The translations under genes were made by a program, and so were the position numbers. Of a DNA stretch of 64,000 nucleotides, positions 1 to 64,000 are shown in pieces. The DNA comes from Agelas oroides. Lineage: Eukaryota > Porifera > Demospongiae > Agelasida > Agelasidae. The stretch covers positions 434,001 to 498,000 of the forward strand of contig OX422204.1 of the NCBI GenBank assembly GCA_949130485.1. The letters run 5' to 3'. Position 1 is the stretch's first letter. Each line of letters begins with the position of its first letter. The notes under the pieces were generated by a model, which was not told the DNA's origin, ran no database searches, and was given only the letters and a program-made list of their open reading frames with translations.

Positions 1-223
1 CCCTCATACCCTGCCCCTCACACCACCCATCACACCACTACCCCTCACACCATCACCTCATACCATCACCTCACACCATCACCTCATACCATCACCTCAT
101 ACCATCACCTCATACCATCACCCTCTCACACCATCACCCCCTCATACATCACCTCATACCACTACCCCTCACACCACTCCTCACACCATCCCTCCCTCAC
201 ATCATCACCCTCACTTTACTCAG
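1..223. repeat. CA/CT-rich degenerate short tandem repeat
   Basis: Imperfect tandem copies of a 12-14 bp unit built on CTCATACCATCAC fill this stretch. The same kind of sequence (CATCACCCCCTCA units) precedes the Timeless exon at about 15900-16060, so this is probably a duplicate of that intron end. It runs directly into the exon relic at 224. Confidence 0.8.
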
Positions 224-256
224 GAACTACAAAAGTTTGCTCACTACATAGTCTCT
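224..256 (+). pseudogene. Truncated duplicate of a Timeless exon start
   Basis: After an acceptor-like CAG, 33 nt match the first 33 nt of the Timeless exon at 16079 with few changes, encoding ELQKFAHYIVS against ELQKFARYIVS. The match ends exactly before GTAAAT, which happens to look like a splice donor. The rest of the exon, including the conserved FAELLFWK region, is absent. The simplest reading is a relic of a duplication that placed about 15.8 kb of other sequence between the two copies. If it were spliced in together with 16079 it would repeat the same peptide, so a working exon is unlikely. An assembly artefact is also possible. Confidence 0.7.
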
Positions 257-1261
257 GTAAATATTTCTGATTGTACATGTACAATAGTTCGTAATAGAAC
301 AACATAAAATGTGTAGTTATGCAAGAGTTTGGAAGTTTGTCTCAAAACTGGAGTGGGCTAACATGCAGACACTCTAACAGCTACTGATTAAATTCACTAA
401 ATGTTGTATGTTACTATTCTTGTGTGGTATGGTATGATTTTTGGGGGGGATCTTTTGTGCAGGATGTGGCAGGCATTGAATTTAGTGCCCACATTTGAGC
501 CCCACATGCACAACATGACGCTTGACCATTTATGGCGCCTAGCAGGTGTCCGAATACTGTGAATAACTTCTAACTCGACTTATTACATTCCAATGTAATG
601 TGATGTTAATGCTAACTTAATGGCTCTGAACTGTCATTTATGGCATGTGGTTCTGAACTGTCATGTCTCAATTAAACTATAAACAGGTAAACCGACTGCT
701 TTAGATCACACTGGCAGTTTCTTACTTTCTCTCTTTTGCAACCCAATATTCTTGCTCTACCAAAGCACTGTCCTTGGTTTCCCCCCTTCACAACTTGCTC
801 TGAAGGTTGCAATTTTCTGGCCCTTCACCAGATTACTGGAGTTGTAGAGCTTGAGCTTAGGGTTCAACCACCTGTTGAGTTCTCAAGTTTTATACTAGTG
901 CAGTGCACTTGCGACAGGATAAGTTATGCCTAATTCCTTGTGCTCAGTGTACGCAATCACAGGGAATGAAGATCACATCCCAGAAATTCCACATACAGTT
1001 TTGTGGCACTTTGTCGGCTCCTATACATGTTCAGGTTGATGTTTGAACACGACTGCCTCAAATAAACTGATCAAAGCATTTTCTGTACAAACAGTTTGCA
1101 ACACATAAAAATTGTGAAAAGATCATTTTCGCAGATCTCAGAGCACACTCTGCTATTACATTAACCAAAATCTTATGGCAATAACAATGCAAACAGTAGC
1201 AGCTGCATAACTAAATGGTACAAACACTAATTATTTGCAGCTGCACAGGTAAAAATTCATT
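257..1261. other. Non-coding flank, partly duplicated at about 11.1-11.6 kb
   Basis: No convincing gene. Segments around 545-640 and 900-1260 (for example the block starting GTGCACTTGCGACAGGATA) recur at about 11130-11600 in the 3' flank of the third fibrinogen-like gene. This shows that the fibrinogen-like genes were duplicated as units with their downstream flanks. Confidence 0.6.
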
Positions 1262-1719
1262 TTACTGAATGTATATTTCAGCTAGGTCAAATGGGCTGTC
1301 TTCATTATTGACAAAGCCGCCATCATTACACATGCTCATCTCAATGTCTTCACTGGTGGACGCTGTCAAATCTCGGACGAACCACGGTGGATTGTTAAAG
1401 GTACAGCATGCAGTTGCTCCAGCACAACCCTTGCCATCCCACACTGGGTCACTCACATAATATGTTGAGACAGAGGGTGACCCACTACCAGTATAGCCAG
1501 AGTCACAGAAATAGTTATTGATGGTATAGTAACACTGCTACTAGGATTGCAGGGGCACTCAGGGGAACTTTTACGAAGTCCAACAGCAAAGGTCCAAATA
1601 TGCATGCATTCTAGGACTCCCATAGAGGAGACCAATGCCATCAACATAGTCACCATTAATATTGCTTACACTGTCACCAAAGCCATCTGCTTGACCCTTT
1701 TGATATCCATGGATGCGGC
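1262..1719 (-). pseudogene. Fibrinogen-like secreted protein pseudogene, 3' part (copy A)
   Basis: The minus strand encodes the C-terminal part of the same protein as the genes at 7203 and 12525, ending in FDLAEIYIQ and keeping the CCTFNNPPWFVRDL motif. Compared with the intact copies there is a 10-bp deletion near 1519 and a 4-bp insertion near 1602, each shifting the frame. At 1719 the gene is interrupted by an LTR retrotransposon; its other part resumes at 6141. It is dead independently of the insertion. Confidence 0.85.
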
Positions 1720-1911
1720 TGTGGTGTATCGCCTACTAGAGGCCACCAGTGCTTTGCACGCAGTTATTTAGACAATAACTTCAGAGACCATAGACTGAAC
1801 TTTACGGAACAACAACTCACAAAAATATTACAACTTCCAACTATATACAATAGAAGAAGACATACAAAAACGGATATAGATTTAATAACAGTCAAAGGTC
1901 AATATCTCACA
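1720..1911 (-). repeat. 3' LTR of the Gypsy element
   Basis: 192 bp, almost identical to 5943-6135; the differences cluster near 1772, where one copy has an indel and a few substitutions. Read on the minus strand it runs TGTGAGATATTG to ACACCACA. It lies directly downstream of the polypurine tract and about 15 bp from the end of gag-pol. Confidence 0.93.
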
Positions 1912-1927
1912 TCTCCCCCTCACTAGA

Positions 1928-4900
1928 TTAACACAGTCTTTCTGGGGGTCGACGTATTCTCTCTGAACGGCGAGGTTGGGACTGACTCGAGACTCCAGGA
2001 TCGTTCACTGGGGGTACCACCTCAGCAGAGGACTGTCCTTGGCTAGCTTGATTATCTCTTGCCATCAACTGTTCAGGACCAACCAATGCCTCTGGCACGT
2101 TGGGGGCAATCGTGTCCTCTGGGTACCGGATCCTGACATGATCAATGTGGCGTTTCCAGATACGTCCATCTAACAAACGAATTCGAAATGAAACTGGACC
2201 AGTCTTGTCCAAAATAGTTCCTTCCATCCATACTCGAGATCCTGAAAAATTCCGAACATACACTCGATCTCCTACTTGGAATGCTCTTGCTCGAGAGTGG
2301 CTATCATGAGCTCTCTGTTGTCTGGCCTGACTCTCTTGCACTCTGCCAGACACATCTGGATGTAGCAAGTCTAGTCGAGATCTTGGCTGTCTACCCAATA
2401 ACAGTTCAGCTGGGGAACGGCCAGTAGTCGCATGCGGTGTGAGTCGATACTTCAGCAAGAATCGTGACAATTTAGTCTCAACCGTTCCCTCTCTCAATCT
2501 CTTAATACCTTGCTTGAAAGTCTGGACTGCCCGCTCCGCTAGTCCATTGGATGCGGGGTGGTAGGGAGCAGTTCGGGTATGTACGATACCATTTCCATGA
2601 AGGAAGTTCTCAAATTCCTCACTGGTGAACACTGCTCCATTGTCTGTAACAATTCTTTCGGGTAATCCATGGGTTGCGAAAATTGTTCGTAACTTCTCAA
2701 TAGTCACCATTGACGTAGCAGCTGAGACTGGAATAACCTCTAACCATTTAGAGTGTGCGTCTACAAGCACTAAAAACATTCTGTTCAAAAATGGACCGGC
2801 ATAATCGAGATGCAACCGTGACCATGGCTTCTGAGGCCACTCCCAAGGGTGTAACGGTGCTGATGCTGGTGGGGGTCGGCTTGCTTGACACTCAGCACAG
2901 GCTCGCACCTTCGCCTCCAGGTCTGCATCCATACTTGGCCACCACACGTAACTTCTGGCCAAGCCCTTCATTCTTGCAATTCCTGGATGTGTCTCGTGCA
3001 GTTCCTGGACCACCTGCTCTCTTCCAGGTGGTGGCACGACCACTCTTGCTCCCCACAGCACACACCCATCTAGCACACTTAACTCCTCCTTCCTCCTCCA
3101 GTATGGCTGCAACTCTCCCTTCAGTTCTTGAGAGGGCCAACCGTGGAGCACGAGTCTTCTCACTTGGGCCAGGACGGTGTCTTTATCAGTCCAAGCTCTG
3201 ATCTGCCTGGCCGTCACAGGCGACACTGTGTCCAAGTGCTCCTGGAGCAATAGGAGGTTACCCGGGACTGGAACAACTGTCGGAGTCTGGGGTAGTGGCA
3301 AACGGCTGAGGGCATCTGCATGACCTTGGTCCTTTCCAGGGCGGTAGGTGATTGTATATTCGTATGCGCTCAAGGTGAGGGCCCAGCGTTGGATTCGTGA
3401 TGCAGCCATCGCTGGCACTCCTTTCGACTCGTTCAACAGGTAGCTCAAGGGCTGATGATCCGAATAAATGAAGAAGTGTCTCCCGTACAGGTAAGTGTGG
3501 AACTTTTTCACAGCAAACACAATAGCCAGCGCCTCCTTTTCAAGCTGAGAATAGTTCTTTTCAGCTGGTGCTAGTGTTCTTGAGGCAAACGCTATCGGTT
3601 TCTCCACACCACTCTCCATCCTGTGGGAAATCACTGCACCCAGTCCATATGGGGATGCATCGCAAGATAGAGTCAACTCTTTCTCCGAGTCGTAGTGAAC
3701 CAAGAGAGTGTCCGACTGTAGGGCTAACTTGGCCTGCTCAAACGCCTTCTGCTGCTCCTTACTCCACTTCCACCTCCTGTTCTTCTGGAGAAGGGCATAC
3801 AGTGGGGACAAGGTTGTTGACATGTTAGGCAAAAACTTGCTATAATAACTGAGAAGCCCAAGGAACGACTTGAGTTCAGTCACATTGTGTGGCTGCGGGG
3901 CTTCCTGAATGGCTTTGATCTTATCAGCTGTCGGGTGGATTCCCGCTTCATTCACCTTGTGGCCAAGATACTCCACCTCTTTAGCCATGAACACACACTT
4001 TGGCTTCTTCAACCTGACACCAGCAGTCTTTAGTCTCTCAAGCACTGCAGTCAAATTCGCCAGGTGTTGCTCCTGTGTCTCACCAGTCAGCAAGATGTCA
4101 TCCATGTATGCCGCAACATAAGGGATTCCCTTGACCAAACCGTCAATTGCTCTCTGGAAGATCCCTGGTGCGGATGACACACCAAAGGGTAGTCTGTTGT
4201 ACTGGAACAGTCCTCGATGGGTATTGATCGTTGTATACTGTTTGGAGTTCGTCTCCAGTGGCAGCTGCAAATATGCATGTTGGAGATCCAACTTTGAAAA
4301 GGTCTTTCCTCCCGCCAATGTAGCAAACAGTTCATCCACTCTTGGGAGAGGATATGAGTCGAGTCGAGAGGCCTGGTTCACTGTCAGGCGATAGTCTCCA
4401 CAGATGCGTATAGAACCATCACTTTTAACAACTGGTACGATGGGTGCTGCCCATTCGGCTGATTGCACGGCTTCGACTATTCCCTCTTTCTGCAGTCTAT
4501 CCAACTCTGCCTCCACTTTGTATTTGAGAGCAAATGGAACTGGTCTGGCTTTGCAAAAGCGGGGCTGGGCCTGAGGGTCTACATCAATTCGAGCTTCCAT
4601 GCCCTTGATCTCCCCTAACTCATCTTCAAATACCTCTGCATACCTCTGTAAGGTTTCCTGAAGTGCAGGTGTCTGCTGCAGCTGGTGTATCCCCTGCCAG
4701 TTCAGGCGGATCTTTTGGAGCCAGTTTCGACCCAACAGGCTGGCACCCGTGCCTCGAACGACTAAAAGGGGTAGTTCCTCCAGCTGGTCCTCGTAGCTCA
4801 CTTGTACGGAAATGCTGCCAATCACTTCCAACTCCTCTCCACTGTATGTCCGCAGTTTGGTTGAGGATGGTTGGAGGGCTGGTCGATCGTGGGGCCATGT

Positions 4901-5884
4901 GGAATGGTATGTGTGTTCACTGATGACACTGACAGCTGCCCCTGTGTCCAGCTCCATCGTCATTGGTACTCCGTCCACTGTCACTGAGACTTCGATCGGG
5001 CTGGCTCGCTGAGAGTTCACAGGGAATAAGGTGTACGCTTCTTGCTCGCTTGCCGGGCTGCGTGTTTCACTTTCCAGTGCGTGCGTTTGCTGCGGCTGTT
5101 TTCCGCCATTACTGCACCGACCTGCAGCTGTGCCTTGCGTTCTCTTCATTGAGCGGCACACTCTGGCCAGATGACCTCGCTTCTTACACGAGTGACAAAC
5201 AGCGTCTTTGAATCGACAGTCTCGAGGTGCGTGCCTCCCTCCGCACCGATAGCATGAGATTTCCATAGACCTTCCTGTGTCTGCGCGTGCTCGAGTTCCT
5301 CTCGGCGGTCCTCGTTTGGACGTCACAGCATTTACTGCCGTCATCGGGGGCTGTCGCTGCCCTTGGAGGTCTTTGGCGTTCTTGTCCGCGCTTTCTATGG
5401 CTTGTGCGAGGTTCTGAGCCTTCTGTAGCGTTAGATCGGGCTCCGCCAGCAATCGTCGCTGGGTGCTGCCGCTTGCGATTCCACATACTAGCCGGTCGCG
5501 TAGCATGTCCTCGAGTGATGCGTCGAACTCGCAGAACTCGGATAGTTGCCGCAGTTCCGCTACGAATGTTGCAACCGTTTCTCCCGGTTTTTGCGTTCGG
5601 CTGTGGAACTGAAACCTCTGCACGATAACTGAGGGCTTCGGGGTATAGTGCGACTTTACCAGGGCCACTAGCTCGTCATACGACTTCTCCGCCGGTTTTT
5701 TGGGAGCCGACAAGTTCCGGATCAACTTGTATGTTGTGGGGCCGCTTACAGTCAGTAGCACTGCCCGCTTCTTCACTGGGTCATCAATCCCATTTGCGAT
5801 GAAGTAGAACTCCAGGCGTTCTACGTACGTGGCCCATGTTTCGTGAGACGGGTCAAATTCCTCGATCTTCCCGTGAGTCGCCAT
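1928..5884 (-). CDS. Gag-Pol polyprotein of Ty3/Gypsy retrotransposon
   Basis: A single 1318-residue frame starting at the ATG whose complement is at 5882-5884. In order: a gag capsid-like region (about 1-170); two CCHC zinc knuckles at about 211-243 (CYRCGGRHAPRDC and CHSCKKRGHLARVC); an aspartic protease with LDTGAAVSVI near 312; reverse transcriptase with the YMDD active site near 593; RNase H with CDASPYGLGAV near 740; an integrase with an HHCC zinc finger (ending CAECQ) and a catalytic core; and a basic C-terminal tail. Gag and pol share one frame, so no frameshift is needed. No stop or frameshift is seen, so the element could be competent, although expression cannot be judged from sequence. 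Confidence 0.95.
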   Translation of the reverse strand: MATHGKIEEFDPSHETWATYVERLEFYFIANGIDDPVKKRAVLLTVSGPTTYKLIRNLSAPKKPAEKSYDELVALVKSHYTPKPSVIVQRFQFHSRTQKPGETVATFVAELRQLSEFCEFDASLEDMLRDRLVCGIASGSTQRRLLAEPDLTLQKAQNLAQAIESADKNAKDLQGQRQPPMTAVNAVTSKRGPPRGTRARADTGRSMEISCYRCGGRHAPRDCRFKDAVCHSCKKRGHLARVCRSMKRTQGTAAGRCSNGGKQPQQTHALESETRSPASEQEAYTLFPVNSQRASPIEVSVTVDGVPMTMELDTGAAVSVISEHTYHSTWPHDRPALQPSSTKLRTYSGEELEVIGSISVQVSYEDQLEELPLLVVRGTGASLLGRNWLQKIRLNWQGIHQLQQTPALQETLQRYAEVFEDELGEIKGMEARIDVDPQAQPRFCKARPVPFALKYKVEAELDRLQKEGIVEAVQSAEWAAPIVPVVKSDGSIRICGDYRLTVNQASRLDSYPLPRVDELFATLAGGKTFSKLDLQHAYLQLPLETNSKQYTTINTHRGLFQYNRLPFGVSSAPGIFQRAIDGLVKGIPYVAAYMDDILLTGETQEQHLANLTAVLERLKTAGVRLKKPKCVFMAKEVEYLGHKVNEAGIHPTADKIKAIQEAPQPHNVTELKSFLGLLSYYSKFLPNMSTTLSPLYALLQKNRRWKWSKEQQKAFEQAKLALQSDTLLVHYDSEKELTLSCDASPYGLGAVISHRMESGVEKPIAFASRTLAPAEKNYSQLEKEALAIVFAVKKFHTYLYGRHFFIYSDHQPLSYLLNESKGVPAMAASRIQRWALTLSAYEYTITYRPGKDQGHADALSRLPLPQTPTVVPVPGNLLLLQEHLDTVSPVTARQIRAWTDKDTVLAQVRRLVLHGWPSQELKGELQPYWRRKEELSVLDGCVLWGARVVVPPPGREQVVQELHETHPGIARMKGLARSYVWWPSMDADLEAKVRACAECQASRPPPASAPLHPWEWPQKPWSRLHLDYAGPFLNRMFLVLVDAHSKWLEVIPVSAATSMVTIEKLRTIFATHGLPERIVTDNGAVFTSEEFENFLHGNGIVHTRTAPYHPASNGLAERAVQTFKQGIKRLREGTVETKLSRFLLKYRLTPHATTGRSPAELLLGRQPRSRLDLLHPDVSGRVQESQARQQRAHDSHSRARAFQVGDRVYVRNFSGSRVWMEGTILDKTGPVSFRIRLLDGRIWKRHIDHVRIRYPEDTIAPNVPEALVGPEQLMARDNQASQGQSSAEVVPPVNDPGVSSQSQPRRSERIRRPPERLC

Positions 5885-5942
5885 CGCTTTTCACCACGTC
5901 GCCGACTATGTGGCTTCTCGTTTTCACCCTCGTCGCCAAATA

Positions 5943-6135
5943 TGTGGTGTATCGCCTACTAGAGGCCACCAGTGCTTTGCACGCAGTTATTTAGACCACA
6001 ATTTTCAGAGACCATAGACTGAACTTTACGGAACAACAACTCACAAAAATATTACAACTTCCAACTATATACAATAGAAGAAGACATACAAAAACGGATA
6101 TAGATTTAATAACAGTCAAAGGTCAATATCTCACA
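5943..6135 (-). repeat. 5' LTR of the Gypsy element
   Basis: 193-bp partner of 1720-1911. On the minus strand it lies upstream of gag-pol and is separated from its ATG by about 58 bp containing the presumed primer-binding site. GCGGC directly beyond it is the second copy of the target duplication. Confidence 0.93.
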
Positions 6136-6140
6136 GCGGC

Positions 6141-6605
6141 CACAGACACGACTATAGGAGTCCGCTTGTTGAGAGCGTTGCGAAATCGCAGCCACGGGTA
6201 GTAATGGATCGTCCACATGCTCTTATTGGGGTTGTAATTTGTCGGAAAGTTGTTGGACACTGGACAGTAGGGTCTGTCATGTTAATGAATGCAACACGGG
6301 TCCATCCGCGAGTGCTTCCACAGTTTGCAGAGAAATCACAGTAGAATTTTGCGACTGTTCCATTGGGGAGACAAATGTAGTAGTACCCAGACTGAGCTAC
6401 TGGTCGATACTGTATTATCTGCCTGCAAGAACGTGCTGGATTGAATGGGTTCTGACCAAAATTTGGAGCTGTAATATTCTGCAGGAGTTGGGAGACATCA
6501 TTTCTGATCTCACTTTGAATGGTTGATCGCTGTTACTCAGAGGGACAACCTTGGCCAGTTGCGATTGTCTTGACAGAATAGGACATGTACACTTGGTTGA
6601 ACTGA
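6141..6605 (-). pseudogene. Fibrinogen-like secreted protein pseudogene, 5' part (copy A)
   Basis: This minus-strand continuation of the pseudogene matches residues about 25-180 of the intact paralogues. A CAA codon has become TAA (complement at 6533-6535), giving an early stop. The signal-peptide segment and core promoter of the other copies are missing: the match stops at 6605 and continues into sequence that in copy B lies beyond the promoter at 8318. With two frameshifts in the 3' part and the LTR element in the middle, the copy is clearly dead. Confidence 0.85.
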
Positions 6606-7202
6606 GCCTGAAATAAAATAGCATGAATAAAGTGACCTCTGAAATGTTAATTGAAATAAGGCATACCATGGGGATTTTATTCCTAGGATTACTGACATTC
6701 AGCACAGCCTGAATGTGTGTAGGAGTCAATTGAACTTCCTGTAGACTTAGAGGTGTGGTGCCAGTGTTGCACATGCTGAGCAAATGAATAATAAGCGTAG
6801 CATAGTAAGTAAGGCCACAAGCAGCCACACCCCACACAGAAGATTCCGTGCAGGCAATCTTCAGAGTGAGTGGTGAGGTCAAGGAGAGTGATTTGGCCAT
6901 TTTGATATTAACTAACAGCTGGAAACTAAGAGCACACTCATGCAGTACATACAAATTGTGCAAAGATCACTTGTGGATTCAGAGCAACACTTTGCTGTTA
7001 CATTAACCAAATGCATTACTAAAAGTATATCAAAATCAGTATAGATGTATACAGTAATTATTGGCAGCTGAAACGACAGTATACTAAATTATGTGCAGCT
7101 TCATACATAACTAAAAGTGTCATAAATTAATGCAAACAGTAGCATAACTAAACGGTACAAACACTAATTATTTGCAGCTGCACAAGTAAAAGTTCATCAT
7201 GT
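6606..7202. other. Duplicated flank between copies A and B
   Basis: 6606-6850 is nearly the same as 8317-8560 and partly the same as 13629-13800, which is the upstream flank of each fibrinogen-like unit. From 7000 on are AT-rich 3'-flank sequences with phrases such as AAACAGTAGC and TTTGCAGCTGCA that recur in the 71-bp array. No gene is seen. Confidence 0.6.
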
Positions 7203-8189
7203 TTACTGGACGTATATTTCAGCAAGGTCAAATGGGCTGTCTTCATTAGTAGAAAAGCCGCCATCATTGCACATGCTCATTTCAATGTCTTCACTTGTGG
7301 ACGCTATCAAATCTCGGACGAACCACGGTGGATTGTTGAAGGTACAGCATGCAGTTGCTCCAGCACAACCCTGGCCATCCCACACAGGATCACTCAAAAA
7401 GTATGTCGAGGCAGAAGGGTTACTGCTTGTACCAGTATTACCTGAGTCACAGAAATAGTTATTGCCGACAAATGATGGTGTAGTGACAGTGCTACCAGAA
7501 TAGCAAGGACATCGAGGAGAACTTTTTTGTTCTGTGAGAGCAAAGGTCCAAATATGCATTCTAGGACTCCCATAGAGGATACCGATACCGTCAACATAGT
7601 CACCATTGATGTTGTTTACACTGTCACCAAAACCTTCTGGGTCCCCTCTTTGGTATCCATGGATGCGGCCACAGACACGACTATACTGGAGTCCGCTTGT
7701 TGAGAAATTTGCGAAATCACAGCCACGAGAAGTAGTGGTTCGTCCACATGCTCTTATTGGAGATGCAATTTGTCGGAAAGCTGTTGGACACTGGACAGTA
7801 GGGTCTGTCATGTTAATGAACACAACACGAGTCCATCCGCGAGTGCTTCCACAGTTTGCAGAGAAATCACAGTAGAATTGTGCAACTGTTCCATTGGGGA
7901 GACGAATGTAGTAGTACCCAGACTGAGCTACTGGTCGATACTGTATTATGTGCCTGCAAGAACGTGCTGGATTGAATGGGTTCTGACCAAAATTTGGAGC
8001 TGTAATATTCTGCAGGAGTTGGGAGACATCATTTCTGATCTCACTTTGAACGGTTGATCGCTGTTGCTCGGAGGGACAACCTTGACCAGTTGCGATTGTC
8101 TTGACAGAATAGGACACTTGGTTGAACTGAGCTTGTGCACAGAGACTACCAAGAAGTAGTGTAACAGAAATAGTCAGCAGCATCTTCAT
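7203..8189 (-). CDS. Secreted fibrinogen-like protein (copy B)
   Basis: 328 residues from the ATG at 8189. The open frame extends further upstream, but only from a TTG just past the TATA box, so the MKMLLTIS start is chosen. A clear signal peptide (MKMLLTISVTLLLGSLCAQA) begins the protein. The middle has GYYYIRLPNGTVAQFYCDF, like the opening strand of a fibrinogen C-terminal fold, followed by a cysteine-rich region with CGRIHGYQ, YVDGIGILYGSPRMHIW, FCDSG, CCTFNNPPWF and a C-terminal FDLAEIYVQ. I recognise this as an abundant, little-studied secreted family of sponges and cnidarians. A lectin-like or recognition role is possible but is inference. It is single-exon and about 95% similar to copy C. 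Confidence 0.85.
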   Translation of the reverse strand: MKMLLTISVTLLLGSLCAQAQFNQVSYSVKTIATGQGCPSEQQRSTVQSEIRNDVSQLLQNITAPNFGQNPFNPARSCRHIIQYRPVAQSGYYYIRLPNGTVAQFYCDFSANCGSTRGWTRVVFINMTDPTVQCPTAFRQIASPIRACGRTTTSRGCDFANFSTSGLQYSRVCGRIHGYQRGDPEGFGDSVNNINGDYVDGIGILYGSPRMHIWTFALTEQKSSPRCPCYSGSTVTTPSFVGNNYFCDSGNTGTSSNPSASTYFLSDPVWDGQGCAGATACCTFNNPPWFVRDLIASTSEDIEMSMCNDGGFSTNEDSPFDLAEIYVQ

Positions 8190-8282
8190 AACGAATGAAA
8201 CAAACTGCAAGCTTTTAAAGTCTCCTCCTGAAGCTCCTATCTCTTGTACTCTAGCCAACTGTGCTGCAGGAGGCCACAATCG

Positions 8283-8293
8283 CTTTTATAAAT
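8283..8293 (-). promoter_or_regulatory. TATA box of fibrinogen-like gene B
   Basis: The minus strand reads ATTTATAAAAG about 95 bp upstream of the MKMLL start codon. The same element sits at the same distance upstream of copy C (13602-13612), and the whole interval between TATA and ATG is conserved between the two genes. Transcription would start near 8258, excluding the upstream TTG. Confidence 0.7.
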
Positions 8294-10145
8294 ACACAAA
8301 CTAATAAGTATTCACCTGAAATATAATAGCATGAATAAAGTGACCTCTGAAATGTTAATTGAAATAAGGCATACCATGGGGATTTTATTCCTAGGATTAC
8401 TGACATTCAACACTGCCTGAATGTGTGTAGGAGTCAATTGAACTTCCTGTAGACTTAGAGGTGTGGTGCCAGTGTTGCGCATGCTGAGTAAATGAATAAT
8501 AAGCGTAGCATAGTAAGTAAGGCCACAACAGCCACACCCCACACAGAAGATTCCTGATGAGGTTGTGGCTATACTATCGGCGTCGGTCAGTCTCTCATCG
8601 TTACTACCTCCGGGAATCATCCTCTGCTCGACGGTGTCGCTGTACTCGTACCCTGGTTTATTTCCTCCTCCTAGATCCTCTCTGCATCCGACTCCATTTC
8701 TACTGCGTGACCACACTGTAGTTGCATTCCTAAGTGTTACAGACAAAACCGAGGTTTGACCCCACACTTCATGATTATTTGCCTCACTTCCCGCTCGGAA
8801 ATAGTTAAATAATGTGCAGAGCAAAGTTCAAACTTGAATACAGCAGATGATAGTTGAGACCTTAGGTCATGTTCTGCAACTCTAGTAAGAGTATGGGGAA
8901 CAAGCACATGCAGAGCGGATGGGGAGCAAGCACATGGCAATCTTCAGAGCGGATGGGGAGCAAGCACATGGCAATCTTCAGAGCGGATGGGGAACAAGCA
9001 CATGGCGTAAAACATGTATATGCACTACGTGTACGTTGCGGAGCCATCAAACGGTGAAATAGTTTTAACACAAAAATTTAAAATGCGAGTTATTTTTACC
9101 GCAAAAATTTTCCGATCTATGGTATTTGGTTTAAATTAACAGACAATGGCAACCAAAGTTCAAAGTCCATCAATGCACACAACAATCGCAATTATGTTAT
9201 GTTACATTGCATCTTGGAATGTAATGAGTAATGAGTCAGATGAAATGAAGTACAATGTTATAAAAGCACCTGACCATGCCAAACAGTTAAGTATCGTGTG
9301 TGCATGTGCATGGGGCTCATGTTGGAGCACTAAATTCAATGCCAGCAGAAGATCCCCCGAAATCAAACTGCACATACATACTGCATTTCTTCAAATAGAC
9401 GCCACCCTTGAATAGCCGCACAATCAGAAGCTCTGAATGAAATAAACGCCACCCTCGAATTGTAGCCACGGCTAGTATATGTTCGTGTCACGCGAACACT
9501 TGTGCGAGTAAGTTCTGACGACGGTCACCACGCTAGTGCTAGGGCTATTCGGGTTGTACGAGTCGTTTCCATGGCTGACAGCAGAACTGAGAGGCTGCGC
9601 GTACTACTGACAGTGTCTAGCAATTGTCAACATCTCACTTGTACGTACCTTATCCAGCCGTTGTTGATGTCTGCAGGCTTTCCAAAGAAATAAATGCCGC
9701 CCGGAGTAGTAGCCGCACAAAAGCAAGCAGCGAAAAAATTAGTAGTCACATAGCATTGCAATGACTGCTAGTACAACACTTAGTGTTTTACACAGGTAGA
9801 GTTTGGTGTGTTAACCCATGTAGTTCTGAGTCACATAACAGGGTGTAATAAAATTTCACAGACAGTTTTTTTTGTAAGCATATTTAGGTGGATGTTTGAA
9901 CATGAAACCTCGAGTATACTCAAAACATTCTCTAAAATTAAATTAATATTATTGTTCTGGTAATAAACACCTGGGAGCTAAACATGTACTAAAATATCTT
10001 CTACAGCACACACAAATCATTGAATCATGGATCTTTGCTATTGCACGGCATAACTAAAATAAATATTTGAAGCTGAAAGACAGTATACTAAATTAGTGCA
10101 ACTGTAAGAAGCTAACTAAGTGTAAATGGTACAAACACTAATTAT
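8294..10145. other. Intergenic, with a small minisatellite and TE-like sequence
   Basis: 8317-8560 repeats the flank at 6606-6850. At about 8897-9005 there are three copies of a 34-38 bp unit containing GCGGATGGGGAGCAAGCACATGG. At about 9390-9720 recurrent phrases such as AATAAACGCCACCCTCGAAT and AATAGCCGCACAA suggest an uncharacterised repeat. No coding sequence is supported. Confidence 0.5.
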
Positions 10146-11038
10146 TTGCAGCTGCATAACAGACTGCAAGCTTTCAACATGTGTATACTAAAAGTATGCT
10201 AAATTAGTGCAAACAGTAGCAGCTGCATAACAGACTGCAAGCTTTCAACATGTGTATACTAAAAGTATGCTAAATTAGTGCAAACAGTAGCAGCTGCATA
10301 ACAGACTGCAAGCTTTCAACATGTGTATACTAAAAGTATGCTAAATTAGTGCAAACAGTAGCAGCTGCATAACAGACTGCAAGCTTTCAACATGTGTATA
10401 CTAAAAGTATGCTAAATTAGTGCAAACAGTAGCAGCTGCATAACAGACTGCAAGCTTTCAACATGTGTATACTAAAAGTATGCTAAATTAGTGCAAACAG
10501 TAGCAGCTGCATAACAGACTGCAAGCTTTCAACATGTGTATACTAAAAGTATGCTAAATTAGTGCAAACAGTAGCAGCTGCATAACAGACTGCAAGCTTT
10601 CAACATGTGTATACTAAAAGTATGCTAAATTAGTGCAAACAGTAGCAGCTGCATAACAGACTGCAAGCTTTCAACATGTGTATACTAAAAGTATGCTAAA
10701 TTAGTGCAAACAGTAGCAGCTGCATAACAGACTGCAAGCTTTCAACATGTGTATACTAAAAGTATGCTAAATTAGTGCAAACAGTAGCAGCTGCATAACA
10801 GACTGCAAGCTTTCAACATGTGTATACTAAAAGTATGCTAAATTAGTGCAAACAGTAGCAGCTGCATAACAGACTGCAAGCTTTCAACATGTGTATACTA
10901 AAAGTATGCTAAATTAGTGCAAACAGTAGCAGCTGCATAACAGACTGCAAGCTTTCAACATGTGTATACTAAAAGTATGCTAAATTAGTGCAAACAGTAG
11001 CAGCTGCATAACAAACTGCAAGCTTTCAACATGTGTAT
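10146..11038. repeat. 71-bp tandem repeat array, about 12.5 copies
   Basis: The unit includes TAACAGACTGCAAGCTTTCA, ACTAAAAGTATGCTAAATTA and GTGCAAACAGTAGCAGCTGC. Successive copies start exactly 71 bp apart (10157, 10228 and so on) and are almost identical, which indicates recent amplification or homogenisation. Parts of the unit resemble the 3' flank of the fibrinogen-like genes and the ACTGCAAGCTTT found just upstream of their start codons, so the array may have grown from a junction between gene units. Confidence 0.95.
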
Positions 11039-11898
11039 ACCGCAGTCTTGTGAATGAGTGCCCATGGTCGGAGCACCTATTGAATGTTTCCGCATTTAAC
11101 CGCGAAAGAGCGCCCTGTCATGTACAGTGTTATGAATGATGTTAATGCTAACTTAATTGTCTCTGATATTGTCATTTATGGACAGTGCACTTGCGACAGG
11201 ATAGGTTAGGCCTAATTCCTTGTGCTCAGTGTACATGTATGCAATCACAGGGACATCCCAGAAATTCCACATACAGTTTTGTTGCACTTTGTCAGCTCCT
11301 ATATATGTTGATGTTTGAACACGACTGCCTCAAATAAACTGCTCAAAGCATTTTCTGTACAAACAGTTTGCAACACATACAAAGTGTGAAAAGATCATTT
11401 TCGCAGAGCATGCAGCACTTTTCTATTACATTAACCAAAATCTCAGTATGGGTTACTAAAAGTTTATCAAATTCAGTACAGATGTACACAGTAATTATTG
11501 GCAGCTGAAAGGCAGTATACTATTAGTTTTACTGTTTGCAGCTTCATACATAACTAAAAGTATACTAAATTAGTGCAAACAGTAGCAGCTGCATATATAT
11601 ATATAATTTATATATATATGTATGAAGGGAATTGTCATTTCAACAAGCCATTTGCTATCTGAGTTTCAGGTGAGTGAACATATTGCATGCATGGACAGTT
11701 AATTCTGTGTACAGATTGGTTAAGAATCCAAAAACACATTACATATGCTCAACGCTTGGTGTGTACGGCAGTCGCCTCCCGCTAGCTAGATACATGTGGT
11801 AAGTTACCTGTTACATTATGTGATCCATATTGGAATGTAATGAATAATGAGCCAGCACAGTGAAGTTCATTCACACTTGCTAGCACAATATTGGTAAT

Positions 11899-11959
11899 AG
11901 ATAAACCACAGTAGACAGGGGTTTATGGACAATAAATCCCTGTCTACTGTGGTTTATCT
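11899..11959. repeat. Perfect 22-bp hairpin
   Basis: The arms 11899-11920 and 11938-11959 are exact reverse complements (the first begins AGATAAACCACAGTAGACAG) around a 17-bp loop. It could be the remnant of a very short inverted-repeat transposon. Confidence 0.85.
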
Positions 11960-12038
11960 GTTATATTCTACACTCTGATTGGTATTAGTAAACATGCAAG
12001 GTAGTTTACACTGTAAACAAGGTGGCTTATAGGAAACT

Positions 12039-12296
12039 TAGGCTGAGGGATCTACGCGATCTAGACTATGGAGTTAGGCTTGGAGGAAAAGGTGATTGCT
12101 AGTCAGTTGAACAATATGCTGTTAGTTCTGCACATTTTCGCCGTTTTCCGATTGCGTCATGCTTACGTGAGAAAAGATACCCGGCTCTCCCCACTTTTCC
12201 ATACTACAAGCAATGGAAAGCTGGGCGGGGCCTGGGAATGAGGCTAGGGTCTACCTGTGCGCTCCATAGTCTAGATCGCTTAGATCCCTCAGCCTA
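12039..12296. mobile_element. Inverted-repeat element enclosing half of a TAGCCTCG MITE
   Basis: The arms 12039-12073 and 12262-12296 are 35 bp with one mismatch (TAGGCTGAGGGATCTACGCG at the left end). Between them, about 12115-12255 matches the right half of the MITE at 43141-43536, ending GGGGCCTGGGAATGAGGCTA. This is one inverted-repeat element nested around a decayed copy of another. Confidence 0.7.
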
Positions 12297-12524
12297 GGTT
12301 ACTAATCTACATATGGCATAACTAAAATAGACATGTATATCAAAATCAGTACAGTAAGTATTTGCAGCTAAAAGACAGTATATCAAATTATTTGCAGCTT
12401 CATGCATAACTAAAAGTACATGCATACTAAATTGGTATAAACACTAATTATTTGCAGCTTACTAATAGTACGTGTATACTAAATACTAATTATTCACAGC
12501 TGCACAAGTAAAAGTTTGTTGTGT

Positions 12525-13508
12525 TTACTGAACGTATATTTCAGCTAGGTCAAATGGGCTGTCTTCATTAGTAACATAGTTGCCATTATTACACATGGCC
12601 ATTTCAATGTCTTCACTTGTGGACGCTGTCAAATCTCGGACGAACCACGGTGGATTGTTGAAGGTACAGCATGCAGTTGCACCAGCACAACCCTGCCCAT
12701 CCCACACAGGATCACTTAAAAAGTATGTTGAGGTAGAGGGTAACGAACTACCAGTATAGCCAGAGTCACAGAAATAGTTATTGCCAACAAACGATGGTGT
12801 AGTAACACTGCTACTAGGATTGCAGGGGCACTCAGGGGAACTTTTACGAAGTCCAAGAGCAAAGCTCCAAATATGCATTCTAGGACTTCCATAGAGAATA
12901 CCAATACCGTCAACATAGTCACTATTGATGTTGTTTACACTGTCACCAAAACCATCTGGTCGACCCTTTTGATATCCATGGATGCGGCCACAAACGCGGC
13001 TATACTGGAGTCCACTTGTTGAGAAATTTGCGAAATCGCAGCCACGAGAAGTAGTGGATCGTCCACATGCTCTTATTGGAGATATAATTTGTCGGAAAGC
13101 TGTTGGACACTGGACAGTAGGGTCTGTCATGTTAATGAACGCAACACGAGTCCATCCGCGAGTGCTTCCACAGTTTGCAGAGAAATCACAGTAGAATTGT
13201 GCAACTGTTCCATTGGGGAGACGAATGTAGTAGTACCCAGACTGAGCTACTGGTCGATACTGTATTATCTGTCTGCAAGAACGTGCTGGATTGAATGGGT
13301 TCTGACCAAAATTTGGAGCTGTAATATTCTGCAGGAGTTGGGAGACATCATTTCTGATCTCACTTTGAACGGTTGATCGCTGTTGCTCAGAGGGACAACC
13401 TTGACCAGTTGCGATTGTCTTGACAGAATAGGACACTTGGTTGAACTGAGCTTGTGCACAGAGACTACCAAGAAGTAGTGTAACAGAAATAGTCAGCAGC
13501 ATCTTCAT
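12525..13508 (-). CDS. Secreted fibrinogen-like protein (copy C)
   Basis: 327 residues from the ATG at 13508, with the same signal peptide and domain layout as the gene at 7203. The two differ mainly in the variable stretch after SPRMHIW, where this copy has GLRKSSPECPCNPSSS, and near the C-terminus (NGNYVTNEDSPFDL). The dead copy A shares the GLRKSSPECPCNPSSS variant, so A and C are closer to each other in this part than to B. No stop or frameshift is seen. The function is unknown; secretion is well supported by the N-terminus. Confidence 0.85.
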   Translation of the reverse strand: MKMLLTISVTLLLGSLCAQAQFNQVSYSVKTIATGQGCPSEQQRSTVQSEIRNDVSQLLQNITAPNFGQNPFNPARSCRQIIQYRPVAQSGYYYIRLPNGTVAQFYCDFSANCGSTRGWTRVAFINMTDPTVQCPTAFRQIISPIRACGRSTTSRGCDFANFSTSGLQYSRVCGRIHGYQKGRPDGFGDSVNNINSDYVDGIGILYGSPRMHIWSFALGLRKSSPECPCNPSSSVTTPSFVGNNYFCDSGYTGSSLPSTSTYFLSDPVWDGQGCAGATACCTFNNPPWFVRDLTASTSEDIEMAMCNNGNYVTNEDSPFDLAEIYVQ

Positions 13509-13601
13509 AATGAATGAAACAAACTGCAAGCTTTTAAAGTCTCCTCCTGAAGCTCCTATCTCTTGTACTCTAGCCAACTGTGCTGCAGGAGGCCACAATC
13601 A

Positions 13602-13612
13602 CTTTTATAAAT
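13602..13612 (-). promoter_or_regulatory. TATA box of fibrinogen-like gene C
   Basis: The minus strand reads ATTTATAAAAG 94 bp upstream of the ATG, in the same arrangement as copy B. Confidence 0.7.
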
Positions 13613-14303
13613 ACACCAAAAAATTCACCTGAAATATAATAGCATAAATAAAGTGACCTCTGAAATGTTAATTGAAATTAGCATACCATGGGGATTTTTG
13701 TACAGCCTGAATGTGTGTAGGAGGCAATTGAACTTCCTGTAGACTTAGAGGTATGGTGCCAGTGTTGCATGTGCTGAGCAATAATAAGCATAACATAGTA
13801 AGTTATTGAGCATTTTGTTACTAACTTTGTGTGATAAATAGCTTACATTATGCATGTAGGAGTCATAGAGTCAACCACCTATAGAATTTCCGGTGTATGA
13901 TTGCACCATACTGACTCAGCAACATAACTTTGGTGCATGCACAGCGTCTTGTTTCACATGGCTTGTGAGCTGTTATGCACATTTTAGTGGAACCAGCTGC
14001 ATAGGAGAACTGTTATATGCACATTTTAGTGGAACCAGCTGCATAGGTAGCCTCGTTCCCAGGCCGTTCCGGCTCCAGTTTTGATCGCTTGCAGTATAAT
14101 AGGAGAACTGTTATATGCACATGTTTACAGTATACCATGTTTAAATTTTGCCAGCTGCAAATAAATTAATGTAACATTTCAGTAAACCAGCTTTTGTTTA
14201 CTGCAAATATTGAGTGTAGTTACCAGCTGCAAATACTTACCATGCCTTGAGTTATGACAACTGGCAACAGTTACTGTGTGCAGCACATTATGTCATGCAA
14301 GCT
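13613..14303. other. Intergenic, with a fragment of TAGCCTCG MITE
   Basis: 13629-13800 repeats the upstream flank of the other fibrinogen-like units. About 14048-14095 is a one-ended MITE piece (TAGCCTCGTTCCCAGGCCGT, then CCAGTTTTGATCGCTTGCAG). A short duplication of ATGCACATTTTAGTGGAACC lies at 13975-14045. No gene is seen. Confidence 0.6.
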
Positions 14304-15790
14304 GCAAATACTGTGCACGGTAGTAGTTGTACTGTTTCAGCTGCTGTATGTATGGTATGCAAATACTGTGCACAGCAGTAGTTGTACTGTTTCAGCTGCT
14401 GTATGTATGGTATGCAAATACTGTGCACGGTAGTAGTTGTACTGTTTCAGCTGCTGTATGTATGGTATGCAAATACTGTGCACAGCAGTAGTTGTACTGT
14501 TTCAGCTGCTGTATGTATGGTATGCAAATACTGTGCACAGCAGTAGTTGTACTGTTTCAGCTGCTGTATGTATGGTATGCAAATACTGTGCACAGCAGTA
14601 GTTGTACTGTTTCAGCTGCTGTATGTATGGTATGCAAATACTGTGCACAGCAGTAGTTGTACTGTTTCAGCTGCTGTATGTATGGTATGCAAATACTGTG
14701 CACAGCAGTAGTTGTACTGTTTCAGCTGCTGTATGTATGGTATGCAAATACTGTGCACAGCAGTAGTTGTACTGTTTCAGCTGCTGTATGTATGGTATGC
14801 AAATACTGTGCACAGCAGTAGTTGTACTGTTTCAGCTGCTGTATGTATGGTATGCAAATACTGTGCACAGCAGTAGTTGTACTGTTTCAGCTGCTGTATG
14901 TATGGTATGCAAATACTGTGCACAGCAGTAGTTGTACTGTTTCAGCTGCTGTATGTATGGTATGCAAATACTGTGCACAGCAGTAGTTGTACTGTTTCAG
15001 CTGCTGTATGTATGGTATGCAAATACTGTGCACAGCAGTAGTTGTACTGTTTCAGCTGCTGTATGTATGGTATGCAAATACTGTGCACAGCAGTAGTTGT
15101 ACTGTTTCAGCTGCTGTATGTATGGTATGCAAATACTGTGCACAGCAGTAGTTGTACTGTTTCAGCTGCTGTATGTATGGTATGCAAATACTGTGCACAG
15201 CAGTAGTTGTACTGTTTCAGCTGCTGTATGTATGGTATGCAAATACTGTGCACGGTAGTAGTTGTACTGTTTCAGCTGCTGTATGTATGGTATGCAAATA
15301 CTGTGCACAGCAGTAGTTGTACTGTTTCAGCTGCTGTATGTATGGTATGCAAATACTGTGCACAGCAGTAGTTGTACTGTTTCAGCTGCTGTATGTATGG
15401 TATGCAAATACTGTGCACAGCAGTAGTTGTACTGTTTCAGCTGCTGTATGTATGGTATGCAAATACTGTGCACAGCAGTAGTTGTACTGTTTCAGCTGCT
15501 GTATGTATGGTATGCAAATACTGTGCACAGCAGTAGTTGTACTGTTTCAGCTGCTGTATGTATGGTATGCAAATACTGTGCACAGCAGTAGTTGTACTGT
15601 TTCAGCTGCTGTATGTATGGTATGCAAATACTGTGCACAGCAGTAGTTGTACTGTTTCAGCTGCTGTATGTATGGTATGCAAATACTGTGCACAGCAGTA
15701 GTTGTACTGTTTCAGCTGCTGTATGTATGGTATGCAAATACTGTGCACAGCAGTAGTTGTACTGTTTCAGCTGCTGTATGTATGGTATGC
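14304..15790. repeat. 55-bp tandem repeat array, about 27 copies
   Basis: The unit contains GCAAATACTGTGCACAGCAG, TAGTTGTACTGTTTCAGCTG and CTGTATGTATGGTAT. The period is exactly 55 bp and copies are nearly identical, with a rare CACGGTAG variant in place of CACAGCAG. Every unit carries ATGCAAAT (the octamer core) across its junction and a CAGCTG E-box. There are no unique spacers, so it is not a CRISPR array. Confidence 0.95.
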
Positions 15791-16078
15791 AATTAACCTT
15801 GCAGAAATTTTTAATTCTCATATCACTCCCCACACCCACACAACACAGGAGCTACACAGCTTGCACACACCATTTTTTTTTTGCTTCTCATAGCATTCTG
15901 TCACCCCCTCACACAATCATCCCTTCCACCCTTCACTCTATCCACATCTCCACCATCCCATCACCCCCTCATATCATCACCATCCCATCACCCCCTCACA
16001 CCATCACCCCCTCACAATGGCTAATATCTTATCACCCCCTCACCTCTTCACCCTTCACCCCTCACACCCACACCACAG
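15791..16078. other. Intron end before the first visible Timeless exon
   Basis: Pyrimidine-rich, with CATCACCCCCTCA-type units like those at 1-223, ending in CACCACAG at the splice acceptor. Confidence 0.6.
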
Positions 16079-17526
16079 GAGCTACAAAAGTTTGCTCGCT
16101 ACATAGTCTCTGGGTTCTTCCACATGGCTGGCAAGAACCCTCTGCTATTTGCAGAGCTGCTGTTCTGGAAGACGTCGAGAGACTGTTACGAACTTACCGA
16201 GGGATATGGAGCATTGGAGAGAGAAAAGTACGCGGTGAGAGAGAGAGGCCGGGTGTGTGATGAGTGGAGGGAGGGTGTGTGATGAGTGGAGGGAGGGTGC
16301 GTGATGAGTGGAGGGAGGGTGTGCAATGAGTGGAGGAGGGTGCGTGATGAGTGGAGGGAGGGTATGTGATGAGTGGAGGGAGGGTATGTGATGAGTGGAG
16401 GCAGGGTGTGCGATGAGTGGAGGGAGGGTGTGCAATGAGTGGAGGAGGGTGCGTGATGAGTGGAGGGAGGGTGTGTGGATGAGTGGAGGGAGGGTGTGTG
16501 ATGAGTGGAGGGAGGGATGTGGGAAGCATAGAATTTGGTGGTGTGTGTAGGAAGAGTATGTGGAGAATAGAGTGAACATGGTATTGCCTGTCACCTCACC
16601 CCTCTCTCCCTCACCCCCCTCCTCCCCTTACCCCTCTCCCTCTCACACAGGGAACTTCGTCAGCTCAGTTCAATGTGGACGCGAGAACAAGAGGAGGAGC
16701 TGGCGGAACTATATGAAAGATATAAAGAGGAAGAAGGTATAAGTCAACCATGAAATTCACAGCTGTCTACACACTACAGATAGGCAAACACTTGATTATG
16801 TGTCACAGGATTAGTGGCTTAGAAAAAACTTTCTCCTGGATGTTTTATTGTCTGATATCAGTTTCTTCTGGCCGAGCTCTATGCTGGTTGGTAGTCTCAT
16901 TCTCAGACCCCTAGCACTGATGGTCTAGGAACCAGACTAGCTGGTTGGCAACCTTTTCCCACTCACTACTGAACGTATGAACCAAGCTTATAGACAGTCA
17001 TAAGAAAACACCCAGATTGGGTGCCATAAAAATCGGCATCGCCATAGCAACAATCAGTTAGCCACACCTCACGCCAAAGCATTATCGACTGTGGAGAACA
17101 TGAAATTACACCCCACAAAAAGTACTCGCTAAACTGTTCAATCTTATTTCACCCTGCATCCTGTATCCATTGTTCTCTGTGTATTTCTTTCTATCCAAGC
17201 AGATATTGTCGCTAAACTGTTCAATCTTATTTCACCCTGCATCCTGTATCCATTGTTCTCTTTGTATCCAAGCAGATATTGTCGCTTGTATTGAGGCTGC
17301 TCTCCCAAAAGACATTCCGCGAAGTCGTCGGCAGATTGCGGCGCAACTTGTCAAGCAAGGTCTGGTGGGGAGTACCAAGGAAGTGTACAAGCATAAGAAG
17401 AAGGGGGTGTGGTCAGAGGAGGAGTTGTGTCGGCTCCGAGAGGTGTTTAATCCTGGGGAGGATCACAAGACAGCTGTGCAGGAGGTGGCCGAATACTTTC
17501 CAGGTATATGTGTGTGTGTGTGTGTG

Positions 17527-17616
<90 letters not shown>

Positions 17617-18420
17617 TGAGGAATTTTGGAAGTAAACAGTTGGAACTCCTACCTTAGGAGTTAATTCCCGCTGTTAAGACTACTGATAAGTTTTACTGGG
17701 ATATACAAGATTTGCCTACCAAGTATACTAGCTGACAGTAATGGCAAACAACCCACACGTAGGGCGAGGACTACGTGATATCACTCAGCAGCTGAAGACC
17801 CTCGGACTTCTTCCCGAGCACAACAAGAAGAGGAGGAGAAGTTCAAACGATGTCAACTCGGGTTCTGAGGATGAGGGAACAAACAAGGTGGCCCCTCCAC
17901 CTAAACGAGGGAGGAAGAACGGTAAGTATCTCTGACTAGCCATGTAGTGTTGCAGGTACTTTATTGCTTTGCAAGTAGCTACAACACTGTATAAATATTT
18001 TGTGAAAAGGAAAAAATTAAAATTCAGTATGTGCTACATTACAGAACTGTTGAATCCTCATGCAAAACTTTCCCGATCTTTGGTAGTACCCACTTTGTAA
18101 AAGCAAGGAGTTAAGCCTACTTACAAAGATGCGATTGCAAAGTACCTAAATTACGGAACATCAAAAAAGTTTCTCATACTTAAGACATTAGACTACACTC
18201 CTACATATTTTTATGCATTCCTCCCATGCAGCTGGTGTGGATGGTGGCAATAGGGGAGGGAGGAGGAGGGAGAGAAAAGAGGGGGCGAGGGAATTGGTGA
18301 GTCGTCTCCATGGCAATGGGTACTCGCACCAGCTGGCGTGGCTTGAGGCGTATCTCAATGATGAAGCCAGGGATAGGAGGTTGGATGGTGAGAAACACAC
18401 ACGAATGTGCGCATGCACGT

Positions 18421-18468
<48 letters not shown>

Positions 18469-21245
18469 TCCTAAATTTACATTTATCCTTCAGATGAATG
18501 GGAAGAGATGTGTATTGTACCTGTGAGTGAAACTGTGTCAAAAGCACTGGAGTTGGATGAGTTTCAAAAGTTACTGTCGTCACTGGGACTACAACCACCC
18601 ACTCAACAGGTGTGTGAAGGTGGAGAGGGAGGGAGGAAAGGAGAGAGGAAGGGAGAGAGGAAGATCTGTGCTTCTCAGTTTTGTGTTCTTTGAAGTTAAG
18701 GTACTTTTTGTGTTGTTTTACTTACAGGAAATCTATTGGAGAATCCCTCCCACCATGACACCTGCACAACTTAACTCAGCTGCAGATTCTCTGAAGATAC
18801 CTGTGCAGGGTGTAGAAAGTGAGGGTGGGAGTGGAGAGGAGGAAGAGGAGGAAAACGAGAAGGAGGAGGAAGACGAAAGGGAGGAGGAGGAAGAGAAAAG
18901 GCTTGTGGAAGCAGATGACAGTGATGAACAGTTTAATTTATCAGACGAAGGTGTGCAAGTCACTATGAATCGAACCCAGCACCCCTGGCTTGAGCCACTG
19001 GTGCTCTGACCACTGAGCTACAACCATGAGCCCCTGCAATCCTTCGGTGACATATCTAGCAACCACTTATATAGTAGATGGTAGTTGTAGCTCAGTACTC
19101 TAAGCACTGACTTAAATTCCCAGTGAAAGCTGGCTTTTCTCTTTCTACTTTTTGCTGATATCATCAAAGTTGCTTCACAAAAAGACTTTTCTGTATCCAG
19201 GAGAGATGTCCGTCTCGGATGCTCTTACTGCTTTACGGATTAAGAGGAAGAACCCAAGTGGGTGTTCTGATGAAGTGGAAAGGAAAGCTTCACCTGCTTG
19301 GGCAGGAGGTGAGGGAGGGAGTTGAGTTTGAACTATATCACAAAAACCTTTAGTATTGGGATGACTTCTCTCATGTTAGTCCTCACTCTCCTCCCCCACC
19401 CCCCTCCCCCACTTCCCTACCTCTCTCCCCTCTTCTCCCCTCTTCTTCACCCTCTCCTCTCCCTCTCTTCCCTCTCTTCCCTCTCTTTGCTAGGTCCCAA
19501 AGTTCCCAAAAAGCCACGACTAGCCACACATTCCAGTTTCTTGGAGTCAGAATCAGAAGAGGATGAGTGTACACACCAAAATGGAGTAGCCAAAAGGTGC
19601 ATTAATGACTGCTGTGTGTTCTGCTGTACATCATCTTGTCTGGAACTAAATAGAGCGAGCCCTGAAACACTCGATATCAGTCATTTGAATAGCTAAAACC
19701 AACTTCCCTGTCGGCAGAAGTAGCCAGAAGTGGTGGGTGTGGCTTTGCTAAACATGTTTGGATAACCGACGTGTTTGGATTGTCAGCCTTGCACTAAAGT
19801 GCTCGGCAAACACCAAACCTGCTGTAAAAATCTGTTTGGTGAACTCTGGATCATTAAGGACTGTGTGCTTTTGATGCCGTTTTATGGCAAAATTCGATCA
19901 GACCAATGAACAAAACTTAAAAAATCCCTCGGGTGAATGCTTACTACAGTAGAAATCCCTCGGGTGAATGCTTACTACAGTAGAAATCCCAGTATCACCT
20001 GCCAATCAACATTTACATCAAATAACAAGACAGTATAACCCAGCACAAGGTTGGTGATGGCCTGGTGGTTGGTAGGTCAGTGGTCAGAGCATTAACAGCT
20101 CAAGCCAGAGACGCTTGTGACTGCTAACTCTTCACCTTGCTTCAGGCCACACAAAGTGTTTCTGGTCTGCTTGCTTGTCAATTTTCTCTGAGGTACTTGA
20201 CTTACCTAATCAGATTAATCAGTATTCAGCATGCAACCACAGTGTTTACACAACCTGCACTCAGTGGCTTCACCATCCAAGCTTCCTTAGATACACAGTT
20301 GTCTGCATTTTGCAGTCTTGTCCCCAGACCTCACCCTCCACGATCCATTTTGCTGTTTGTACACCTTTTTCTTTCCACTTTGGTTTCCAAAAAAAAAAAA
20401 AAAAGCCTGGTGGCCTGGTCATTTTTAAGTGACTTGTAGGACCAGAAACAGGAAATTAACTTTGTGTGGCCTCATGCATTTCACCTCACACCATTGAATA
20501 AATACTTAATTTTACTGGTGAGTCATGTAATGTGTGCCTTCAACCAGTGCACATATGCATGCATATGTGATTTTTGTGATCATGCATTGAAACTTGAAAG
20601 TCCTGTCATAGCTAGCTCTGTCACTCTTTCAGGCAAGAAGAAGATGTTAGATCTGCAACTGTGGGCACACGTGGAAGAAAAAGGGTTCGGCATGTGATGG
20701 ACTCAGACAGTGAAGATGAACAAGATGATAGGGATGGAGACGATGATCCTGTAAGGGTCGAGGGAAATAGAGAGAGTCTGTCTTCGCCAGACAAAGTGAA
20801 CCATCTGCTGAACCCTAACCCTTTAGAATCCCTGCCAACTAGTTCACAGATTGCTGATACTGTTGATCACGAAGTGCACCAATCAGATTCAGCATCTGAG
20901 TGTGACTGGGAGAAGGAACAGCACCATGGAAACGAAGGTTCAATGTCCAAACTTGCACTCTCTGAAACACAATCTGACACTGTTGATCAAACAAGCAAAC
21001 TACAGACATTGAACCTGGAAGAACAAAGCATTGTACAAAGTCCAGAATCTCACGGTGGAGGCATTGTTTCCATAGAAACAAGTGCCCCTCAACCACATAC
21101 CGCAGACAATGTGGACTCAAGTGGACGCATTGAAGTGGATGAGGGAGATGATTCAAACATGTCAGAAGATGATGAACGTGGACATCGAAGCAAGCGTCGT
21201 CGCATGTTATTGGATTTAGAAAGCAGCGATGAAGAACCTAATTAG
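16079..21245 (+). CDS. TIMELESS: Timeless, C-terminal part (ten exons)
   Basis: Replication-fork protection protein that partners with Tipin in the nucleus. Exons: 16079-16227, 16651-16736, 17276-17503, 17739-17921, 18232-18387, 18494-18609, 18728-18950, 19201-19308, 19494-19596 and 20633-21245. All boundaries are GT-AG, phases match, and the sum is 1965 nt (654 codons plus stop). FAELLFWKTSRDCYELTEGY is the classic Timeless block. Two Myb-like stretches (WTREQEEELAELYERYKEEE and WSEEELCRLREVFN) around SRRQIAAQLVKQGLV fit the PARP1-binding C-terminal region. EIYWRIPPTMTPAQLNSAAD matches the conserved piece after it, and the protein ends in an acidic, serine-rich tail with DSDSEDEQ and LDLESSDEEPN. 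The N-terminal half is not in the window; upstream exons should lie to the left of it. The paralogous clock protein Timeless of insects is a less likely identity. Confidence 0.93.
16250..16520. repeat. 22-bp minisatellite in a Timeless intron
   Basis: About 12 copies of a unit based on GATGAGTGGAGGGAGGGTGT, with small length variants, fill most of the intron between 16228 and 16650. Long minus-strand frames here (repeating THHTPSLHSS) are artefacts of the repeat. Confidence 0.9.
17127..17290 (+). repeat. Tandem duplication of a splice acceptor region
   Basis: About 80 bp starting CGCTAAACTGTTCAATCTTA occurs at about 17127 and again at 17210, each copy ending in ATCCAAGCAGATATTGTCGC. The second copy is the acceptor used for the exon at 17276. 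The first copy offers the same acceptor and the first 12 nt of the exon as a decoy at about 17203; it then runs into CTAAACTGTTC instead of the real exon. Confidence 0.8.
17504..17616. repeat. (TG)n microsatellite at a splice donor
   Basis: About 50 TG dinucleotides begin within a few bases of the donor at 17504 (GTATATGTGTGTG). The length is likely to vary between individuals. Confidence 0.95.
18423..18466. repeat. (CA)n microsatellite in a Timeless intron
   Basis: An uninterrupted run of about 22 AC dinucleotides inside the 106-bp intron between the exons ending 18387 and starting 18494. It takes up close to half of that intron. Confidence 0.95.
18962..19033 (-). mobile_element. tRNA-derived SINE head in a Timeless intron
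   Basis: The minus strand reads like a tRNA gene: GTAGCTCAGTGGTCAGAGCA (A box) and, about 30 bp later, GGTGCTGGGTTCGATTC (B box). The acceptor stem does not pair and related sequences occur at 20047 and 59504, so this is a SINE-type repeat rather than a tRNA gene. It lies only about 11 bp from the donor at 18951. Confidence 0.65.
20047..20125 (+). mobile_element. Degenerate tRNA-derived SINE fragment
   Basis: The plus strand has TGGTTGGTAGGTCAGTGGTC, AGAGCATTAACAGCTCAAGC and CAGAGACGCTTGTGACTGCT, parallel to the element at 18962 but with a decayed B box. It lies in the last Timeless intron. Confidence 0.45.
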
Positions 21246-21734
21246 TCTTGCACAGACTCTCACACTAAAAGTGTGTAACGCTCAAGACTAGAAGAACCTT
21301 AGAGACTTTGCTACGCACATTAGCTACTTTTCACCTATATTTTCACATTGTAAGCAGGGTAATGCCACAGTATGTACCAATATGATTCACTAACAGTTGT
21401 TATGGGTGAAAGCAAGTATTTAACAAACACTGCCAAATTCTAGCTCTTACAAATTTATGGTGAAATTGGTCTTTTATAGTAATAATCACCAGTGAACAGC
21501 TGCGTTATATTGTAATGCTTAGAGGATGGTTGCTTTTTTACATGATGTTGTCAGGCTAGCAGCTATGTACTATACAGTGAAACCGGTCTATGGTGGCACT
21601 GTTATGCCGTGGAGAGTTCCAGCTAGCTTTAGAAGCTGGAGCACCTATTAAACAGTATGCACCCAGGGCTGGCAATACGTGCACCTGCAAACGGCGATTC
21701 CCTGCAGATCTACACTGTCACCCACTGTGCAGGA
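21246..21734. other. Timeless 3' flank
   Basis: AT-rich sequence after the Timeless stop codon. 21570-21600 carries TACAGTGAAACCGGTCTATGG, like the repeat-unit motif (TTCCACTGTA..) at 32.7-33.4 kb. No gene is seen. Confidence 0.5.
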
Positions 21735-22121
21735 TAGTCTCGCGTAGCCAGACTCTCCCCGAAAGGGTGAACTGCCAACACCCACCCCAACTGGGGTGGG
21801 CGATAAATACCTAGCCTCGAACCCAGGCTTTCCGTTCCGGATTTTGTCTGCAAGCAATACAAAAACTGGAGGCGGGAACGGCCTGGGAACGAGGCTAGCG
21901 AGACAAAATCCGGAACGGAAAGCCTGGGGCCCTGGGTTCGAGGCTACCTTCGCGGCCACAGCAAGTAAACCATAGATAATAACGGTATATACTCTCGCCT
22001 AGACAAACTGCAATTATCGTGAAGCAAAGTAAACTCTCTATACTTATCGCCCACCCCAGTTGGGGTGGGTGTTCTCATTCACCAAACTCTCCGCCTTTCC
22101 GGCGAGACGTATGCGAGACTA
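21735..22121. mobile_element. TAGTCTCG MITE with exact 9-bp target duplication
   Basis: A 387-bp element with terminal inverted repeats starting TAGTCTCGCGTAGCCAGACT on the left and ending GCGAGACTA on the right, and an inner inverted block ACCCACCCCAACTGGGGTGG. TGTGCAGGA flanks it on both sides (21726-21734 and 22122-22130). A second element is nested at 21812-21946. The 9-bp duplication fits Mutator-like elements. It ends about 110 bp upstream of the first GT14 start codon. Confidence 0.88.
21812..21946. mobile_element. Nested TAGCCTCG MITE
   Basis: Inverted repeats of about 38 bp (TAGCCTCGAACCCAGGCTTT outward on both sides) enclose a further element end reading GGAACGGCCTGGGAACGAGG. It sits in the middle of the element at 21735-22121. 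No clear target duplication is seen. Confidence 0.75.
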
Positions 22122-22232
22122 TGTGCAGGATGCAAGCATGCCCAAAAGAAGAAGACTTAGCCCTGCAGGAATGTGCAAGATATTTCTCGGCTGAGCCCGT
22201 GTCGGAGTGACCGATCATTCCTGCTGGAATGC

Positions 22233-24143
22233 ATGACGCGCGCTTCTGTAGCTCGAAGTGCGACTACATCAGTACATGGCCATATGGGCCACGCCCCGGC
22301 GAGGAGAATTATGTTTACGCGGCAACTGATAAAGCTTGGCCGTTCAAAGATCGTGTGGAGTTTGGCTCTAATATGTTTTCTACTTGTCCTATACTTGCAC
22401 ACACACGTGGCACAAACCTTGCCAAGTGTCCCGGAAGGAAAGACAGAGAAATGGAACGAAAGAAACAAGTTAGAAAGTGTTTTATCAGATCAAGGGAGAA
22501 ACGATGACGGAGTGCTCACTGCTGGCAGTTACCTTACCCGTGGTGAGGGTGACAGAACTAGACAACTGCTCGCCCTGCCTGACACACGGCGGCCACTAGC
22601 CTCGGTCCCACACTCTCTGAGCAAAGAGCCTGAGAGTGATGACTATCCAACTACCGAAGGATCCCTGTCGAGTGGCCAGCCGAGAAAGATGGAGAAATGG
22701 AACCAGGTAGTAAGTGGTTTAGATCGGAAGAGAAAGGGTCAAGATAACCAAATTTTGACTTCTGAGGATTACCTTCCCCATGCTGAAGGCGACAGAACTA
22801 GACTACCACCCATCTTGCCTGCCACACCACCTCCGTACAGCCCAAAACAAGTCACTGAAGCACCTAGGTCAGATGTTCCAACTAAAGTACATCCTTCAGC
22901 TTCAAGCAGAGATACCAGCCACAGTGCTGCAGCCTCAAGTTACGATTGTACTCCTGCAGGTAGAAAGTCTTGGAGGAGTAAGGTTATTACACAGTTGCAG
23001 CCCCCAGTAGAAAAGAATTGTAGGTTGCTTCAGTCGGGCAGCAGAAGCGAAATCAGTCGAGTTAAGAGTGCATTAAAATCATGGTCAAACTCTGAATCTG
23101 ACCAGCAGTGGATACAGAGAATGAGTAACTGTTCAAATGTTATTGAAGAGTTCTCTAACAATTTTTACATTTCACGAGAAGAAATTGATTTCCCCCTTGC
23201 ATTTATTTTTGTTGTGTACACAAATGTGAGGCAAGTTGTGAGGCTGTTGAAGGCCATATACAGACCTCACAACTTGTACTGTATTCACCCTGATGCAAGA
23301 CAAGGGGAAGGATTTGCTCGAGTCTTTCGACAGATCTCAAAATGTCTGGACAATGTCTTTGTTGCCTCAAGTTTGATAAATGTGTATTACCAGCACCATA
23401 CCATCATGGATTCTCAGCTGAACTGTATGGAAGATCTACTGAAGTATGAACCTCAAAGATGGAAGTATGTGATTAACTTGTGTGGCCGAGAACTACCTTT
23501 GAAGACCAATAGAGAAATTGTTTCTAGCCTGAAAAGGTTGAAAGGGGCAAGTGCCATAGACTCTGTGTTGTTAGGTAGACAGGCGCATATCTGGGAAGAC
23601 CGTTTCACACACAAGATTGCACTCAATTACACAAGCGGTCGTATTTACTATACCTCTCAGAAAGCTGGTCGTCCGCCACACCACATACGGATCTACAAAA
23701 GCTTTAACTTTATAGCAGCAACTAGACTATTTGCAGATTTTATACTTCACAGCAGAAAAGCAATCGACTTTCGGAATTACCTCAAAGAACTAAAAATCCC
23801 AGAGGAACACTTCTATGCATCCTTGGGTCGCCTTCCAGAAGCACCTGGTGGCTATCCAAAGAGTGGCAACATAGCTGTTCCTGTAGTTGACCAGTATATT
23901 TGGCTAAATTCAGCTGGAAAACCCAGGAAGTATCACCAGGTCTGTGAGGGAAAGCCAGTGCACTTTATATGCATATTAACTGTAGGAGATTTACCTGAGA
24001 TATATCGCCTGGGTGTCTACAACCCTCGGCCACATTTCTTCTTTAACAAATACTTTATGGAGGATGACCACGTTGTGATGGATTGTATGGAAGAGAGACT
24101 TGTAAAACAGAACATGTTAGAGTATAAATGTGACTGTGGTTGA
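22233..24143 (+). CDS. Core-2/I-branching GlcNAc-transferase, copy 1
   Basis: GT14-family type II Golgi protein that would add GlcNAc in beta-1,6 linkage to branch O-glycans or poly-LacNAc; 636 residues from the first ATG in frame (22233). Later ATGs at 22284 and 22311 would give the shorter cytoplasmic tail usual for the family. A membrane anchor (IVWSLALICFLLVLYL) is followed by a long Ser/Thr/Pro-rich stem with two internal repeats, then the GT domain: DFPLAFIFVVYT, LYCIHPDA, WKYVINLCGRELPLKTN, IPEEHFYASLGRLPEAPGG (which aligns to the PDE-x-W-A-T segment with the catalytic Glu) and VHFICILTVGDLPEI near the end. Its C-terminal half is almost identical to copy 3, while its stem is unlike any other copy. 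Acceptor specificity cannot be read from the sequence. Confidence 0.88.
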   Translation: MTRASVARSATTSVHGHMGHAPARRIMFTRQLIKLGRSKIVWSLALICFLLVLYLHTHVAQTLPSVPEGKTEKWNERNKLESVLSDQGRNDDGVLTAGSYLTRGEGDRTRQLLALPDTRRPLASVPHSLSKEPESDDYPTTEGSLSSGQPRKMEKWNQVVSGLDRKRKGQDNQILTSEDYLPHAEGDRTRLPPILPATPPPYSPKQVTEAPRSDVPTKVHPSASSRDTSHSAAASSYDCTPAGRKSWRSKVITQLQPPVEKNCRLLQSGSRSEISRVKSALKSWSNSESDQQWIQRMSNCSNVIEEFSNNFYISREEIDFPLAFIFVVYTNVRQVVRLLKAIYRPHNLYCIHPDARQGEGFARVFRQISKCLDNVFVASSLINVYYQHHTIMDSQLNCMEDLLKYEPQRWKYVINLCGRELPLKTNREIVSSLKRLKGASAIDSVLLGRQAHIWEDRFTHKIALNYTSGRIYYTSQKAGRPPHHIRIYKSFNFIAATRLFADFILHSRKAIDFRNYLKELKIPEEHFYASLGRLPEAPGGYPKSGNIAVPVVDQYIWLNSAGKPRKYHQVCEGKPVHFICILTVGDLPEIYRLGVYNPRPHFFFNKYFMEDDHVVMDCMEERLVKQNMLEYKCDCG

Positions 24144-25064
24144 ATTGTGAAAGATTAGCTACTCTATCATGCAGTTGTCAATCAGTCAGTGATCATGCAG
24201 CTATTAGCCAAATCAGTCATCAATATCATGCAGTTGTCAATCAGTCAGTGCATGATCATGCAGCTATAGCCAAATCAGTTGTCAATATCATGCAGCCGTT
24301 ATTATTTATCTTATTTAATCAATTGAACACTTAACTAAAAGTAAACTTGAGGAACGTAAACAATGATATTCAGTAGTTTGTGTGAATCTGGAAGAGAGAC
24401 CAGTGAAACAGAACAACATATAAAATGGTTTGCAACAATCATACACACTTAGAAACGTATTCAGCTTGGCATTTATTGTGTTAAGCACACACCACTGGCT
24501 CTTCGGCTAAACCATATAGGCTATACTACAAAAAAATGTTGGTCCCCAATGGTGTCCACCATACGGAAGAGTTCCACTGTAAACCATAGGCTATACATGA
24601 AACCTACAGACCAGGTCTTTTTCCAAGGCTGGCTGGGCAGAGCCTGGGAATGAGTCTACAATAAACCTACACCAGAGTCAACCACTACTGAGTGACAGAA
24701 TACAGCTGGTGTTAATTAACACTACTAACAACGTTAGCATTACAAGTAGCTACAGTAGCTAATGTGCATCCCTCCAAAATTTCAGAGAGGGCTCTGAGTG
24801 GTACAGCATTCCAAGTACTTCCACAGTACTCCAGCATTCCAAGTACTTCTCTGCATTACCATGGTAATGCAGAGAAGCTTAACAGTTACATGTTTACGTT
24901 GCACTAGTTTGGCATCTGCATTGCACGTTGTCCAGCAGTGCAGCTAGGCACTTGTCAGTACAGGTAGTTAGTGTAGCCAGTTGCTAGTACAATAGAGCAA
25001 TGTGACAGGGTGTGCCTCCTATATTCAGTACTACTGCTAGCACGTGCATGGACAGGGGAACGTC
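24144..25064. other. Spacer between GT14 copies 1 and 2
   Basis: 24144-24620 is near-identical to the 3' flank of copy 3 (32378-32760 onward) and holds one copy of the unit (GGTCCCCAATGGTGTCCACC..) that is expanded to an array there. 24846-24877 is a perfect 32-bp palindrome centred on CCATGG. 24880-25025 matches the flank of truncated copy 4 (33700-33851). Confidence 0.75.
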
Positions 25065-26936
25065 ATGATCCTGCACTTTGAAAAATGTGTAGTAGCAATA
25101 AAAGTCGTTCTTTTTTTGTTAATCAGCGTCACCTGCCTGTGTTACTATGTTTTATACCGCAACTATGGACACGGGAATGCTCATCACATTCTTTTTCAGA
25201 CGAAATTCTCTGAAAGAAAAAGTAGTCAATTTGTTGTTCTAAATCTGACGACTGAGCAAAGGAAGGAACTCATTCCTATAAACAGAAGTAGACACAATCA
25301 TGCAAATACAAATCTGACAAGTGGAGATTACCATGATTTTCAGTTTCTAAATGATAGTGCAACAGTTGAAAAGTCACAGTCTAACGTGCATGGACTTCTA
25401 CCTCCAAATGAAAGAGTTGAATCTAAATACTATATAGAACAGACTCAACAGAGCACCCATCTTTCCAGCAGTAGTAGACACCATCATGCAAATATGAATC
25501 GAACAAATGGAGGAGGTGATTGTGACGCTCACCAATTTCTGAACAACAGTGCTAGTTTGACAACAGCTCAAAAGTCACAGTCTCACAGGCCTAATCTTCT
25601 AGCTCCAAAAGAAAGGAATATAACAGTGGAATCTAAATACTATGCAGAAAAGAGCGTACATCTTTCCAGCAGTAGGGCTGCACTGACAAATAGCATTCCC
25701 ACAAAGAAATTTTGCAACATGACAAAGTTCGCATCTTGGAGTCAAGGAGTAGTGACACAGATAATACCAGTAATAGAAAGAAGCTGCGAGAAAATTGCAG
25801 GAAACGACAAACAGGAAATTGACAGAGTGAAACGTTCTTTGAAGAGCTGGAAGAATGAGGAATCTGATGCGCAGTTTGTCCAGAGGATGAGCAACTGTGC
25901 AAATGTTATTGAAGAGTTTTCCAACAACTTTTACATATCATCTGAAGAGAAGGATTTCCCCCTTGCGTTTATTTTTGTTGTGTACACAAATGCGAGGCAA
26001 GTTGTGAGGCTGTTGAAGGCCATTTACAGACTGCACAACTTGTACTGTATTCACCCTGATGCAAGACAAGGGGAAGGATTTGCTCAAGTCTTTCGACAGA
26101 TCTCAAAATGTCTGGACAATGTCTTTGTTGCCTCAAAGTTAGAAAAGGTGTTCTATACACATCGTTCTATTTTGGATGCTCAACTGAGCTGCATGAAGGA
26201 TCTGACAGAATATGACCAGTCTAGGTGGAGGTATGTCATCAACCTGGTTGGACGAGAGTTACCCTTGCAGACAAACCAACATATTGTGAAGCTATTAAAA
26301 AGAGCAAGCAATGTCAGTATAGTGGATTCTCATCCAATTGGAAGAATATTCTATAAACAGCGGTTTGAGCACAAATACACCGTCAATTACCAGACTGGAA
26401 GAGGGTATAAAACGAAAAAACATCCAGGGGCTGTACCCCATGGTATTAAAATTTGTAAGGGCAGCACTCACTTTGCACTTACAAGGCAATTTGCTCACTA
26501 TTTATTAACCAATCAGAAAGCTGCAGACTTCAGACACTATCTCAACGATGTTTGGATGCCCGAAGAATCATTTTATGCATCCCTTTATCGATTCCCAGAA
26601 GCTGCACGCTATGGTGGACACTCTAACACTGTGAGACTACCAGTTCCATTCCCAGAGGTGAGTATATGGCTCATAAGATTGGGCCAAAGACTGACCGCAG
26701 AGCGTTGTTCAGGGTTGAAAGTGCACTCTCTTTGCATTGTAGCAACCGGTGATCTTCACAGAGTGTACGAGATTGGTGTTGATAAGGATTATTTCTTCTT
26801 CAACAAGTACTTTATGGAGGTTGACCATGTCATAATGGATTGTATGGAGGAGAGGCTTGTGAAACAGAATATGGTGCAGTATGCCCAGGATGTGGGCTGT
26901 CTACTGCCTCCCGAAGTCACAATTCACCATTATTAA
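25065..26936 (+). CDS. Core-2/I-branching GlcNAc-transferase, copy 2
   Basis: 623 residues. The frame has a TAG at 25038 and the first ATG after it is 25065. An N-terminal anchor (VVLFLLISVTCLCYYVLY) precedes a stem containing two imperfect repeats (around SRHNHANTNLTSG and SRHHHANMNRTNG), then the GT14 domain. WMPEESFYASLYRFPEAARY occupies the catalytic Glu position, and the C-terminus is of the AQDVGCLLPPEV type shared with copies 4 and 5. The central 90 residues, from ESDAQFVQRMSNCANVIEEF to SKCLDNVFVASK, are almost the same as in all other copies although the stems differ. Confidence 0.88.
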   Translation: MILHFEKCVVAIKVVLFLLISVTCLCYYVLYRNYGHGNAHHILFQTKFSERKSSQFVVLNLTTEQRKELIPINRSRHNHANTNLTSGDYHDFQFLNDSATVEKSQSNVHGLLPPNERVESKYYIEQTQQSTHLSSSSRHHHANMNRTNGGGDCDAHQFLNNSASLTTAQKSQSHRPNLLAPKERNITVESKYYAEKSVHLSSSRAALTNSIPTKKFCNMTKFASWSQGVVTQIIPVIERSCEKIAGNDKQEIDRVKRSLKSWKNEESDAQFVQRMSNCANVIEEFSNNFYISSEEKDFPLAFIFVVYTNARQVVRLLKAIYRLHNLYCIHPDARQGEGFAQVFRQISKCLDNVFVASKLEKVFYTHRSILDAQLSCMKDLTEYDQSRWRYVINLVGRELPLQTNQHIVKLLKRASNVSIVDSHPIGRIFYKQRFEHKYTVNYQTGRGYKTKKHPGAVPHGIKICKGSTHFALTRQFAHYLLTNQKAADFRHYLNDVWMPEESFYASLYRFPEAARYGGHSNTVRLPVPFPEVSIWLIRLGQRLTAERCSGLKVHSLCIVATGDLHRVYEIGVDKDYFFFNKYFMEVDHVIMDCMEERLVKQNMVQYAQDVGCLLPPEVTIHHY

Positions 26937-28624
26937 TATGTAATATTAATATACTGGAGTGACATCAATGAAAGTTGCAACATACGTATATATAGCTAGT
27001 TTTGAGGCCTATGCACCTCTGACGGTCAGCATGGAAATTGTACGTTCTCATTCAATAATATGTGGCTATTTGTGTCGTCCCACATGAAATGGAGCCCTGA
27101 TATATGATGCAAAGATACTTCCACTTTGTCTCACAAAGCTGAGACTCTCTTGCTCGTCTCACCGGCGCTATTCAGTTTGGTTTTCCAATTTCATACAAGT
27201 TGGTTGTGTTCAACAGTGCATGTTTTGTGTATAGCTAATTATACTTGTTTGTATACTGTCTAAGTAATGAAGTCACAGTGTCTTGGACATGCAAATCCAA
27301 GATGAGCTGGGGGAATTGATGTAGCCTAGTCTCGTCCCCAGACGGCGCAAAAAATGCGGTCTGGGGACGAGATTAGATACCTCAATCTATCTGTGGGCGT
27401 GTGATTTAGCCTCGTTCCCAGGCCATACCTATCACAACGGTAGCCTGAGAACGAGGCTCAGTATCCAGTCACCGTTCACCGGCCAGGTAGCTAACTAAAT
27501 TTCAACATTTTCTAGAATAGTTCGAGTCTAGAATGCATGCTAATCTTCTTCCTAGTACCTCCGCCCAGCTTTTCGTCGCTTGTGACTCGGCAGGAATTTC
27601 GACGGGAAATTGGGCGGAGACAGCCGTGTCGCCAACGGAACGGAAGTCCATTCCGCCCGTACAATTTTATTTGCAGCGGAAGCTAAACTTCCTGTATGAA
27701 GTTGCGGACACTATCAATTCTCATTATATATTCACACTCTTATATTTTCCTATGTACAGTCGTTGCGCTAACCAAACTCAGGTTATAATAAGTTTGATCA
27801 TTGAACTTTCAGTAACAAAAATTACAGCTACCAGTCATACTTGGAAACGGCTCCAGGGCCATGAATTCGGAGCAATCCACAATTCGATCACAGTCCGAAA
27901 CCTAGTCCGGAAAGTATTTTGGCAGGATTCGTTAAATTTGTAACTTCTAGCATAAAAAATATATACATTGCCCGTGCTCGTCGCGAAAAATTGAGCCTGT
28001 TCCAGCTTATAGTTAAAAAGTTATAGCCGCTTTAAAAACATGGTAATATTAAATGCAAATTAATTTTATGCAACACGTGCGGTTGAAGCTCCTTCCGGCG
28101 GCTGTAGCCTGCACTTTATATGCCAGCAGTGAGAAGGTAAGCAAATACTGGACTTTGATTGTTTCATAAATAATGTGTGACATAAAAATAAATGTATTAT
28201 TGATAATCAAAAATGGCAAAAACGAGCAGTAGAAGATAGCTGTCATTCTCTGAACGAGACAAAAATTCGATCTGTGAGCTGTGCCATTGCTACAGTAGTC
28301 AACTGTTGTCACCATCTGCATGAAAGAATGAACAGGCCCATACGTACGTGCTGTCCTTGAAGGTACCGGCTTGTTGCATATGTCGCCCATGTAGAGATGA
28401 TGTCCGATGCCCTCGTCATGTACCTAAATGGAGAAAGGTATATAAGAATTCCGCTAAGAGCAGCAATTGTTGTAGTCTCGTGCCCAGACCCCACCCAGCT
28501 CACGCGAGGAGAAGGGGTCTGGTGTCACAAGTCAAAAATCCTTGGGCTAGCTCCAGAAGCGTGGAGCGGCCAATCAAATCACAGAGCAGCGTTATTATTA
28601 GAATAATGCGGAAGCGAGAACAAG
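26937..28624. other. Intergenic with two mini-MITEs
   Basis: 27327-27375 (TAGTCTCGTCCCCAGACGGC..GGGGACGAGATTA) and 27407-27459 (TAGCCTCGTTCCCAGGCCAT..GAGAACGAGGCTCA) are short hairpin copies of the MITE family. Both are also present at 34680-34728 and about 34761-34812, so they predate the segmental duplication. 27490-27620 is repeated at 34860-34995. About 28475-28545 is another one-ended fragment (GTCTCGTGCCCAGACCCCAC). No gene is supported. Confidence 0.65.
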
Positions 28625-29220
28625 TAGCCTCGTTCCCAGGCTCTCCCCTCACCCCGACGAAAAATAAAAACGGAGGGGGAGAGCCTGGGACCGATTCGCA
28701 TGTAATATCGCGGCACAACGACGTCACAGCAATAATTACAAAAGTTGTGACGCAATTATGCAGCCACGTGATTGGTTGACTTGAACAGCTACGATATTAC
28801 TACTGAAACAAGTGAGCTGTGACTGCGTCGGTGAGACCTCGGCACAGGTCAAACAGCAGCGACAGCGGAGAAGTACCCAATACGTAGGAAAAAACTTTGC
28901 CTATTTACTGTTACCATGCTACGAGGCTATGAAGAAAGACTTTAGTTGGCTAGCGCTACACTCTGGCGTACAAAATAAACTCACAACCACATTTTAAAGC
29001 TCCAACATAGCTACACAACAATAAACGAGTTGTAGTAACAAACTCCTGAGCTGAGAGTACTTCGCAGCTCCTTCGCGGTCTTCACGTGAGTGACGTTTCA
29101 GGTTATTTAATGGTTAGTGCAAAGTTGTCGTGCCGCGATATCATGTGCGAATTGGTCCCAGGCTCTCCCCCTCCGATTTTATTTTCGTCAGGGCGAGGGG
29201 AGAGCCTGGGAACGAGGCTA
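28625..29220. mobile_element. 596-bp TAGCCTCG MITE with exact 9-bp target duplication
   Basis: Terminal inverted repeats of about 100 bp: the left begins TAGCCTCGTTCCCAGGCTCT and the right ends GGGAACGAGGCTA. GAGAACAAG is repeated exactly on both sides (28616-28624 and 29221-29229). The interior holds no transposase. Confidence 0.92.
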
Positions 29221-29262
29221 GAGAACAAGTACTTCAATCATACCGCTCAAAGCGTGTTATGA

Positions 29263-29613
29263 CTACAGCGGAGGGAATGTGCAACATGTCCATGCCCAAA
29301 ATGGGATGTTATTCAAAAACACCTCAAAGAGAGCACAGGGTTTGAGGGGGGGATATACACCACGTGCTACAAATCTCATCTTCTTGTTCTGAAAGAGAAC
29401 AAACCCATTAGCAGGGACAGTGATTTGGAGGAGCTAATTAGCACTTACACTGAACAAATCCCACCAACTGATGAGGTCATCACTGCTCATGATGTAATTA
29501 AGACAGTTGTCAGAGTAGGGCACATACTGCACAAAAAGCAAGCAGTACTGCTGCCTAGTGTTCGCAACATTTTTGTGAGTCATGCCAGAGACCTCCTTAA
29601 GTCAATGCTGTGA
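29263..29613 (+). pseudogene. Coding-like fragment, unknown family
   Basis: A frame is open for 116 codons from after the TGA at 29260 to the TGA at 29611. It has a protein-like composition: ECATCPCPKWDVIQKHL, then GIYTTCYKSHLLVLKENKP, then DLEELISTYTEQIPPTDEV. There is no in-frame ATG before 29425 and I see no partner exons. It begins just after a MITE. I do not recognise it; it may be one exon of a broken gene or of a transposon gene. Confidence 0.35.
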
Positions 29614-29742
29614 GGAGATAGAACAGGTGGGTATTAAGTGACTAATGATGTGAAGTGATTAATAGACTGGGAATATGTGTGTCTGCGGATACACTATCAA
29701 GGTTTTTTATACAGTTATGTGTGAAACAGACACCTAGTAAAA

Positions 29743-30137
29743 AAGTCTCGCAAGCCAGACCCAACCAACCCCAGCGCGGATCGCTTTCAGTATCATGCAC
29801 GGGGAAGGAAGGGTCTGGTGACTCTCAGTAGGTTTTCGTGTGCTACGTCGTGATTGCTGTGTAGACAATCTGATTGGCTACGGTCACATGACTTTGAGCT
29901 AATATCGACAGGTGAAAACACTGAATTGGAAGACAGTCATGACGTTCATTACCCATGCTAGCACTTATAGCACACCTACTTAATGTGACTTTATCAAACA
30001 TTTTCCTCGTGACTTCCGTGTTTAATGCATTCCACTTGCACACGGAAACCTACTAGAGTCACCAGACCCTTCTTTCCCCGTGCATGATACTGAAAGCGAT
30101 CCACACTGGGGTTGGTTGGGTCTGGCTTGCGAGACTA
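29743..30137. mobile_element. 395-bp TAGTCTCG-type MITE, long inverted repeats
   Basis: Arms of over 100 bp: AGTCTCGCAAGCCAGACCCA on the left is mirrored by TGGGTCTGGCTTGCGAGACT on the right, and the match continues through CTTTCAGTATCATGCACGGG. Flanks CTAGTAAAA and CTAGTAATA match at 8 of 9 positions. No coding sequence is inside. Confidence 0.88.
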
Positions 30138-30871
30138 CTAGTAATACATGTATGTACATGTGTAACTGTGTGATGGCTAGCAAATTACCTTACTGAAAGT
30201 ATTTATACACATGGCTATGTGTAAATGTGTGTCATCTAGTGTGTAACAGCAAACCTTGTAACTGTGTGTAAAGAATAGTGTGTAACAAAGTGTCTTTTGT
30301 GAGCACTTTACAAAATTATATGTATGGCATATTTACTTGCCGTCCGGAAAACATTTTGGCAGAATGCTATCAACTTGGTTTTTTGACTGTTACTTCTTCA
30401 TACACTCACCTAACATATATGTAGTTTTCGGCTTGCTCTGGTATACCATCGTAAAGTAATGGCTGCTTTTATGGCACTCAATCGCAGCTTACATTTCGAT
30501 CCCGTTCGGGTTAGCCGTCTTCCCTGCCGACAGAAGTTAAAGTTCCCTTCAAGTAGTACGTCATTGTATAAAATAGAGATCTAGCTACTTCTTGAAGCCG
30601 TAGGAGACTTGATTTCTTCAACGAAATGTGGCTATACAACTACTTCTCTCTGCTGTGTATCTTCACACCGAAGACCGCCATTTAGGCGGAAACAATGACG
30701 TCACGGTGCAAATAAATTCACGTGATTTTTCCGTTGGCGACACGACTGGAGAGTCAATTTTTCAATCTTCCCTCACTATAGACCGTGATAGCTGGAGTAT
30801 TGCTGAAAGATCATGTGTGCCGCATGGCAAGATGTCCCTCAGTAATGTCTTTTAATACTGCTAATTTGGAT
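30138..30871. other. Upstream region of GT14 copy 3
   Basis: No gene. About 30750-30871 (TCTTCCCTCACTATAGACCG onward) is shared with the upstream region of copy 5 at 35040-35157, including potential upstream ATGs, so it is probably 5' UTR or promoter sequence common to the two. Confidence 0.5.
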
Positions 30872-32377
30872 ATGAAACCCTTGTCATCTTTCTTCAAATC
30901 GTCATGGAAATTCCTGATGTTCTTCGTCTTCTGTCTGATGACGGGATATGCATTGTACTACTGTAGCATCACAAACAGTGAACTTTCAGATATTTGGCAA
31001 TCTGAACCGACATTGACTAATCCTACCATCCATACGATTAGTTATAGATTGATGTACACCCCAAAGACTAATGTACAGGTGGTGAAAGAAGCGACACAAG
31101 CTATGAGAATAGATACTTTTAACACCACAAAGTCCCCAGACCCAAAACACCAAGTTCCACTCACTGAGCAAAGACCTCAGTGTAATGCAAGTGGCATTAC
31201 ATCTTGGGAACATGGTGTTGTGACTCAGTTTTTCCCTCTAATTAAAAGAAACTGCTCAAAGCTTATAGCAGGTTCACAGGGTGAAGTGTACAATGTCAGG
31301 CAACAGCTGAAAGTGTGGAAGAATGAGGAATCTGATGCGCAGTTTGTCCAGAGGATGAGCAACTGTGCAAATGTTATTGAAGAGTTTTCCAACAACTTTT
31401 ACGTATCATCTGAAGATAAAGACTTCCCCCTTGCATTTATTTTTGTTGTGTACACAAATGCGAGGCAAGTTGTGAGGCTGTTGAAGGCCATTTACAGACC
31501 TCACAACTTGTACTGTATTCACCCTGATGCAAGACAAGGGGAAGGATTTGCTCGAGTCTTTCGACAGATCTCAAAATGTCTGGACAATGTCTTTGTTGCC
31601 TCAAAGTTGATAAATGTGTATTACCAGCACCATACCATCATGGATTCTCAGCTGAACTGTATGGAAGATCTACTGAAGTATGAACCTCATAGATGGAAGT
31701 ACGTGATTAACTTGTGTGGCCGAGAACTACCTTTGAAGACCAATAGAGAAATTGTTTCTAGCCTGAAAAAGTTGAAAGGGACAAGTGCCATAGACTCTGT
31801 GTTGTTAGGTAGACAGGCGCATATCTGGGAAGACCGTTTCACACACAAGATTGCACTCAATTACACAAGCGGTCGTATTTACTATACCTCTCAGAAAGCT
31901 GGTCGTCCGCCACACCACATACGGATCTACAAAAGCTTTAACTTTATAGCAGCAACTAGACTATTTGCAGATTTTATACTTCACAGCAGAAAAGCAATCG
32001 ACTTTCGGAATTACCTCAAAGAACTAAAAATCCCAGAGGAGCACTTCTATGCATCCTTGGGTCGCCTTCCAGAAGCACCTGGTGGCTATCCAAAGAGTGG
32101 CAACATAGCTGTTCCTGTAGTTGACCAGTATATTTGGCTAAATTCAGCTGGAAAACCCAGGAAGTATCACCAGGTCTGTGAGGGAAAGCCAGTGCACTTT
32201 ATATGCATATTAACTGTAGGAGATTTACCTGAGATATATCGCCTGGGTGTCTACAACCCTCGGCCACATTTCTTCTTTAACAAATACTTTATGGAGGATG
32301 ACCATGTTGTGATGGATTGTATGGAAGAGAGACTTGTAAAACAGAACTTGTTAGAGTATAAACGTGACTGTGGTTGA
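30872..32377 (+). CDS. Core-2/I-branching GlcNAc-transferase, copy 3
   Basis: 501 residues from the MKPLSSFFKSSWKFLMFF start, chosen because this methionine is the only one conserved in copies 3, 5 and 6; in-frame ATGs at 30824 and 30845 are alternatives. A short cytoplasmic tail leads into an anchor (FLMFFVFCLMTGYALYY), a short stem and the GT14 domain with IPEEHFYASLGRLPEAPGG. From VYYQHHTIMDSQLNCMEDLL to the end it differs from copy 1 at only a handful of residues, while the N-terminal part belongs with copy 5. This makes it a mosaic of two lineages. Confidence 0.88.
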   Translation: MKPLSSFFKSSWKFLMFFVFCLMTGYALYYCSITNSELSDIWQSEPTLTNPTIHTISYRLMYTPKTNVQVVKEATQAMRIDTFNTTKSPDPKHQVPLTEQRPQCNASGITSWEHGVVTQFFPLIKRNCSKLIAGSQGEVYNVRQQLKVWKNEESDAQFVQRMSNCANVIEEFSNNFYVSSEDKDFPLAFIFVVYTNARQVVRLLKAIYRPHNLYCIHPDARQGEGFARVFRQISKCLDNVFVASKLINVYYQHHTIMDSQLNCMEDLLKYEPHRWKYVINLCGRELPLKTNREIVSSLKKLKGTSAIDSVLLGRQAHIWEDRFTHKIALNYTSGRIYYTSQKAGRPPHHIRIYKSFNFIAATRLFADFILHSRKAIDFRNYLKELKIPEEHFYASLGRLPEAPGGYPKSGNIAVPVVDQYIWLNSAGKPRKYHQVCEGKPVHFICILTVGDLPEIYRLGVYNPRPHFFFNKYFMEDDHVVMDCMEERLVKQNLLEYKRDCG

Positions 32378-33852
32378 ATTGTGAAAGATTAGGTACTCTA
32401 TCATGCAGTTGTCAATCAGTCAGTGATCATGCAGCTATAGCCAAGTCAGTCATCAATATCTTTATCTTATTTAATCAATTGAACACTTAACTAAAACTAA
32501 ACTTGAGGAACGTAAACAATGATATTCAGTAGTTTATGTGAATCTGGAAGAGAGACCAGTGAAACAGAACAATGCATGCAGGAAGTATACCTATAAATCA
32601 TGGTTAATGGTTTACAACAATCATACACTATTCAGCTTGGCATTTATTGTGTTAAGCACACACCACTGGCTCTTCGGCTAAACCATATAAGCTATACTAC
32701 AACAAAATCTTGGTCCCCAATGGTGTCCACTGTAGAGGGGTTCCACTGTAAACCATAGGCTATACTACAACAAAATGTTGGTCCCCAATGGTGTCCGCTA
32801 TAGAGGGGTTCCACTGTAAACCATAGGCTATACTACAACAAAATGTTGGTCCCCAATGGTGTCCACTGTTGAGGGGTTCCACTGTAAACCATAGGCTATA
32901 CATGAAATCTACAACAAAATGTTGGTCCCCAATGGTGTCCGCTATAGAGGGGTTCCACTGTAAACCATAGGCTATACTACAACAAAATGTTGGTCCCCAA
33001 TGGTGTCCACTGTTGAGGGGTTCCACTGTAAACCATAGGCTATACATGAAATCTACAACAAAATGTTGGTCCCCAATGGTGTCCGCTATAGAGGGGTTCC
33101 ACTGTAAACCATAGGCTATACTACAACAAAATGTTGGTCCCCAATGGTGTCCATTGTAGAGGGGTTCCACTGTAAACCATAGGCTATACTGCAACAAAAT
33201 GTTGGTCCCCAATGGTGTCCACTGTAGAGGGGTTCCACTGTAAACCATAGGCTATACTGCAACAAAATGTTGGTCCCCAATGGTGTCCACTGTAGAGGGG
33301 TTCCACTGTAAACCATAGGCTATGTTGGTCCCCAATGGTGTCTGCTGTAGAGGGGTTCCACTGTAAACCATAGGCTATGTTGGTCCCCAATGGTGTCTGC
33401 TGTAGAGAGGTTCCACTGTAAACCATAGGCTGTACATGAAACCTACAGACCAGGTCTTGTTCCAAGGCTGGCTGGGGAATGAGTCTACAATAAAGTAACG
33501 GAATGCAGCTGGTGTTAATTAACACTACTAACAACGTTAGCATTACAAAAACTCCTTCATGTTGTACCGGTTTACAAATATCAATAGCTAGCTACTTTTC
33601 TCTTTAGCTACAGTAGCTAATGTGCATCCCCCCAAAATTTCAGAGAGGGCTCTGAGTGGTACAACATTCCAAGTACTTCCACATGCTAATGCAGAGAAGC
33701 TTAACAGTTACATGTTTACGTTGCACTAGTTTGGCATCTGCATTGCACGTTGTCCAGCAGTGCAGCTAGGCACTTGTCAGTACAGGTAGTTAGTGTAGCC
33801 AGTTGCTAGTGTACAATAGAGCAATGTGACAGGGTGTGCCTCCTATATTCAG
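32378..33852. other. Spacer between GT14 copies 3 and 4
   Basis: 32378-32700 matches the 3' flank of copy 1, 32690-33430 is a 68-bp repeat array, and 33430-33852 matches the upstream flank of copy 2. This is the same arrangement as between copies 1 and 2, so a block with two genes was duplicated. Confidence 0.7.
32690..33430. repeat. About 68-bp minisatellite, roughly 11 copies
   Basis: The unit contains GGTCCCCAATGGTGTCCACT, GTAGAGGGGTTCCACTGTAA and ACCATAGGCTATACTACAAC. Units are 52-80 bp long because the spacer part varies. The paralogous flank at 24536-24600 has a single unit, so the array expanded after the block duplication. The GGTTCCACTGTA motif resembles termini of pogo/Tc1-type elements. 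Open frames across it are repeat artefacts. Confidence 0.93.
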
Positions 33853-34300
33853 GCAATTTGCTCACTATTTATTAACCAATCAGAAAGCTGCAGACTTCAG
33901 ACACTATCTCAATGATGTTTGGATGCCCGAAGAATCATTTTATGCATCCCTTTATCGATTCCCAGAAGCTGCACGCTATGGTGGACACTCTAACACTGTG
34001 AGACTACCAGTTCCATTCCCAGAGGTGAGTATATGGCTCATAAGATTGGGCCAAAGACTGACCGCAGAGCGTTGTTCAGGGTTGAAAGTACACTCTCTTT
34101 GCATTGTAGCAACCGGTGATCTTCACAGAGTGTACGAGATTGGTGTTGATAAGGATTATTTCTTCTTCAACAAGTACTTTATGGAGGTTGACCACGTCAT
34201 AATGGATTGTATGGAGGAGAGGCTTGTGAAACAGAATATGGTGGAGTATGCCCAGGATGTGGGCTGTCTACTGCCTCCCGAAGTCACAATTCATCATTAA
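33853..34300 (+). pseudogene. 5'-truncated GT14 copy 4
   Basis: Encodes only the last 149 residues of the enzyme, from QFAHYLLTNQKAADF to LLPPEVTIHH, and is nearly identical to copy 2. Directly upstream, 33700-33852 matches the 5' flank of copy 2, so about 1.46 kb (equivalent to 25027-26484, from just upstream of the start codon to the middle of the catalytic domain) has been deleted cleanly at an AG dinucleotide. It lacks the anchor, the stem and half of the catalytic domain. It retains the PEESFYAS active-site segment. A functional enzyme is unlikely. Confidence 0.9.
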
Positions 34301-35157
34301 TAATAATACACTGGAGTAGCTAACATCAATGAAAGTTGCAGCATAGCTACATAGCTAGTTTTGAGGCCTATGCACCTCTGACGGTCAGCATGGAAATTGT
34401 ACGTTCTCATTCAATAATATGTGGCTATTTGTGTCATCCCACATGAAATGGAGCCCTGATATATGATGCAAAGATACTTCCACTTTGTCTCACAAAGCTG
34501 AAACTCTCTCGCTCGTCTCGCCGGCGCTGTTCAGTTTGGTTTTCCAATTTCATACAACTTGGTTGTGTTCAACAGTGCATGTTTTGTGTATATACTTGTT
34601 TGTATACTGTCTAAGTAATGAAGTCACAGTGTCTTGGAGGTGTGTGCACATGCAAATCCAAATGGGGAGTTATGTAGCCTAGTCTCGTGCCCAGACGGCG
34701 CAACAAATGCGGTCTGGGGACGAGACTAGACACCTCAATCTATCTGTGGGCGTGTGATTTAGCCTCGTTCCCAGGCCATACCTATCACAACGGTAGCCTG
34801 AGAACGAGGCTCAGAATCCAGTCACCGTTCACCAGTCACCACAACCCAGGTTAAGCAGGAAGCTAACTAAATTTCAACATTTTCTAGAATAGTTCGAGTC
34901 TAGAATGCATACTAATCTTCTTCCTAGTACCTCCGCCCAGCTTTTCGTCGCTTGTGACTCGGCAGGAATTTCGACGGAAAATTGGGCGGAGTCATTTTTC
35001 CAAGGATACTTTGTTACTAAATTATCCTTGATTTTTCAGTCTTCCCTCACTATAGACCGTGATAGCTGGAGTATTGCTGAAAGAGCATGTGTGCCGCATG
35101 GCAAGATGTCCCTCAGTAATGTCTTTTAATACTGCTAATTTGGATTTGATTTCAGAT
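34301..35157. other. Spacer between copies 4 and 5
   Basis: Matches 26937-27600 including the two mini-MITEs (34680-34728, about 34761-34812) and then switches at about 34998 to the upstream sequence of copy 3 (30750 onward). The switch marks a recombination breakpoint. Confidence 0.7.
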
Positions 35158-36699
35158 ATGAAACCCTTGTCATCTTTCCTCAAATCGTCATGGAAATTCC
35201 TGATGTTCTTCGTCTTCTGTCTGATGGTGGGATATGCATTGTACTACCGTAGCATCACAAACAGTGAACTTTCAGATATTTGGCAATCTGAATCGACATT
35301 GACTAATCCTACCATCCATACGATTAGTTATAGATTGATGTACACCCCAAAGACAAATGTACAGGTGGCGAAAGAAGCTAACCTAACGACACAAGCTGTG
35401 AGAATAGATACTTTTAACACCACAAATTCCCCAGACCCAAAACACCAAGTTCCACTCACTGAGCAAAGACCTCAGTGTAATGTAAGTGACATTAAGTCTT
35501 GGGAACATGGTGTTGTGACTCAGTTTTTCCCTCTAATAAAAAGAAACTGCTCAAAGCTTATAGCAGGTTCACAGGGTGAAGTGTACAATGTCAGACAACA
35601 GCTGAAAGTGTGGAAGAATGAGGAATCTGATGCCCAGTTTGTCCAGAGGATGAGCAGCTGTGCGAATGTTATTGAAGAGTTTTCCAACAACTTTTACGTA
35701 TCATCTGAAGAGAAAGACTTCCCTCTTGCATTTATTTTTGTTGTGTACACAAATGCGAGGCAAGTTGTGAGGCTGTTGAAGGCCATTTACAGACCGCACA
35801 ACTTGTACTGTATTCACCCTGATGCAAGACATGGGGAAGGATTTGCTCAAGTCTTTCGGCAGATCTCAAAATGTCTGGATAATGTCTTTGTGGCCTCAAA
35901 GTTAGAGAGAGTCTACTATGGCCACCATAGTATAATGGATGCTCAACTGAGCTGCATGAAGGATCTGACAGAATATGACCAGTCTAGGTGGAGGTATGTC
36001 ATCAACTTGGTTGGACGAGAGTTACCCTTGCAGACAAACCAACATATTGTGAAGCTATTAAAACATGCAAGCAATGTCAGTATAGTGGAGTCACAACCAA
36101 TTGGAAAATCCTTCTTTAACGAACGGTTTAAGTACAAAATAGGAGTCAATTATCGTACTGGAAGGCTGTACAGGATGCGAGAAAAACTAGCTGCAACACC
36201 ACACGGTATTAAGATTTATAAGGGCAGTACTCACTTTGCACTTACAAGGCAATTTGCTCACTTCCTTTTAACCAATCAGAAAGCCATAGATTTCCAACAA
36301 TACCTCAATGATGTTTGGATTCCAGAGGAATCATTTTATGCATCACTTTTTAGGCTCTCAGAATCTGAAAACGAAGGTGGTCACTCAAACATTGTGACTC
36401 TACCAATTCCCTACACAGAAGTGAGTATATGGCTTGCCAAACTAAGTCCAAAGGAAGTCTTGGAGCGTTGTTCAGGGTTTAAACGTCATGCTGTTTGCAT
36501 TGTAGCCACAGGTGATCTTCACAGAGTGTACGAGATTGGTGTTAATAAGGATTTTTTCTTCTTCAACAAGTACTTTATGGAGGTCGACCACATCATAATG
36601 GATTGTATGGAGGAGAGGCTTGTGAAGCAGAATATGGTTGAGTATGCTCAGGATGTGGGCTGTCTACTGCCTCCCGAAGTCAGAAATAATACACAATGA
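35158..36699 (+). CDS. Core-2/I-branching GlcNAc-transferase, copy 5
   Basis: 513 residues from the MKPLSSFLKSSWKFLMFF start conserved in copies 3 and 6 (ATG at 35158; in-frame ATGs at 35098 and 35119 are alternatives). The anchor and stem are close to copy 3. The catalytic half is of the copy 2 type with its own substitutions (VWIPEESFYASLFRLSESEN at the catalytic Glu position) and the C-terminus is AQDVGCLLPPEV. No disruption is seen. Confidence 0.88.
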   Translation: MKPLSSFLKSSWKFLMFFVFCLMVGYALYYRSITNSELSDIWQSESTLTNPTIHTISYRLMYTPKTNVQVAKEANLTTQAVRIDTFNTTNSPDPKHQVPLTEQRPQCNVSDIKSWEHGVVTQFFPLIKRNCSKLIAGSQGEVYNVRQQLKVWKNEESDAQFVQRMSSCANVIEEFSNNFYVSSEEKDFPLAFIFVVYTNARQVVRLLKAIYRPHNLYCIHPDARHGEGFAQVFRQISKCLDNVFVASKLERVYYGHHSIMDAQLSCMKDLTEYDQSRWRYVINLVGRELPLQTNQHIVKLLKHASNVSIVESQPIGKSFFNERFKYKIGVNYRTGRLYRMREKLAATPHGIKIYKGSTHFALTRQFAHFLLTNQKAIDFQQYLNDVWIPEESFYASLFRLSESENEGGHSNIVTLPIPYTEVSIWLAKLSPKEVLERCSGFKRHAVCIVATGDLHRVYEIGVNKDFFFFNKYFMEVDHIIMDCMEERLVKQNMVEYAQDVGCLLPPEVRNNTQ

Positions 36700-37254
36700 C
36701 ATCAATGAAAGTTGCAGCATATATTATAGTTTGGAGACTTATGTGATATACACCGTCGTATCAGCTCAATAATGCCTATACATAGTGTGTTCATATATAA
36801 TTGTCTGCAATGGATTCTGCATATAAAGTCTATTTGTTCAGATATGTGATCAGGAATGTTTTTGCTGTATTCATAAATCCACATTGGTAGATATTTCGAT
36901 TTTCAATGCAACTTGCATGGACCTGCATTCAAGATGATTATACGAGTATGAAAAGCGTGTGTGTAACTATTTCTATTTAAACACTAGCTAGCTAATCCTT
37001 AGGTCTTGATAAAAATGTTGTGACAAGCTATCACTATATAGGTCTTGATAAAACTAGCTCTCGTCTCCTCTCCAAGCTCCCCACATTGAGAGCAGTACCA
37101 GATCACATACCTTGCTTATGTGCTCCCACATTCCCAATCCTTTCCAACTCTGGAGCATCATTGTCAGGGTTTACTGTTCACCTGGAAACTACAGACAGCA
37201 TGTCTATTACTACCTAACTGGTAGCTTCGTACCCAATGAATGAACCTGGGTGTG

Positions 37255-37660
37255 AAGCTACCCAACTGGACAGCACGTCTATCACTACACAACTGGAGAC
37301 TATAGACAGCACGTCTATCACATCACCACCCAACTGGAGACTACAGACAGCACGCCTGATGCTACCCAACTGGAGACTACAGACAGGACGTCTGATGCCA
37401 CCCAACTGGAGACTACAGACAGGACGTCTGATGCCACCCAACTGGAGACTACAGACAGCACGTCTGATGCTACCCAACTGGGGACTACAGACAGCACGTC
37501 TGATGCCACCCAACTGGGGACTACAGACAGCACGTCTGATGCTACCCAACTGGGGACTATACAGACAGCACGTCTGATGCTACCCAACTGGGGACTACAG
37601 ACAGCACGTCTGATGCTACCCAACTGGAGACTACAGACAGCACGTCTATCACTACCCAAG
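37255..37660. repeat. 36-bp minisatellite, about 11 copies
   Basis: The unit is built from ACCCAACTGGAGACTACAGA and CAGCACGTCTGATGCT. The period is a multiple of three, so frames stay open on both strands (for example 37236-37577 and 37214-37549); none of these looks like a real protein. Confidence 0.93.
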
Positions 37661-38675
37661 GTGCACTGTGATTTCCTGATGAAACAGGTTTATGACCTGA
37701 GTGGAATGCGAGGCACCTATAAACATTCCTCATGACATGGGGTTGACAAAGACCACAGTTTGTTTTATGATAGGATGATCCAGCTTCTGTAAACCACTTG
37801 TCCTATGGCAAACATTTTAAGGCACCAGTAAACACTATCTAATTAGGAGGAGAGTGGAGGGAGTCCTACAACAACTGGCTTGCATGCTTGATTCTGCACT
37901 GCTGTTTATTCGGCAGAACATAGTAGGGACTTGCCACAGATATCTCAGGGCAGAATTTCAAAATGTATAAACAATGTTTCGACCAATGCGATCTTCCTCA
38001 GGTGTTCCTATATACTAACCACTATCTAATTAGACTTTGCAAAAACAAATAAATAAATAATAAAATGTTGCACTTGCTCTGCAGCGTCTTAATGCACAAT
38101 TAAAACCATCTCATATTTGCTTGGATACAGAAATATTTGCATGAGTACAAAAGTGCTATGTATAAGTCGTATAAGGTTTTTGACAAAACAAGTGTGTATC
38201 ACTATAGGAGAACAAACAAGTGATATGTCAGCCACTTCCTAGTGCTGCCAAGTACGCAGGCACCTTACAAGACCACTTGTACAATTTGCATAACTAGAAC
38301 TGCATGCAAATTGGAATGTGACTTCAAGCTAGCCAACACTGAATCCACGCTGTGGTTGGACATCAAATACTTTTGTATCCAAGCTATCATAATTCATATA
38401 TACCGGTATCATTACTGTATTAATCAGTGCCGGATAAGCGTGTCGTTCAGAACAAGACGTAGACGGCAGTTCTTCATTGCAAGGTACTTTAGTGTTAACA
38501 GTTACTTGTTAGCTATTATATATATAATGAGCTGCTAACGTAACGATGTATCTAGTGCACGAATTGTTTGTTGCTTGCATGCATGAGTATGCTCTTGTAT
38601 CTTCACGAGTGGCCGAGGGTCACGGAACGCTTTGGTGCACAACGCCGCGAGTACCTAGTACTGTTCTACTCTCAA

Positions 38676-39030
38676 GCAAGGTTCACGGACCCACAAGGGT
38701 ATGGCCAACAGGCAAGGTTCACGGACCCACAAGGGTATGGCCAACAGGCAAGGTTCACAGACCCACAAGGGTATGGCCAACATGCATGACACGGACCCAC
38801 AAGGGTATGGCCAACAGGCAAGGTTCACAGACCCACAAGGGTATGGCCAACATGCATGACACGGACCCACAAGGGTATGGCCAACATGCATGACACGGAC
38901 CCACAAGGGTATGGCCAACATGCATGACACGGACCCACAAGGGTATGGCCAACATGCATGACACGGACCCACAAGGGTATGGCCAACATGCATGACACGG
39001 ACCCACAAGGGTATGGCCAACAGGCATGTA
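38676..39030. repeat. 34-36 bp minisatellite, about 10 copies
   Basis: The unit has GGACCCACAAGGGTATGGCC followed by AACATGCATGACAC or by AACAGGCAAGGTTCAC, giving two interleaved subtypes. Long minus-strand frames (repeating HACWPYPCGS) are artefacts. Confidence 0.93.
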
Positions 39031-39394
39031 CCAATACAACACAAAACACATGCACAGGCTAGATAAAGAACTGTTCCGAGTTGGGCTGGCTCAGCTGTCT
39101 TTGGTGTTTGGTCGAACCGAAAAAAGGCAGGCCTAGGTTATGCAAAGTCACCAACTCAATACCAGGCCTCATCAGCTGCACTGCATGGGGTGACTGGGAG
39201 ATGGGGACTGTTACCTCGTGCATAAAATGCTGCCAGCTAGGTAGATGGCCTGGACTTTCATGCTAGCCTTTTCTGATGTATAGCGAGCTAACTAACTACT
39301 ATAGCTACTGTTCCGCAAGATAGTACAACTATGTTGAATTCCTCACAATTTACACTTTATTGCCTTCACTCCTAGTTTGGACGGTAATTCAGAT

Positions 39395-41125
39395 ATGAAA
39401 CCATTGTCATCTTTCCTCAAATCATCATGGAAATTCCTGATGTTCCTTGTCTTCTGTCTGATGGCGGGATATGCATTGTACTACAGTGGCTTCACATTCA
39501 GTGAAGTCAGCTCAGATATCGCACAATCTGAAGCAATAACAATTAATCGTGCCCCAAAGTCGGACATGGAAATAGCAACCAAGGCTACCACACAAGCTAT
39601 AAAGATAGATTCTGTCAACATCAGTAGATCCAACCATACACGAGAGGAGAGATGGAATGGAAGTATAACTCAATACTTGCTACCAGCTACTGAAAAGGAC
39701 CTGAGTGCAATCTTGTCCTTGCCTACTAAATTGAATATTTCATTGTCTTATTCAGCAGCACAACATACTGGTAGTGCTGAATTTCCAACAGTACCTGATC
39801 AAAGCAACAAAGAGTATTTTCGTCAATTATTTTCCCAATATTCCATACCACCTACAAACACATCTGCAAGTTCACCAGTCGTTCAACTCTCACATACCGT
39901 ATCCACAGACTCAAAGCGAGTTACACACAGCATGAAAAGACCTCGCTGTAATGCAAGTGGCATTACGTCTTGGGAACATGGTGTTGTGACTCAGTTTTTC
40001 CCTCTAATTAAAAGAAACTGCTCAAAGCTTATAGCAGGTTCACAGGGTGAAGTGTACAATGTCAGACAACAGCTGAAAGTATGGAAGAATGAGGAATCGG
40101 ATGCCCAGTTTGTCCAGAGGATGAGCAACTGTGCGAATGTTATTGAAGAGTTTTCCAATAACTTTTATGTATCATCTGAAGAGAAAGACTTCCCCCTTGC
40201 ATTTATTTTTGTTGCGTACACAAATGCGAGGCAAGTTGTGAGGCTGTTGAAGGCCATTTACAGACCTCACAACTTGTACTGTATTCACCCTGATGCAAGA
40301 CAAGGGGAAGGATTTGCTCGAGTCTTTCGGCAGATCTCAAAATGTCTGGGTAATGTCTATGTGGCCTCAAAGTTAGAGAGAGTCTACTATGGCCACCATA
40401 GTATAATGGATGCTCAACTGAGCTGCATGAAGGATTTGCTAGTGAGGTATTCTGCCTCTAGGTGGAAGTATGCAATCAATGTATGTGGGCGAGAGGTTCC
40501 AGTGAAAACTAACAGAGAAATAGTAAGCAGCTTGAAGAAGCTTAATGGCTATTCGGCTTTAGGGGATGCTAAACGTGTACTTCCATATACGTGGAAACAA
40601 CGCTTTCAGTACAAGACTGTACTCACAAAAAAAGGAGTATGGAAAACCAGGAAGAAGTTGGGGCCTCCACCTCCTGGAATTCAACTCTACAAAAGCCTGA
40701 CCTTCATTGCAGCAAGTAGGCAATTTGCATCATATATGCTGACAAGCAAGAAAGCCATCGCTTTCCGGAACTATCTCAAACCTGTGTACATCCCAGAGGA
40801 GCACTTTTATGCTTCATTGTACGTGCTTCCTGAGGCACCTGGTGGTAGACCAGTTGATAAGTCTGTTAGAGTCCCCATAGTGAATGATGTCATATGGTTG
40901 AGTAGTCGCTGGGCGAAAAGCCACAGGTGGAATATATGTCATGGTTTGGATGTACATTCGGTCTGTGTGCTAGATTGCTACGATCTTCACACAATTTTCA
41001 AGTATGAATCAAACGCTTTCTTCTTCAACAAGTATTTCATGGAGAAAGACCACATAATTATGGAGTGTGCAGAAGAGAAGCTTGTGCAACGTAACATGCA
41101 GGAATACGAAAAGGATTGTTCCTAG
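39395..41125 (+). CDS. Core-2/I-branching GlcNAc-transferase, copy 6
   Basis: 576 residues from the ATG at 39395 (the conserved MKPLSSFLKSSWKFLMF start). The stem is about 60-75 residues longer than in copies 3 and 5 and is rich in Ser, Thr and Asn. The segment from SGITSWEHGVVTQFFPLIKR to ARQGEGFARVFRQISKCL is nearly identical to the other copies. The C-terminal half is the most divergent of the array (WKYAINVCGREVPVKTN; YIPEEHFYASLYVLPEAPGG; final YEKDCS). No disruption is seen. It may have a different acceptor preference, which is inference. Confidence 0.88.
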   Translation: MKPLSSFLKSSWKFLMFLVFCLMAGYALYYSGFTFSEVSSDIAQSEAITINRAPKSDMEIATKATTQAIKIDSVNISRSNHTREERWNGSITQYLLPATEKDLSAILSLPTKLNISLSYSAAQHTGSAEFPTVPDQSNKEYFRQLFSQYSIPPTNTSASSPVVQLSHTVSTDSKRVTHSMKRPRCNASGITSWEHGVVTQFFPLIKRNCSKLIAGSQGEVYNVRQQLKVWKNEESDAQFVQRMSNCANVIEEFSNNFYVSSEEKDFPLAFIFVAYTNARQVVRLLKAIYRPHNLYCIHPDARQGEGFARVFRQISKCLGNVYVASKLERVYYGHHSIMDAQLSCMKDLLVRYSASRWKYAINVCGREVPVKTNREIVSSLKKLNGYSALGDAKRVLPYTWKQRFQYKTVLTKKGVWKTRKKLGPPPPGIQLYKSLTFIAASRQFASYMLTSKKAIAFRNYLKPVYIPEEHFYASLYVLPEAPGGRPVDKSVRVPIVNDVIWLSSRWAKSHRWNICHGLDVHSVCVLDCYDLHTIFKYESNAFFFNKYFMEKDHIIMECAEEKLVQRNMQEYEKDCS

Positions 41126-41133
41126 CCACATTA

Positions 41134-41237
<104 letters not shown>

Positions 41238-41571
41238 ATGCAGTTTAAGCCTCGGTCCCAGGCCTCCCCTGTTTTACGAAGCTAATGTAGTATTTTCACA
41301 TGTCTATTTTATCTCTGTTATGTCTGTCAAAGTTCATATCCTGAAACTCGCCCTCTAAAGAGCAATCAGGCTGCAACAGTATAGGCAGGGATATGCACAC
41401 ACAAACCATACACATATAATTTCATGTCAAATACGGCCACAGTATTAAAGTTGAGATGTCGGAACAGTGGTACGGTCACCACTGACAGACGGCATACACA
41501 TTAGCTGCGACATCACAGGTGGTGCGCATGCGCCCAAGCATAAGTACTATGAATCTCATTAAGGTGTAGCA

Positions 41572-44500
41572 ATGGCTGAAGTGAAGGCTGTGAACATTTC
41601 TCAGCTGTCTCTACCGCAGCTGGACCAGGTGAAAACTCAGCTGGACGAGGTGAGAGTAGTGGCGGATTACCTGGCCTCAAAATGCTGACACAGTCCAAAA
41701 AAGATTTTCTATTTAATACCCACCAGTCCGCACACGCACGACCAGTCCGTGATTTGCTACCCTGAGTCAATGATATGTTACTAAACATCCACCAGCTTGT
41801 TTCCTCTTTCCTCTATGAAGAAGAGCCTGGGGTACGAATAAAAAGGCTACAGTTACAAGGACAGAAGACAAATCTGCAGCAGTTGGAACGCTGTGCATGG
41901 TAACCTGAAAGAGGTGGTATTTTTTTTTATATGCTCACTGACCTCCAATAGGACATATTACCGTTAAAACCAAATGTTCAAAAAGGGCAAAAAAAGTCAT
42001 TGAATAGTTCTGCCAGCTTGGATTCACTGTCTGACCGTTCCAAAGTTGCTTTACAGTGCGTTCATGTCACTGAAATTACCATGTTAACAGACTGACCTAT
42101 ACGCTTAGCACATGACCTCAAATATGACTTGTTACTATGGAAACCAGATGCTTCGAAAGGGGTTTGTTGTTTCTGGGTCACCTTTGCTTTTACATTCCTT
42201 GTTCTTGTCCCGCATACACATATCCCTCCTCTCTTCTTCCCCTCCCCCCACACAAACTCACACGCAACACACCCACTCTACAGGAAATATCTTTGCTCAC
42301 AAACTCCATGCAACAGTTGAAGGCAGTACAGCAAGCGTTGAAAGAATCCAAAGAATCACTGGCTGAAATTGTCCCTGGGAATGATGGTATGGTTCACTTG
42401 TATTGTGTTGAAGGTCATATCATGGCATACGGTAGTATGCCATATGTAGGGATGACCCCCAAAAAAATGGTGGCCACATTAATAGTGCACAAATGACACG
42501 CTCGAAATATCTGCGTTAGATTAGTCAAAGGCCTCCATGAGCCATAATAGGCATTATCGAGTGCTTCCATGAGCAGCGAGACTGTTAATTTCACTGGAGA
42601 GCATCGCTAAAGTACCAGATCGGCAGCACAACACATTCACACCATCCCTACATTTTGCCAAATATGCACAACAAAAAACTCTCTACACACTCACTGAATA
42701 AACACGGTACTCAGCACTGCTCACTCCACAGTCTTCCACATAAAAGACAATCCATATCTGCCACATTCAGCAGCAATAAAATTTCACAACATAACTTAAA
42801 ACTCCCAACATACCATACAGACCCAGCACTGCTCACAGTTTCTGCATACACTATACCTGCCATGCTCAGTAGCAACTACATTGCAGCCACCCACAACATA
42901 ACACTCTCTCCATGCACATCAACATGCACTACACACCCAGCACTACTCTCCCCACTGCCTTCCACAACCCTCCTATGCACACAACTAACAAACACAAAAC
43001 ATAGTTGGTAAAATGGCACAAGATGTAGGGATGGTGTGAATGTGTTGTGGTGTCGTTCCCATCTTGTTTGGCTGGTTTTTGAGGGTTCCATCCCTACATG
43101 CGCTTGTTTTCATTCGGAAAACTTTTTTGTGACTTTAGCATAGCCTCGATCCCAGGCCCCGCCCAGCTTTCCGTCGCTATTAGTACGGAAAAGCGGGAGA
43201 GGGCCTGGTATCTTTTCTCACATGAGTGACGTCAGGATAGAAAGGATGGTAGAAAGGGTTTACTTTTGCGTGGGTGCACAGGGCCCAGAACAGCAAAAAG
43301 AGCCAACGTAGCAGGTAACTTACCACACATATCTAGCTAGCGGAGAGCGATTGTCGTATACACCGAGTGTTGAGCGTGTAGTCGGTTGAACAATACCCGA
43401 AACGCAGCCTGTTAGTTCTGCAAAATTTCGCCATTTTCCAATTACGTCATGCTCACGTGAGAAAAGATACCAGGCTCTCCCCGCTTTTCCGTACTGCAAG
43501 TGACGGAAAGCTGGGTGGGGCCTGGGAACGAGGCTAACTTTAGCACTATGCATTTGATGACTTTGCACTTTGTTTACGTAGAAACAGAAAGACGGATTTT
43601 GTTACCACCTTTAACCCTTTAAACCCTGAATTTTTTTCACTTGAGACTAGTTTTAGGGGGTTTAGGATTTCAAGGGTTATTAAGCTTGGAAAAAATTTAG
43701 AATTGTTTAAATGATTGAGTAACTAAGTTGTCATGTTTAAATCAATTGATTTTGTATTCTATAGGGAAAGCAATTCTGGTTCCATTAACGAGTTCTGTAT
43801 CCTCTGGTCGAACAAATTCTTATGCCAAGAGCATGCATTCACAATGGTAACCTGGGAGAGCGGGAATGAGGCTACCGTATGGCGGGAATGGGGCTACCGT
43901 ATAGCGGGAATGAGGCTACCGTATGACGGGAATGAGGCTACCATATAGTGGGAATGAGGCTACCGTATGACGGGAATGAGGCTACCATATAGTGGGAATG
44001 AGGCTACCGTATGACGGGAATGAGGCTACCATATAGTGGGAATGAGGCTACTGTATGGCGGGAATGAGGCTACCATATAGTGGGAATGAGGCTACCATAT
44101 AGTGGGAATGAGGCTACCGTATGGCAGGAATGGGGCTACCGTATGACGGGAATGAGGCTACCATATAGTGGGAATGAGGCTACCGTATGGCAGGAATGGG
44201 GCTACCATATAGCGGGAATGAGGCTACCGTATGGCAGGAATGGGGCTACCGTATGACGGGAATGAGGCTACCATATAGTGGGAATGGGGCTACCATATAG
44301 CGGGAATGAGGCTACCATATAGTGGGAATGAGGCTACCGTATGGCAGGAATGGGGCTACCATATAGCGGGAATGAGGCTACCGTATGACGGGAATGGGGC
44401 TACCGTATGACGGGAATGAGGCTACCATATAGCGGGAATGAGGCTACCATATAGTGGGAATGGGGCTACCGTATAGCAGGAATGAGGCTACCGTATGGCA

Positions 44501-47031
44501 GGAATGGGGCTACCATATAGTGGGAATGAGGCTACCATATAGTGGGAATGGGGCTACCGTATAGCGGGAATGAGGCTACCGTATGACGGGAATGAGGCTA
44601 CCATATAGTGGGAATGAGGCTACCGTATGACGGGAATGAGGCTACCATATAGTGGGAATGGGGCTACCGTATGACGGGAATGAGGCTACCATATAGTGGG
44701 AATGGGGCTACCATATAGCGGGAATGAGGCTACCATATAGTGGGAATGAGGCTACCGTATGGCAGGAATGGGGCTACCATATAGCGGGAATGAGGCTACC
44801 GTATGGCAGGAATGGGGCTACCATATAGCGGGAATGAGGCTACCATATAGTGGGAATGGGGCTACCGTATAGCAGGAATGAGGCTACCGTATGGCAGGAA
44901 TGGGGCTACCATATAGCGGGAATGAGGCTACCATATAGTGGGAATGGGGCTACCGTATAGCGGGAATGAGGCTACCGTATGACGGGAATGGGGCTACCGT
45001 ATGACAGGAATGGGGCTACCATATAGCGGGAATGAGGCTACCATATAGCGGGAATGAGGCTACCGTATGACGGGAATGGGGCTACCGTATGACGGGAATG
45101 AGGCTACCGTATGGCAGGAATGAGGCTACCATATAGCGGGAATGGGGCTACCGTATAGCGGGAATGAGGCTACCGTATGGCAGGAATGAGGCTACCGTAT
45201 GACGGGAATGAGGCTACCATATAGCGGGAATGAGGCTACCGTATGGCAGGAATGAGGCTACCGTATGGCGGGAATGCGTTCACTATTAAAGCATTGTTAT
45301 TTCAAGTAAAGGATTAACAAAGCTTTTGCCGTAGCACTGACAAAGTGTTTGATAAAGATTTTAGATAAGTAGTGCTCAAATGAAGGTAACCCTCTAGCAC
45401 TAACCTTGTACGAGCATCTTGGGGTGTGGTTTTAGTAAAGGATTAATGCTCTTACTTTCAGTCTTTTAGATTTGGATATTTAGTTAGTTATCAGTGGAAA
45501 AAGGCAGTTTTCTATTTTAGTATAACTTGGGTTGTTATCGAGTTCAGTTCTAGTTCCTAATTTAATGATAATTCGATTAACTTAAAATTTCCATGGCAAC
45601 ACTAAAGGTTATTAAAGAATGACCCCACGAAGCTGATTTCCTTAGCTACCATATTTGTAGATGTATGTTCCAGGAAAGATGACACATGGGGAGAAAGTGC
45701 TCGTGGATATTGGAACAGGTTATTATGTGGAGAAGGTACAACTATAGCCAGACACCTGTAGTTGGGAAATGAAGTGCAAGGGGAGGGGGGGAGGGGGAAG
45801 GGGGGAGGGGAGAAAGGGGAAAGAGAAGGGTAAGGAGAAGGGGGAGGGGGAAGGGTGAGAGGAGAAGGGGGGAGAGAAGAAAGGGGAAAGGAGAAGGGGG
45901 AGGGGGAAGGATGAGGGGAGAAGGGGGAAAGAGAAGCGGAAAGGTGGAGGTAAAAAGGGAAGGGGAGGGAGAAAGTGGAGAAAGAGGGACGGGGATGGGA
46001 AAAGGGTGAGGGGGAAGGGAGAGGGAGGAGGGGGATGTGGGTACCTCATTTCCAAGGAAATCATGTAGCTGGAATGTTTTCTCATACCCAGACGGTAGAA
46101 GAAGGAGGCAAGTTCTTTCAACGGAGAATGGACTATGTAACCAAAAACCTTGAATCACTTCAGAAGACACTATTGGAGAAGTGCAAAATGAGAGAAGGTA
46201 CGTACCTAGATCCAAATCAAAGGTTGTCTTTCTATACAGCAATTGGGGTTTGAAACCGCAACCGGTAATTGTAACAGTCCCACTAGAAATGAAATATCCA
46301 TGACATATTTCGATTACATCACCATGTATAGGCACTGTACTGCAAAACTTCCACTGTAGTGCAAAGAATGGGGCTGGAGCTTCTGGTGTATTTCCAGCAG
46401 GCATGGCAATGCGTACTCGTGCCGTTGAGCGCTACAAAGGCGTGTTCCAGAGCTCTCCCTTGCTGTACAATGTCGAATAAGGACAACCAGAGGCTGGAAC
46501 TATGCGTACCAGAGTTATTATAATGTCCAGTTGGTCAATCAATCAGTGGTGCTGAACAATCTTGTGCGAGAGCCCTGCCAGTGTCCACATTATCCAGTGA
46601 ATTTTGTATAGTCCAGGTACTGGTGGGACCGAAAAACCTGTCCGCTTTACGGAATAGTGAGGTGTCCGCATTTGGTATTTAATGGCGCTTTGCCCGGGAC
46701 CGCGTCAAGTGACCACGTAAGTGAGGTGGCCGCTATTGGGAGGTGTCCGTTAAGGGAGGTTCCACTGTAATGTGCCTCACGCTAAGGCATTCGGAAATAA
46801 TTATGTATCTGATGCATTTGTGAAGTGCATGTGAGCCTTGCCCTGTAAGTTTAGCAAAATAACACTTTCGAATTTGGTGTGTGATTGAAAAATATGAAGA
46901 TTCCTGCCACATAATATCTGCTAGTGTGCACTGATCAACTGGGATTATGGGAAATACTGGTTCCTTTCTGTGCAGGCATCATGGGAGTAATGCGGATGAA
47001 GCTACAGGCAATAGCCGCAAGACCTCAGTAG
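41572..47031 (+). CDS. PFDN5: Prefoldin subunit 5 (six exons)
   Basis: Alpha-type subunit of the cytosolic prefoldin hexamer, which passes unfolded actin and tubulin to CCT/TRiC. Exons: 41572-41649, 42284-42386, 43765-43796, 45661-45735, 46092-46197 and 46976-47031. All are GT-AG and in phase; they total 450 nt, giving 149 residues (the human protein is about 154). The start reads MAEVKAVNISQLSLPQLDQV. The first coiled coil is in exon 2 (SMQQLKAVQQALKESKESLA), the beta-hairpin core across exons 3-4 (KAILVPLTSS then MYVPGKMTHGEKVLVDIGTG, then YYVEK), and the second coiled coil in exon 5 (KFFQRRMDYVTKNLESLQKT). The introns are swollen by transposons and repeats, unlike the tiny coding exons. 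Confidence 0.95.
42624..43056. mobile_element. Inverted-repeat element in PFDN5 intron 2
   Basis: ACAACACATTCACACCATCC (followed by CTACAT) at about 42626-42655 is mirrored by ATGTAGGGATGGTGTGAATG (followed by TGTTGT) at about 43022-43049, about 390 bp apart. No clear target duplication. The interior is rich in short CACA and CAGCACT-type words and codes for nothing recognisable. Confidence 0.6.
43141..43536. mobile_element. 396-bp TAGCCTCG MITE with exact 9-bp target duplication
   Basis: Lies in PFDN5 intron 2. The left end is TAGCCTCGATCCCAGGCCCC and the right end GGGGCCTGGGAACGAGGCTA; the inverted repeats extend about 90 bp through an ACGTGAGAAAAGATACCAGG block. ACTTTAGCA is repeated exactly at 43132-43140 and 43537-43545. 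Confidence 0.92.
43765..43796 (+). other. PFDN5: PFDN5 microexon, 32 nt
   Basis: After TTCTATAG, 32 nt complete a Gly codon and encode KAILVPLTSS, then end before the donor GTATCC. The phases fit exon 2 (ends in phase 1) and exon 4 (phase 0), and the peptide matches the conserved LVPLTSS core of PFDN5. The large minisatellite begins only about 60 bp downstream of the donor. Confidence 0.88.
43856..45276. repeat. 22-bp minisatellite in PFDN5 intron 3, about 64 copies
   Basis: The unit is GGGAATGAGGCTACCGTATG plus AC or GC, with variants (GAGGCT or GGGGCT; CCGTATGAC, CCATATAGT, CCGTATGGC). The first 13 bases closely resemble the MITE terminus GGGAACGAGGCTA. Variant types are interleaved in recurring patterns, suggesting higher-order duplication. 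Confidence 0.95.
45776..46042. repeat. Polypurine tract in PFDN5 intron 4
   Basis: About 265 bp almost purely G and A on the plus strand (GGGGAGGGGGAAGG-type runs), ending about 50 bp before the acceptor of exon 5. Many G-runs could form G-quadruplexes or a triplex. The long Pro/Ser/Leu frames on the minus strand (to 220 codons) arise from this composition. Confidence 0.93.
46590..46772. mobile_element. DNA transposon terminus in PFDN5 intron 5
   Basis: A stretch containing GAGGTGTCCGCATTTGG, GAGGTGGCCGCTATTGGGAG and GTGTCCGTTAAGGGAGGTTC ends in CACTGTAATG. The complement of its end, CATTACAGTGGAACCTCCCT, looks like the terminus of pogo/Tc1-type elements. I could not define the other end. 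Confidence 0.45.
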
Positions 47032-47224
47032 AGTATTTCCATACCAACTTGTAACATTACATTCATTCTGCTATAATAATTATGTATTGTACAGTTGATT
47101 CGAATTATCCAAACATGTTTGGACCGAAGGATGTTTAGGATGTAATGCACATGACTCAGTGATAACTCTATGGGCCTGTATGTTCACATGCTATCATGTT
47201 AGCCTCATCCCCAGGCCCATAATT
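47032..47224. other. PFDN5 3' flank
   Basis: Short AT-rich sequence after the PFDN5 stop codon. At 47202-47220 a lone MITE end (TAGCCTCATCCCCAGGCCCA) appears. Nothing else is seen. Confidence 0.5.
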
Positions 47225-47395
47225 CCCATGGTTCATGCCCATGAGATCAACTCGCACGAAATCAACTCCCACGAAATCAACTCGCACGAAATCAGCTCCC
47301 ACGAAATCAACTCCCACGAAATCAACTCCCACGAAATCAACTCCCACGAAATCAACTCCCACGAGATCAACTTCCCATGAGGTCAACTCCAACCA
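47225..47395. repeat. 15-bp minisatellite, about 10 copies
   Basis: Units of ATCAACTCCCACGAA (with TCGCACGAA variants) repeat about ten times and degrade at the right end into ACTTCCCATGAGGTCAACTC. The coding frames here are artefacts of a period divisible by three. Confidence 0.9.
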
Positions 47396-47410
47396 GATCA
47401 ACTTCCCATG

Positions 47411-47466
47411 TAGCCTCATACCCAGGCCGCTCAAAAAAATTTTAGAGCGGCCTGGGTATGGGGCTA
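47411..47466. mobile_element. 56-bp mini-MITE hairpin
   Basis: TAGCCTCATACCCAGGCCGC is mirrored by GCGGCCTGGGTATGGGGCTA around a small AT loop. The flanks CTTCCCATG and CTTCCCACA match at 7 of 9 positions, consistent with a decayed 9-bp target duplication. Confidence 0.8.
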
Positions 47467-47564
47467 CTTCCCACAAGGTCAACTCCCAGTAAAAGTTGTT
47501 AATGAAATGTGACAGGGTCTGAGTCAAAGTTATTAAAGTAGTTAACAATTTTTGATCACTTGCC

Positions 47565-50240
47565 AATGCCTACCCACCTCCAGTTTTGATCACCTACCCA
47601 CCTCCAGTTTTGATCGCCTTCCCACCTCCAGTTTTGATCGCCTACCCACCTCCAGTTTTGATCGCCTACCCACCTCCAGTTTTGATCGCCTACCCACCTC
47701 CAGTTTTGATCACCTACCCACCTCCAGTTTTGATCACCTACCCACCTCCAGTTTTGATCGCCTACCCACCTCCAGTTTTGATCGCCTTCCCACCTCCAGT
47801 TTTGATCACCTACCCACCTCCAGTTTTGATCGCCTTCCCACCTCCAGTTTTGATCACCTACCCACCTCCAGTTTTGATCACCTACCCACCTCCAGTTTTG
47901 ATCGCCTACCCACCTCCAGTTTTGATCGCCTACCGACCTCCAGTTTTGATCACCTACCCACCTCCAGTTTTGATCGCCTACCCACCTCCAGTTTTGATCA
48001 CCTACCCACCTCCAGTTTTGATCGCCTACCCACCTCCAGTTTTGATCACCTACCCACCTCCAGTTTTGATCACCTACCCACCTCTAGTTTTGATCGCCTA
48101 CCCACCTCCAGTTTTGATCGCCTACCCACCTCCAGTTTTGATCGCCTACCCACCTCTAGTTTTGATCACCTACCGACCTCCAGTTTTGATCACCTACCCA
48201 CCTCCAGTTTTGATCACCTACCCACCTCCAGTTTTGATCGCCTACCCACCTCCAGTTTTGATCACCTACCCACCTCCAGTTTTGATCGCCTACCCACCTC
48301 CAGTTTTGATCGCCTACCCACCTCCAGTTTTGATCGCCTACCCACCTTAAGTTTTGACCGCCTACCCACCTCCAGTTTTGATCACCTACCCACCTCCAGT
48401 TTTGATCGCCTATATACCCACCTCCAGTTTTGATCGCCTACCCACCTCCAGTTTTGATCACCTACCCACCTCCAGTTTTGATCGCCTACCCACCTCCAGT
48501 TTTGATCACCTACCCACCTCCAGTTTTGATCACCTACCCACCTCCAGTTTTGATCGCCTACCCACCTCCAGTTTTGACCGCCTACCCACCTCCAGTTTTG
48601 ATCACCTACCGACCTCCAGTTTTGATCGCCTATATACCCACCTCCAGTTTTGATCGCCTATATACCCACCTCCAGTTTTGATCGCCTATATACCCACCTC
48701 CAGTTTTGATCGCCTATATACCCACCTCCAGTTTTGATCACCTACCCACCTCCAGTTTTGATCACCTACCCACCTCCAGTTTTGATCGCCTTCCCACCTC
48801 CAGTTTTGATCGCCTACCCACCTCCAGTTTTGACCGCCTTCCCACCTCCAGTTTTGATCACCTTCCCACCTCCAGTTTTGATCGCCTTCCCACCTCCAGT
48901 TTTGATCGCCTATATACCCACCTCCAGTTTTGATCACCTTCCCACCTCCAGTTTTGATCGCCTATATACCCACCTCCAGTTTTGATCGCCTACCCACCTC
49001 CAGTTTTGATCGCCTACCGACCTCCAGTTTTGATCACCTACCCACCTCCAGTTTTGATCGCCTACCCACCTCCAGTTTTGATCACCTACCCACCTCCAGT
49101 TTTGATCGCCTACCCACCTCCAGTTTTGATCACCTACCCACCTCCAGTTTTGATCACCTACCCACCTCTAGTTTTGATCGCCTACCCACCTCCAGTTTTG
49201 ATCGCCTACCCACCTCTAGTTTTGATCACCTACCGACCTCCAGTTTTGATCACCTACCCACCTCCAGTTTTGATCGCCTACCCACCTCCAGTTTTGATCA
49301 CCTACCCACCTCCAGTTTTGATCACCTACCCACCTCCAGTTTTGATCACCTACCCACCTCCAGTTTTGATCGCCTACCCACCTCTAGTTTTGATCACCTA
49401 CCCACCTCCAGTTTTGATCGCCTACCCACCTCCAGTTTTGATCGCCTACCCACCTCCAGTTTTGATCGCCTACCCACCTCCAGTTTTGATCACCTACCCA
49501 CCTCCAGTTTTGATCACCTACCCACCTCCAGTTTTGATCGCCTACCCACCTCCAGTTTTGACCGCCTACCCACCTCCAGTTTTGATCACCTACCGACCTC
49601 CAGTTTTGATCGCCTATATACCCACCTCCAGTTTTGATCGCCTATATACCCACCTCCAGTTTTGATCGCCTATATACCCACCTCCAGTTTTGATCGCCTA
49701 TATACCCACCTCCAGTTTTGATCGCCTATATACCCACCTCCAGTTTTGATCACCTACCCACCTCCAGTTTTGATCACCTACCCACCTCCAGTTTTGATCG
49801 CCTTCCCACCTCCAGTTTTGATCGCCTACCCACCTCCAGTTTTGACCGCCTTCCCACCTCCAGTTTTGATCACCTTCCCACCTCCAGTTTTGATCGCCTT
49901 CCCACCTCCAGTTTTGATCGCCTATATACCCACCTCCAGTTTTGATCACCTTCCCACCTCCAGTTTTGATCGCCTATATACCCACCTCCAGTTTTGATCA
50001 CCTACCCACCTCCAGTTTTGATCGCCTATATACCCACCTCCAGTTTTGATCACCTACCCACCTCCATGCAGTTTTGATCGCCTACCCACCTCCAGTTTTG
50101 ATTGCCTTCCCACCTCCAGTTTTGATCACCTTCCCACCTCCAGTTTTGATCGCCTACCCACCTCCAGTTTTGATCGCCTACCCACCTCCAGTTTTGATCA
50201 CCTACCCACCTCCAGTTTTGATCGCCTTCCCACCTCCAGT
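47565..50240. repeat. 24/28-bp minisatellite, 2.7 kb, about 110 copies
   Basis: The unit is CCCACCTCCAGTTTTGATCG (or TCA) plus CCTA, 24 bp long, with a 28-bp variant containing TATATACCC. A block around 48600-49000 recurs at about 49610-50010 with an offset of 1012 bp and the same order of variants, so a 1-kb higher-order duplication lies inside. All three frames on plus are open for long distances (up to 293 codons), which is a property of the 24-bp period. The CCTCCAGTTTTGATCGC core matches the inner part of the MITE family. Confidence 0.96.
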
Positions 50241-51310
50241 TTTCACCCCGGAACGAATGTTTCAGAACAACCGTGAAATATTTGGACCTACCATGAAAAA
50301 ATCGCTCCACCTTCCAGGCGTGCAAGTGTACTTCTGTCCAAACTGGAAACCCATATGGTATGCATGTTTTTTATTGCATATTTGCACAATTCATGCAATT
50401 TCCAGTACTTAATTTTGGGTTAGACCACTATGCTTCTCAGCCCTTCATATTAAAAGTTATGTTCACATCACAAGAGTCCTACAGGCATGATTTGAACCAC
50501 CCTGAACTCGAGTAAAGCTGTCCTACACGCATAATTTCTAGTTGTTCAAGTGGGTTCGCCAGAGACAAACCACCCTGATCTTGCATTCGTTTCTCCTGAA
50601 CCACTCATGTTTCAGAGGAATCATGTGGTTTGTCTCATTTGTCTTCTGCCAAACCCACTCAAACCACTGCTGTCCATTAGAAAGCATGCCTGCAGGAGAA
50701 TTTTACTCGAAGTCAGGCATGCTTTCTAATGGACAGCAGTGGTTTGAGTGGGTTTGGCAGAAGACAAATGAGACAAACCACCCTGAACTTGAATAAAACT
50801 TATTATACATCACTAAACACATTTTAGTGCCTCTTTCTAGACCTGATACAGTACTTTTGGAAAAAGGCTACACCAGTTTTCTGTCGGTTCTTGGGTCAGA
50901 GGGAGCTGGGCTAAAGGCTACCGAACTTGGAATGGGATCCTCGAATACGTGGCATGGTACCCCAGATGTGCAAGTGAGGGGGACGGAGATTTTATCCCAT
51001 GGATCTGAGGATGAGGATGAAGATGATGATGGTGAGTGTAGTACTGCTACTGATGGAGCAACTACTCCAATAGAAGCAAAAAGGGCAATTCAGAGAGAGA
51101 ATTTGTCACAAGTTGTTGCCACTTGTTGTGTCCTCGTTTACTGAATGCAATCTCCATCCCGATAAACAAACAGCTGTGCCAACTATATTTATTGATCAGA
51201 AACGATTTCAGGTGTGTCTCTACGATTGTGAATGTGATATTTTGCTAGTGTCCAGCCCAATTCTGCTAGCACACCCAAAAGAGCACTCATCAAGACATGT
51301 ACTACTGCTT
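50241..51310 (+). pseudogene. Broken gene of unknown family
   Basis: Three coding-like pieces lie in order. At 50244-50363 a frame reads ERMFQNNREIFGPTMKKSLH then LPGVQVYFCPNWKPIW and ends at a donor-like GTATGC. At 50827-51110 a frame reads GYTSFLSVLGSEGAGLKATE, then a run of acidic residues, then RENLSQVVATC. The third piece, SSFTECNLHPDKQTAVPTIF followed by IDQKRFQVCLYDCECDILLV, continues in another frame, so a single-base indel near 51120 breaks the protein. An inverted-repeat element lies between the first two pieces. I believe related proteins occur in marine invertebrates, but I cannot name the function. Confidence 0.4.
50627..50779. repeat. Perfect 66-bp inverted repeat with 21-bp loop
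   Basis: The arms 50627-50692 and 50714-50779 are exact reverse complements, from GGTTTGTCTCATTTGTCTTC through AAAGCATGCCTG. The sequence after the right arm (ACCCTGAACTTGAATAAA) resembles 50500-50517 (ACCCTGAACTCGAGTAAA), so other copies of the flank are nearby. It would make a very stable hairpin in DNA or RNA. Confidence 0.93.
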
Positions 51311-51895
51311 TAGTAATAAACTGAAAATCACCATTACCCCTGTTACACTGCATGTTATACTACATTGTTATACTGCATTGGTGTCACCATCAAGATTTTG
51401 ACCACCTCTCGTGAACTCACTCTACACAGTTGCATCCTTGTGCATGCTATAGCATAGAAGAGGCTCAGTGCACTGAGAGGGAGAGAGTGCACTTAGAAGC
51501 CTGCTAGTGCACTAGTGCACTTTCTTGTGCGCTTGCTAGGGAGGGCGTGCACGCTAGCCTGAGAGAGTGCACTTAGAAGCCTACTATCAAGTGCAGTAGG
51601 GTTGAACCACCTCCAACTCATATCAAACTCCAAACAAGGCCTGCATGGTTCCCTGTGTTGTAGTATAATTTGAACAGGTTTAAGAAGACAAAGAAGTCTA
51701 TCAGCTTGGATTCCAGGTTTGTTGACCTTGAAAACACAGGGTTCCCTGCCACCTTAAACAGATCAGTGAAAAAGTAAACTCTGGTGCCATCCCCTCGGAC
51801 ATAAAAGTTGGCAGACAGACAGTGGCCTGAAGAGGTTAGACAGTCATTTGCTGGTCTCTGTCCAATATTTCAGGTGTGTGTACCTTTCTTGAACC
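51311..51895. other. Intergenic with direct repeats
   Basis: GAGAGAGTGCACTTAGAAGC occurs at about 51482 and 51560 as a local direct repeat. Otherwise no gene is supported. Confidence 0.45.
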
Positions 51896-52295
51896 TCAGC
51901 TGAGCCATGTCATATCTCCCATAGTCCCTGAACCAAGGAGCCAGTGGTACTTTACACCATGCTTCCCAATCATGTAGCTCAAGTTGCTCTGTAGAAGGCC
52001 TAGGTTGGTAGAAACCATATAATGCACTCTGGAGAAACTGATGCTCTTTGAGCGGTATCTAATGAATACATTATGAGAAGCTTCCAAAATATTGGAAGTC
52101 CCACTGCCAAGCTCTGGGTGCACAAGCTTATGAGCTTGTAATGCTCTTTTAGTGCATTCTATCTCATATGCTAGAGCATGGCATGGACAAGTGAGGGGAT
52201 GTTTGCTGTGGTAAGGCTCCCCATCACATTTAGTCTCATCCTTACCACATTCACCACAAGTGCACTTGCGATTAGGGTGAAAACCACATTCAGCT

Positions 52296-53328
52296 TAGCC
52301 TCGTACCCAGGCCGTTAATTAGGAAAAACGGCCTGGCAACTTATCCGAGTTCAAACTGTTGACTTCCGCTGCACTGGGGTTGGCAGTACCAATCAGATTT
52401 CAGAACGCTTCACGTGACAGTTGTAGAGAATTTTAATTGCGTCATCAATGCATCACAGTATTATACCCGTCCCGTGGTACCGCTAGGGCTTGGAACGACG
52501 CTTTGGTTCGAACTCCTTCTGCTGACTTGTGTGCAACAACTACAGAACCTGCGGACAAAACAGATTCTTTATAAAAAGGACCTGTTCGAGAGTAGCAGTG
52601 TCAGGTATAGTCTCGTTCCCAGACCGCATTTTTCGCGCGCGCCCGCCGGAAAAAAGGGTCTGGTGAACTGCCTATTCCATTTTCGTTCAAGTGCGCCGGA
52701 ATGCTGGCGCATTGTTCTTTTCTAATTTAACGCTTGACGTCATCGAAGATTGCATTCCACATTGCGTGCCAACGATCTACTAGCGAAATGGACATTGATC
52801 GGGCAACCCTAGCTGCCGTGAGTAGACTAGGCTATTGTATCTATCAAAAGGAGCACGAGTAGGCTGTCTAGGAGTTCGCTGTTTACTAGAGCGCTTTTGA
52901 ATTCAGAATCCAGTTGACGTGACGTCATGGTGATTTCAAAATATTGGAACCAAAACGGTATAGGCAGTTCACCAGACTACTTTCCCGCTCGGCGAAAAGT
53001 TGTCTGGGCATGAGACTATGTCAGGTACTAGTTATTACTTACTGTCAGTCGGGCACATCGACATCGGTGAGCGAGTCTACTGCAAGCGGTTCGTCTACAG
53101 ATGACAAGTAACCATCCAATATAAGCCTGTAACGAGTCTACTGACAACTTGCCACATTACGAACAGTCACGTGGCTACGATTAAAATATCACATGCATTA
53201 TCCAATATTCATGGCTTGTATGGGTGCAGCTGTAATCTTTTTGACGTCACATCAGTTTGAACCCGGGTAAGTTGCCAGGCCGTTCTTCCTAATTAACGGC
53301 CTGGGTATATAATACCGGTACGAGGCTA
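52296..53328. mobile_element. TAGCCTCG MITE carrying a nested MITE
   Basis: The left end TAGCCTCGTACCCAGGCCGT and the right end ACGGCCTGGGTATATAATAC, then GAGGCTA, are inverted, as are the inner parts (GGCAACTTATCC against GGGTAAGTTGCC). Flanks CATTCAGCT and CATTCACCT match at 8 of 9 positions. The 1033-bp length includes the element at 52608-53018, so the host element is about 620 bp. Confidence 0.85.
52608..53018. mobile_element. Nested TAGTCTCG MITE with exact 9-bp target duplication
   Basis: 411 bp, left end TAGTCTCGTTCCCAGACCGC, right end TTGTCTGGGCATGAGACTA, with inner inverted block CTGGTGAACTGCCTAT. TGTCAGGTA flanks both sides exactly (52599-52607 and 53019-53027). It was inserted after its host, so the family has been active in at least two waves. 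Confidence 0.92.
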
Positions 53329-55804
53329 CATTCACCTGGGCACAGTTTACCCTCACGTGATTTTACCCTCACATTTCCCACAAGTGCATGCCATGGTATT
53401 CACTGCACTGCAGTTGTTCACTACCTAAATGTCTTGTTCAGGCCCATAAAAACTTCAACTGCTGCCTAAAGCAGGCTGGAAAGTGTGCAGCATTGTTTGC
53501 ATTGCGCATGCAAACATTGGGAAAGTATCATGCTAGAGAGATTCACCAGTGGGACTACTACGTGCAGGGAGGGTCTGGGCACGAGACTAGCCTTCTCCCT
53601 GGAGCTGGGGAAGGCCTGGGAACGGGAATCAAAGCCCTACAAAGTACTCTTGCGACAATGGCACCTAACTTTGCTATGTCTGGAAAGTCTTTCTCATGCT
53701 GTGTGCAGAAGGTAGGGGCAAACTTTTTCATTGTTCCGAAAGTGTCCAAAGCTTTTATGTGGCTGCGAACAGCATGGCTACGAACTCCTTAGGCTTCTCT
53801 GTGGACTCATCAATTTCAGGCTTTTCAGGATAGTGTACCCTGAAAGCCTTTTCTGATGTTGAGTCCGCATCTTGCCAACGAACTATTATGTGCATTGTGT
53901 CTCGTTTGGCAAGGGCAAATACATGTTCTGCTGCCAGGCCTTCTGCAGCCTTAGCTGTTCCTTGATAGATATCCTGGTCATCTTTATCAAGCATCAGTTT
54001 CATACCCCTGCATACAAAAGTGCTTAGTAAAATTCCGAAATGTACACTTCCACTCCGTCCCATTTACCAGACCCTCCTTTTCGATTTTTCGAGGGTCTGG
54101 TTCCGAGACTACGTGGGGGGAGGGTCTGAGCACGAGACTAGCCTTCTGTTTTTGTGTACTGCAAAAACTGGAGCCGGGGAAGGCCTGGAAACGAGGCTAG
54201 GGTTCAACTGTGAGGACCTATTAGCCTCGTTCCCAGGCCGTTCCCGCCTCCAGTTTTTGATCGCTTGCAGTATACTGGCGATTTTCAAATTTGGACGCGG
54301 TTTTTACGGAAATACGTATATTTCCGTGTTATCAACATTGACTTTAACCCCTACTGTACGCTTGCACACTTGTTTTCCAATCATTCCCAGCATTGTAGTC
54401 CCTGACAACTGTACTAGAATTCTCACGTTGGTGATCTGTACTGTAAGTGTAAGTTGCAAATAATTATGCTGGTAAATTCTGCAGTGTTGCTGTACGCAAA
54501 GCACTGTAGGAGGGGTACAAGTACTCATCACTGGCATCAAACTTTCACTAGTACTACTGTTGGTGGTCTTCAAAGGTATAATAAAGGGATCATACATGTA
54601 TGAAAGTTTTGCACATTTGATTGTTACGACATCTTGCCAGCATTGAAGCAAGAAGTACAGTTTGATGCTCATGAGTTCCACCTTGCATTAGTTTCGAGTT
54701 TGATGAGGAAGGCTGAGTAAGCTGTAGCTCTGTCCAGATCTGGTGTGTAACAGCTATTGAGAAGAGAAAAGTTATGAAAAAGAACAGAAGAGTAAGGTAG
54801 TAAACAAGCTACTGAGAGCTGCATTCACTGGTACAGTGGTGTGATCAGTGTGGAGAACTACCATTATTTACAATTTTCTTTTAGAGACTCTCAACCCTTT
54901 TGTAGTCTGTAAGTATAACAAACAGAAGTGGTTCATGCTAATGTTCAATAGTCTTCCATTTGTGGAAATAGTTCGGTTGGGGTGACTTGAAAGATAACCT
55001 TTTTCGAAGATTACTCGGAAATATTATCGCTGCGATAAAATTTTCTCAGGAAATTTTATCAACAAGGAAATATCATTGCGGCCAGGAATTTTGATCGCTT
55101 GTGGAATTGCAAAGCATCTAGTAAGTACTTACACATTTCAATGATTTGTCATTTCTTCCAAATTGTACCCCCTTGCTGCAGTAGGGCCACGTTTCAGCAC
55201 ATCAACCTCGAAATAAATTCTGCTACAGAAGCCACAGATTTTTCTTTGAGAGTTTCTGCTTCTGTGGCTATGTATTCCTTCCCCAACTCTTTCCCATTTG
55301 ATAACCTAGTATTGAGATAGTGATTTTACCTTCGAATATTCAGTGTGAGCAAAAGTTAAACATTCTTGCTGTGTACCAATTCTTTGCATCTACCTGTATC
55401 AAGGCGCAAGAATGGGCGGCTTGAGTAAGATCATGTAACTCCAATAGAAGCCCGTAGTCCGGTCAAAATTATTGAGCTGTACTAAAAATAGAACACACAC
55501 GTGCTTAGCAACAATGCACTATGTCTATGCAGTGCAGCATGCCCAGTACGTGTTACTATTTTTAGTACTGGTGGTAAATTCCGACCGGTTTCAAATTTTA
55601 CAGAGTTACACGCTCTTACTCTAACTGTCCGTTCCTATGCGCTCTTGCTGTATCTGTACATTTTCCTACAGTAGGTAAAGTCACTCACACGGAGTCACTG
55701 ATCCAGGGGAATCAGAGCTCCTAGGAGTGAGTGACTGGGGAGTCACTGACAAGGGGAGTCATTCACTCCTTGAAACTGTGAGCAATCAAATTTTCTGAAA
55801 AAGT

Positions 55805-55914
55805 TAGCCTCATTCCCAGGCCTCCCCCGTTTTTTGTTCTTCGGTGTATTATACTGAACGCAAACCTAAGAACAACAACAACAAAAAAAGGGGGGAGGCC
55901 TGGGAACGAGGCTA
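55805..55914. mobile_element. 110-bp TAGCCTCG mini-MITE
   Basis: TAGCCTCATTCCCAGGCCTC is mirrored by GGAGGCCTGGGAACGAGGCTA, with a CCCCGTTTTTTGTT against AACAAAAAAAGGGG inner match. Flanking bases are only loosely similar (6 of 8), so the target duplication has decayed. Confidence 0.78.
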
Positions 55915-57352
55915 AAACAAGTTACGCTTGGTGATAAAATTTCTCGGAAATATTAATGTCGCAATAATATCTTCAAGTGATCAATGTTACTGTAACAATG
56001 GATAACTGGAACATAGTCTATTTATCGCTATCAACAGGTGATCCCCAAACAACAATGTTAAGATTGATCCATCCTGGGGTTTCATGACAGCAAACTGTCA
56101 ACGTTAATACTCTCCAGATCACTTTGCCTTCCTTCACAGAATTTTGTTATGGTACATACCTATGTATAAGTGCATGAGGCTTTTTAACTTGGTTGATTCA
56201 CAATCTCATTGTGCCATATATAGTAGCATGCAGATCGATATGAATCTACAAACGTTGCTAATTCATCTAAAGTGTAGGCAATTATGTCAACTGATAAGAT
56301 AAAACTGAGCTGAGGATATTTAGATCCCACTTACCCCAACATGCAGCTCAACAGTCAGCTCACCAATGCTCACAAGTGATATTTCCCAACATTAAATACA
56401 GGCCATTGTACCCGATGTTTAAAATGAATGCAGCCCTTAGTAGCTTGCTACTAAAAGTAGTATCATTTAAGTTTGATGCCAGTGATGGAGTACTGTGCCC
56501 CTTCTGCAGTGCTCTGAGTATAAGCAACACTGCAGAATTTACTAAATGATTGATGAAAATTTGCAACTTATAGTAAGTCTTGCAGTAGTGTTCTCTAATG
56601 AATTTGCAGTTGCCAAAGACTACATTGTTGTCATGAGTGGAAAACTGTTGATTGAGACAGGGAGGAGTGATTAATAAACATGCACTGAAGGACAGTACTA
56701 CTGTGTTAGAGATCCAGCAGGGAGCATGCTACAGTTGTTCAGAAACAAAAAAGTAACATTCACTTTTTACACCACCAGCCCTATCAACTGGGGTATATAA
56801 TGGGAAGAGCTGCCACATCTCTTCTGTAAGAGACTTGCTGCAATGTTGAGTGAGAAGAGAGACAGCCATACAGCAAAATGATGGGGTGGATATGTTGCCA
56901 CTTGAGCTTTGCCATGCTAAGAGCCTCTGTTATGTCTATCAGGGAGTTAGATCTTCTGAAAACATGCCTGGAAATGCAGCTCTGTGTGAGCCCATTGATC
57001 TTCAGTCAGAACGTCCAAGCATGAATGCTGCACCTTTTTGTAAACATTCTAGATATAGATACACTCAAAGTCTTAAAAGATTTTACATCCTATTATACTT
57101 ATACTTGACTGTAAATTTCTTGATTACTCCAGCCACTGAAACTTTTATTTTTCAGTAACTATGCATGGCTAGAGTAATCAAGAAATTCACAATCATGAGC
57201 CATCCTCAGCCACACAGTTACCATCATCAAAATAAATGTTTCATTGGCTAGGCCTAGAGTAATCAAGAAATTTACAATCATCAGCCATCCTAGCCACACA
57301 GGACTTTTCTCATATACCTCTACTTATTTGCAACTGGTTGCTGTACGTAAGT

Positions 57353-57539
57353 CAGCCTCGTTCCCAGCTTCCCTTCGCTTGCAGTTACAAAAAAGATCTG
57401 CAGTGGCCCAGGGGTTAAAGTCAAGCCTGATGACACGGAAGTATACGTATTTCCATAAAAACCGCGTCCAAATTCGAAAATCGCAGTATACTGTAAGCGA
57501 TCATAAACTGGAGGCAGGAACGGCCTGGGAACGAGGCTA
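57353..57539. mobile_element. 187-bp MITE of the TAGCCTCG family
   Basis: The left end is CAGCCTCGTTCCCAGCTTCC and the right end GAACGGCCTGGGAACGAGGC plus TA. The interior includes GATCATAAACTGGAGGCAGG, the complement of the phrase found in the 24-bp minisatellite, and its right part matches 54221-54352 in inverse orientation. Confidence 0.7.
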
Positions 57540-58255
57540 AGGACCTATGGGGGTCCAAATACAGTCATGAAAAGTTAGTTCCGGGGGGTCCAACTGGGAT
57601 TATGGATTTTGCAATACTGCAAGCAATCAAAAACTGGAGGTGGGAAGGCCTGAGAACGAGGCTATACTCGTGTACATAGTGGCGTCCTACGCAACGGGCA
57701 GCTATATTGCTGTGAACAGAAGTGGACCCTGTTTAAAGGCGGACAAACACAAAATGAACACACCACTACAAATAAGACAAAAAGCACAGGAGTAGTGAGC
57801 TATAAGTATATTATGTTCTTAATTAACAACAATGTTACTCTTAAAATGCAGCAGAGGTAAATTAACAACAGACTCGAATGTTTTCGAGTTATATTGGATC
57901 GAAGAAAGAAACTTCGGAAGTCAGTATAACAAAAATGACACTTTCGCTAGCGCACACTTGCGTTTAGCTGTCTTCCGCATGCATGGCTTTTGCCAGGCAA
58001 CTATATATTAGTCTTGCTGATCACGAAAGCACTCACAGAGGGTAGTATACAATCATGCACTGGACTGGACTAGTGGACTGGACTGGTGGACTGACATTTT
58101 TTGTGCTAAAAAATCACTTTTGTGCTCTATTATGAGACCTTACTCTCCTGTAGGTTTAGACATGATGCATCTTAGTCTTTATAAACCTGGACACACTATT
58201 CTCTCTGTTTAAAATAACTTAAGTAGTGAGGCCTTGTTTTACTTTGTGCTACAAG

Positions 58256-59027
58256 AGCACCAGATATAGATGCTGCTTGGCTACATGGAGTTTTGCTCAC
58301 CACGCTCATGGAACAGCATGCAGACATGCATGCAGTGATGATTCCTGCTGTTACTAACAGTGCATGGTTTGTGTGCCATGACGAACCAGCAATGCATTGC
58401 CACGATGATGCATGAATCATTTCACTAGTAGTACGTTGTGTAGTCTCGTTCCCAGACCCACCTCCAAAGAGGAAAGGAGGGTCTGGTACAGCCTCACACC
58501 ATGGCTAGCCATTGCTATGGATTCCGCTAAAAGCTAAGCCTTTGAAGTCGCTTGCTGGGCTTCAGTAAATTGGAAGTGTGCTAAGTAGGTCTGTAAAGGT
58601 GTGATGAGTAAAGCTAAGTGGTTTGCGGTAAGGAAGCCCAGTACAGGTGAGATAATTGCCAAATCAGCCAATCAGATTGTGCCGCCGAAATTCCGCGGAG
58701 GTACAAAAATGTTGTACTATATTCACCAGACCCCACTTTCCTCTTGGAGGGTTGAAGGGGGGTCTGGGGACGAGACTATACGTTGTGATAATTATTATGC
58801 TGTACATTTCCCGTACTTGTACAGTATTCCGTACATGTACTAGTGAGATGATTCATGCATCATCGTGGGGCGAGCCTGAGCGAGCAATGCATTGCTGGTT
58901 CGTCATGGCACACAAACCATGCACTGTTAGTAACAGCAGGAATCATCACTGCATGCATGTCTGCTGTTCCATGAGCGTGGTGAGCAAAACTCCATGTAGC
59001 CAAGCAGCATCTATATCTGGTGAGAAC
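58256..59027. repeat. Inverted duplication with about 180-bp arms around a MITE
   Basis: 58256-58434 (starting GCACCAGATATAGATGCTGC) is the near-exact reverse complement of about 58845-59027 (ending GCAGCATCTATATCTGGTGA). One arm carries a small insertion (GGCGAGCCTGAGCGAG). The MITE at 58441-58778 sits between the arms. It may be an inverted-repeat transposon into whose centre the MITE jumped. Confidence 0.85.
58441..58778. mobile_element. 338-bp TAGTCTCG MITE with exact 9-bp target duplication
   Basis: The left end is TAGTCTCGTTCCCAGACCCA and the right end GGTCTGGGGACGAGACTA. TACGTTGTG is repeated exactly at 58432-58440 and 58779-58787. Confidence 0.92.
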
Positions 59028-59051
59028 TATAGTTCTCACCAGATATAGATG
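59008..59051. repeat. Perfect 44-bp palindrome
   Basis: CATCTATATCTGGTGAGAAC then TATA then its exact mirror, with no spacer. It overlaps the outer end of the inverted duplication at 58256-59027, as if that end had itself been duplicated head to head. Confidence 0.93.
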
Positions 59052-60136
59052 ATCAGTCAGGACATCTACTACGGCTACACAAACGCTTGGACTAAACTTC
59101 ACACTGAAGTCATGAGCTGAATCTCTGGCACTTATGAGTGTCGATTATGCATGGCCAACTGAGTTACCTGAAGATAGTCTCGTGTCCAGCCTGCTGTCGG
59201 TGAAGGCATAGATTATGACAGACAAGGGCAGGCTGGTCACACTCGGTACAAATTACGCGCAGTAGTTGAGTTCGCTCGATCTGATGAGGACATTCCGGCT
59301 CAGTCTTTGTGAAATATTTAAATGCGCTCATTTAAAATGTACGGTATATGGCCGCAAACAAGCAAGCAAGCAAGCAAGCATACACACGCACGTGCGCAAT
59401 GCAGTCACGCTAGCCCCAATTAGTCATGTATAGAGAGTTGTGAGTTCAGTGACTCAGTCTGCAGCTGCATTTGATCCTGTGCAGTACATATGAATGTCAG
59501 GGTGGTGGCTGTAGCTCAGTGCAGGCACATGGTCATGGCAGCTCAAGCTGGAGTCCTGGGTTAGACTACTAGGTGATCACTGGTAATGGCTGGTTTTTCA
59601 AATACTCTCACCCACATAGCATTTTTGGTTTATGTTGTTTACGGATACATATCACACTCTCAATATCTTCTTGGCACTGCATAGGCTGCTTCCCAGTCAG
59701 AGACAATTAAACTGAACAACAATTGCATGCCTCTCTGAAAGAGGGCAAAAAATAAGATATCGGCACCTTAATTCATATCCATATCATAAAGCTAAAGGTT
59801 AGCTCTCTATCTGCTGACAGTGAAATGCATGTTCATTAACTTGGTTTTTGGACATGGTTGTGATTAGTGTTATTTAGTAAGGCTCATGGGCCTGAATCAT
59901 GAAAATGGATTTTACTATCACAATAGAACTTGAAAATGCGTATACAATCAACCCTCTCTGTTCCTATAACATGTAATTACGTAAAAATTATTGATGGTGG
60001 AGAGTGGGAACACACAGGTCGACAATAATTGTACAAACATAAATTAATGATTACTATACTGTTGTCTTTGCGGGATCTACAATTACGTATACTGTATATC
60101 TGGTTGCATGTAGACAGGGGTATACGGGAGGCGACA
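59052..60136. other. Intergenic with a SINE fragment
   Basis: A short inverted pair (GCCTGCTGTCGGTGAAGGCA against GACAAGGGCAGGCTGG) lies at about 59188-59235, near a GTCTCGTGTCCAGCCTGC MITE-like end. (CAAG)n lies at 59360-59380. The SINE is listed separately. No gene is seen. Confidence 0.5.
59504..59575 (+). mobile_element. tRNA-derived SINE-like sequence
   Basis: GGTGGCTGTAGCTCAGTGCA (A box) and TCCTGGGTTAGACTAC (decayed B box) are about 35 bp apart, parallel to 18962 and 20047. It cannot fold as a complete tRNA. Confidence 0.5.
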
Positions 60137-60571
60137 CTAGTTGCAAGACGTCGAGGTTGTTTTTACTGCGCAATTACATGCTGTTATATTCTCGAATCGG
60201 ATTTGAACAGTTTGTTGGCAATTGTGTCCCGTTACTGTCACAGATTGTGTCACCGTCGTGGTCAAGGCCGGGACGCAGTAATCTTGTGTTTTGAAGCAGG
60301 CAAAAGCGTAGTGGTGTGACATGCAGTCGCTGCCATCATTCATACATATTCCTTTCCACACCTCTACGTCGACTTCAGTTTGTCCGCAAATCACACCCTG
60401 TAGGTCGACCGTCTCGAACCGTCGAACTCCGAGTGCGCATTTTCCGTCATGGGTGCTGGGGAGAGCACTTACTGGCGGGTAATAATAGGTAAGATAGTCG
60501 GTTGGCGAGTAAGGGGCAACCAGAACTGCGACTTGGGAGACGAAGAAGACGATCAGTACACACTTCCACAT
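60137..60571 (-). CDS. Secreted cystine-knot protein, glycoprotein hormone beta (GPB5)-like
   Basis: 144 residues from the ATG at 60571. A signal peptide (MWKCVLIVFFVSQVAVLVA) is followed by about 30 residues and then ten cysteines. The order KCALGVRRFETV, ICGQTEVDVEVWKGIC, VTVTGHNC and the closing TACNCAVKTTSTSC follows the beta-subunit plan of thyrostimulin and the pituitary hormones, whose C-terminal part ends C-x-C-x2-C-x(5-6)-C. Two framework cysteines seem absent: the first of C-x-G-x-C (here VWKGIC) and one in the C-terminal group. ENIT and KTTS stretches include an N-glycosylation site. Its divergent neighbour at 61083 resembles the alpha subunit. A Spaetzle/NGF-type cystine knot is the main alternative. 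It is a single exon as read. Confidence 0.6.
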   Translation of the reverse strand: MWKCVLIVFFVSQVAVLVAPYSPTDYLTYYYPPVSALPSTHDGKCALGVRRFETVDLQGVICGQTEVDVEVWKGICMNDGSDCMSHHYAFACFKTQDYCVPALTTTVTQSVTVTGHNCQQTVQIRFENITACNCAVKTTSTSCN

Positions 60572-61082
60572 TTTGGTCGAGTGTGAGCGCTGTGGTATAA
60601 TGAGAGAGAGTGAAAGTGAATTGAGTGTCTTTTTGAAATGTGATATTACTGGGTATACGCAGTTATATTAGCAGTTGGCGATGTGTGTTATCACAAATTT
60701 TCAGACTGAAAATGAGACATGCATGCAGTGAGAAAGAGAGAGTCTAAATATGTAGCTGGCTGCAAATAACGTATTACTAGTATAATGTGCGGTCAGCGCA
60801 CAACTTGTGCGCGCGTCAACAAAGACCTACCTTCGCAAACTGTAGTACAAAACTGTAGTACGAACTTCTCAAACGTCTTGCACAGGGTAACTACTTACTC
60901 TGCACGAAGCTGCTTTTTTTTTAACTAGTTGTAAGTTGTATTCATAGCGGATGTTGTAAGGGGGCGTTCGACCGTTCGCACTGTCGTACTCGGTAGCGGC
61001 GTAGCGGTAACTATATAAGAATAGACTCGACACGTGTGTGTTTAGATTGCAATTTCGCAGCAGTACAGAATCCGAAAGCGAG
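60572..61082. promoter_or_regulatory. Shared divergent promoter region
   Basis: 511 bp separate the start codons of two head-to-head genes. On plus, TATATAAG at 61012-61019 would place transcription start near 61045, so the in-frame codon at 61038 is probably outside or at the very edge of the mRNA and the ATG at 61083 is the start. On minus, a weaker AATATAAC lies near 60665. Together with the related products, this suggests joint regulation. Confidence 0.5.
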
Positions 61083-61532
61083 ATGAACAACGTACTCTTT
61101 GCCACGGTGGTGTTGCTATCGTTTTTCTGCATTTCGATGCAAAGTCCCTGCAGTTTGGACTCGTACACTCACGAGGGGCAACTCCACAATCCAAGGATTG
61201 CAGGCCATCCCAATTTCAGAGTGGTTTGCAATATGGACGTTTCCGTGTGCTACGGTGGATGCCATACGGAACACCAGTATAAAGTGCACAAATATAGCGG
61301 AGGATCCCACGGCGCAATGTCGTACTGCCATATTAATGTCAAGTGCTGCACGGCGCTCACCGTTGTAAGGAAAACTCCATTGTACACCTGCGTACCGCAC
61401 AGTGGATACACGGGAACTCCGCCCTCCCATTCAAGTACGTATTACGTATACATACAGCAGGCAACGGACTGTGAGTGCCAGAACTGTATCCAAAGTTCTA
61501 CCGTAGCTCACTGTAACGCGCTACACGCATAG
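61083..61532 (+). CDS. Secreted cystine-knot protein, glycoprotein hormone alpha (GPA2)-like
   Basis: 149 residues from the ATG at 61083, about 65 bp after a TATA box. A signal peptide (MNNVLFATVVLLSFFCISMQ) precedes twelve cysteines. All ten of the alpha-subunit framework can be placed: SPC, VVC, the C-x-G-x-C knot motif (VCYGGC), the adjacent pair in INVKCCTAL, LYTC, and the closing C-x-C-x2-C (DCECQNC), which in GPA2 and the common alpha subunit is also a C-x-C-x2-C preceded by a short TA-type stretch. Two extra cysteines (MSYC and VAHC) are not in the vertebrate protein. Such a protein would be secreted and dimerise with a beta subunit to signal through an LGR-type receptor. A mucin or bursicon-type CTCK domain is the alternative. 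Confidence 0.7.
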   Translation: MNNVLFATVVLLSFFCISMQSPCSLDSYTHEGQLHNPRIAGHPNFRVVCNMDVSVCYGGCHTEHQYKVHKYSGGSHGAMSYCHINVKCCTALTVVRKTPLYTCVPHSGYTGTPPSHSSTYYVYIQQATDCECQNCIQSSTVAHCNALHA

Positions 61533-62470
61533 CACGTACGGCACCGTGCTGTACTGCACAATTTGCATCCGCCCTATATATCACCATCTCCCTCAGAACA
61601 TGTCTAGCTCGTTTTTTGCGCCTTGTACTAACTTCTCGTTTCCCAATTTTATTGTATTGTAAAGTTGTTTTTATAAACAGGTTTCATAGAATATTGTTTC
61701 TGTAAAAATATTTTTGTTTTTTCTCTTTGCCCTTTCAAATCATTCTGATTGAATTTTGAAACTTCAAGTGAAGATATACCACACCTGGTCCTGGAGCAAT
61801 TACAACCAGGTGCATAGCTACTCCTTATTCTCTTGGCATGAACATTCAGAAATTGAACCACAAGAAAACTGGGCCTTGGTGTTATACAAAATCGCCCACT
61901 GCACATTTTGGCTAATACCATGCATGCTGTATTAATGTGCAATGTGTATGACGGTGCATTCTAGTGCATGGTTACAGATCATGGTCAGGCTGTCCTGCAT
62001 GGACCAGTACTCGATTGATACGCTGCACACAGACCAGGCTAATCACTGACATTCTTAAATAGTCAAAGAGCATGGTATTTGAATATCCTTGTTACAATTA
62101 AGAGTTGAACTAGCTGTTTAAATTCACCCAGCAGAAGTGCCTACAGTCCGTTTTACAAAACCTACTCAGTTACAAAACAAATTGTTGGATGTTGCTTAGC
62201 AACCAAATCTTTGAAGTTAAAAAACACAAAGTAGAGTGGGTGGAGGTGGTAATGGGTGTGGCAGTAGGCTGCTAGAGGTAACATCAAACAAATAAGTTAC
62301 ATTCCTCATACAGAACAGCATTTGCCCATCTGGCTCATGCTGCTCTGTCTGGGGAATGTATATATACAACACTTGTTACAGTGATCTAATTTACTGCTAT
62401 GCTTATGTTCATTCACTCTGTTGTGGGGTAAGTTAGCCTCATCGCAGCAACTAAGTCTGAAGTACAAACA

Positions 62471-62501
<31 letters not shown>

Positions 62502-63154
62502 GAGTGGTGTTGCATACTGCAAGTGATCAAAAAATGGAGGTGGTATAGAGTGAAGTGCAAGCTAAATAGTAAATTACCACATCAAAATACAGCACTAACT
62601 TCATAGCTGTACACAAGTCATGTTATTTGGGCACGAAAAAACAAACAAAAACACAAAAACAACTAAAAAAAACTACAAAATTAAGTGCCATGCTGACTTA
62701 AATGAAAACTTGACATTTTTGCATTCAACAATAAAATTAAGTTGTTTTTATTGCATTTGCTTAGTGAAATTGTTAGGAAATATGCCCCTAGCTCCTGATT
62801 CTTCAATGAAGCCCATTGACCAACCCTCTTCCTATAACAAGAAGAGACAAAGTACGTTTTTCTTTGAAGAAAAAGACTTGGTACAAATAAGAAATTCTAC
62901 CTATAGAAATTTGAGGGCAATTTGTTTAGCAAAACTGGTGATATGGAATGCACTAAATGCTAGGTTAGTGTCACACCAAGTCATCAGACACAATGATACG
63001 AGTTGGTTGATCTAGATATCAGGATTGTTGCCATGGAAGTTGTAACCCGCTAATGGATATGTAATCACTCACCTGTCAAATCAACCAGCTCTGAAATGGA
63101 TGGCCATTACACCCATATCCCACTGTCAGGTGAGGGGTGGATTCTAGTCATATG
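61533..63154. other. Intergenic, no gene supported
   Basis: AT-rich. 62473-62501 is a run of 29 C followed by GAGTGG, then a MITE-interior phrase (GCAAGTGATCAAAAAATGGA). A 131-codon frame at 62620-63015 has no recognisable motif and a low-complexity Lys/Thr/Asn start. The remaining exons of the SH3 gene should lie here or further left on minus, but I could not identify them. Confidence 0.5.
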
Positions 63155-63567
63155 TAGCCTCGTTCCCAGGCCCTCGCCCAGGTTCCCGTCGCTTGCAGTA
63201 CGGTTAACGGGAGATGACGTCACGGACAGGGCAAATTATGCAAACATGGGCGTTATGTAAACCACAAACAACTTCACCCGCACGCATGCACTACAGTGTG
63301 ACTATTCTGAGTCGAAAGATGGCAGCACACGAAGGCGATTTTTTTGTCGCTCTTCATGAGACAGTCGGGATGACAGAGAGTTTTACCAAGCCAAGACAGT
63401 AAAGACACACAGCAACATTCTAGTCGTGCTTGCCCACGTTCAATTAAAGTCTTTCTACCATCTTTCTCCCCGTGACGTCACGCATGTGAGAAAATCTACC
63501 AGGCCCTCTCCCGCTTAACCGTACTGCAAGCGACGGGAAGCTGGGCGAGGGCCTGGGAACGAGGCTA
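63155..63567. mobile_element. 413-bp TAGCCTCG MITE with exact 9-bp target duplication
   Basis: The left end is TAGCCTCGTTCCCAGGCCCT and the right end AGGGCCTGGGAACGAGGCTA. The inverted repeats extend over 80 bp through GTCGCTTGCAGTACGGTTAA. AGTCATATG flanks both sides exactly (63146-63154 and 63568-63576). Confidence 0.93.
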
Positions 63568-63619
63568 AGTCATATGAACAACTGAGTCTGACAATCACCC
63601 TTTTATACTCAACCCTCAC

Positions 63620-63721
63620 CTCATCCTCAGGGTCATCGTAAGGAATGACAGAAATAACCACTCCCTTCTCAAAGGTCAGTTCATCTTCGTCCTCTCCCTC
63701 ATATGGATGGCTGGCTATAAC
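63620..63721 (-). CDS. SH3-domain exon, amphiphysin/BIN1-like
   Basis: On minus, after TTCACTAG, 102 nt encode VIASHPYEGEDEDELTFEKG and then VVISVIPYDDPEDE, ending at the donor GTGAGG; both edges are phase 0. The ALYDY-like start, the DELTFEKG acidic RT loop and the ISVIPYDDPEDE stretch are an SH3 first half. The VIP-x3-PE pattern is closest to the amphiphysin/BIN1 type, which binds proline-rich partners in endocytosis. The rest of the gene is outside or not found. Confidence 0.72.
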
Positions 63722-63762
63722 CTAGTGAAGAATGGCAACATAAACATGTGACATTGCATGGG

Positions 63763-64000
63763 TCTCTTAGAGAGGGAGAGGGGAGAGAGGGAGAGGGGAG
63801 AGAGGAAGAGGAGAGGGAGAGGGGAGAGAGGAAGAGGAGAGGGAGAGGGGAGAGAGGGGGAGGAGAGGGGAGAGAGGGGGAGGAGAGGGGAGAGAGGAGA
63901 GAGGGGGAGGAGAGGGGAGAGAGGGGGAGGAGAGGGGAGAGAGGGGGAGGAGAGGGGAGAGAGGAGGAGAAGAGGGAGAGGGAGAGGGAGAGGAGAGGGA
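63763..64000. repeat. GA-rich minisatellite at the window edge
   Basis: Units of about 15-24 bp built from GAGAGGGGAGAGAGGGGGAG run to the end of the window. The stretch lies upstream of the SH3 exon on minus and is therefore probably intronic. Confidence 0.93.

Follow-up and report, generated by a model that had tools for sequence, protein, structure and literature searches.

A head-to-head pair of candidate divergent cystine-knot hormones in a demosponge genome

Two small proteins, P0001 and P0002, are encoded head to head in the genome of a demosponge, and we consider it somewhat more likely than not that both are divergent proteins of the cystine-knot hormone (CKH) type. The best reading of their sequences places them among the cystine-knot growth factors, in the branch formed by bursicon, the glycoprotein hormones (GPH), Norrin and DAN. 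Because Pfam and profile searches miss both proteins, this membership rests on cysteine architecture; the layout resembling that of cystine-knot hormones, which a first-pass annotation had pointed out, was recovered in both. The genes lie in a window of 64,000 nucleotides (bases 434001-498000 of contig 22), the whole stretch of DNA analysed, in a genome of 259.3 Mb and 141 contigs.

The start codons of the divergently transcribed genes are 511 bp apart. Splice donors at codons 95 and 130 of P0001 and at codon 34 of P0002 were provisionally not taken to mark introns, since both frames run from ATG to stop across the cysteine framework. ATG frames of at least 144 aa arose in 30 of 300 simulated 4-kb stretches (second-order Markov), so the length of the two frames is not significant by itself. 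The N-termini are hydrophobic, with Kyte-Doolittle peaks over 11 residues of 2.7 in P0001 and 2.6 in P0002, both from residue 4, and appear signal-like. The pair of small divergent frames described in the first-pass annotation was borne out in frames, strands, spacing and hydrophobic N-termini, and the motifs it quoted (VCYGGC, KCC and DCECQNC; VTVTGHNC) are present in the translations of P0001 and P0002. A consensus scan of the 511-bp region revealed a TATATAA and an initiator-like TTAGATT ahead of P0001, the latter one of four initiator-like matches on the plus strand, and no TATA-type match near the P0002 start. The short divergent region shared by the genes suggests that they are jointly regulated.

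Table. Location of the gene pair, its cysteine framework and related features of the same genome. Positions are those of the window unless a contig or residues are given.
Feature	Location	Strand	Description
P0001 frame	61083..61532	+	149 aa; ATG to stop, single uninterrupted frame
P0002 frame	60137..60571	-	144 aa; ATG to stop, single uninterrupted frame
Divergent upstream region common to P0001 and P0002	60572..61082		511 bp
TATATAA	61012..61018	+	71 bp upstream of P0001 ATG; consensus match only
Initiator-like TTAGATT	61042..61048	+	30 bp past TATATAA; consensus match only
P0001 cysteines	residues of P0001		I C23; a C49; II-x-G-x-III C56-YGG-C60; C82; C88; IV C89; b C103; V C130; VI C132; C135; extra C144
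P0002 framework residues	residues of P0002		I C45; a C62; W72 at Cys II site (WKGIC); III C76; IV C99 (or C92); b C118; V C132; VI C134
P0005 (L020)	contig 11, 8374313-8374729	-	139 aa, single open frame; from DAN profile search
Silicatein-type active-site exon L013	contig 4, 288406
Silicatein-type active-site exon L014	contig 4, 300425
LGR locus L015	contig 6, 9090901-9091728	-	44% identity to human FSHR 7TM query, E 1.6e-72
LGR locus L016	contig 10, 9407624-9408541	+	43% identity to human FSHR 7TM query, E 6.7e-58

Several other features were observed in the window. Tandem genes for Core-2/I-branching enzymes occupy 22161-41125 (+), with PF02485 in all four frames scanned, and by eye the frames at 33830-34300 and 35056-36699 resemble this array. 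A Gypsy-like retroelement lies at 1931-5890 (-); its protease, RT, RNase H and integrase domains are all encoded in a single 1320-aa open frame. Two closely similar proteins at 7206-8285 (-) and 12525-13598 (-) look secreted by eye, and the former gave no Pfam family at E<=0.001. A long coding-like repeat of PTSSFDRL/H units covers 47546-50412 (+), and more than one of its frames is open. Beyond P0001, an isolated fragment of eukaryotic LSU rRNA lies at 62859-63150 (+; Rfam, 73.1 bits, model 967-1379 of 3401).

Past its N-terminal stretch P0001 carries 12 cysteines: the 11 of Norrin and of P0005, a canonical CKH of the same genome, in the same order, and the extra C144. Knot numbering follows Norrin, TSH beta and P0005, together with known disulfide maps. 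By this numbering the six knot cysteines are present with C-x-G-x-C and C-x-C, and 11 of 11 framework cysteines stand in Norrin/bursicon order; the I-a and b-V loops exceed those of the references by about 10 residues, and the strict spacing pattern described below is not matched. P0001 had first been credited with all ten framework cysteines of the alpha subunit. One of them is missing, since the CYGGC of P0001 lacks the middle cysteine of the CMGCC of GPH alpha, and two others, C49 and C103, are foreign to alpha: they occupy what we take to be the sites of an extra disulfide pair that is found in Norrin and the beta subunits and is absent from alpha. P0001 therefore does not have the makeup of a GPA2, which is ten alpha cysteines and a CMGCC-type motif without the a-b pair.

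P0002 has ten cysteines past its N-terminal stretch. Codon 72 is TGG (Trp), leaving the knot incomplete; the remaining five knot cysteines can be assigned, IV with the least certainty, as can a and b. The G of xxGxC is retained, and the loop lengths from I through a, II, III, IV, b and V to VI (16, 9, 3, 22, 18, 13 and 1) are near-canonical. The last Cys of the CxCxxC end is absent, C83, C92 and C143 are surplus, and the single N-glycosylation sequon is at N128. The ring of the cystine knot is built from the II-V and III-VI bonds and, with Trp at Cys II, cannot close in the usual way. The altered knot that had been noted on the beta side was thus confirmed, in Trp72 and in the changed CxCxxC end. 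In a comparison whose beta references were TSH beta and FSH beta, P0002 did not show the complete knot, CAGYC-type motif and CxCxxC of a GPB5-type protein, and has WKGIC and CNCAVKTTSTSC instead. P0002 also departs from the rule, given in the available text of PMC4079206, that the six knot cysteines are invariant.

To assess the cysteine spacing, a strict pattern took its ranges, each widened by 2, from P0005, Norrin, TSH beta and FSH beta; it fits these four proteins and does not fit P0001 or P0002. A pattern modelled on P0001 was matched by 0 of 200,000 shuffles of that protein, and one for P0002 (the strict pattern without a requirement at residue II or for the last C) by 11 of 200,000 shuffles of P0002, figures that overstate significance because the patterns were partly relaxed with the sequences already known. 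The P0001 pattern also fits Norrin and P0005, and does not fit TSH beta, FSH beta or GPH alpha. A knot-only pattern was matched by 973 of 200,000 shuffles of P0001.

The patterns were also run in six frames over 163,993 bases, comprising 20 of 25 genome segments (L001, L003, L015, L023 and L024 were omitted, all except L023 overlapping other segments). The P0001 pattern matched P0001 and P0005 only, and the P0002 pattern P0002 and P0005 only, P0005 having come from the DAN search beforehand. The knot-only pattern matched, in addition, a low-complexity CVCV stretch in L010. The first knot pattern used on the window occurred there once and in 0 of 100 simulated windows; relaxed so as to match P0002 too, it occurred in 24 of 100.

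Profile and database searches did not recognise either protein. Pfam returned zero families at E<=10 for P0001 and P0002 alike; as Pfam holds both the GPA2 and the GPB5 families, the Cys_knot/GPH profile check proposed with the first-pass annotation gave no support to its labels. Neither protein was returned by PF00007 or PF03045 profile searches of its own genome, and phmmer searches of the PDB gave nothing for P0001 and chance-like rows only for P0002. No paralogue of either was found above chance in the genome; L002, L004 and L005 were rejected as paralogues (weak tblastn matches, E 0.7-4.3, 24-28% identity, internal stops). Viral contigs contained no relative of P0001 or P0002, and prokaryote contigs no relative of P0001.

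In pairwise tests against 1000 shuffles, the score of P0001 was reached by 27 with FSH beta, 130 with Norrin, 249 with TSH beta and 736 with human GPH alpha, the last lying below the shuffle mean. For P0002 the counts were 10 with Norrin, in an alignment with the knot out of register, 103 with GPH alpha, 306 with FSH beta and 517 with TSH beta, again below the shuffle mean. The score between P0001 and P0002 was reached by 11 of 1000 shuffles. As a yardstick, the four references were compared with each other in six pairs: 0 of 500 shuffles reached the scores of Norrin-GPH alpha, GPH alpha-FSH beta and TSH beta-FSH beta, and 21, 60 and 194 reached those of the remaining three. The pairwise test detects some accepted family members.

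Against a hand-made profile of the four references, shuffled P0001 scored at least as high as the real protein in 17 of 2000 cases, and shuffled P0002 in 55 of 2000. Profile HMMs of the four references ranked P0002 4th of 726 and 72nd of 735 six-frame segments and P0001 45th of 726 and 174th of 735, and placed neither first. A MAFFT alignment of six sequences hand-trimmed at Cys I had C1, G36, C38, C108 and C110 invariant in 6 of 6, the trimming partly imposing C1 and the C-terminal end; Trp72 is aligned to Cys II, and P0002 has its Cys IV out of register. When the two full proteins were aligned, CYGGC was set against WKGIC, and C45 and C134 of P0002 were not aligned to C23 and C132 of P0001.

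The genome also encodes a CKH that Pfam does recognise. A genome search with DAN (PF03045) gave four rows, of which the one above the cut-off is P0005 (DAN 29.7 bits, cut-off 22; Cys_knot 22.3 bits, below its cut-off of 24). The other rows, L021-L023, whose frames were read by eye, were rejected as under the cut-off; a scan of L021 and L022 showed no knot pattern. P0005 has its 11 cysteines ordered as in Norrin, and in the PDB it matched Gremlin-1 best (E 5.9e-4). Against P0005, the score of Norrin was reached by 0 of 2000 shuffles, that of P0001 by 13 (by 16 when aligned globally), TSH beta by 175, P0002 by 332 and GPH alpha by 903. Between P0001 and P0005 the register holds at II, III, IV, b, V and VI and fails at I and a. 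A first-look search gave no second genome match for P0005, and the flanking 9 kb or so to one side and 10 kb to the other contained no neighbour with a knot pattern. A Norrin query had 0 matches in the genome, a result uninformative by itself.

P0001, P0002 and P0005 are all single-frame genes, and P0001 shares the 11-cysteine order of P0005 with C144 added. P0005 differs from the window pair in being recognised by Pfam DAN, in its contig and in having no knot-pattern neighbour. A stand-alone CKH of the sort known from the literature thus exists in this genome, and the window pair is a separate, more divergent set. P0001 and P0002 are probably a duplicated pair far diverged from P0005, and their linkage may be ancestral or may reflect a lineage-specific inverted duplication.

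The resemblance of P0002 to this family is open to another explanation, that P0001 is a genuine divergent CKH and P0002 an unrelated or convergent cysteine-rich secreted neighbour. We regard this as unlikely, though it is the best placed of the alternatives. P0002 has no significant similarity to P0005 (332/2000) or TSH beta (517/1000), it lacks Cys II and the CxCxxC end, and its cysteine set is unusual. Against these points, its spacing falls within the reference ranges widened by 2 when II is left free (the 11/200,000 given above for a pattern relaxed after the fact), its xxGxC motif still has the G, and it adjoins P0001 and weakly resembles it (11/1000).

Trp72 itself might not be fixed, and could represent a polymorphism, an assembly error or a decaying copy. 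TGG differs from the Cys codons at the third base only, at an otherwise conserved position, and one haplotype only is represented. The rest of the P0002 frame is intact, however, and the C-terminal CxCxxC is changed too, which means that the changes to the knot region are not confined to one site; we find this explanation decidedly improbable. Two divergent CKH-type proteins remain our preferred reading.

A degenerate pattern for the silicatein motif matched the genome exactly at two sites, separated by about 12 kb on contig 4; its reversed control gave 0 matches. In the silicatein motif CGASYAFS, Ser replaces the cathepsin Cys. The best PDB match of the silicatein-frame stretch was silicatein alpha (6zq3, E 7.7e-13), followed, among the matches listed (best 60 of 113, E<=0.001), by an engineered cathepsin-silicatein and then cathepsins. 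From these matches the host is taken to be a silicatein-bearing demosponge, in agreement with the sponge host that the first reading had supposed.

A search with the human FSHR 7TM query at E<=0.01 returned two LGR loci, L015 and L016, and a third and final row that was far weaker (E 1.6e-4). The L015 frame contains LRRs, a 7TM domain and, by eye, a hinge with HCC and a CxPxPxxLxxC stretch, and two more LRR-bearing frames lie upstream of it. The L016 frame contains a long cysteine-rich hinge with TP-rich repeats and a 7TM domain. The 8,001 bases scanned upstream of L016 contained no LRR motif; an LRR array was seen at L015 only. For the LGR proteins, Pfam gave LRR_8 and 7tm_1 in P0003 and 7tm_1 in P0004. 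PDB scores of the L015 frame were 311 bits for TSHR, 298 for LHCGR, 293 for FSHR, 254 for LGR4, 226 for the family-1 GPCR 8w1z and 145 for RXFP1; those of L016 were 267 for TSHR, 236 for FSHR, 223 for LHCGR, 169 for 8w1z, 135 for LGR4 and 112 for RXFP1.

The search for an LGR-type receptor suggested in the first-pass annotation was therefore successful at two loci whose best PDB matches are glycoprotein-hormone receptors, and the type A/B LGRs of a GPA2/GPB5 or bursicon system are present. A further locus, L012 (GnHR_trans, PF12369), was rejected as a receptor: its 17.9 bits fall below the cut-off, the sequence around it is of low complexity, and inspection by eye showed no LGR features. The available text of PMC4079206 reports two LGRs with 7 and 26 LRRs in E. 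muelleri and an enlarged hinge in one sponge receptor, and the features of L015 and L016 fit these sponge LGRs. Both LGRs are candidate receptors for P0001 and P0002.

The labels GPA2 and GPB5, first given to the pair, could not be upheld: there is no Pfam match, scores with GPH alpha and TSH beta are reached by 736 and 517 of 1000 shuffles, and P0001 has the Norrin-type order. An a-b cysteine pair is assignable in both proteins and subunit-specific features in neither, which argues for divergent CKHs and not for GPA2 and GPB5. We consider it very improbable that they are true orthologues, from a linked heterodimeric pair older than sponges with P0002 as a degenerate GPB5: two knot-like proteins are adjacent (511 bp, divergent), as GPA and GPB mostly are in invertebrates (PMC8522476, available text), and GPHR-like LGRs occur in the same genome, but neither subunit type is recognised by Pfam or pairwise scores, P0001 lacks the middle cysteine of CMGCC and has a pair missing from alpha, and GPA and GPB lie in tandem in that source, whereas P0001 and P0002 diverge.

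Sponge CKHs and LGRs have already been described (Roch and Sherwood 2014, PMC4079206). As far as the available text of that paper goes, sponge CKHs resemble the window pair in phylum, in being small, secreted single-domain proteins and in occurring with LGRs in the genome; P0001 shares their Norrin/bursicon cysteine order, while the long loops of P0001 and the missing Cys II of P0002 set the pair apart. The same text states that sponge CKH subunits are typically not near duplicates, that the GPA2/GPB5 duplication is placed in early bilaterians, and that the CKHs of sponges, comb jellies and cnidarians are more probably homodimers, the ancestral state, with heterodimers arising from later duplications. 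A cnidarian pair, an exception according to the available part of its source paper, is likewise non-bilaterian with two linked cystine-knot hormone genes, and differs in host and in its complete knots. No report of a linked CKH pair in a sponge was found in the open-access literature searched, as far as its available text goes, most subscription journals and preprints lying outside that scope.

Among other known systems, thyrostimulin (GPA2/GPB5; PF00236, PF00007) likewise has two adjacent small cystine-knot-like genes, but P0001 and P0002 lack a profile match and alpha or beta features, are divergent, and include an altered knot in P0002. Norrin shares the 11-cysteine order, which was tested in P0001, the bursicon order being taken as stated in the available text of PMC4079206; P0001 gives no significant match to Norrin (130/1000 shuffles), and the P0002 knot is incomplete.

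A mechanism can be proposed for the pair on the reading that both are divergent CKHs. Bursicon and thyrostimulin heterodimers act on LGRs. On this reading P0001 has retained the full 11-cysteine framework with enlarged loops, and P0002 the framework spacing with a ring opened by Trp at Cys II. Cys132 of P0002 would then have to pair with Cys83, Cys92 or Cys143, or with the partner chain, so that P0002 could re-pair internally or bond to P0001. By analogy, the two proteins would be co-expressed from the 511-bp divergent region, secreted and then associated, presumably as a dimer, and their complex would serve as an extracellular ligand or modulator of one of the two LGRs. We put this heterodimer-to-LGR mechanism forward tentatively, as a possibility that falls well short of likely. 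A bolder version, that the pair is a linked two-chain hormone independent of or predating thyrostimulin and bursicon, in which the orphaned cysteine of P0002 bonds P0001 and the obligate disulfide heterodimer acts on one LGR, is speculative and would hold only against long odds.

With a divergent pair, a canonical CKH and two LGRs in one genome, this animal, which has no neurons, offers a way to test how heterodimeric hormones of the glycoprotein type arose. An open-ring knot occurring in nature would, moreover, put to the test how much change a cystine knot tolerates before the fold is lost.
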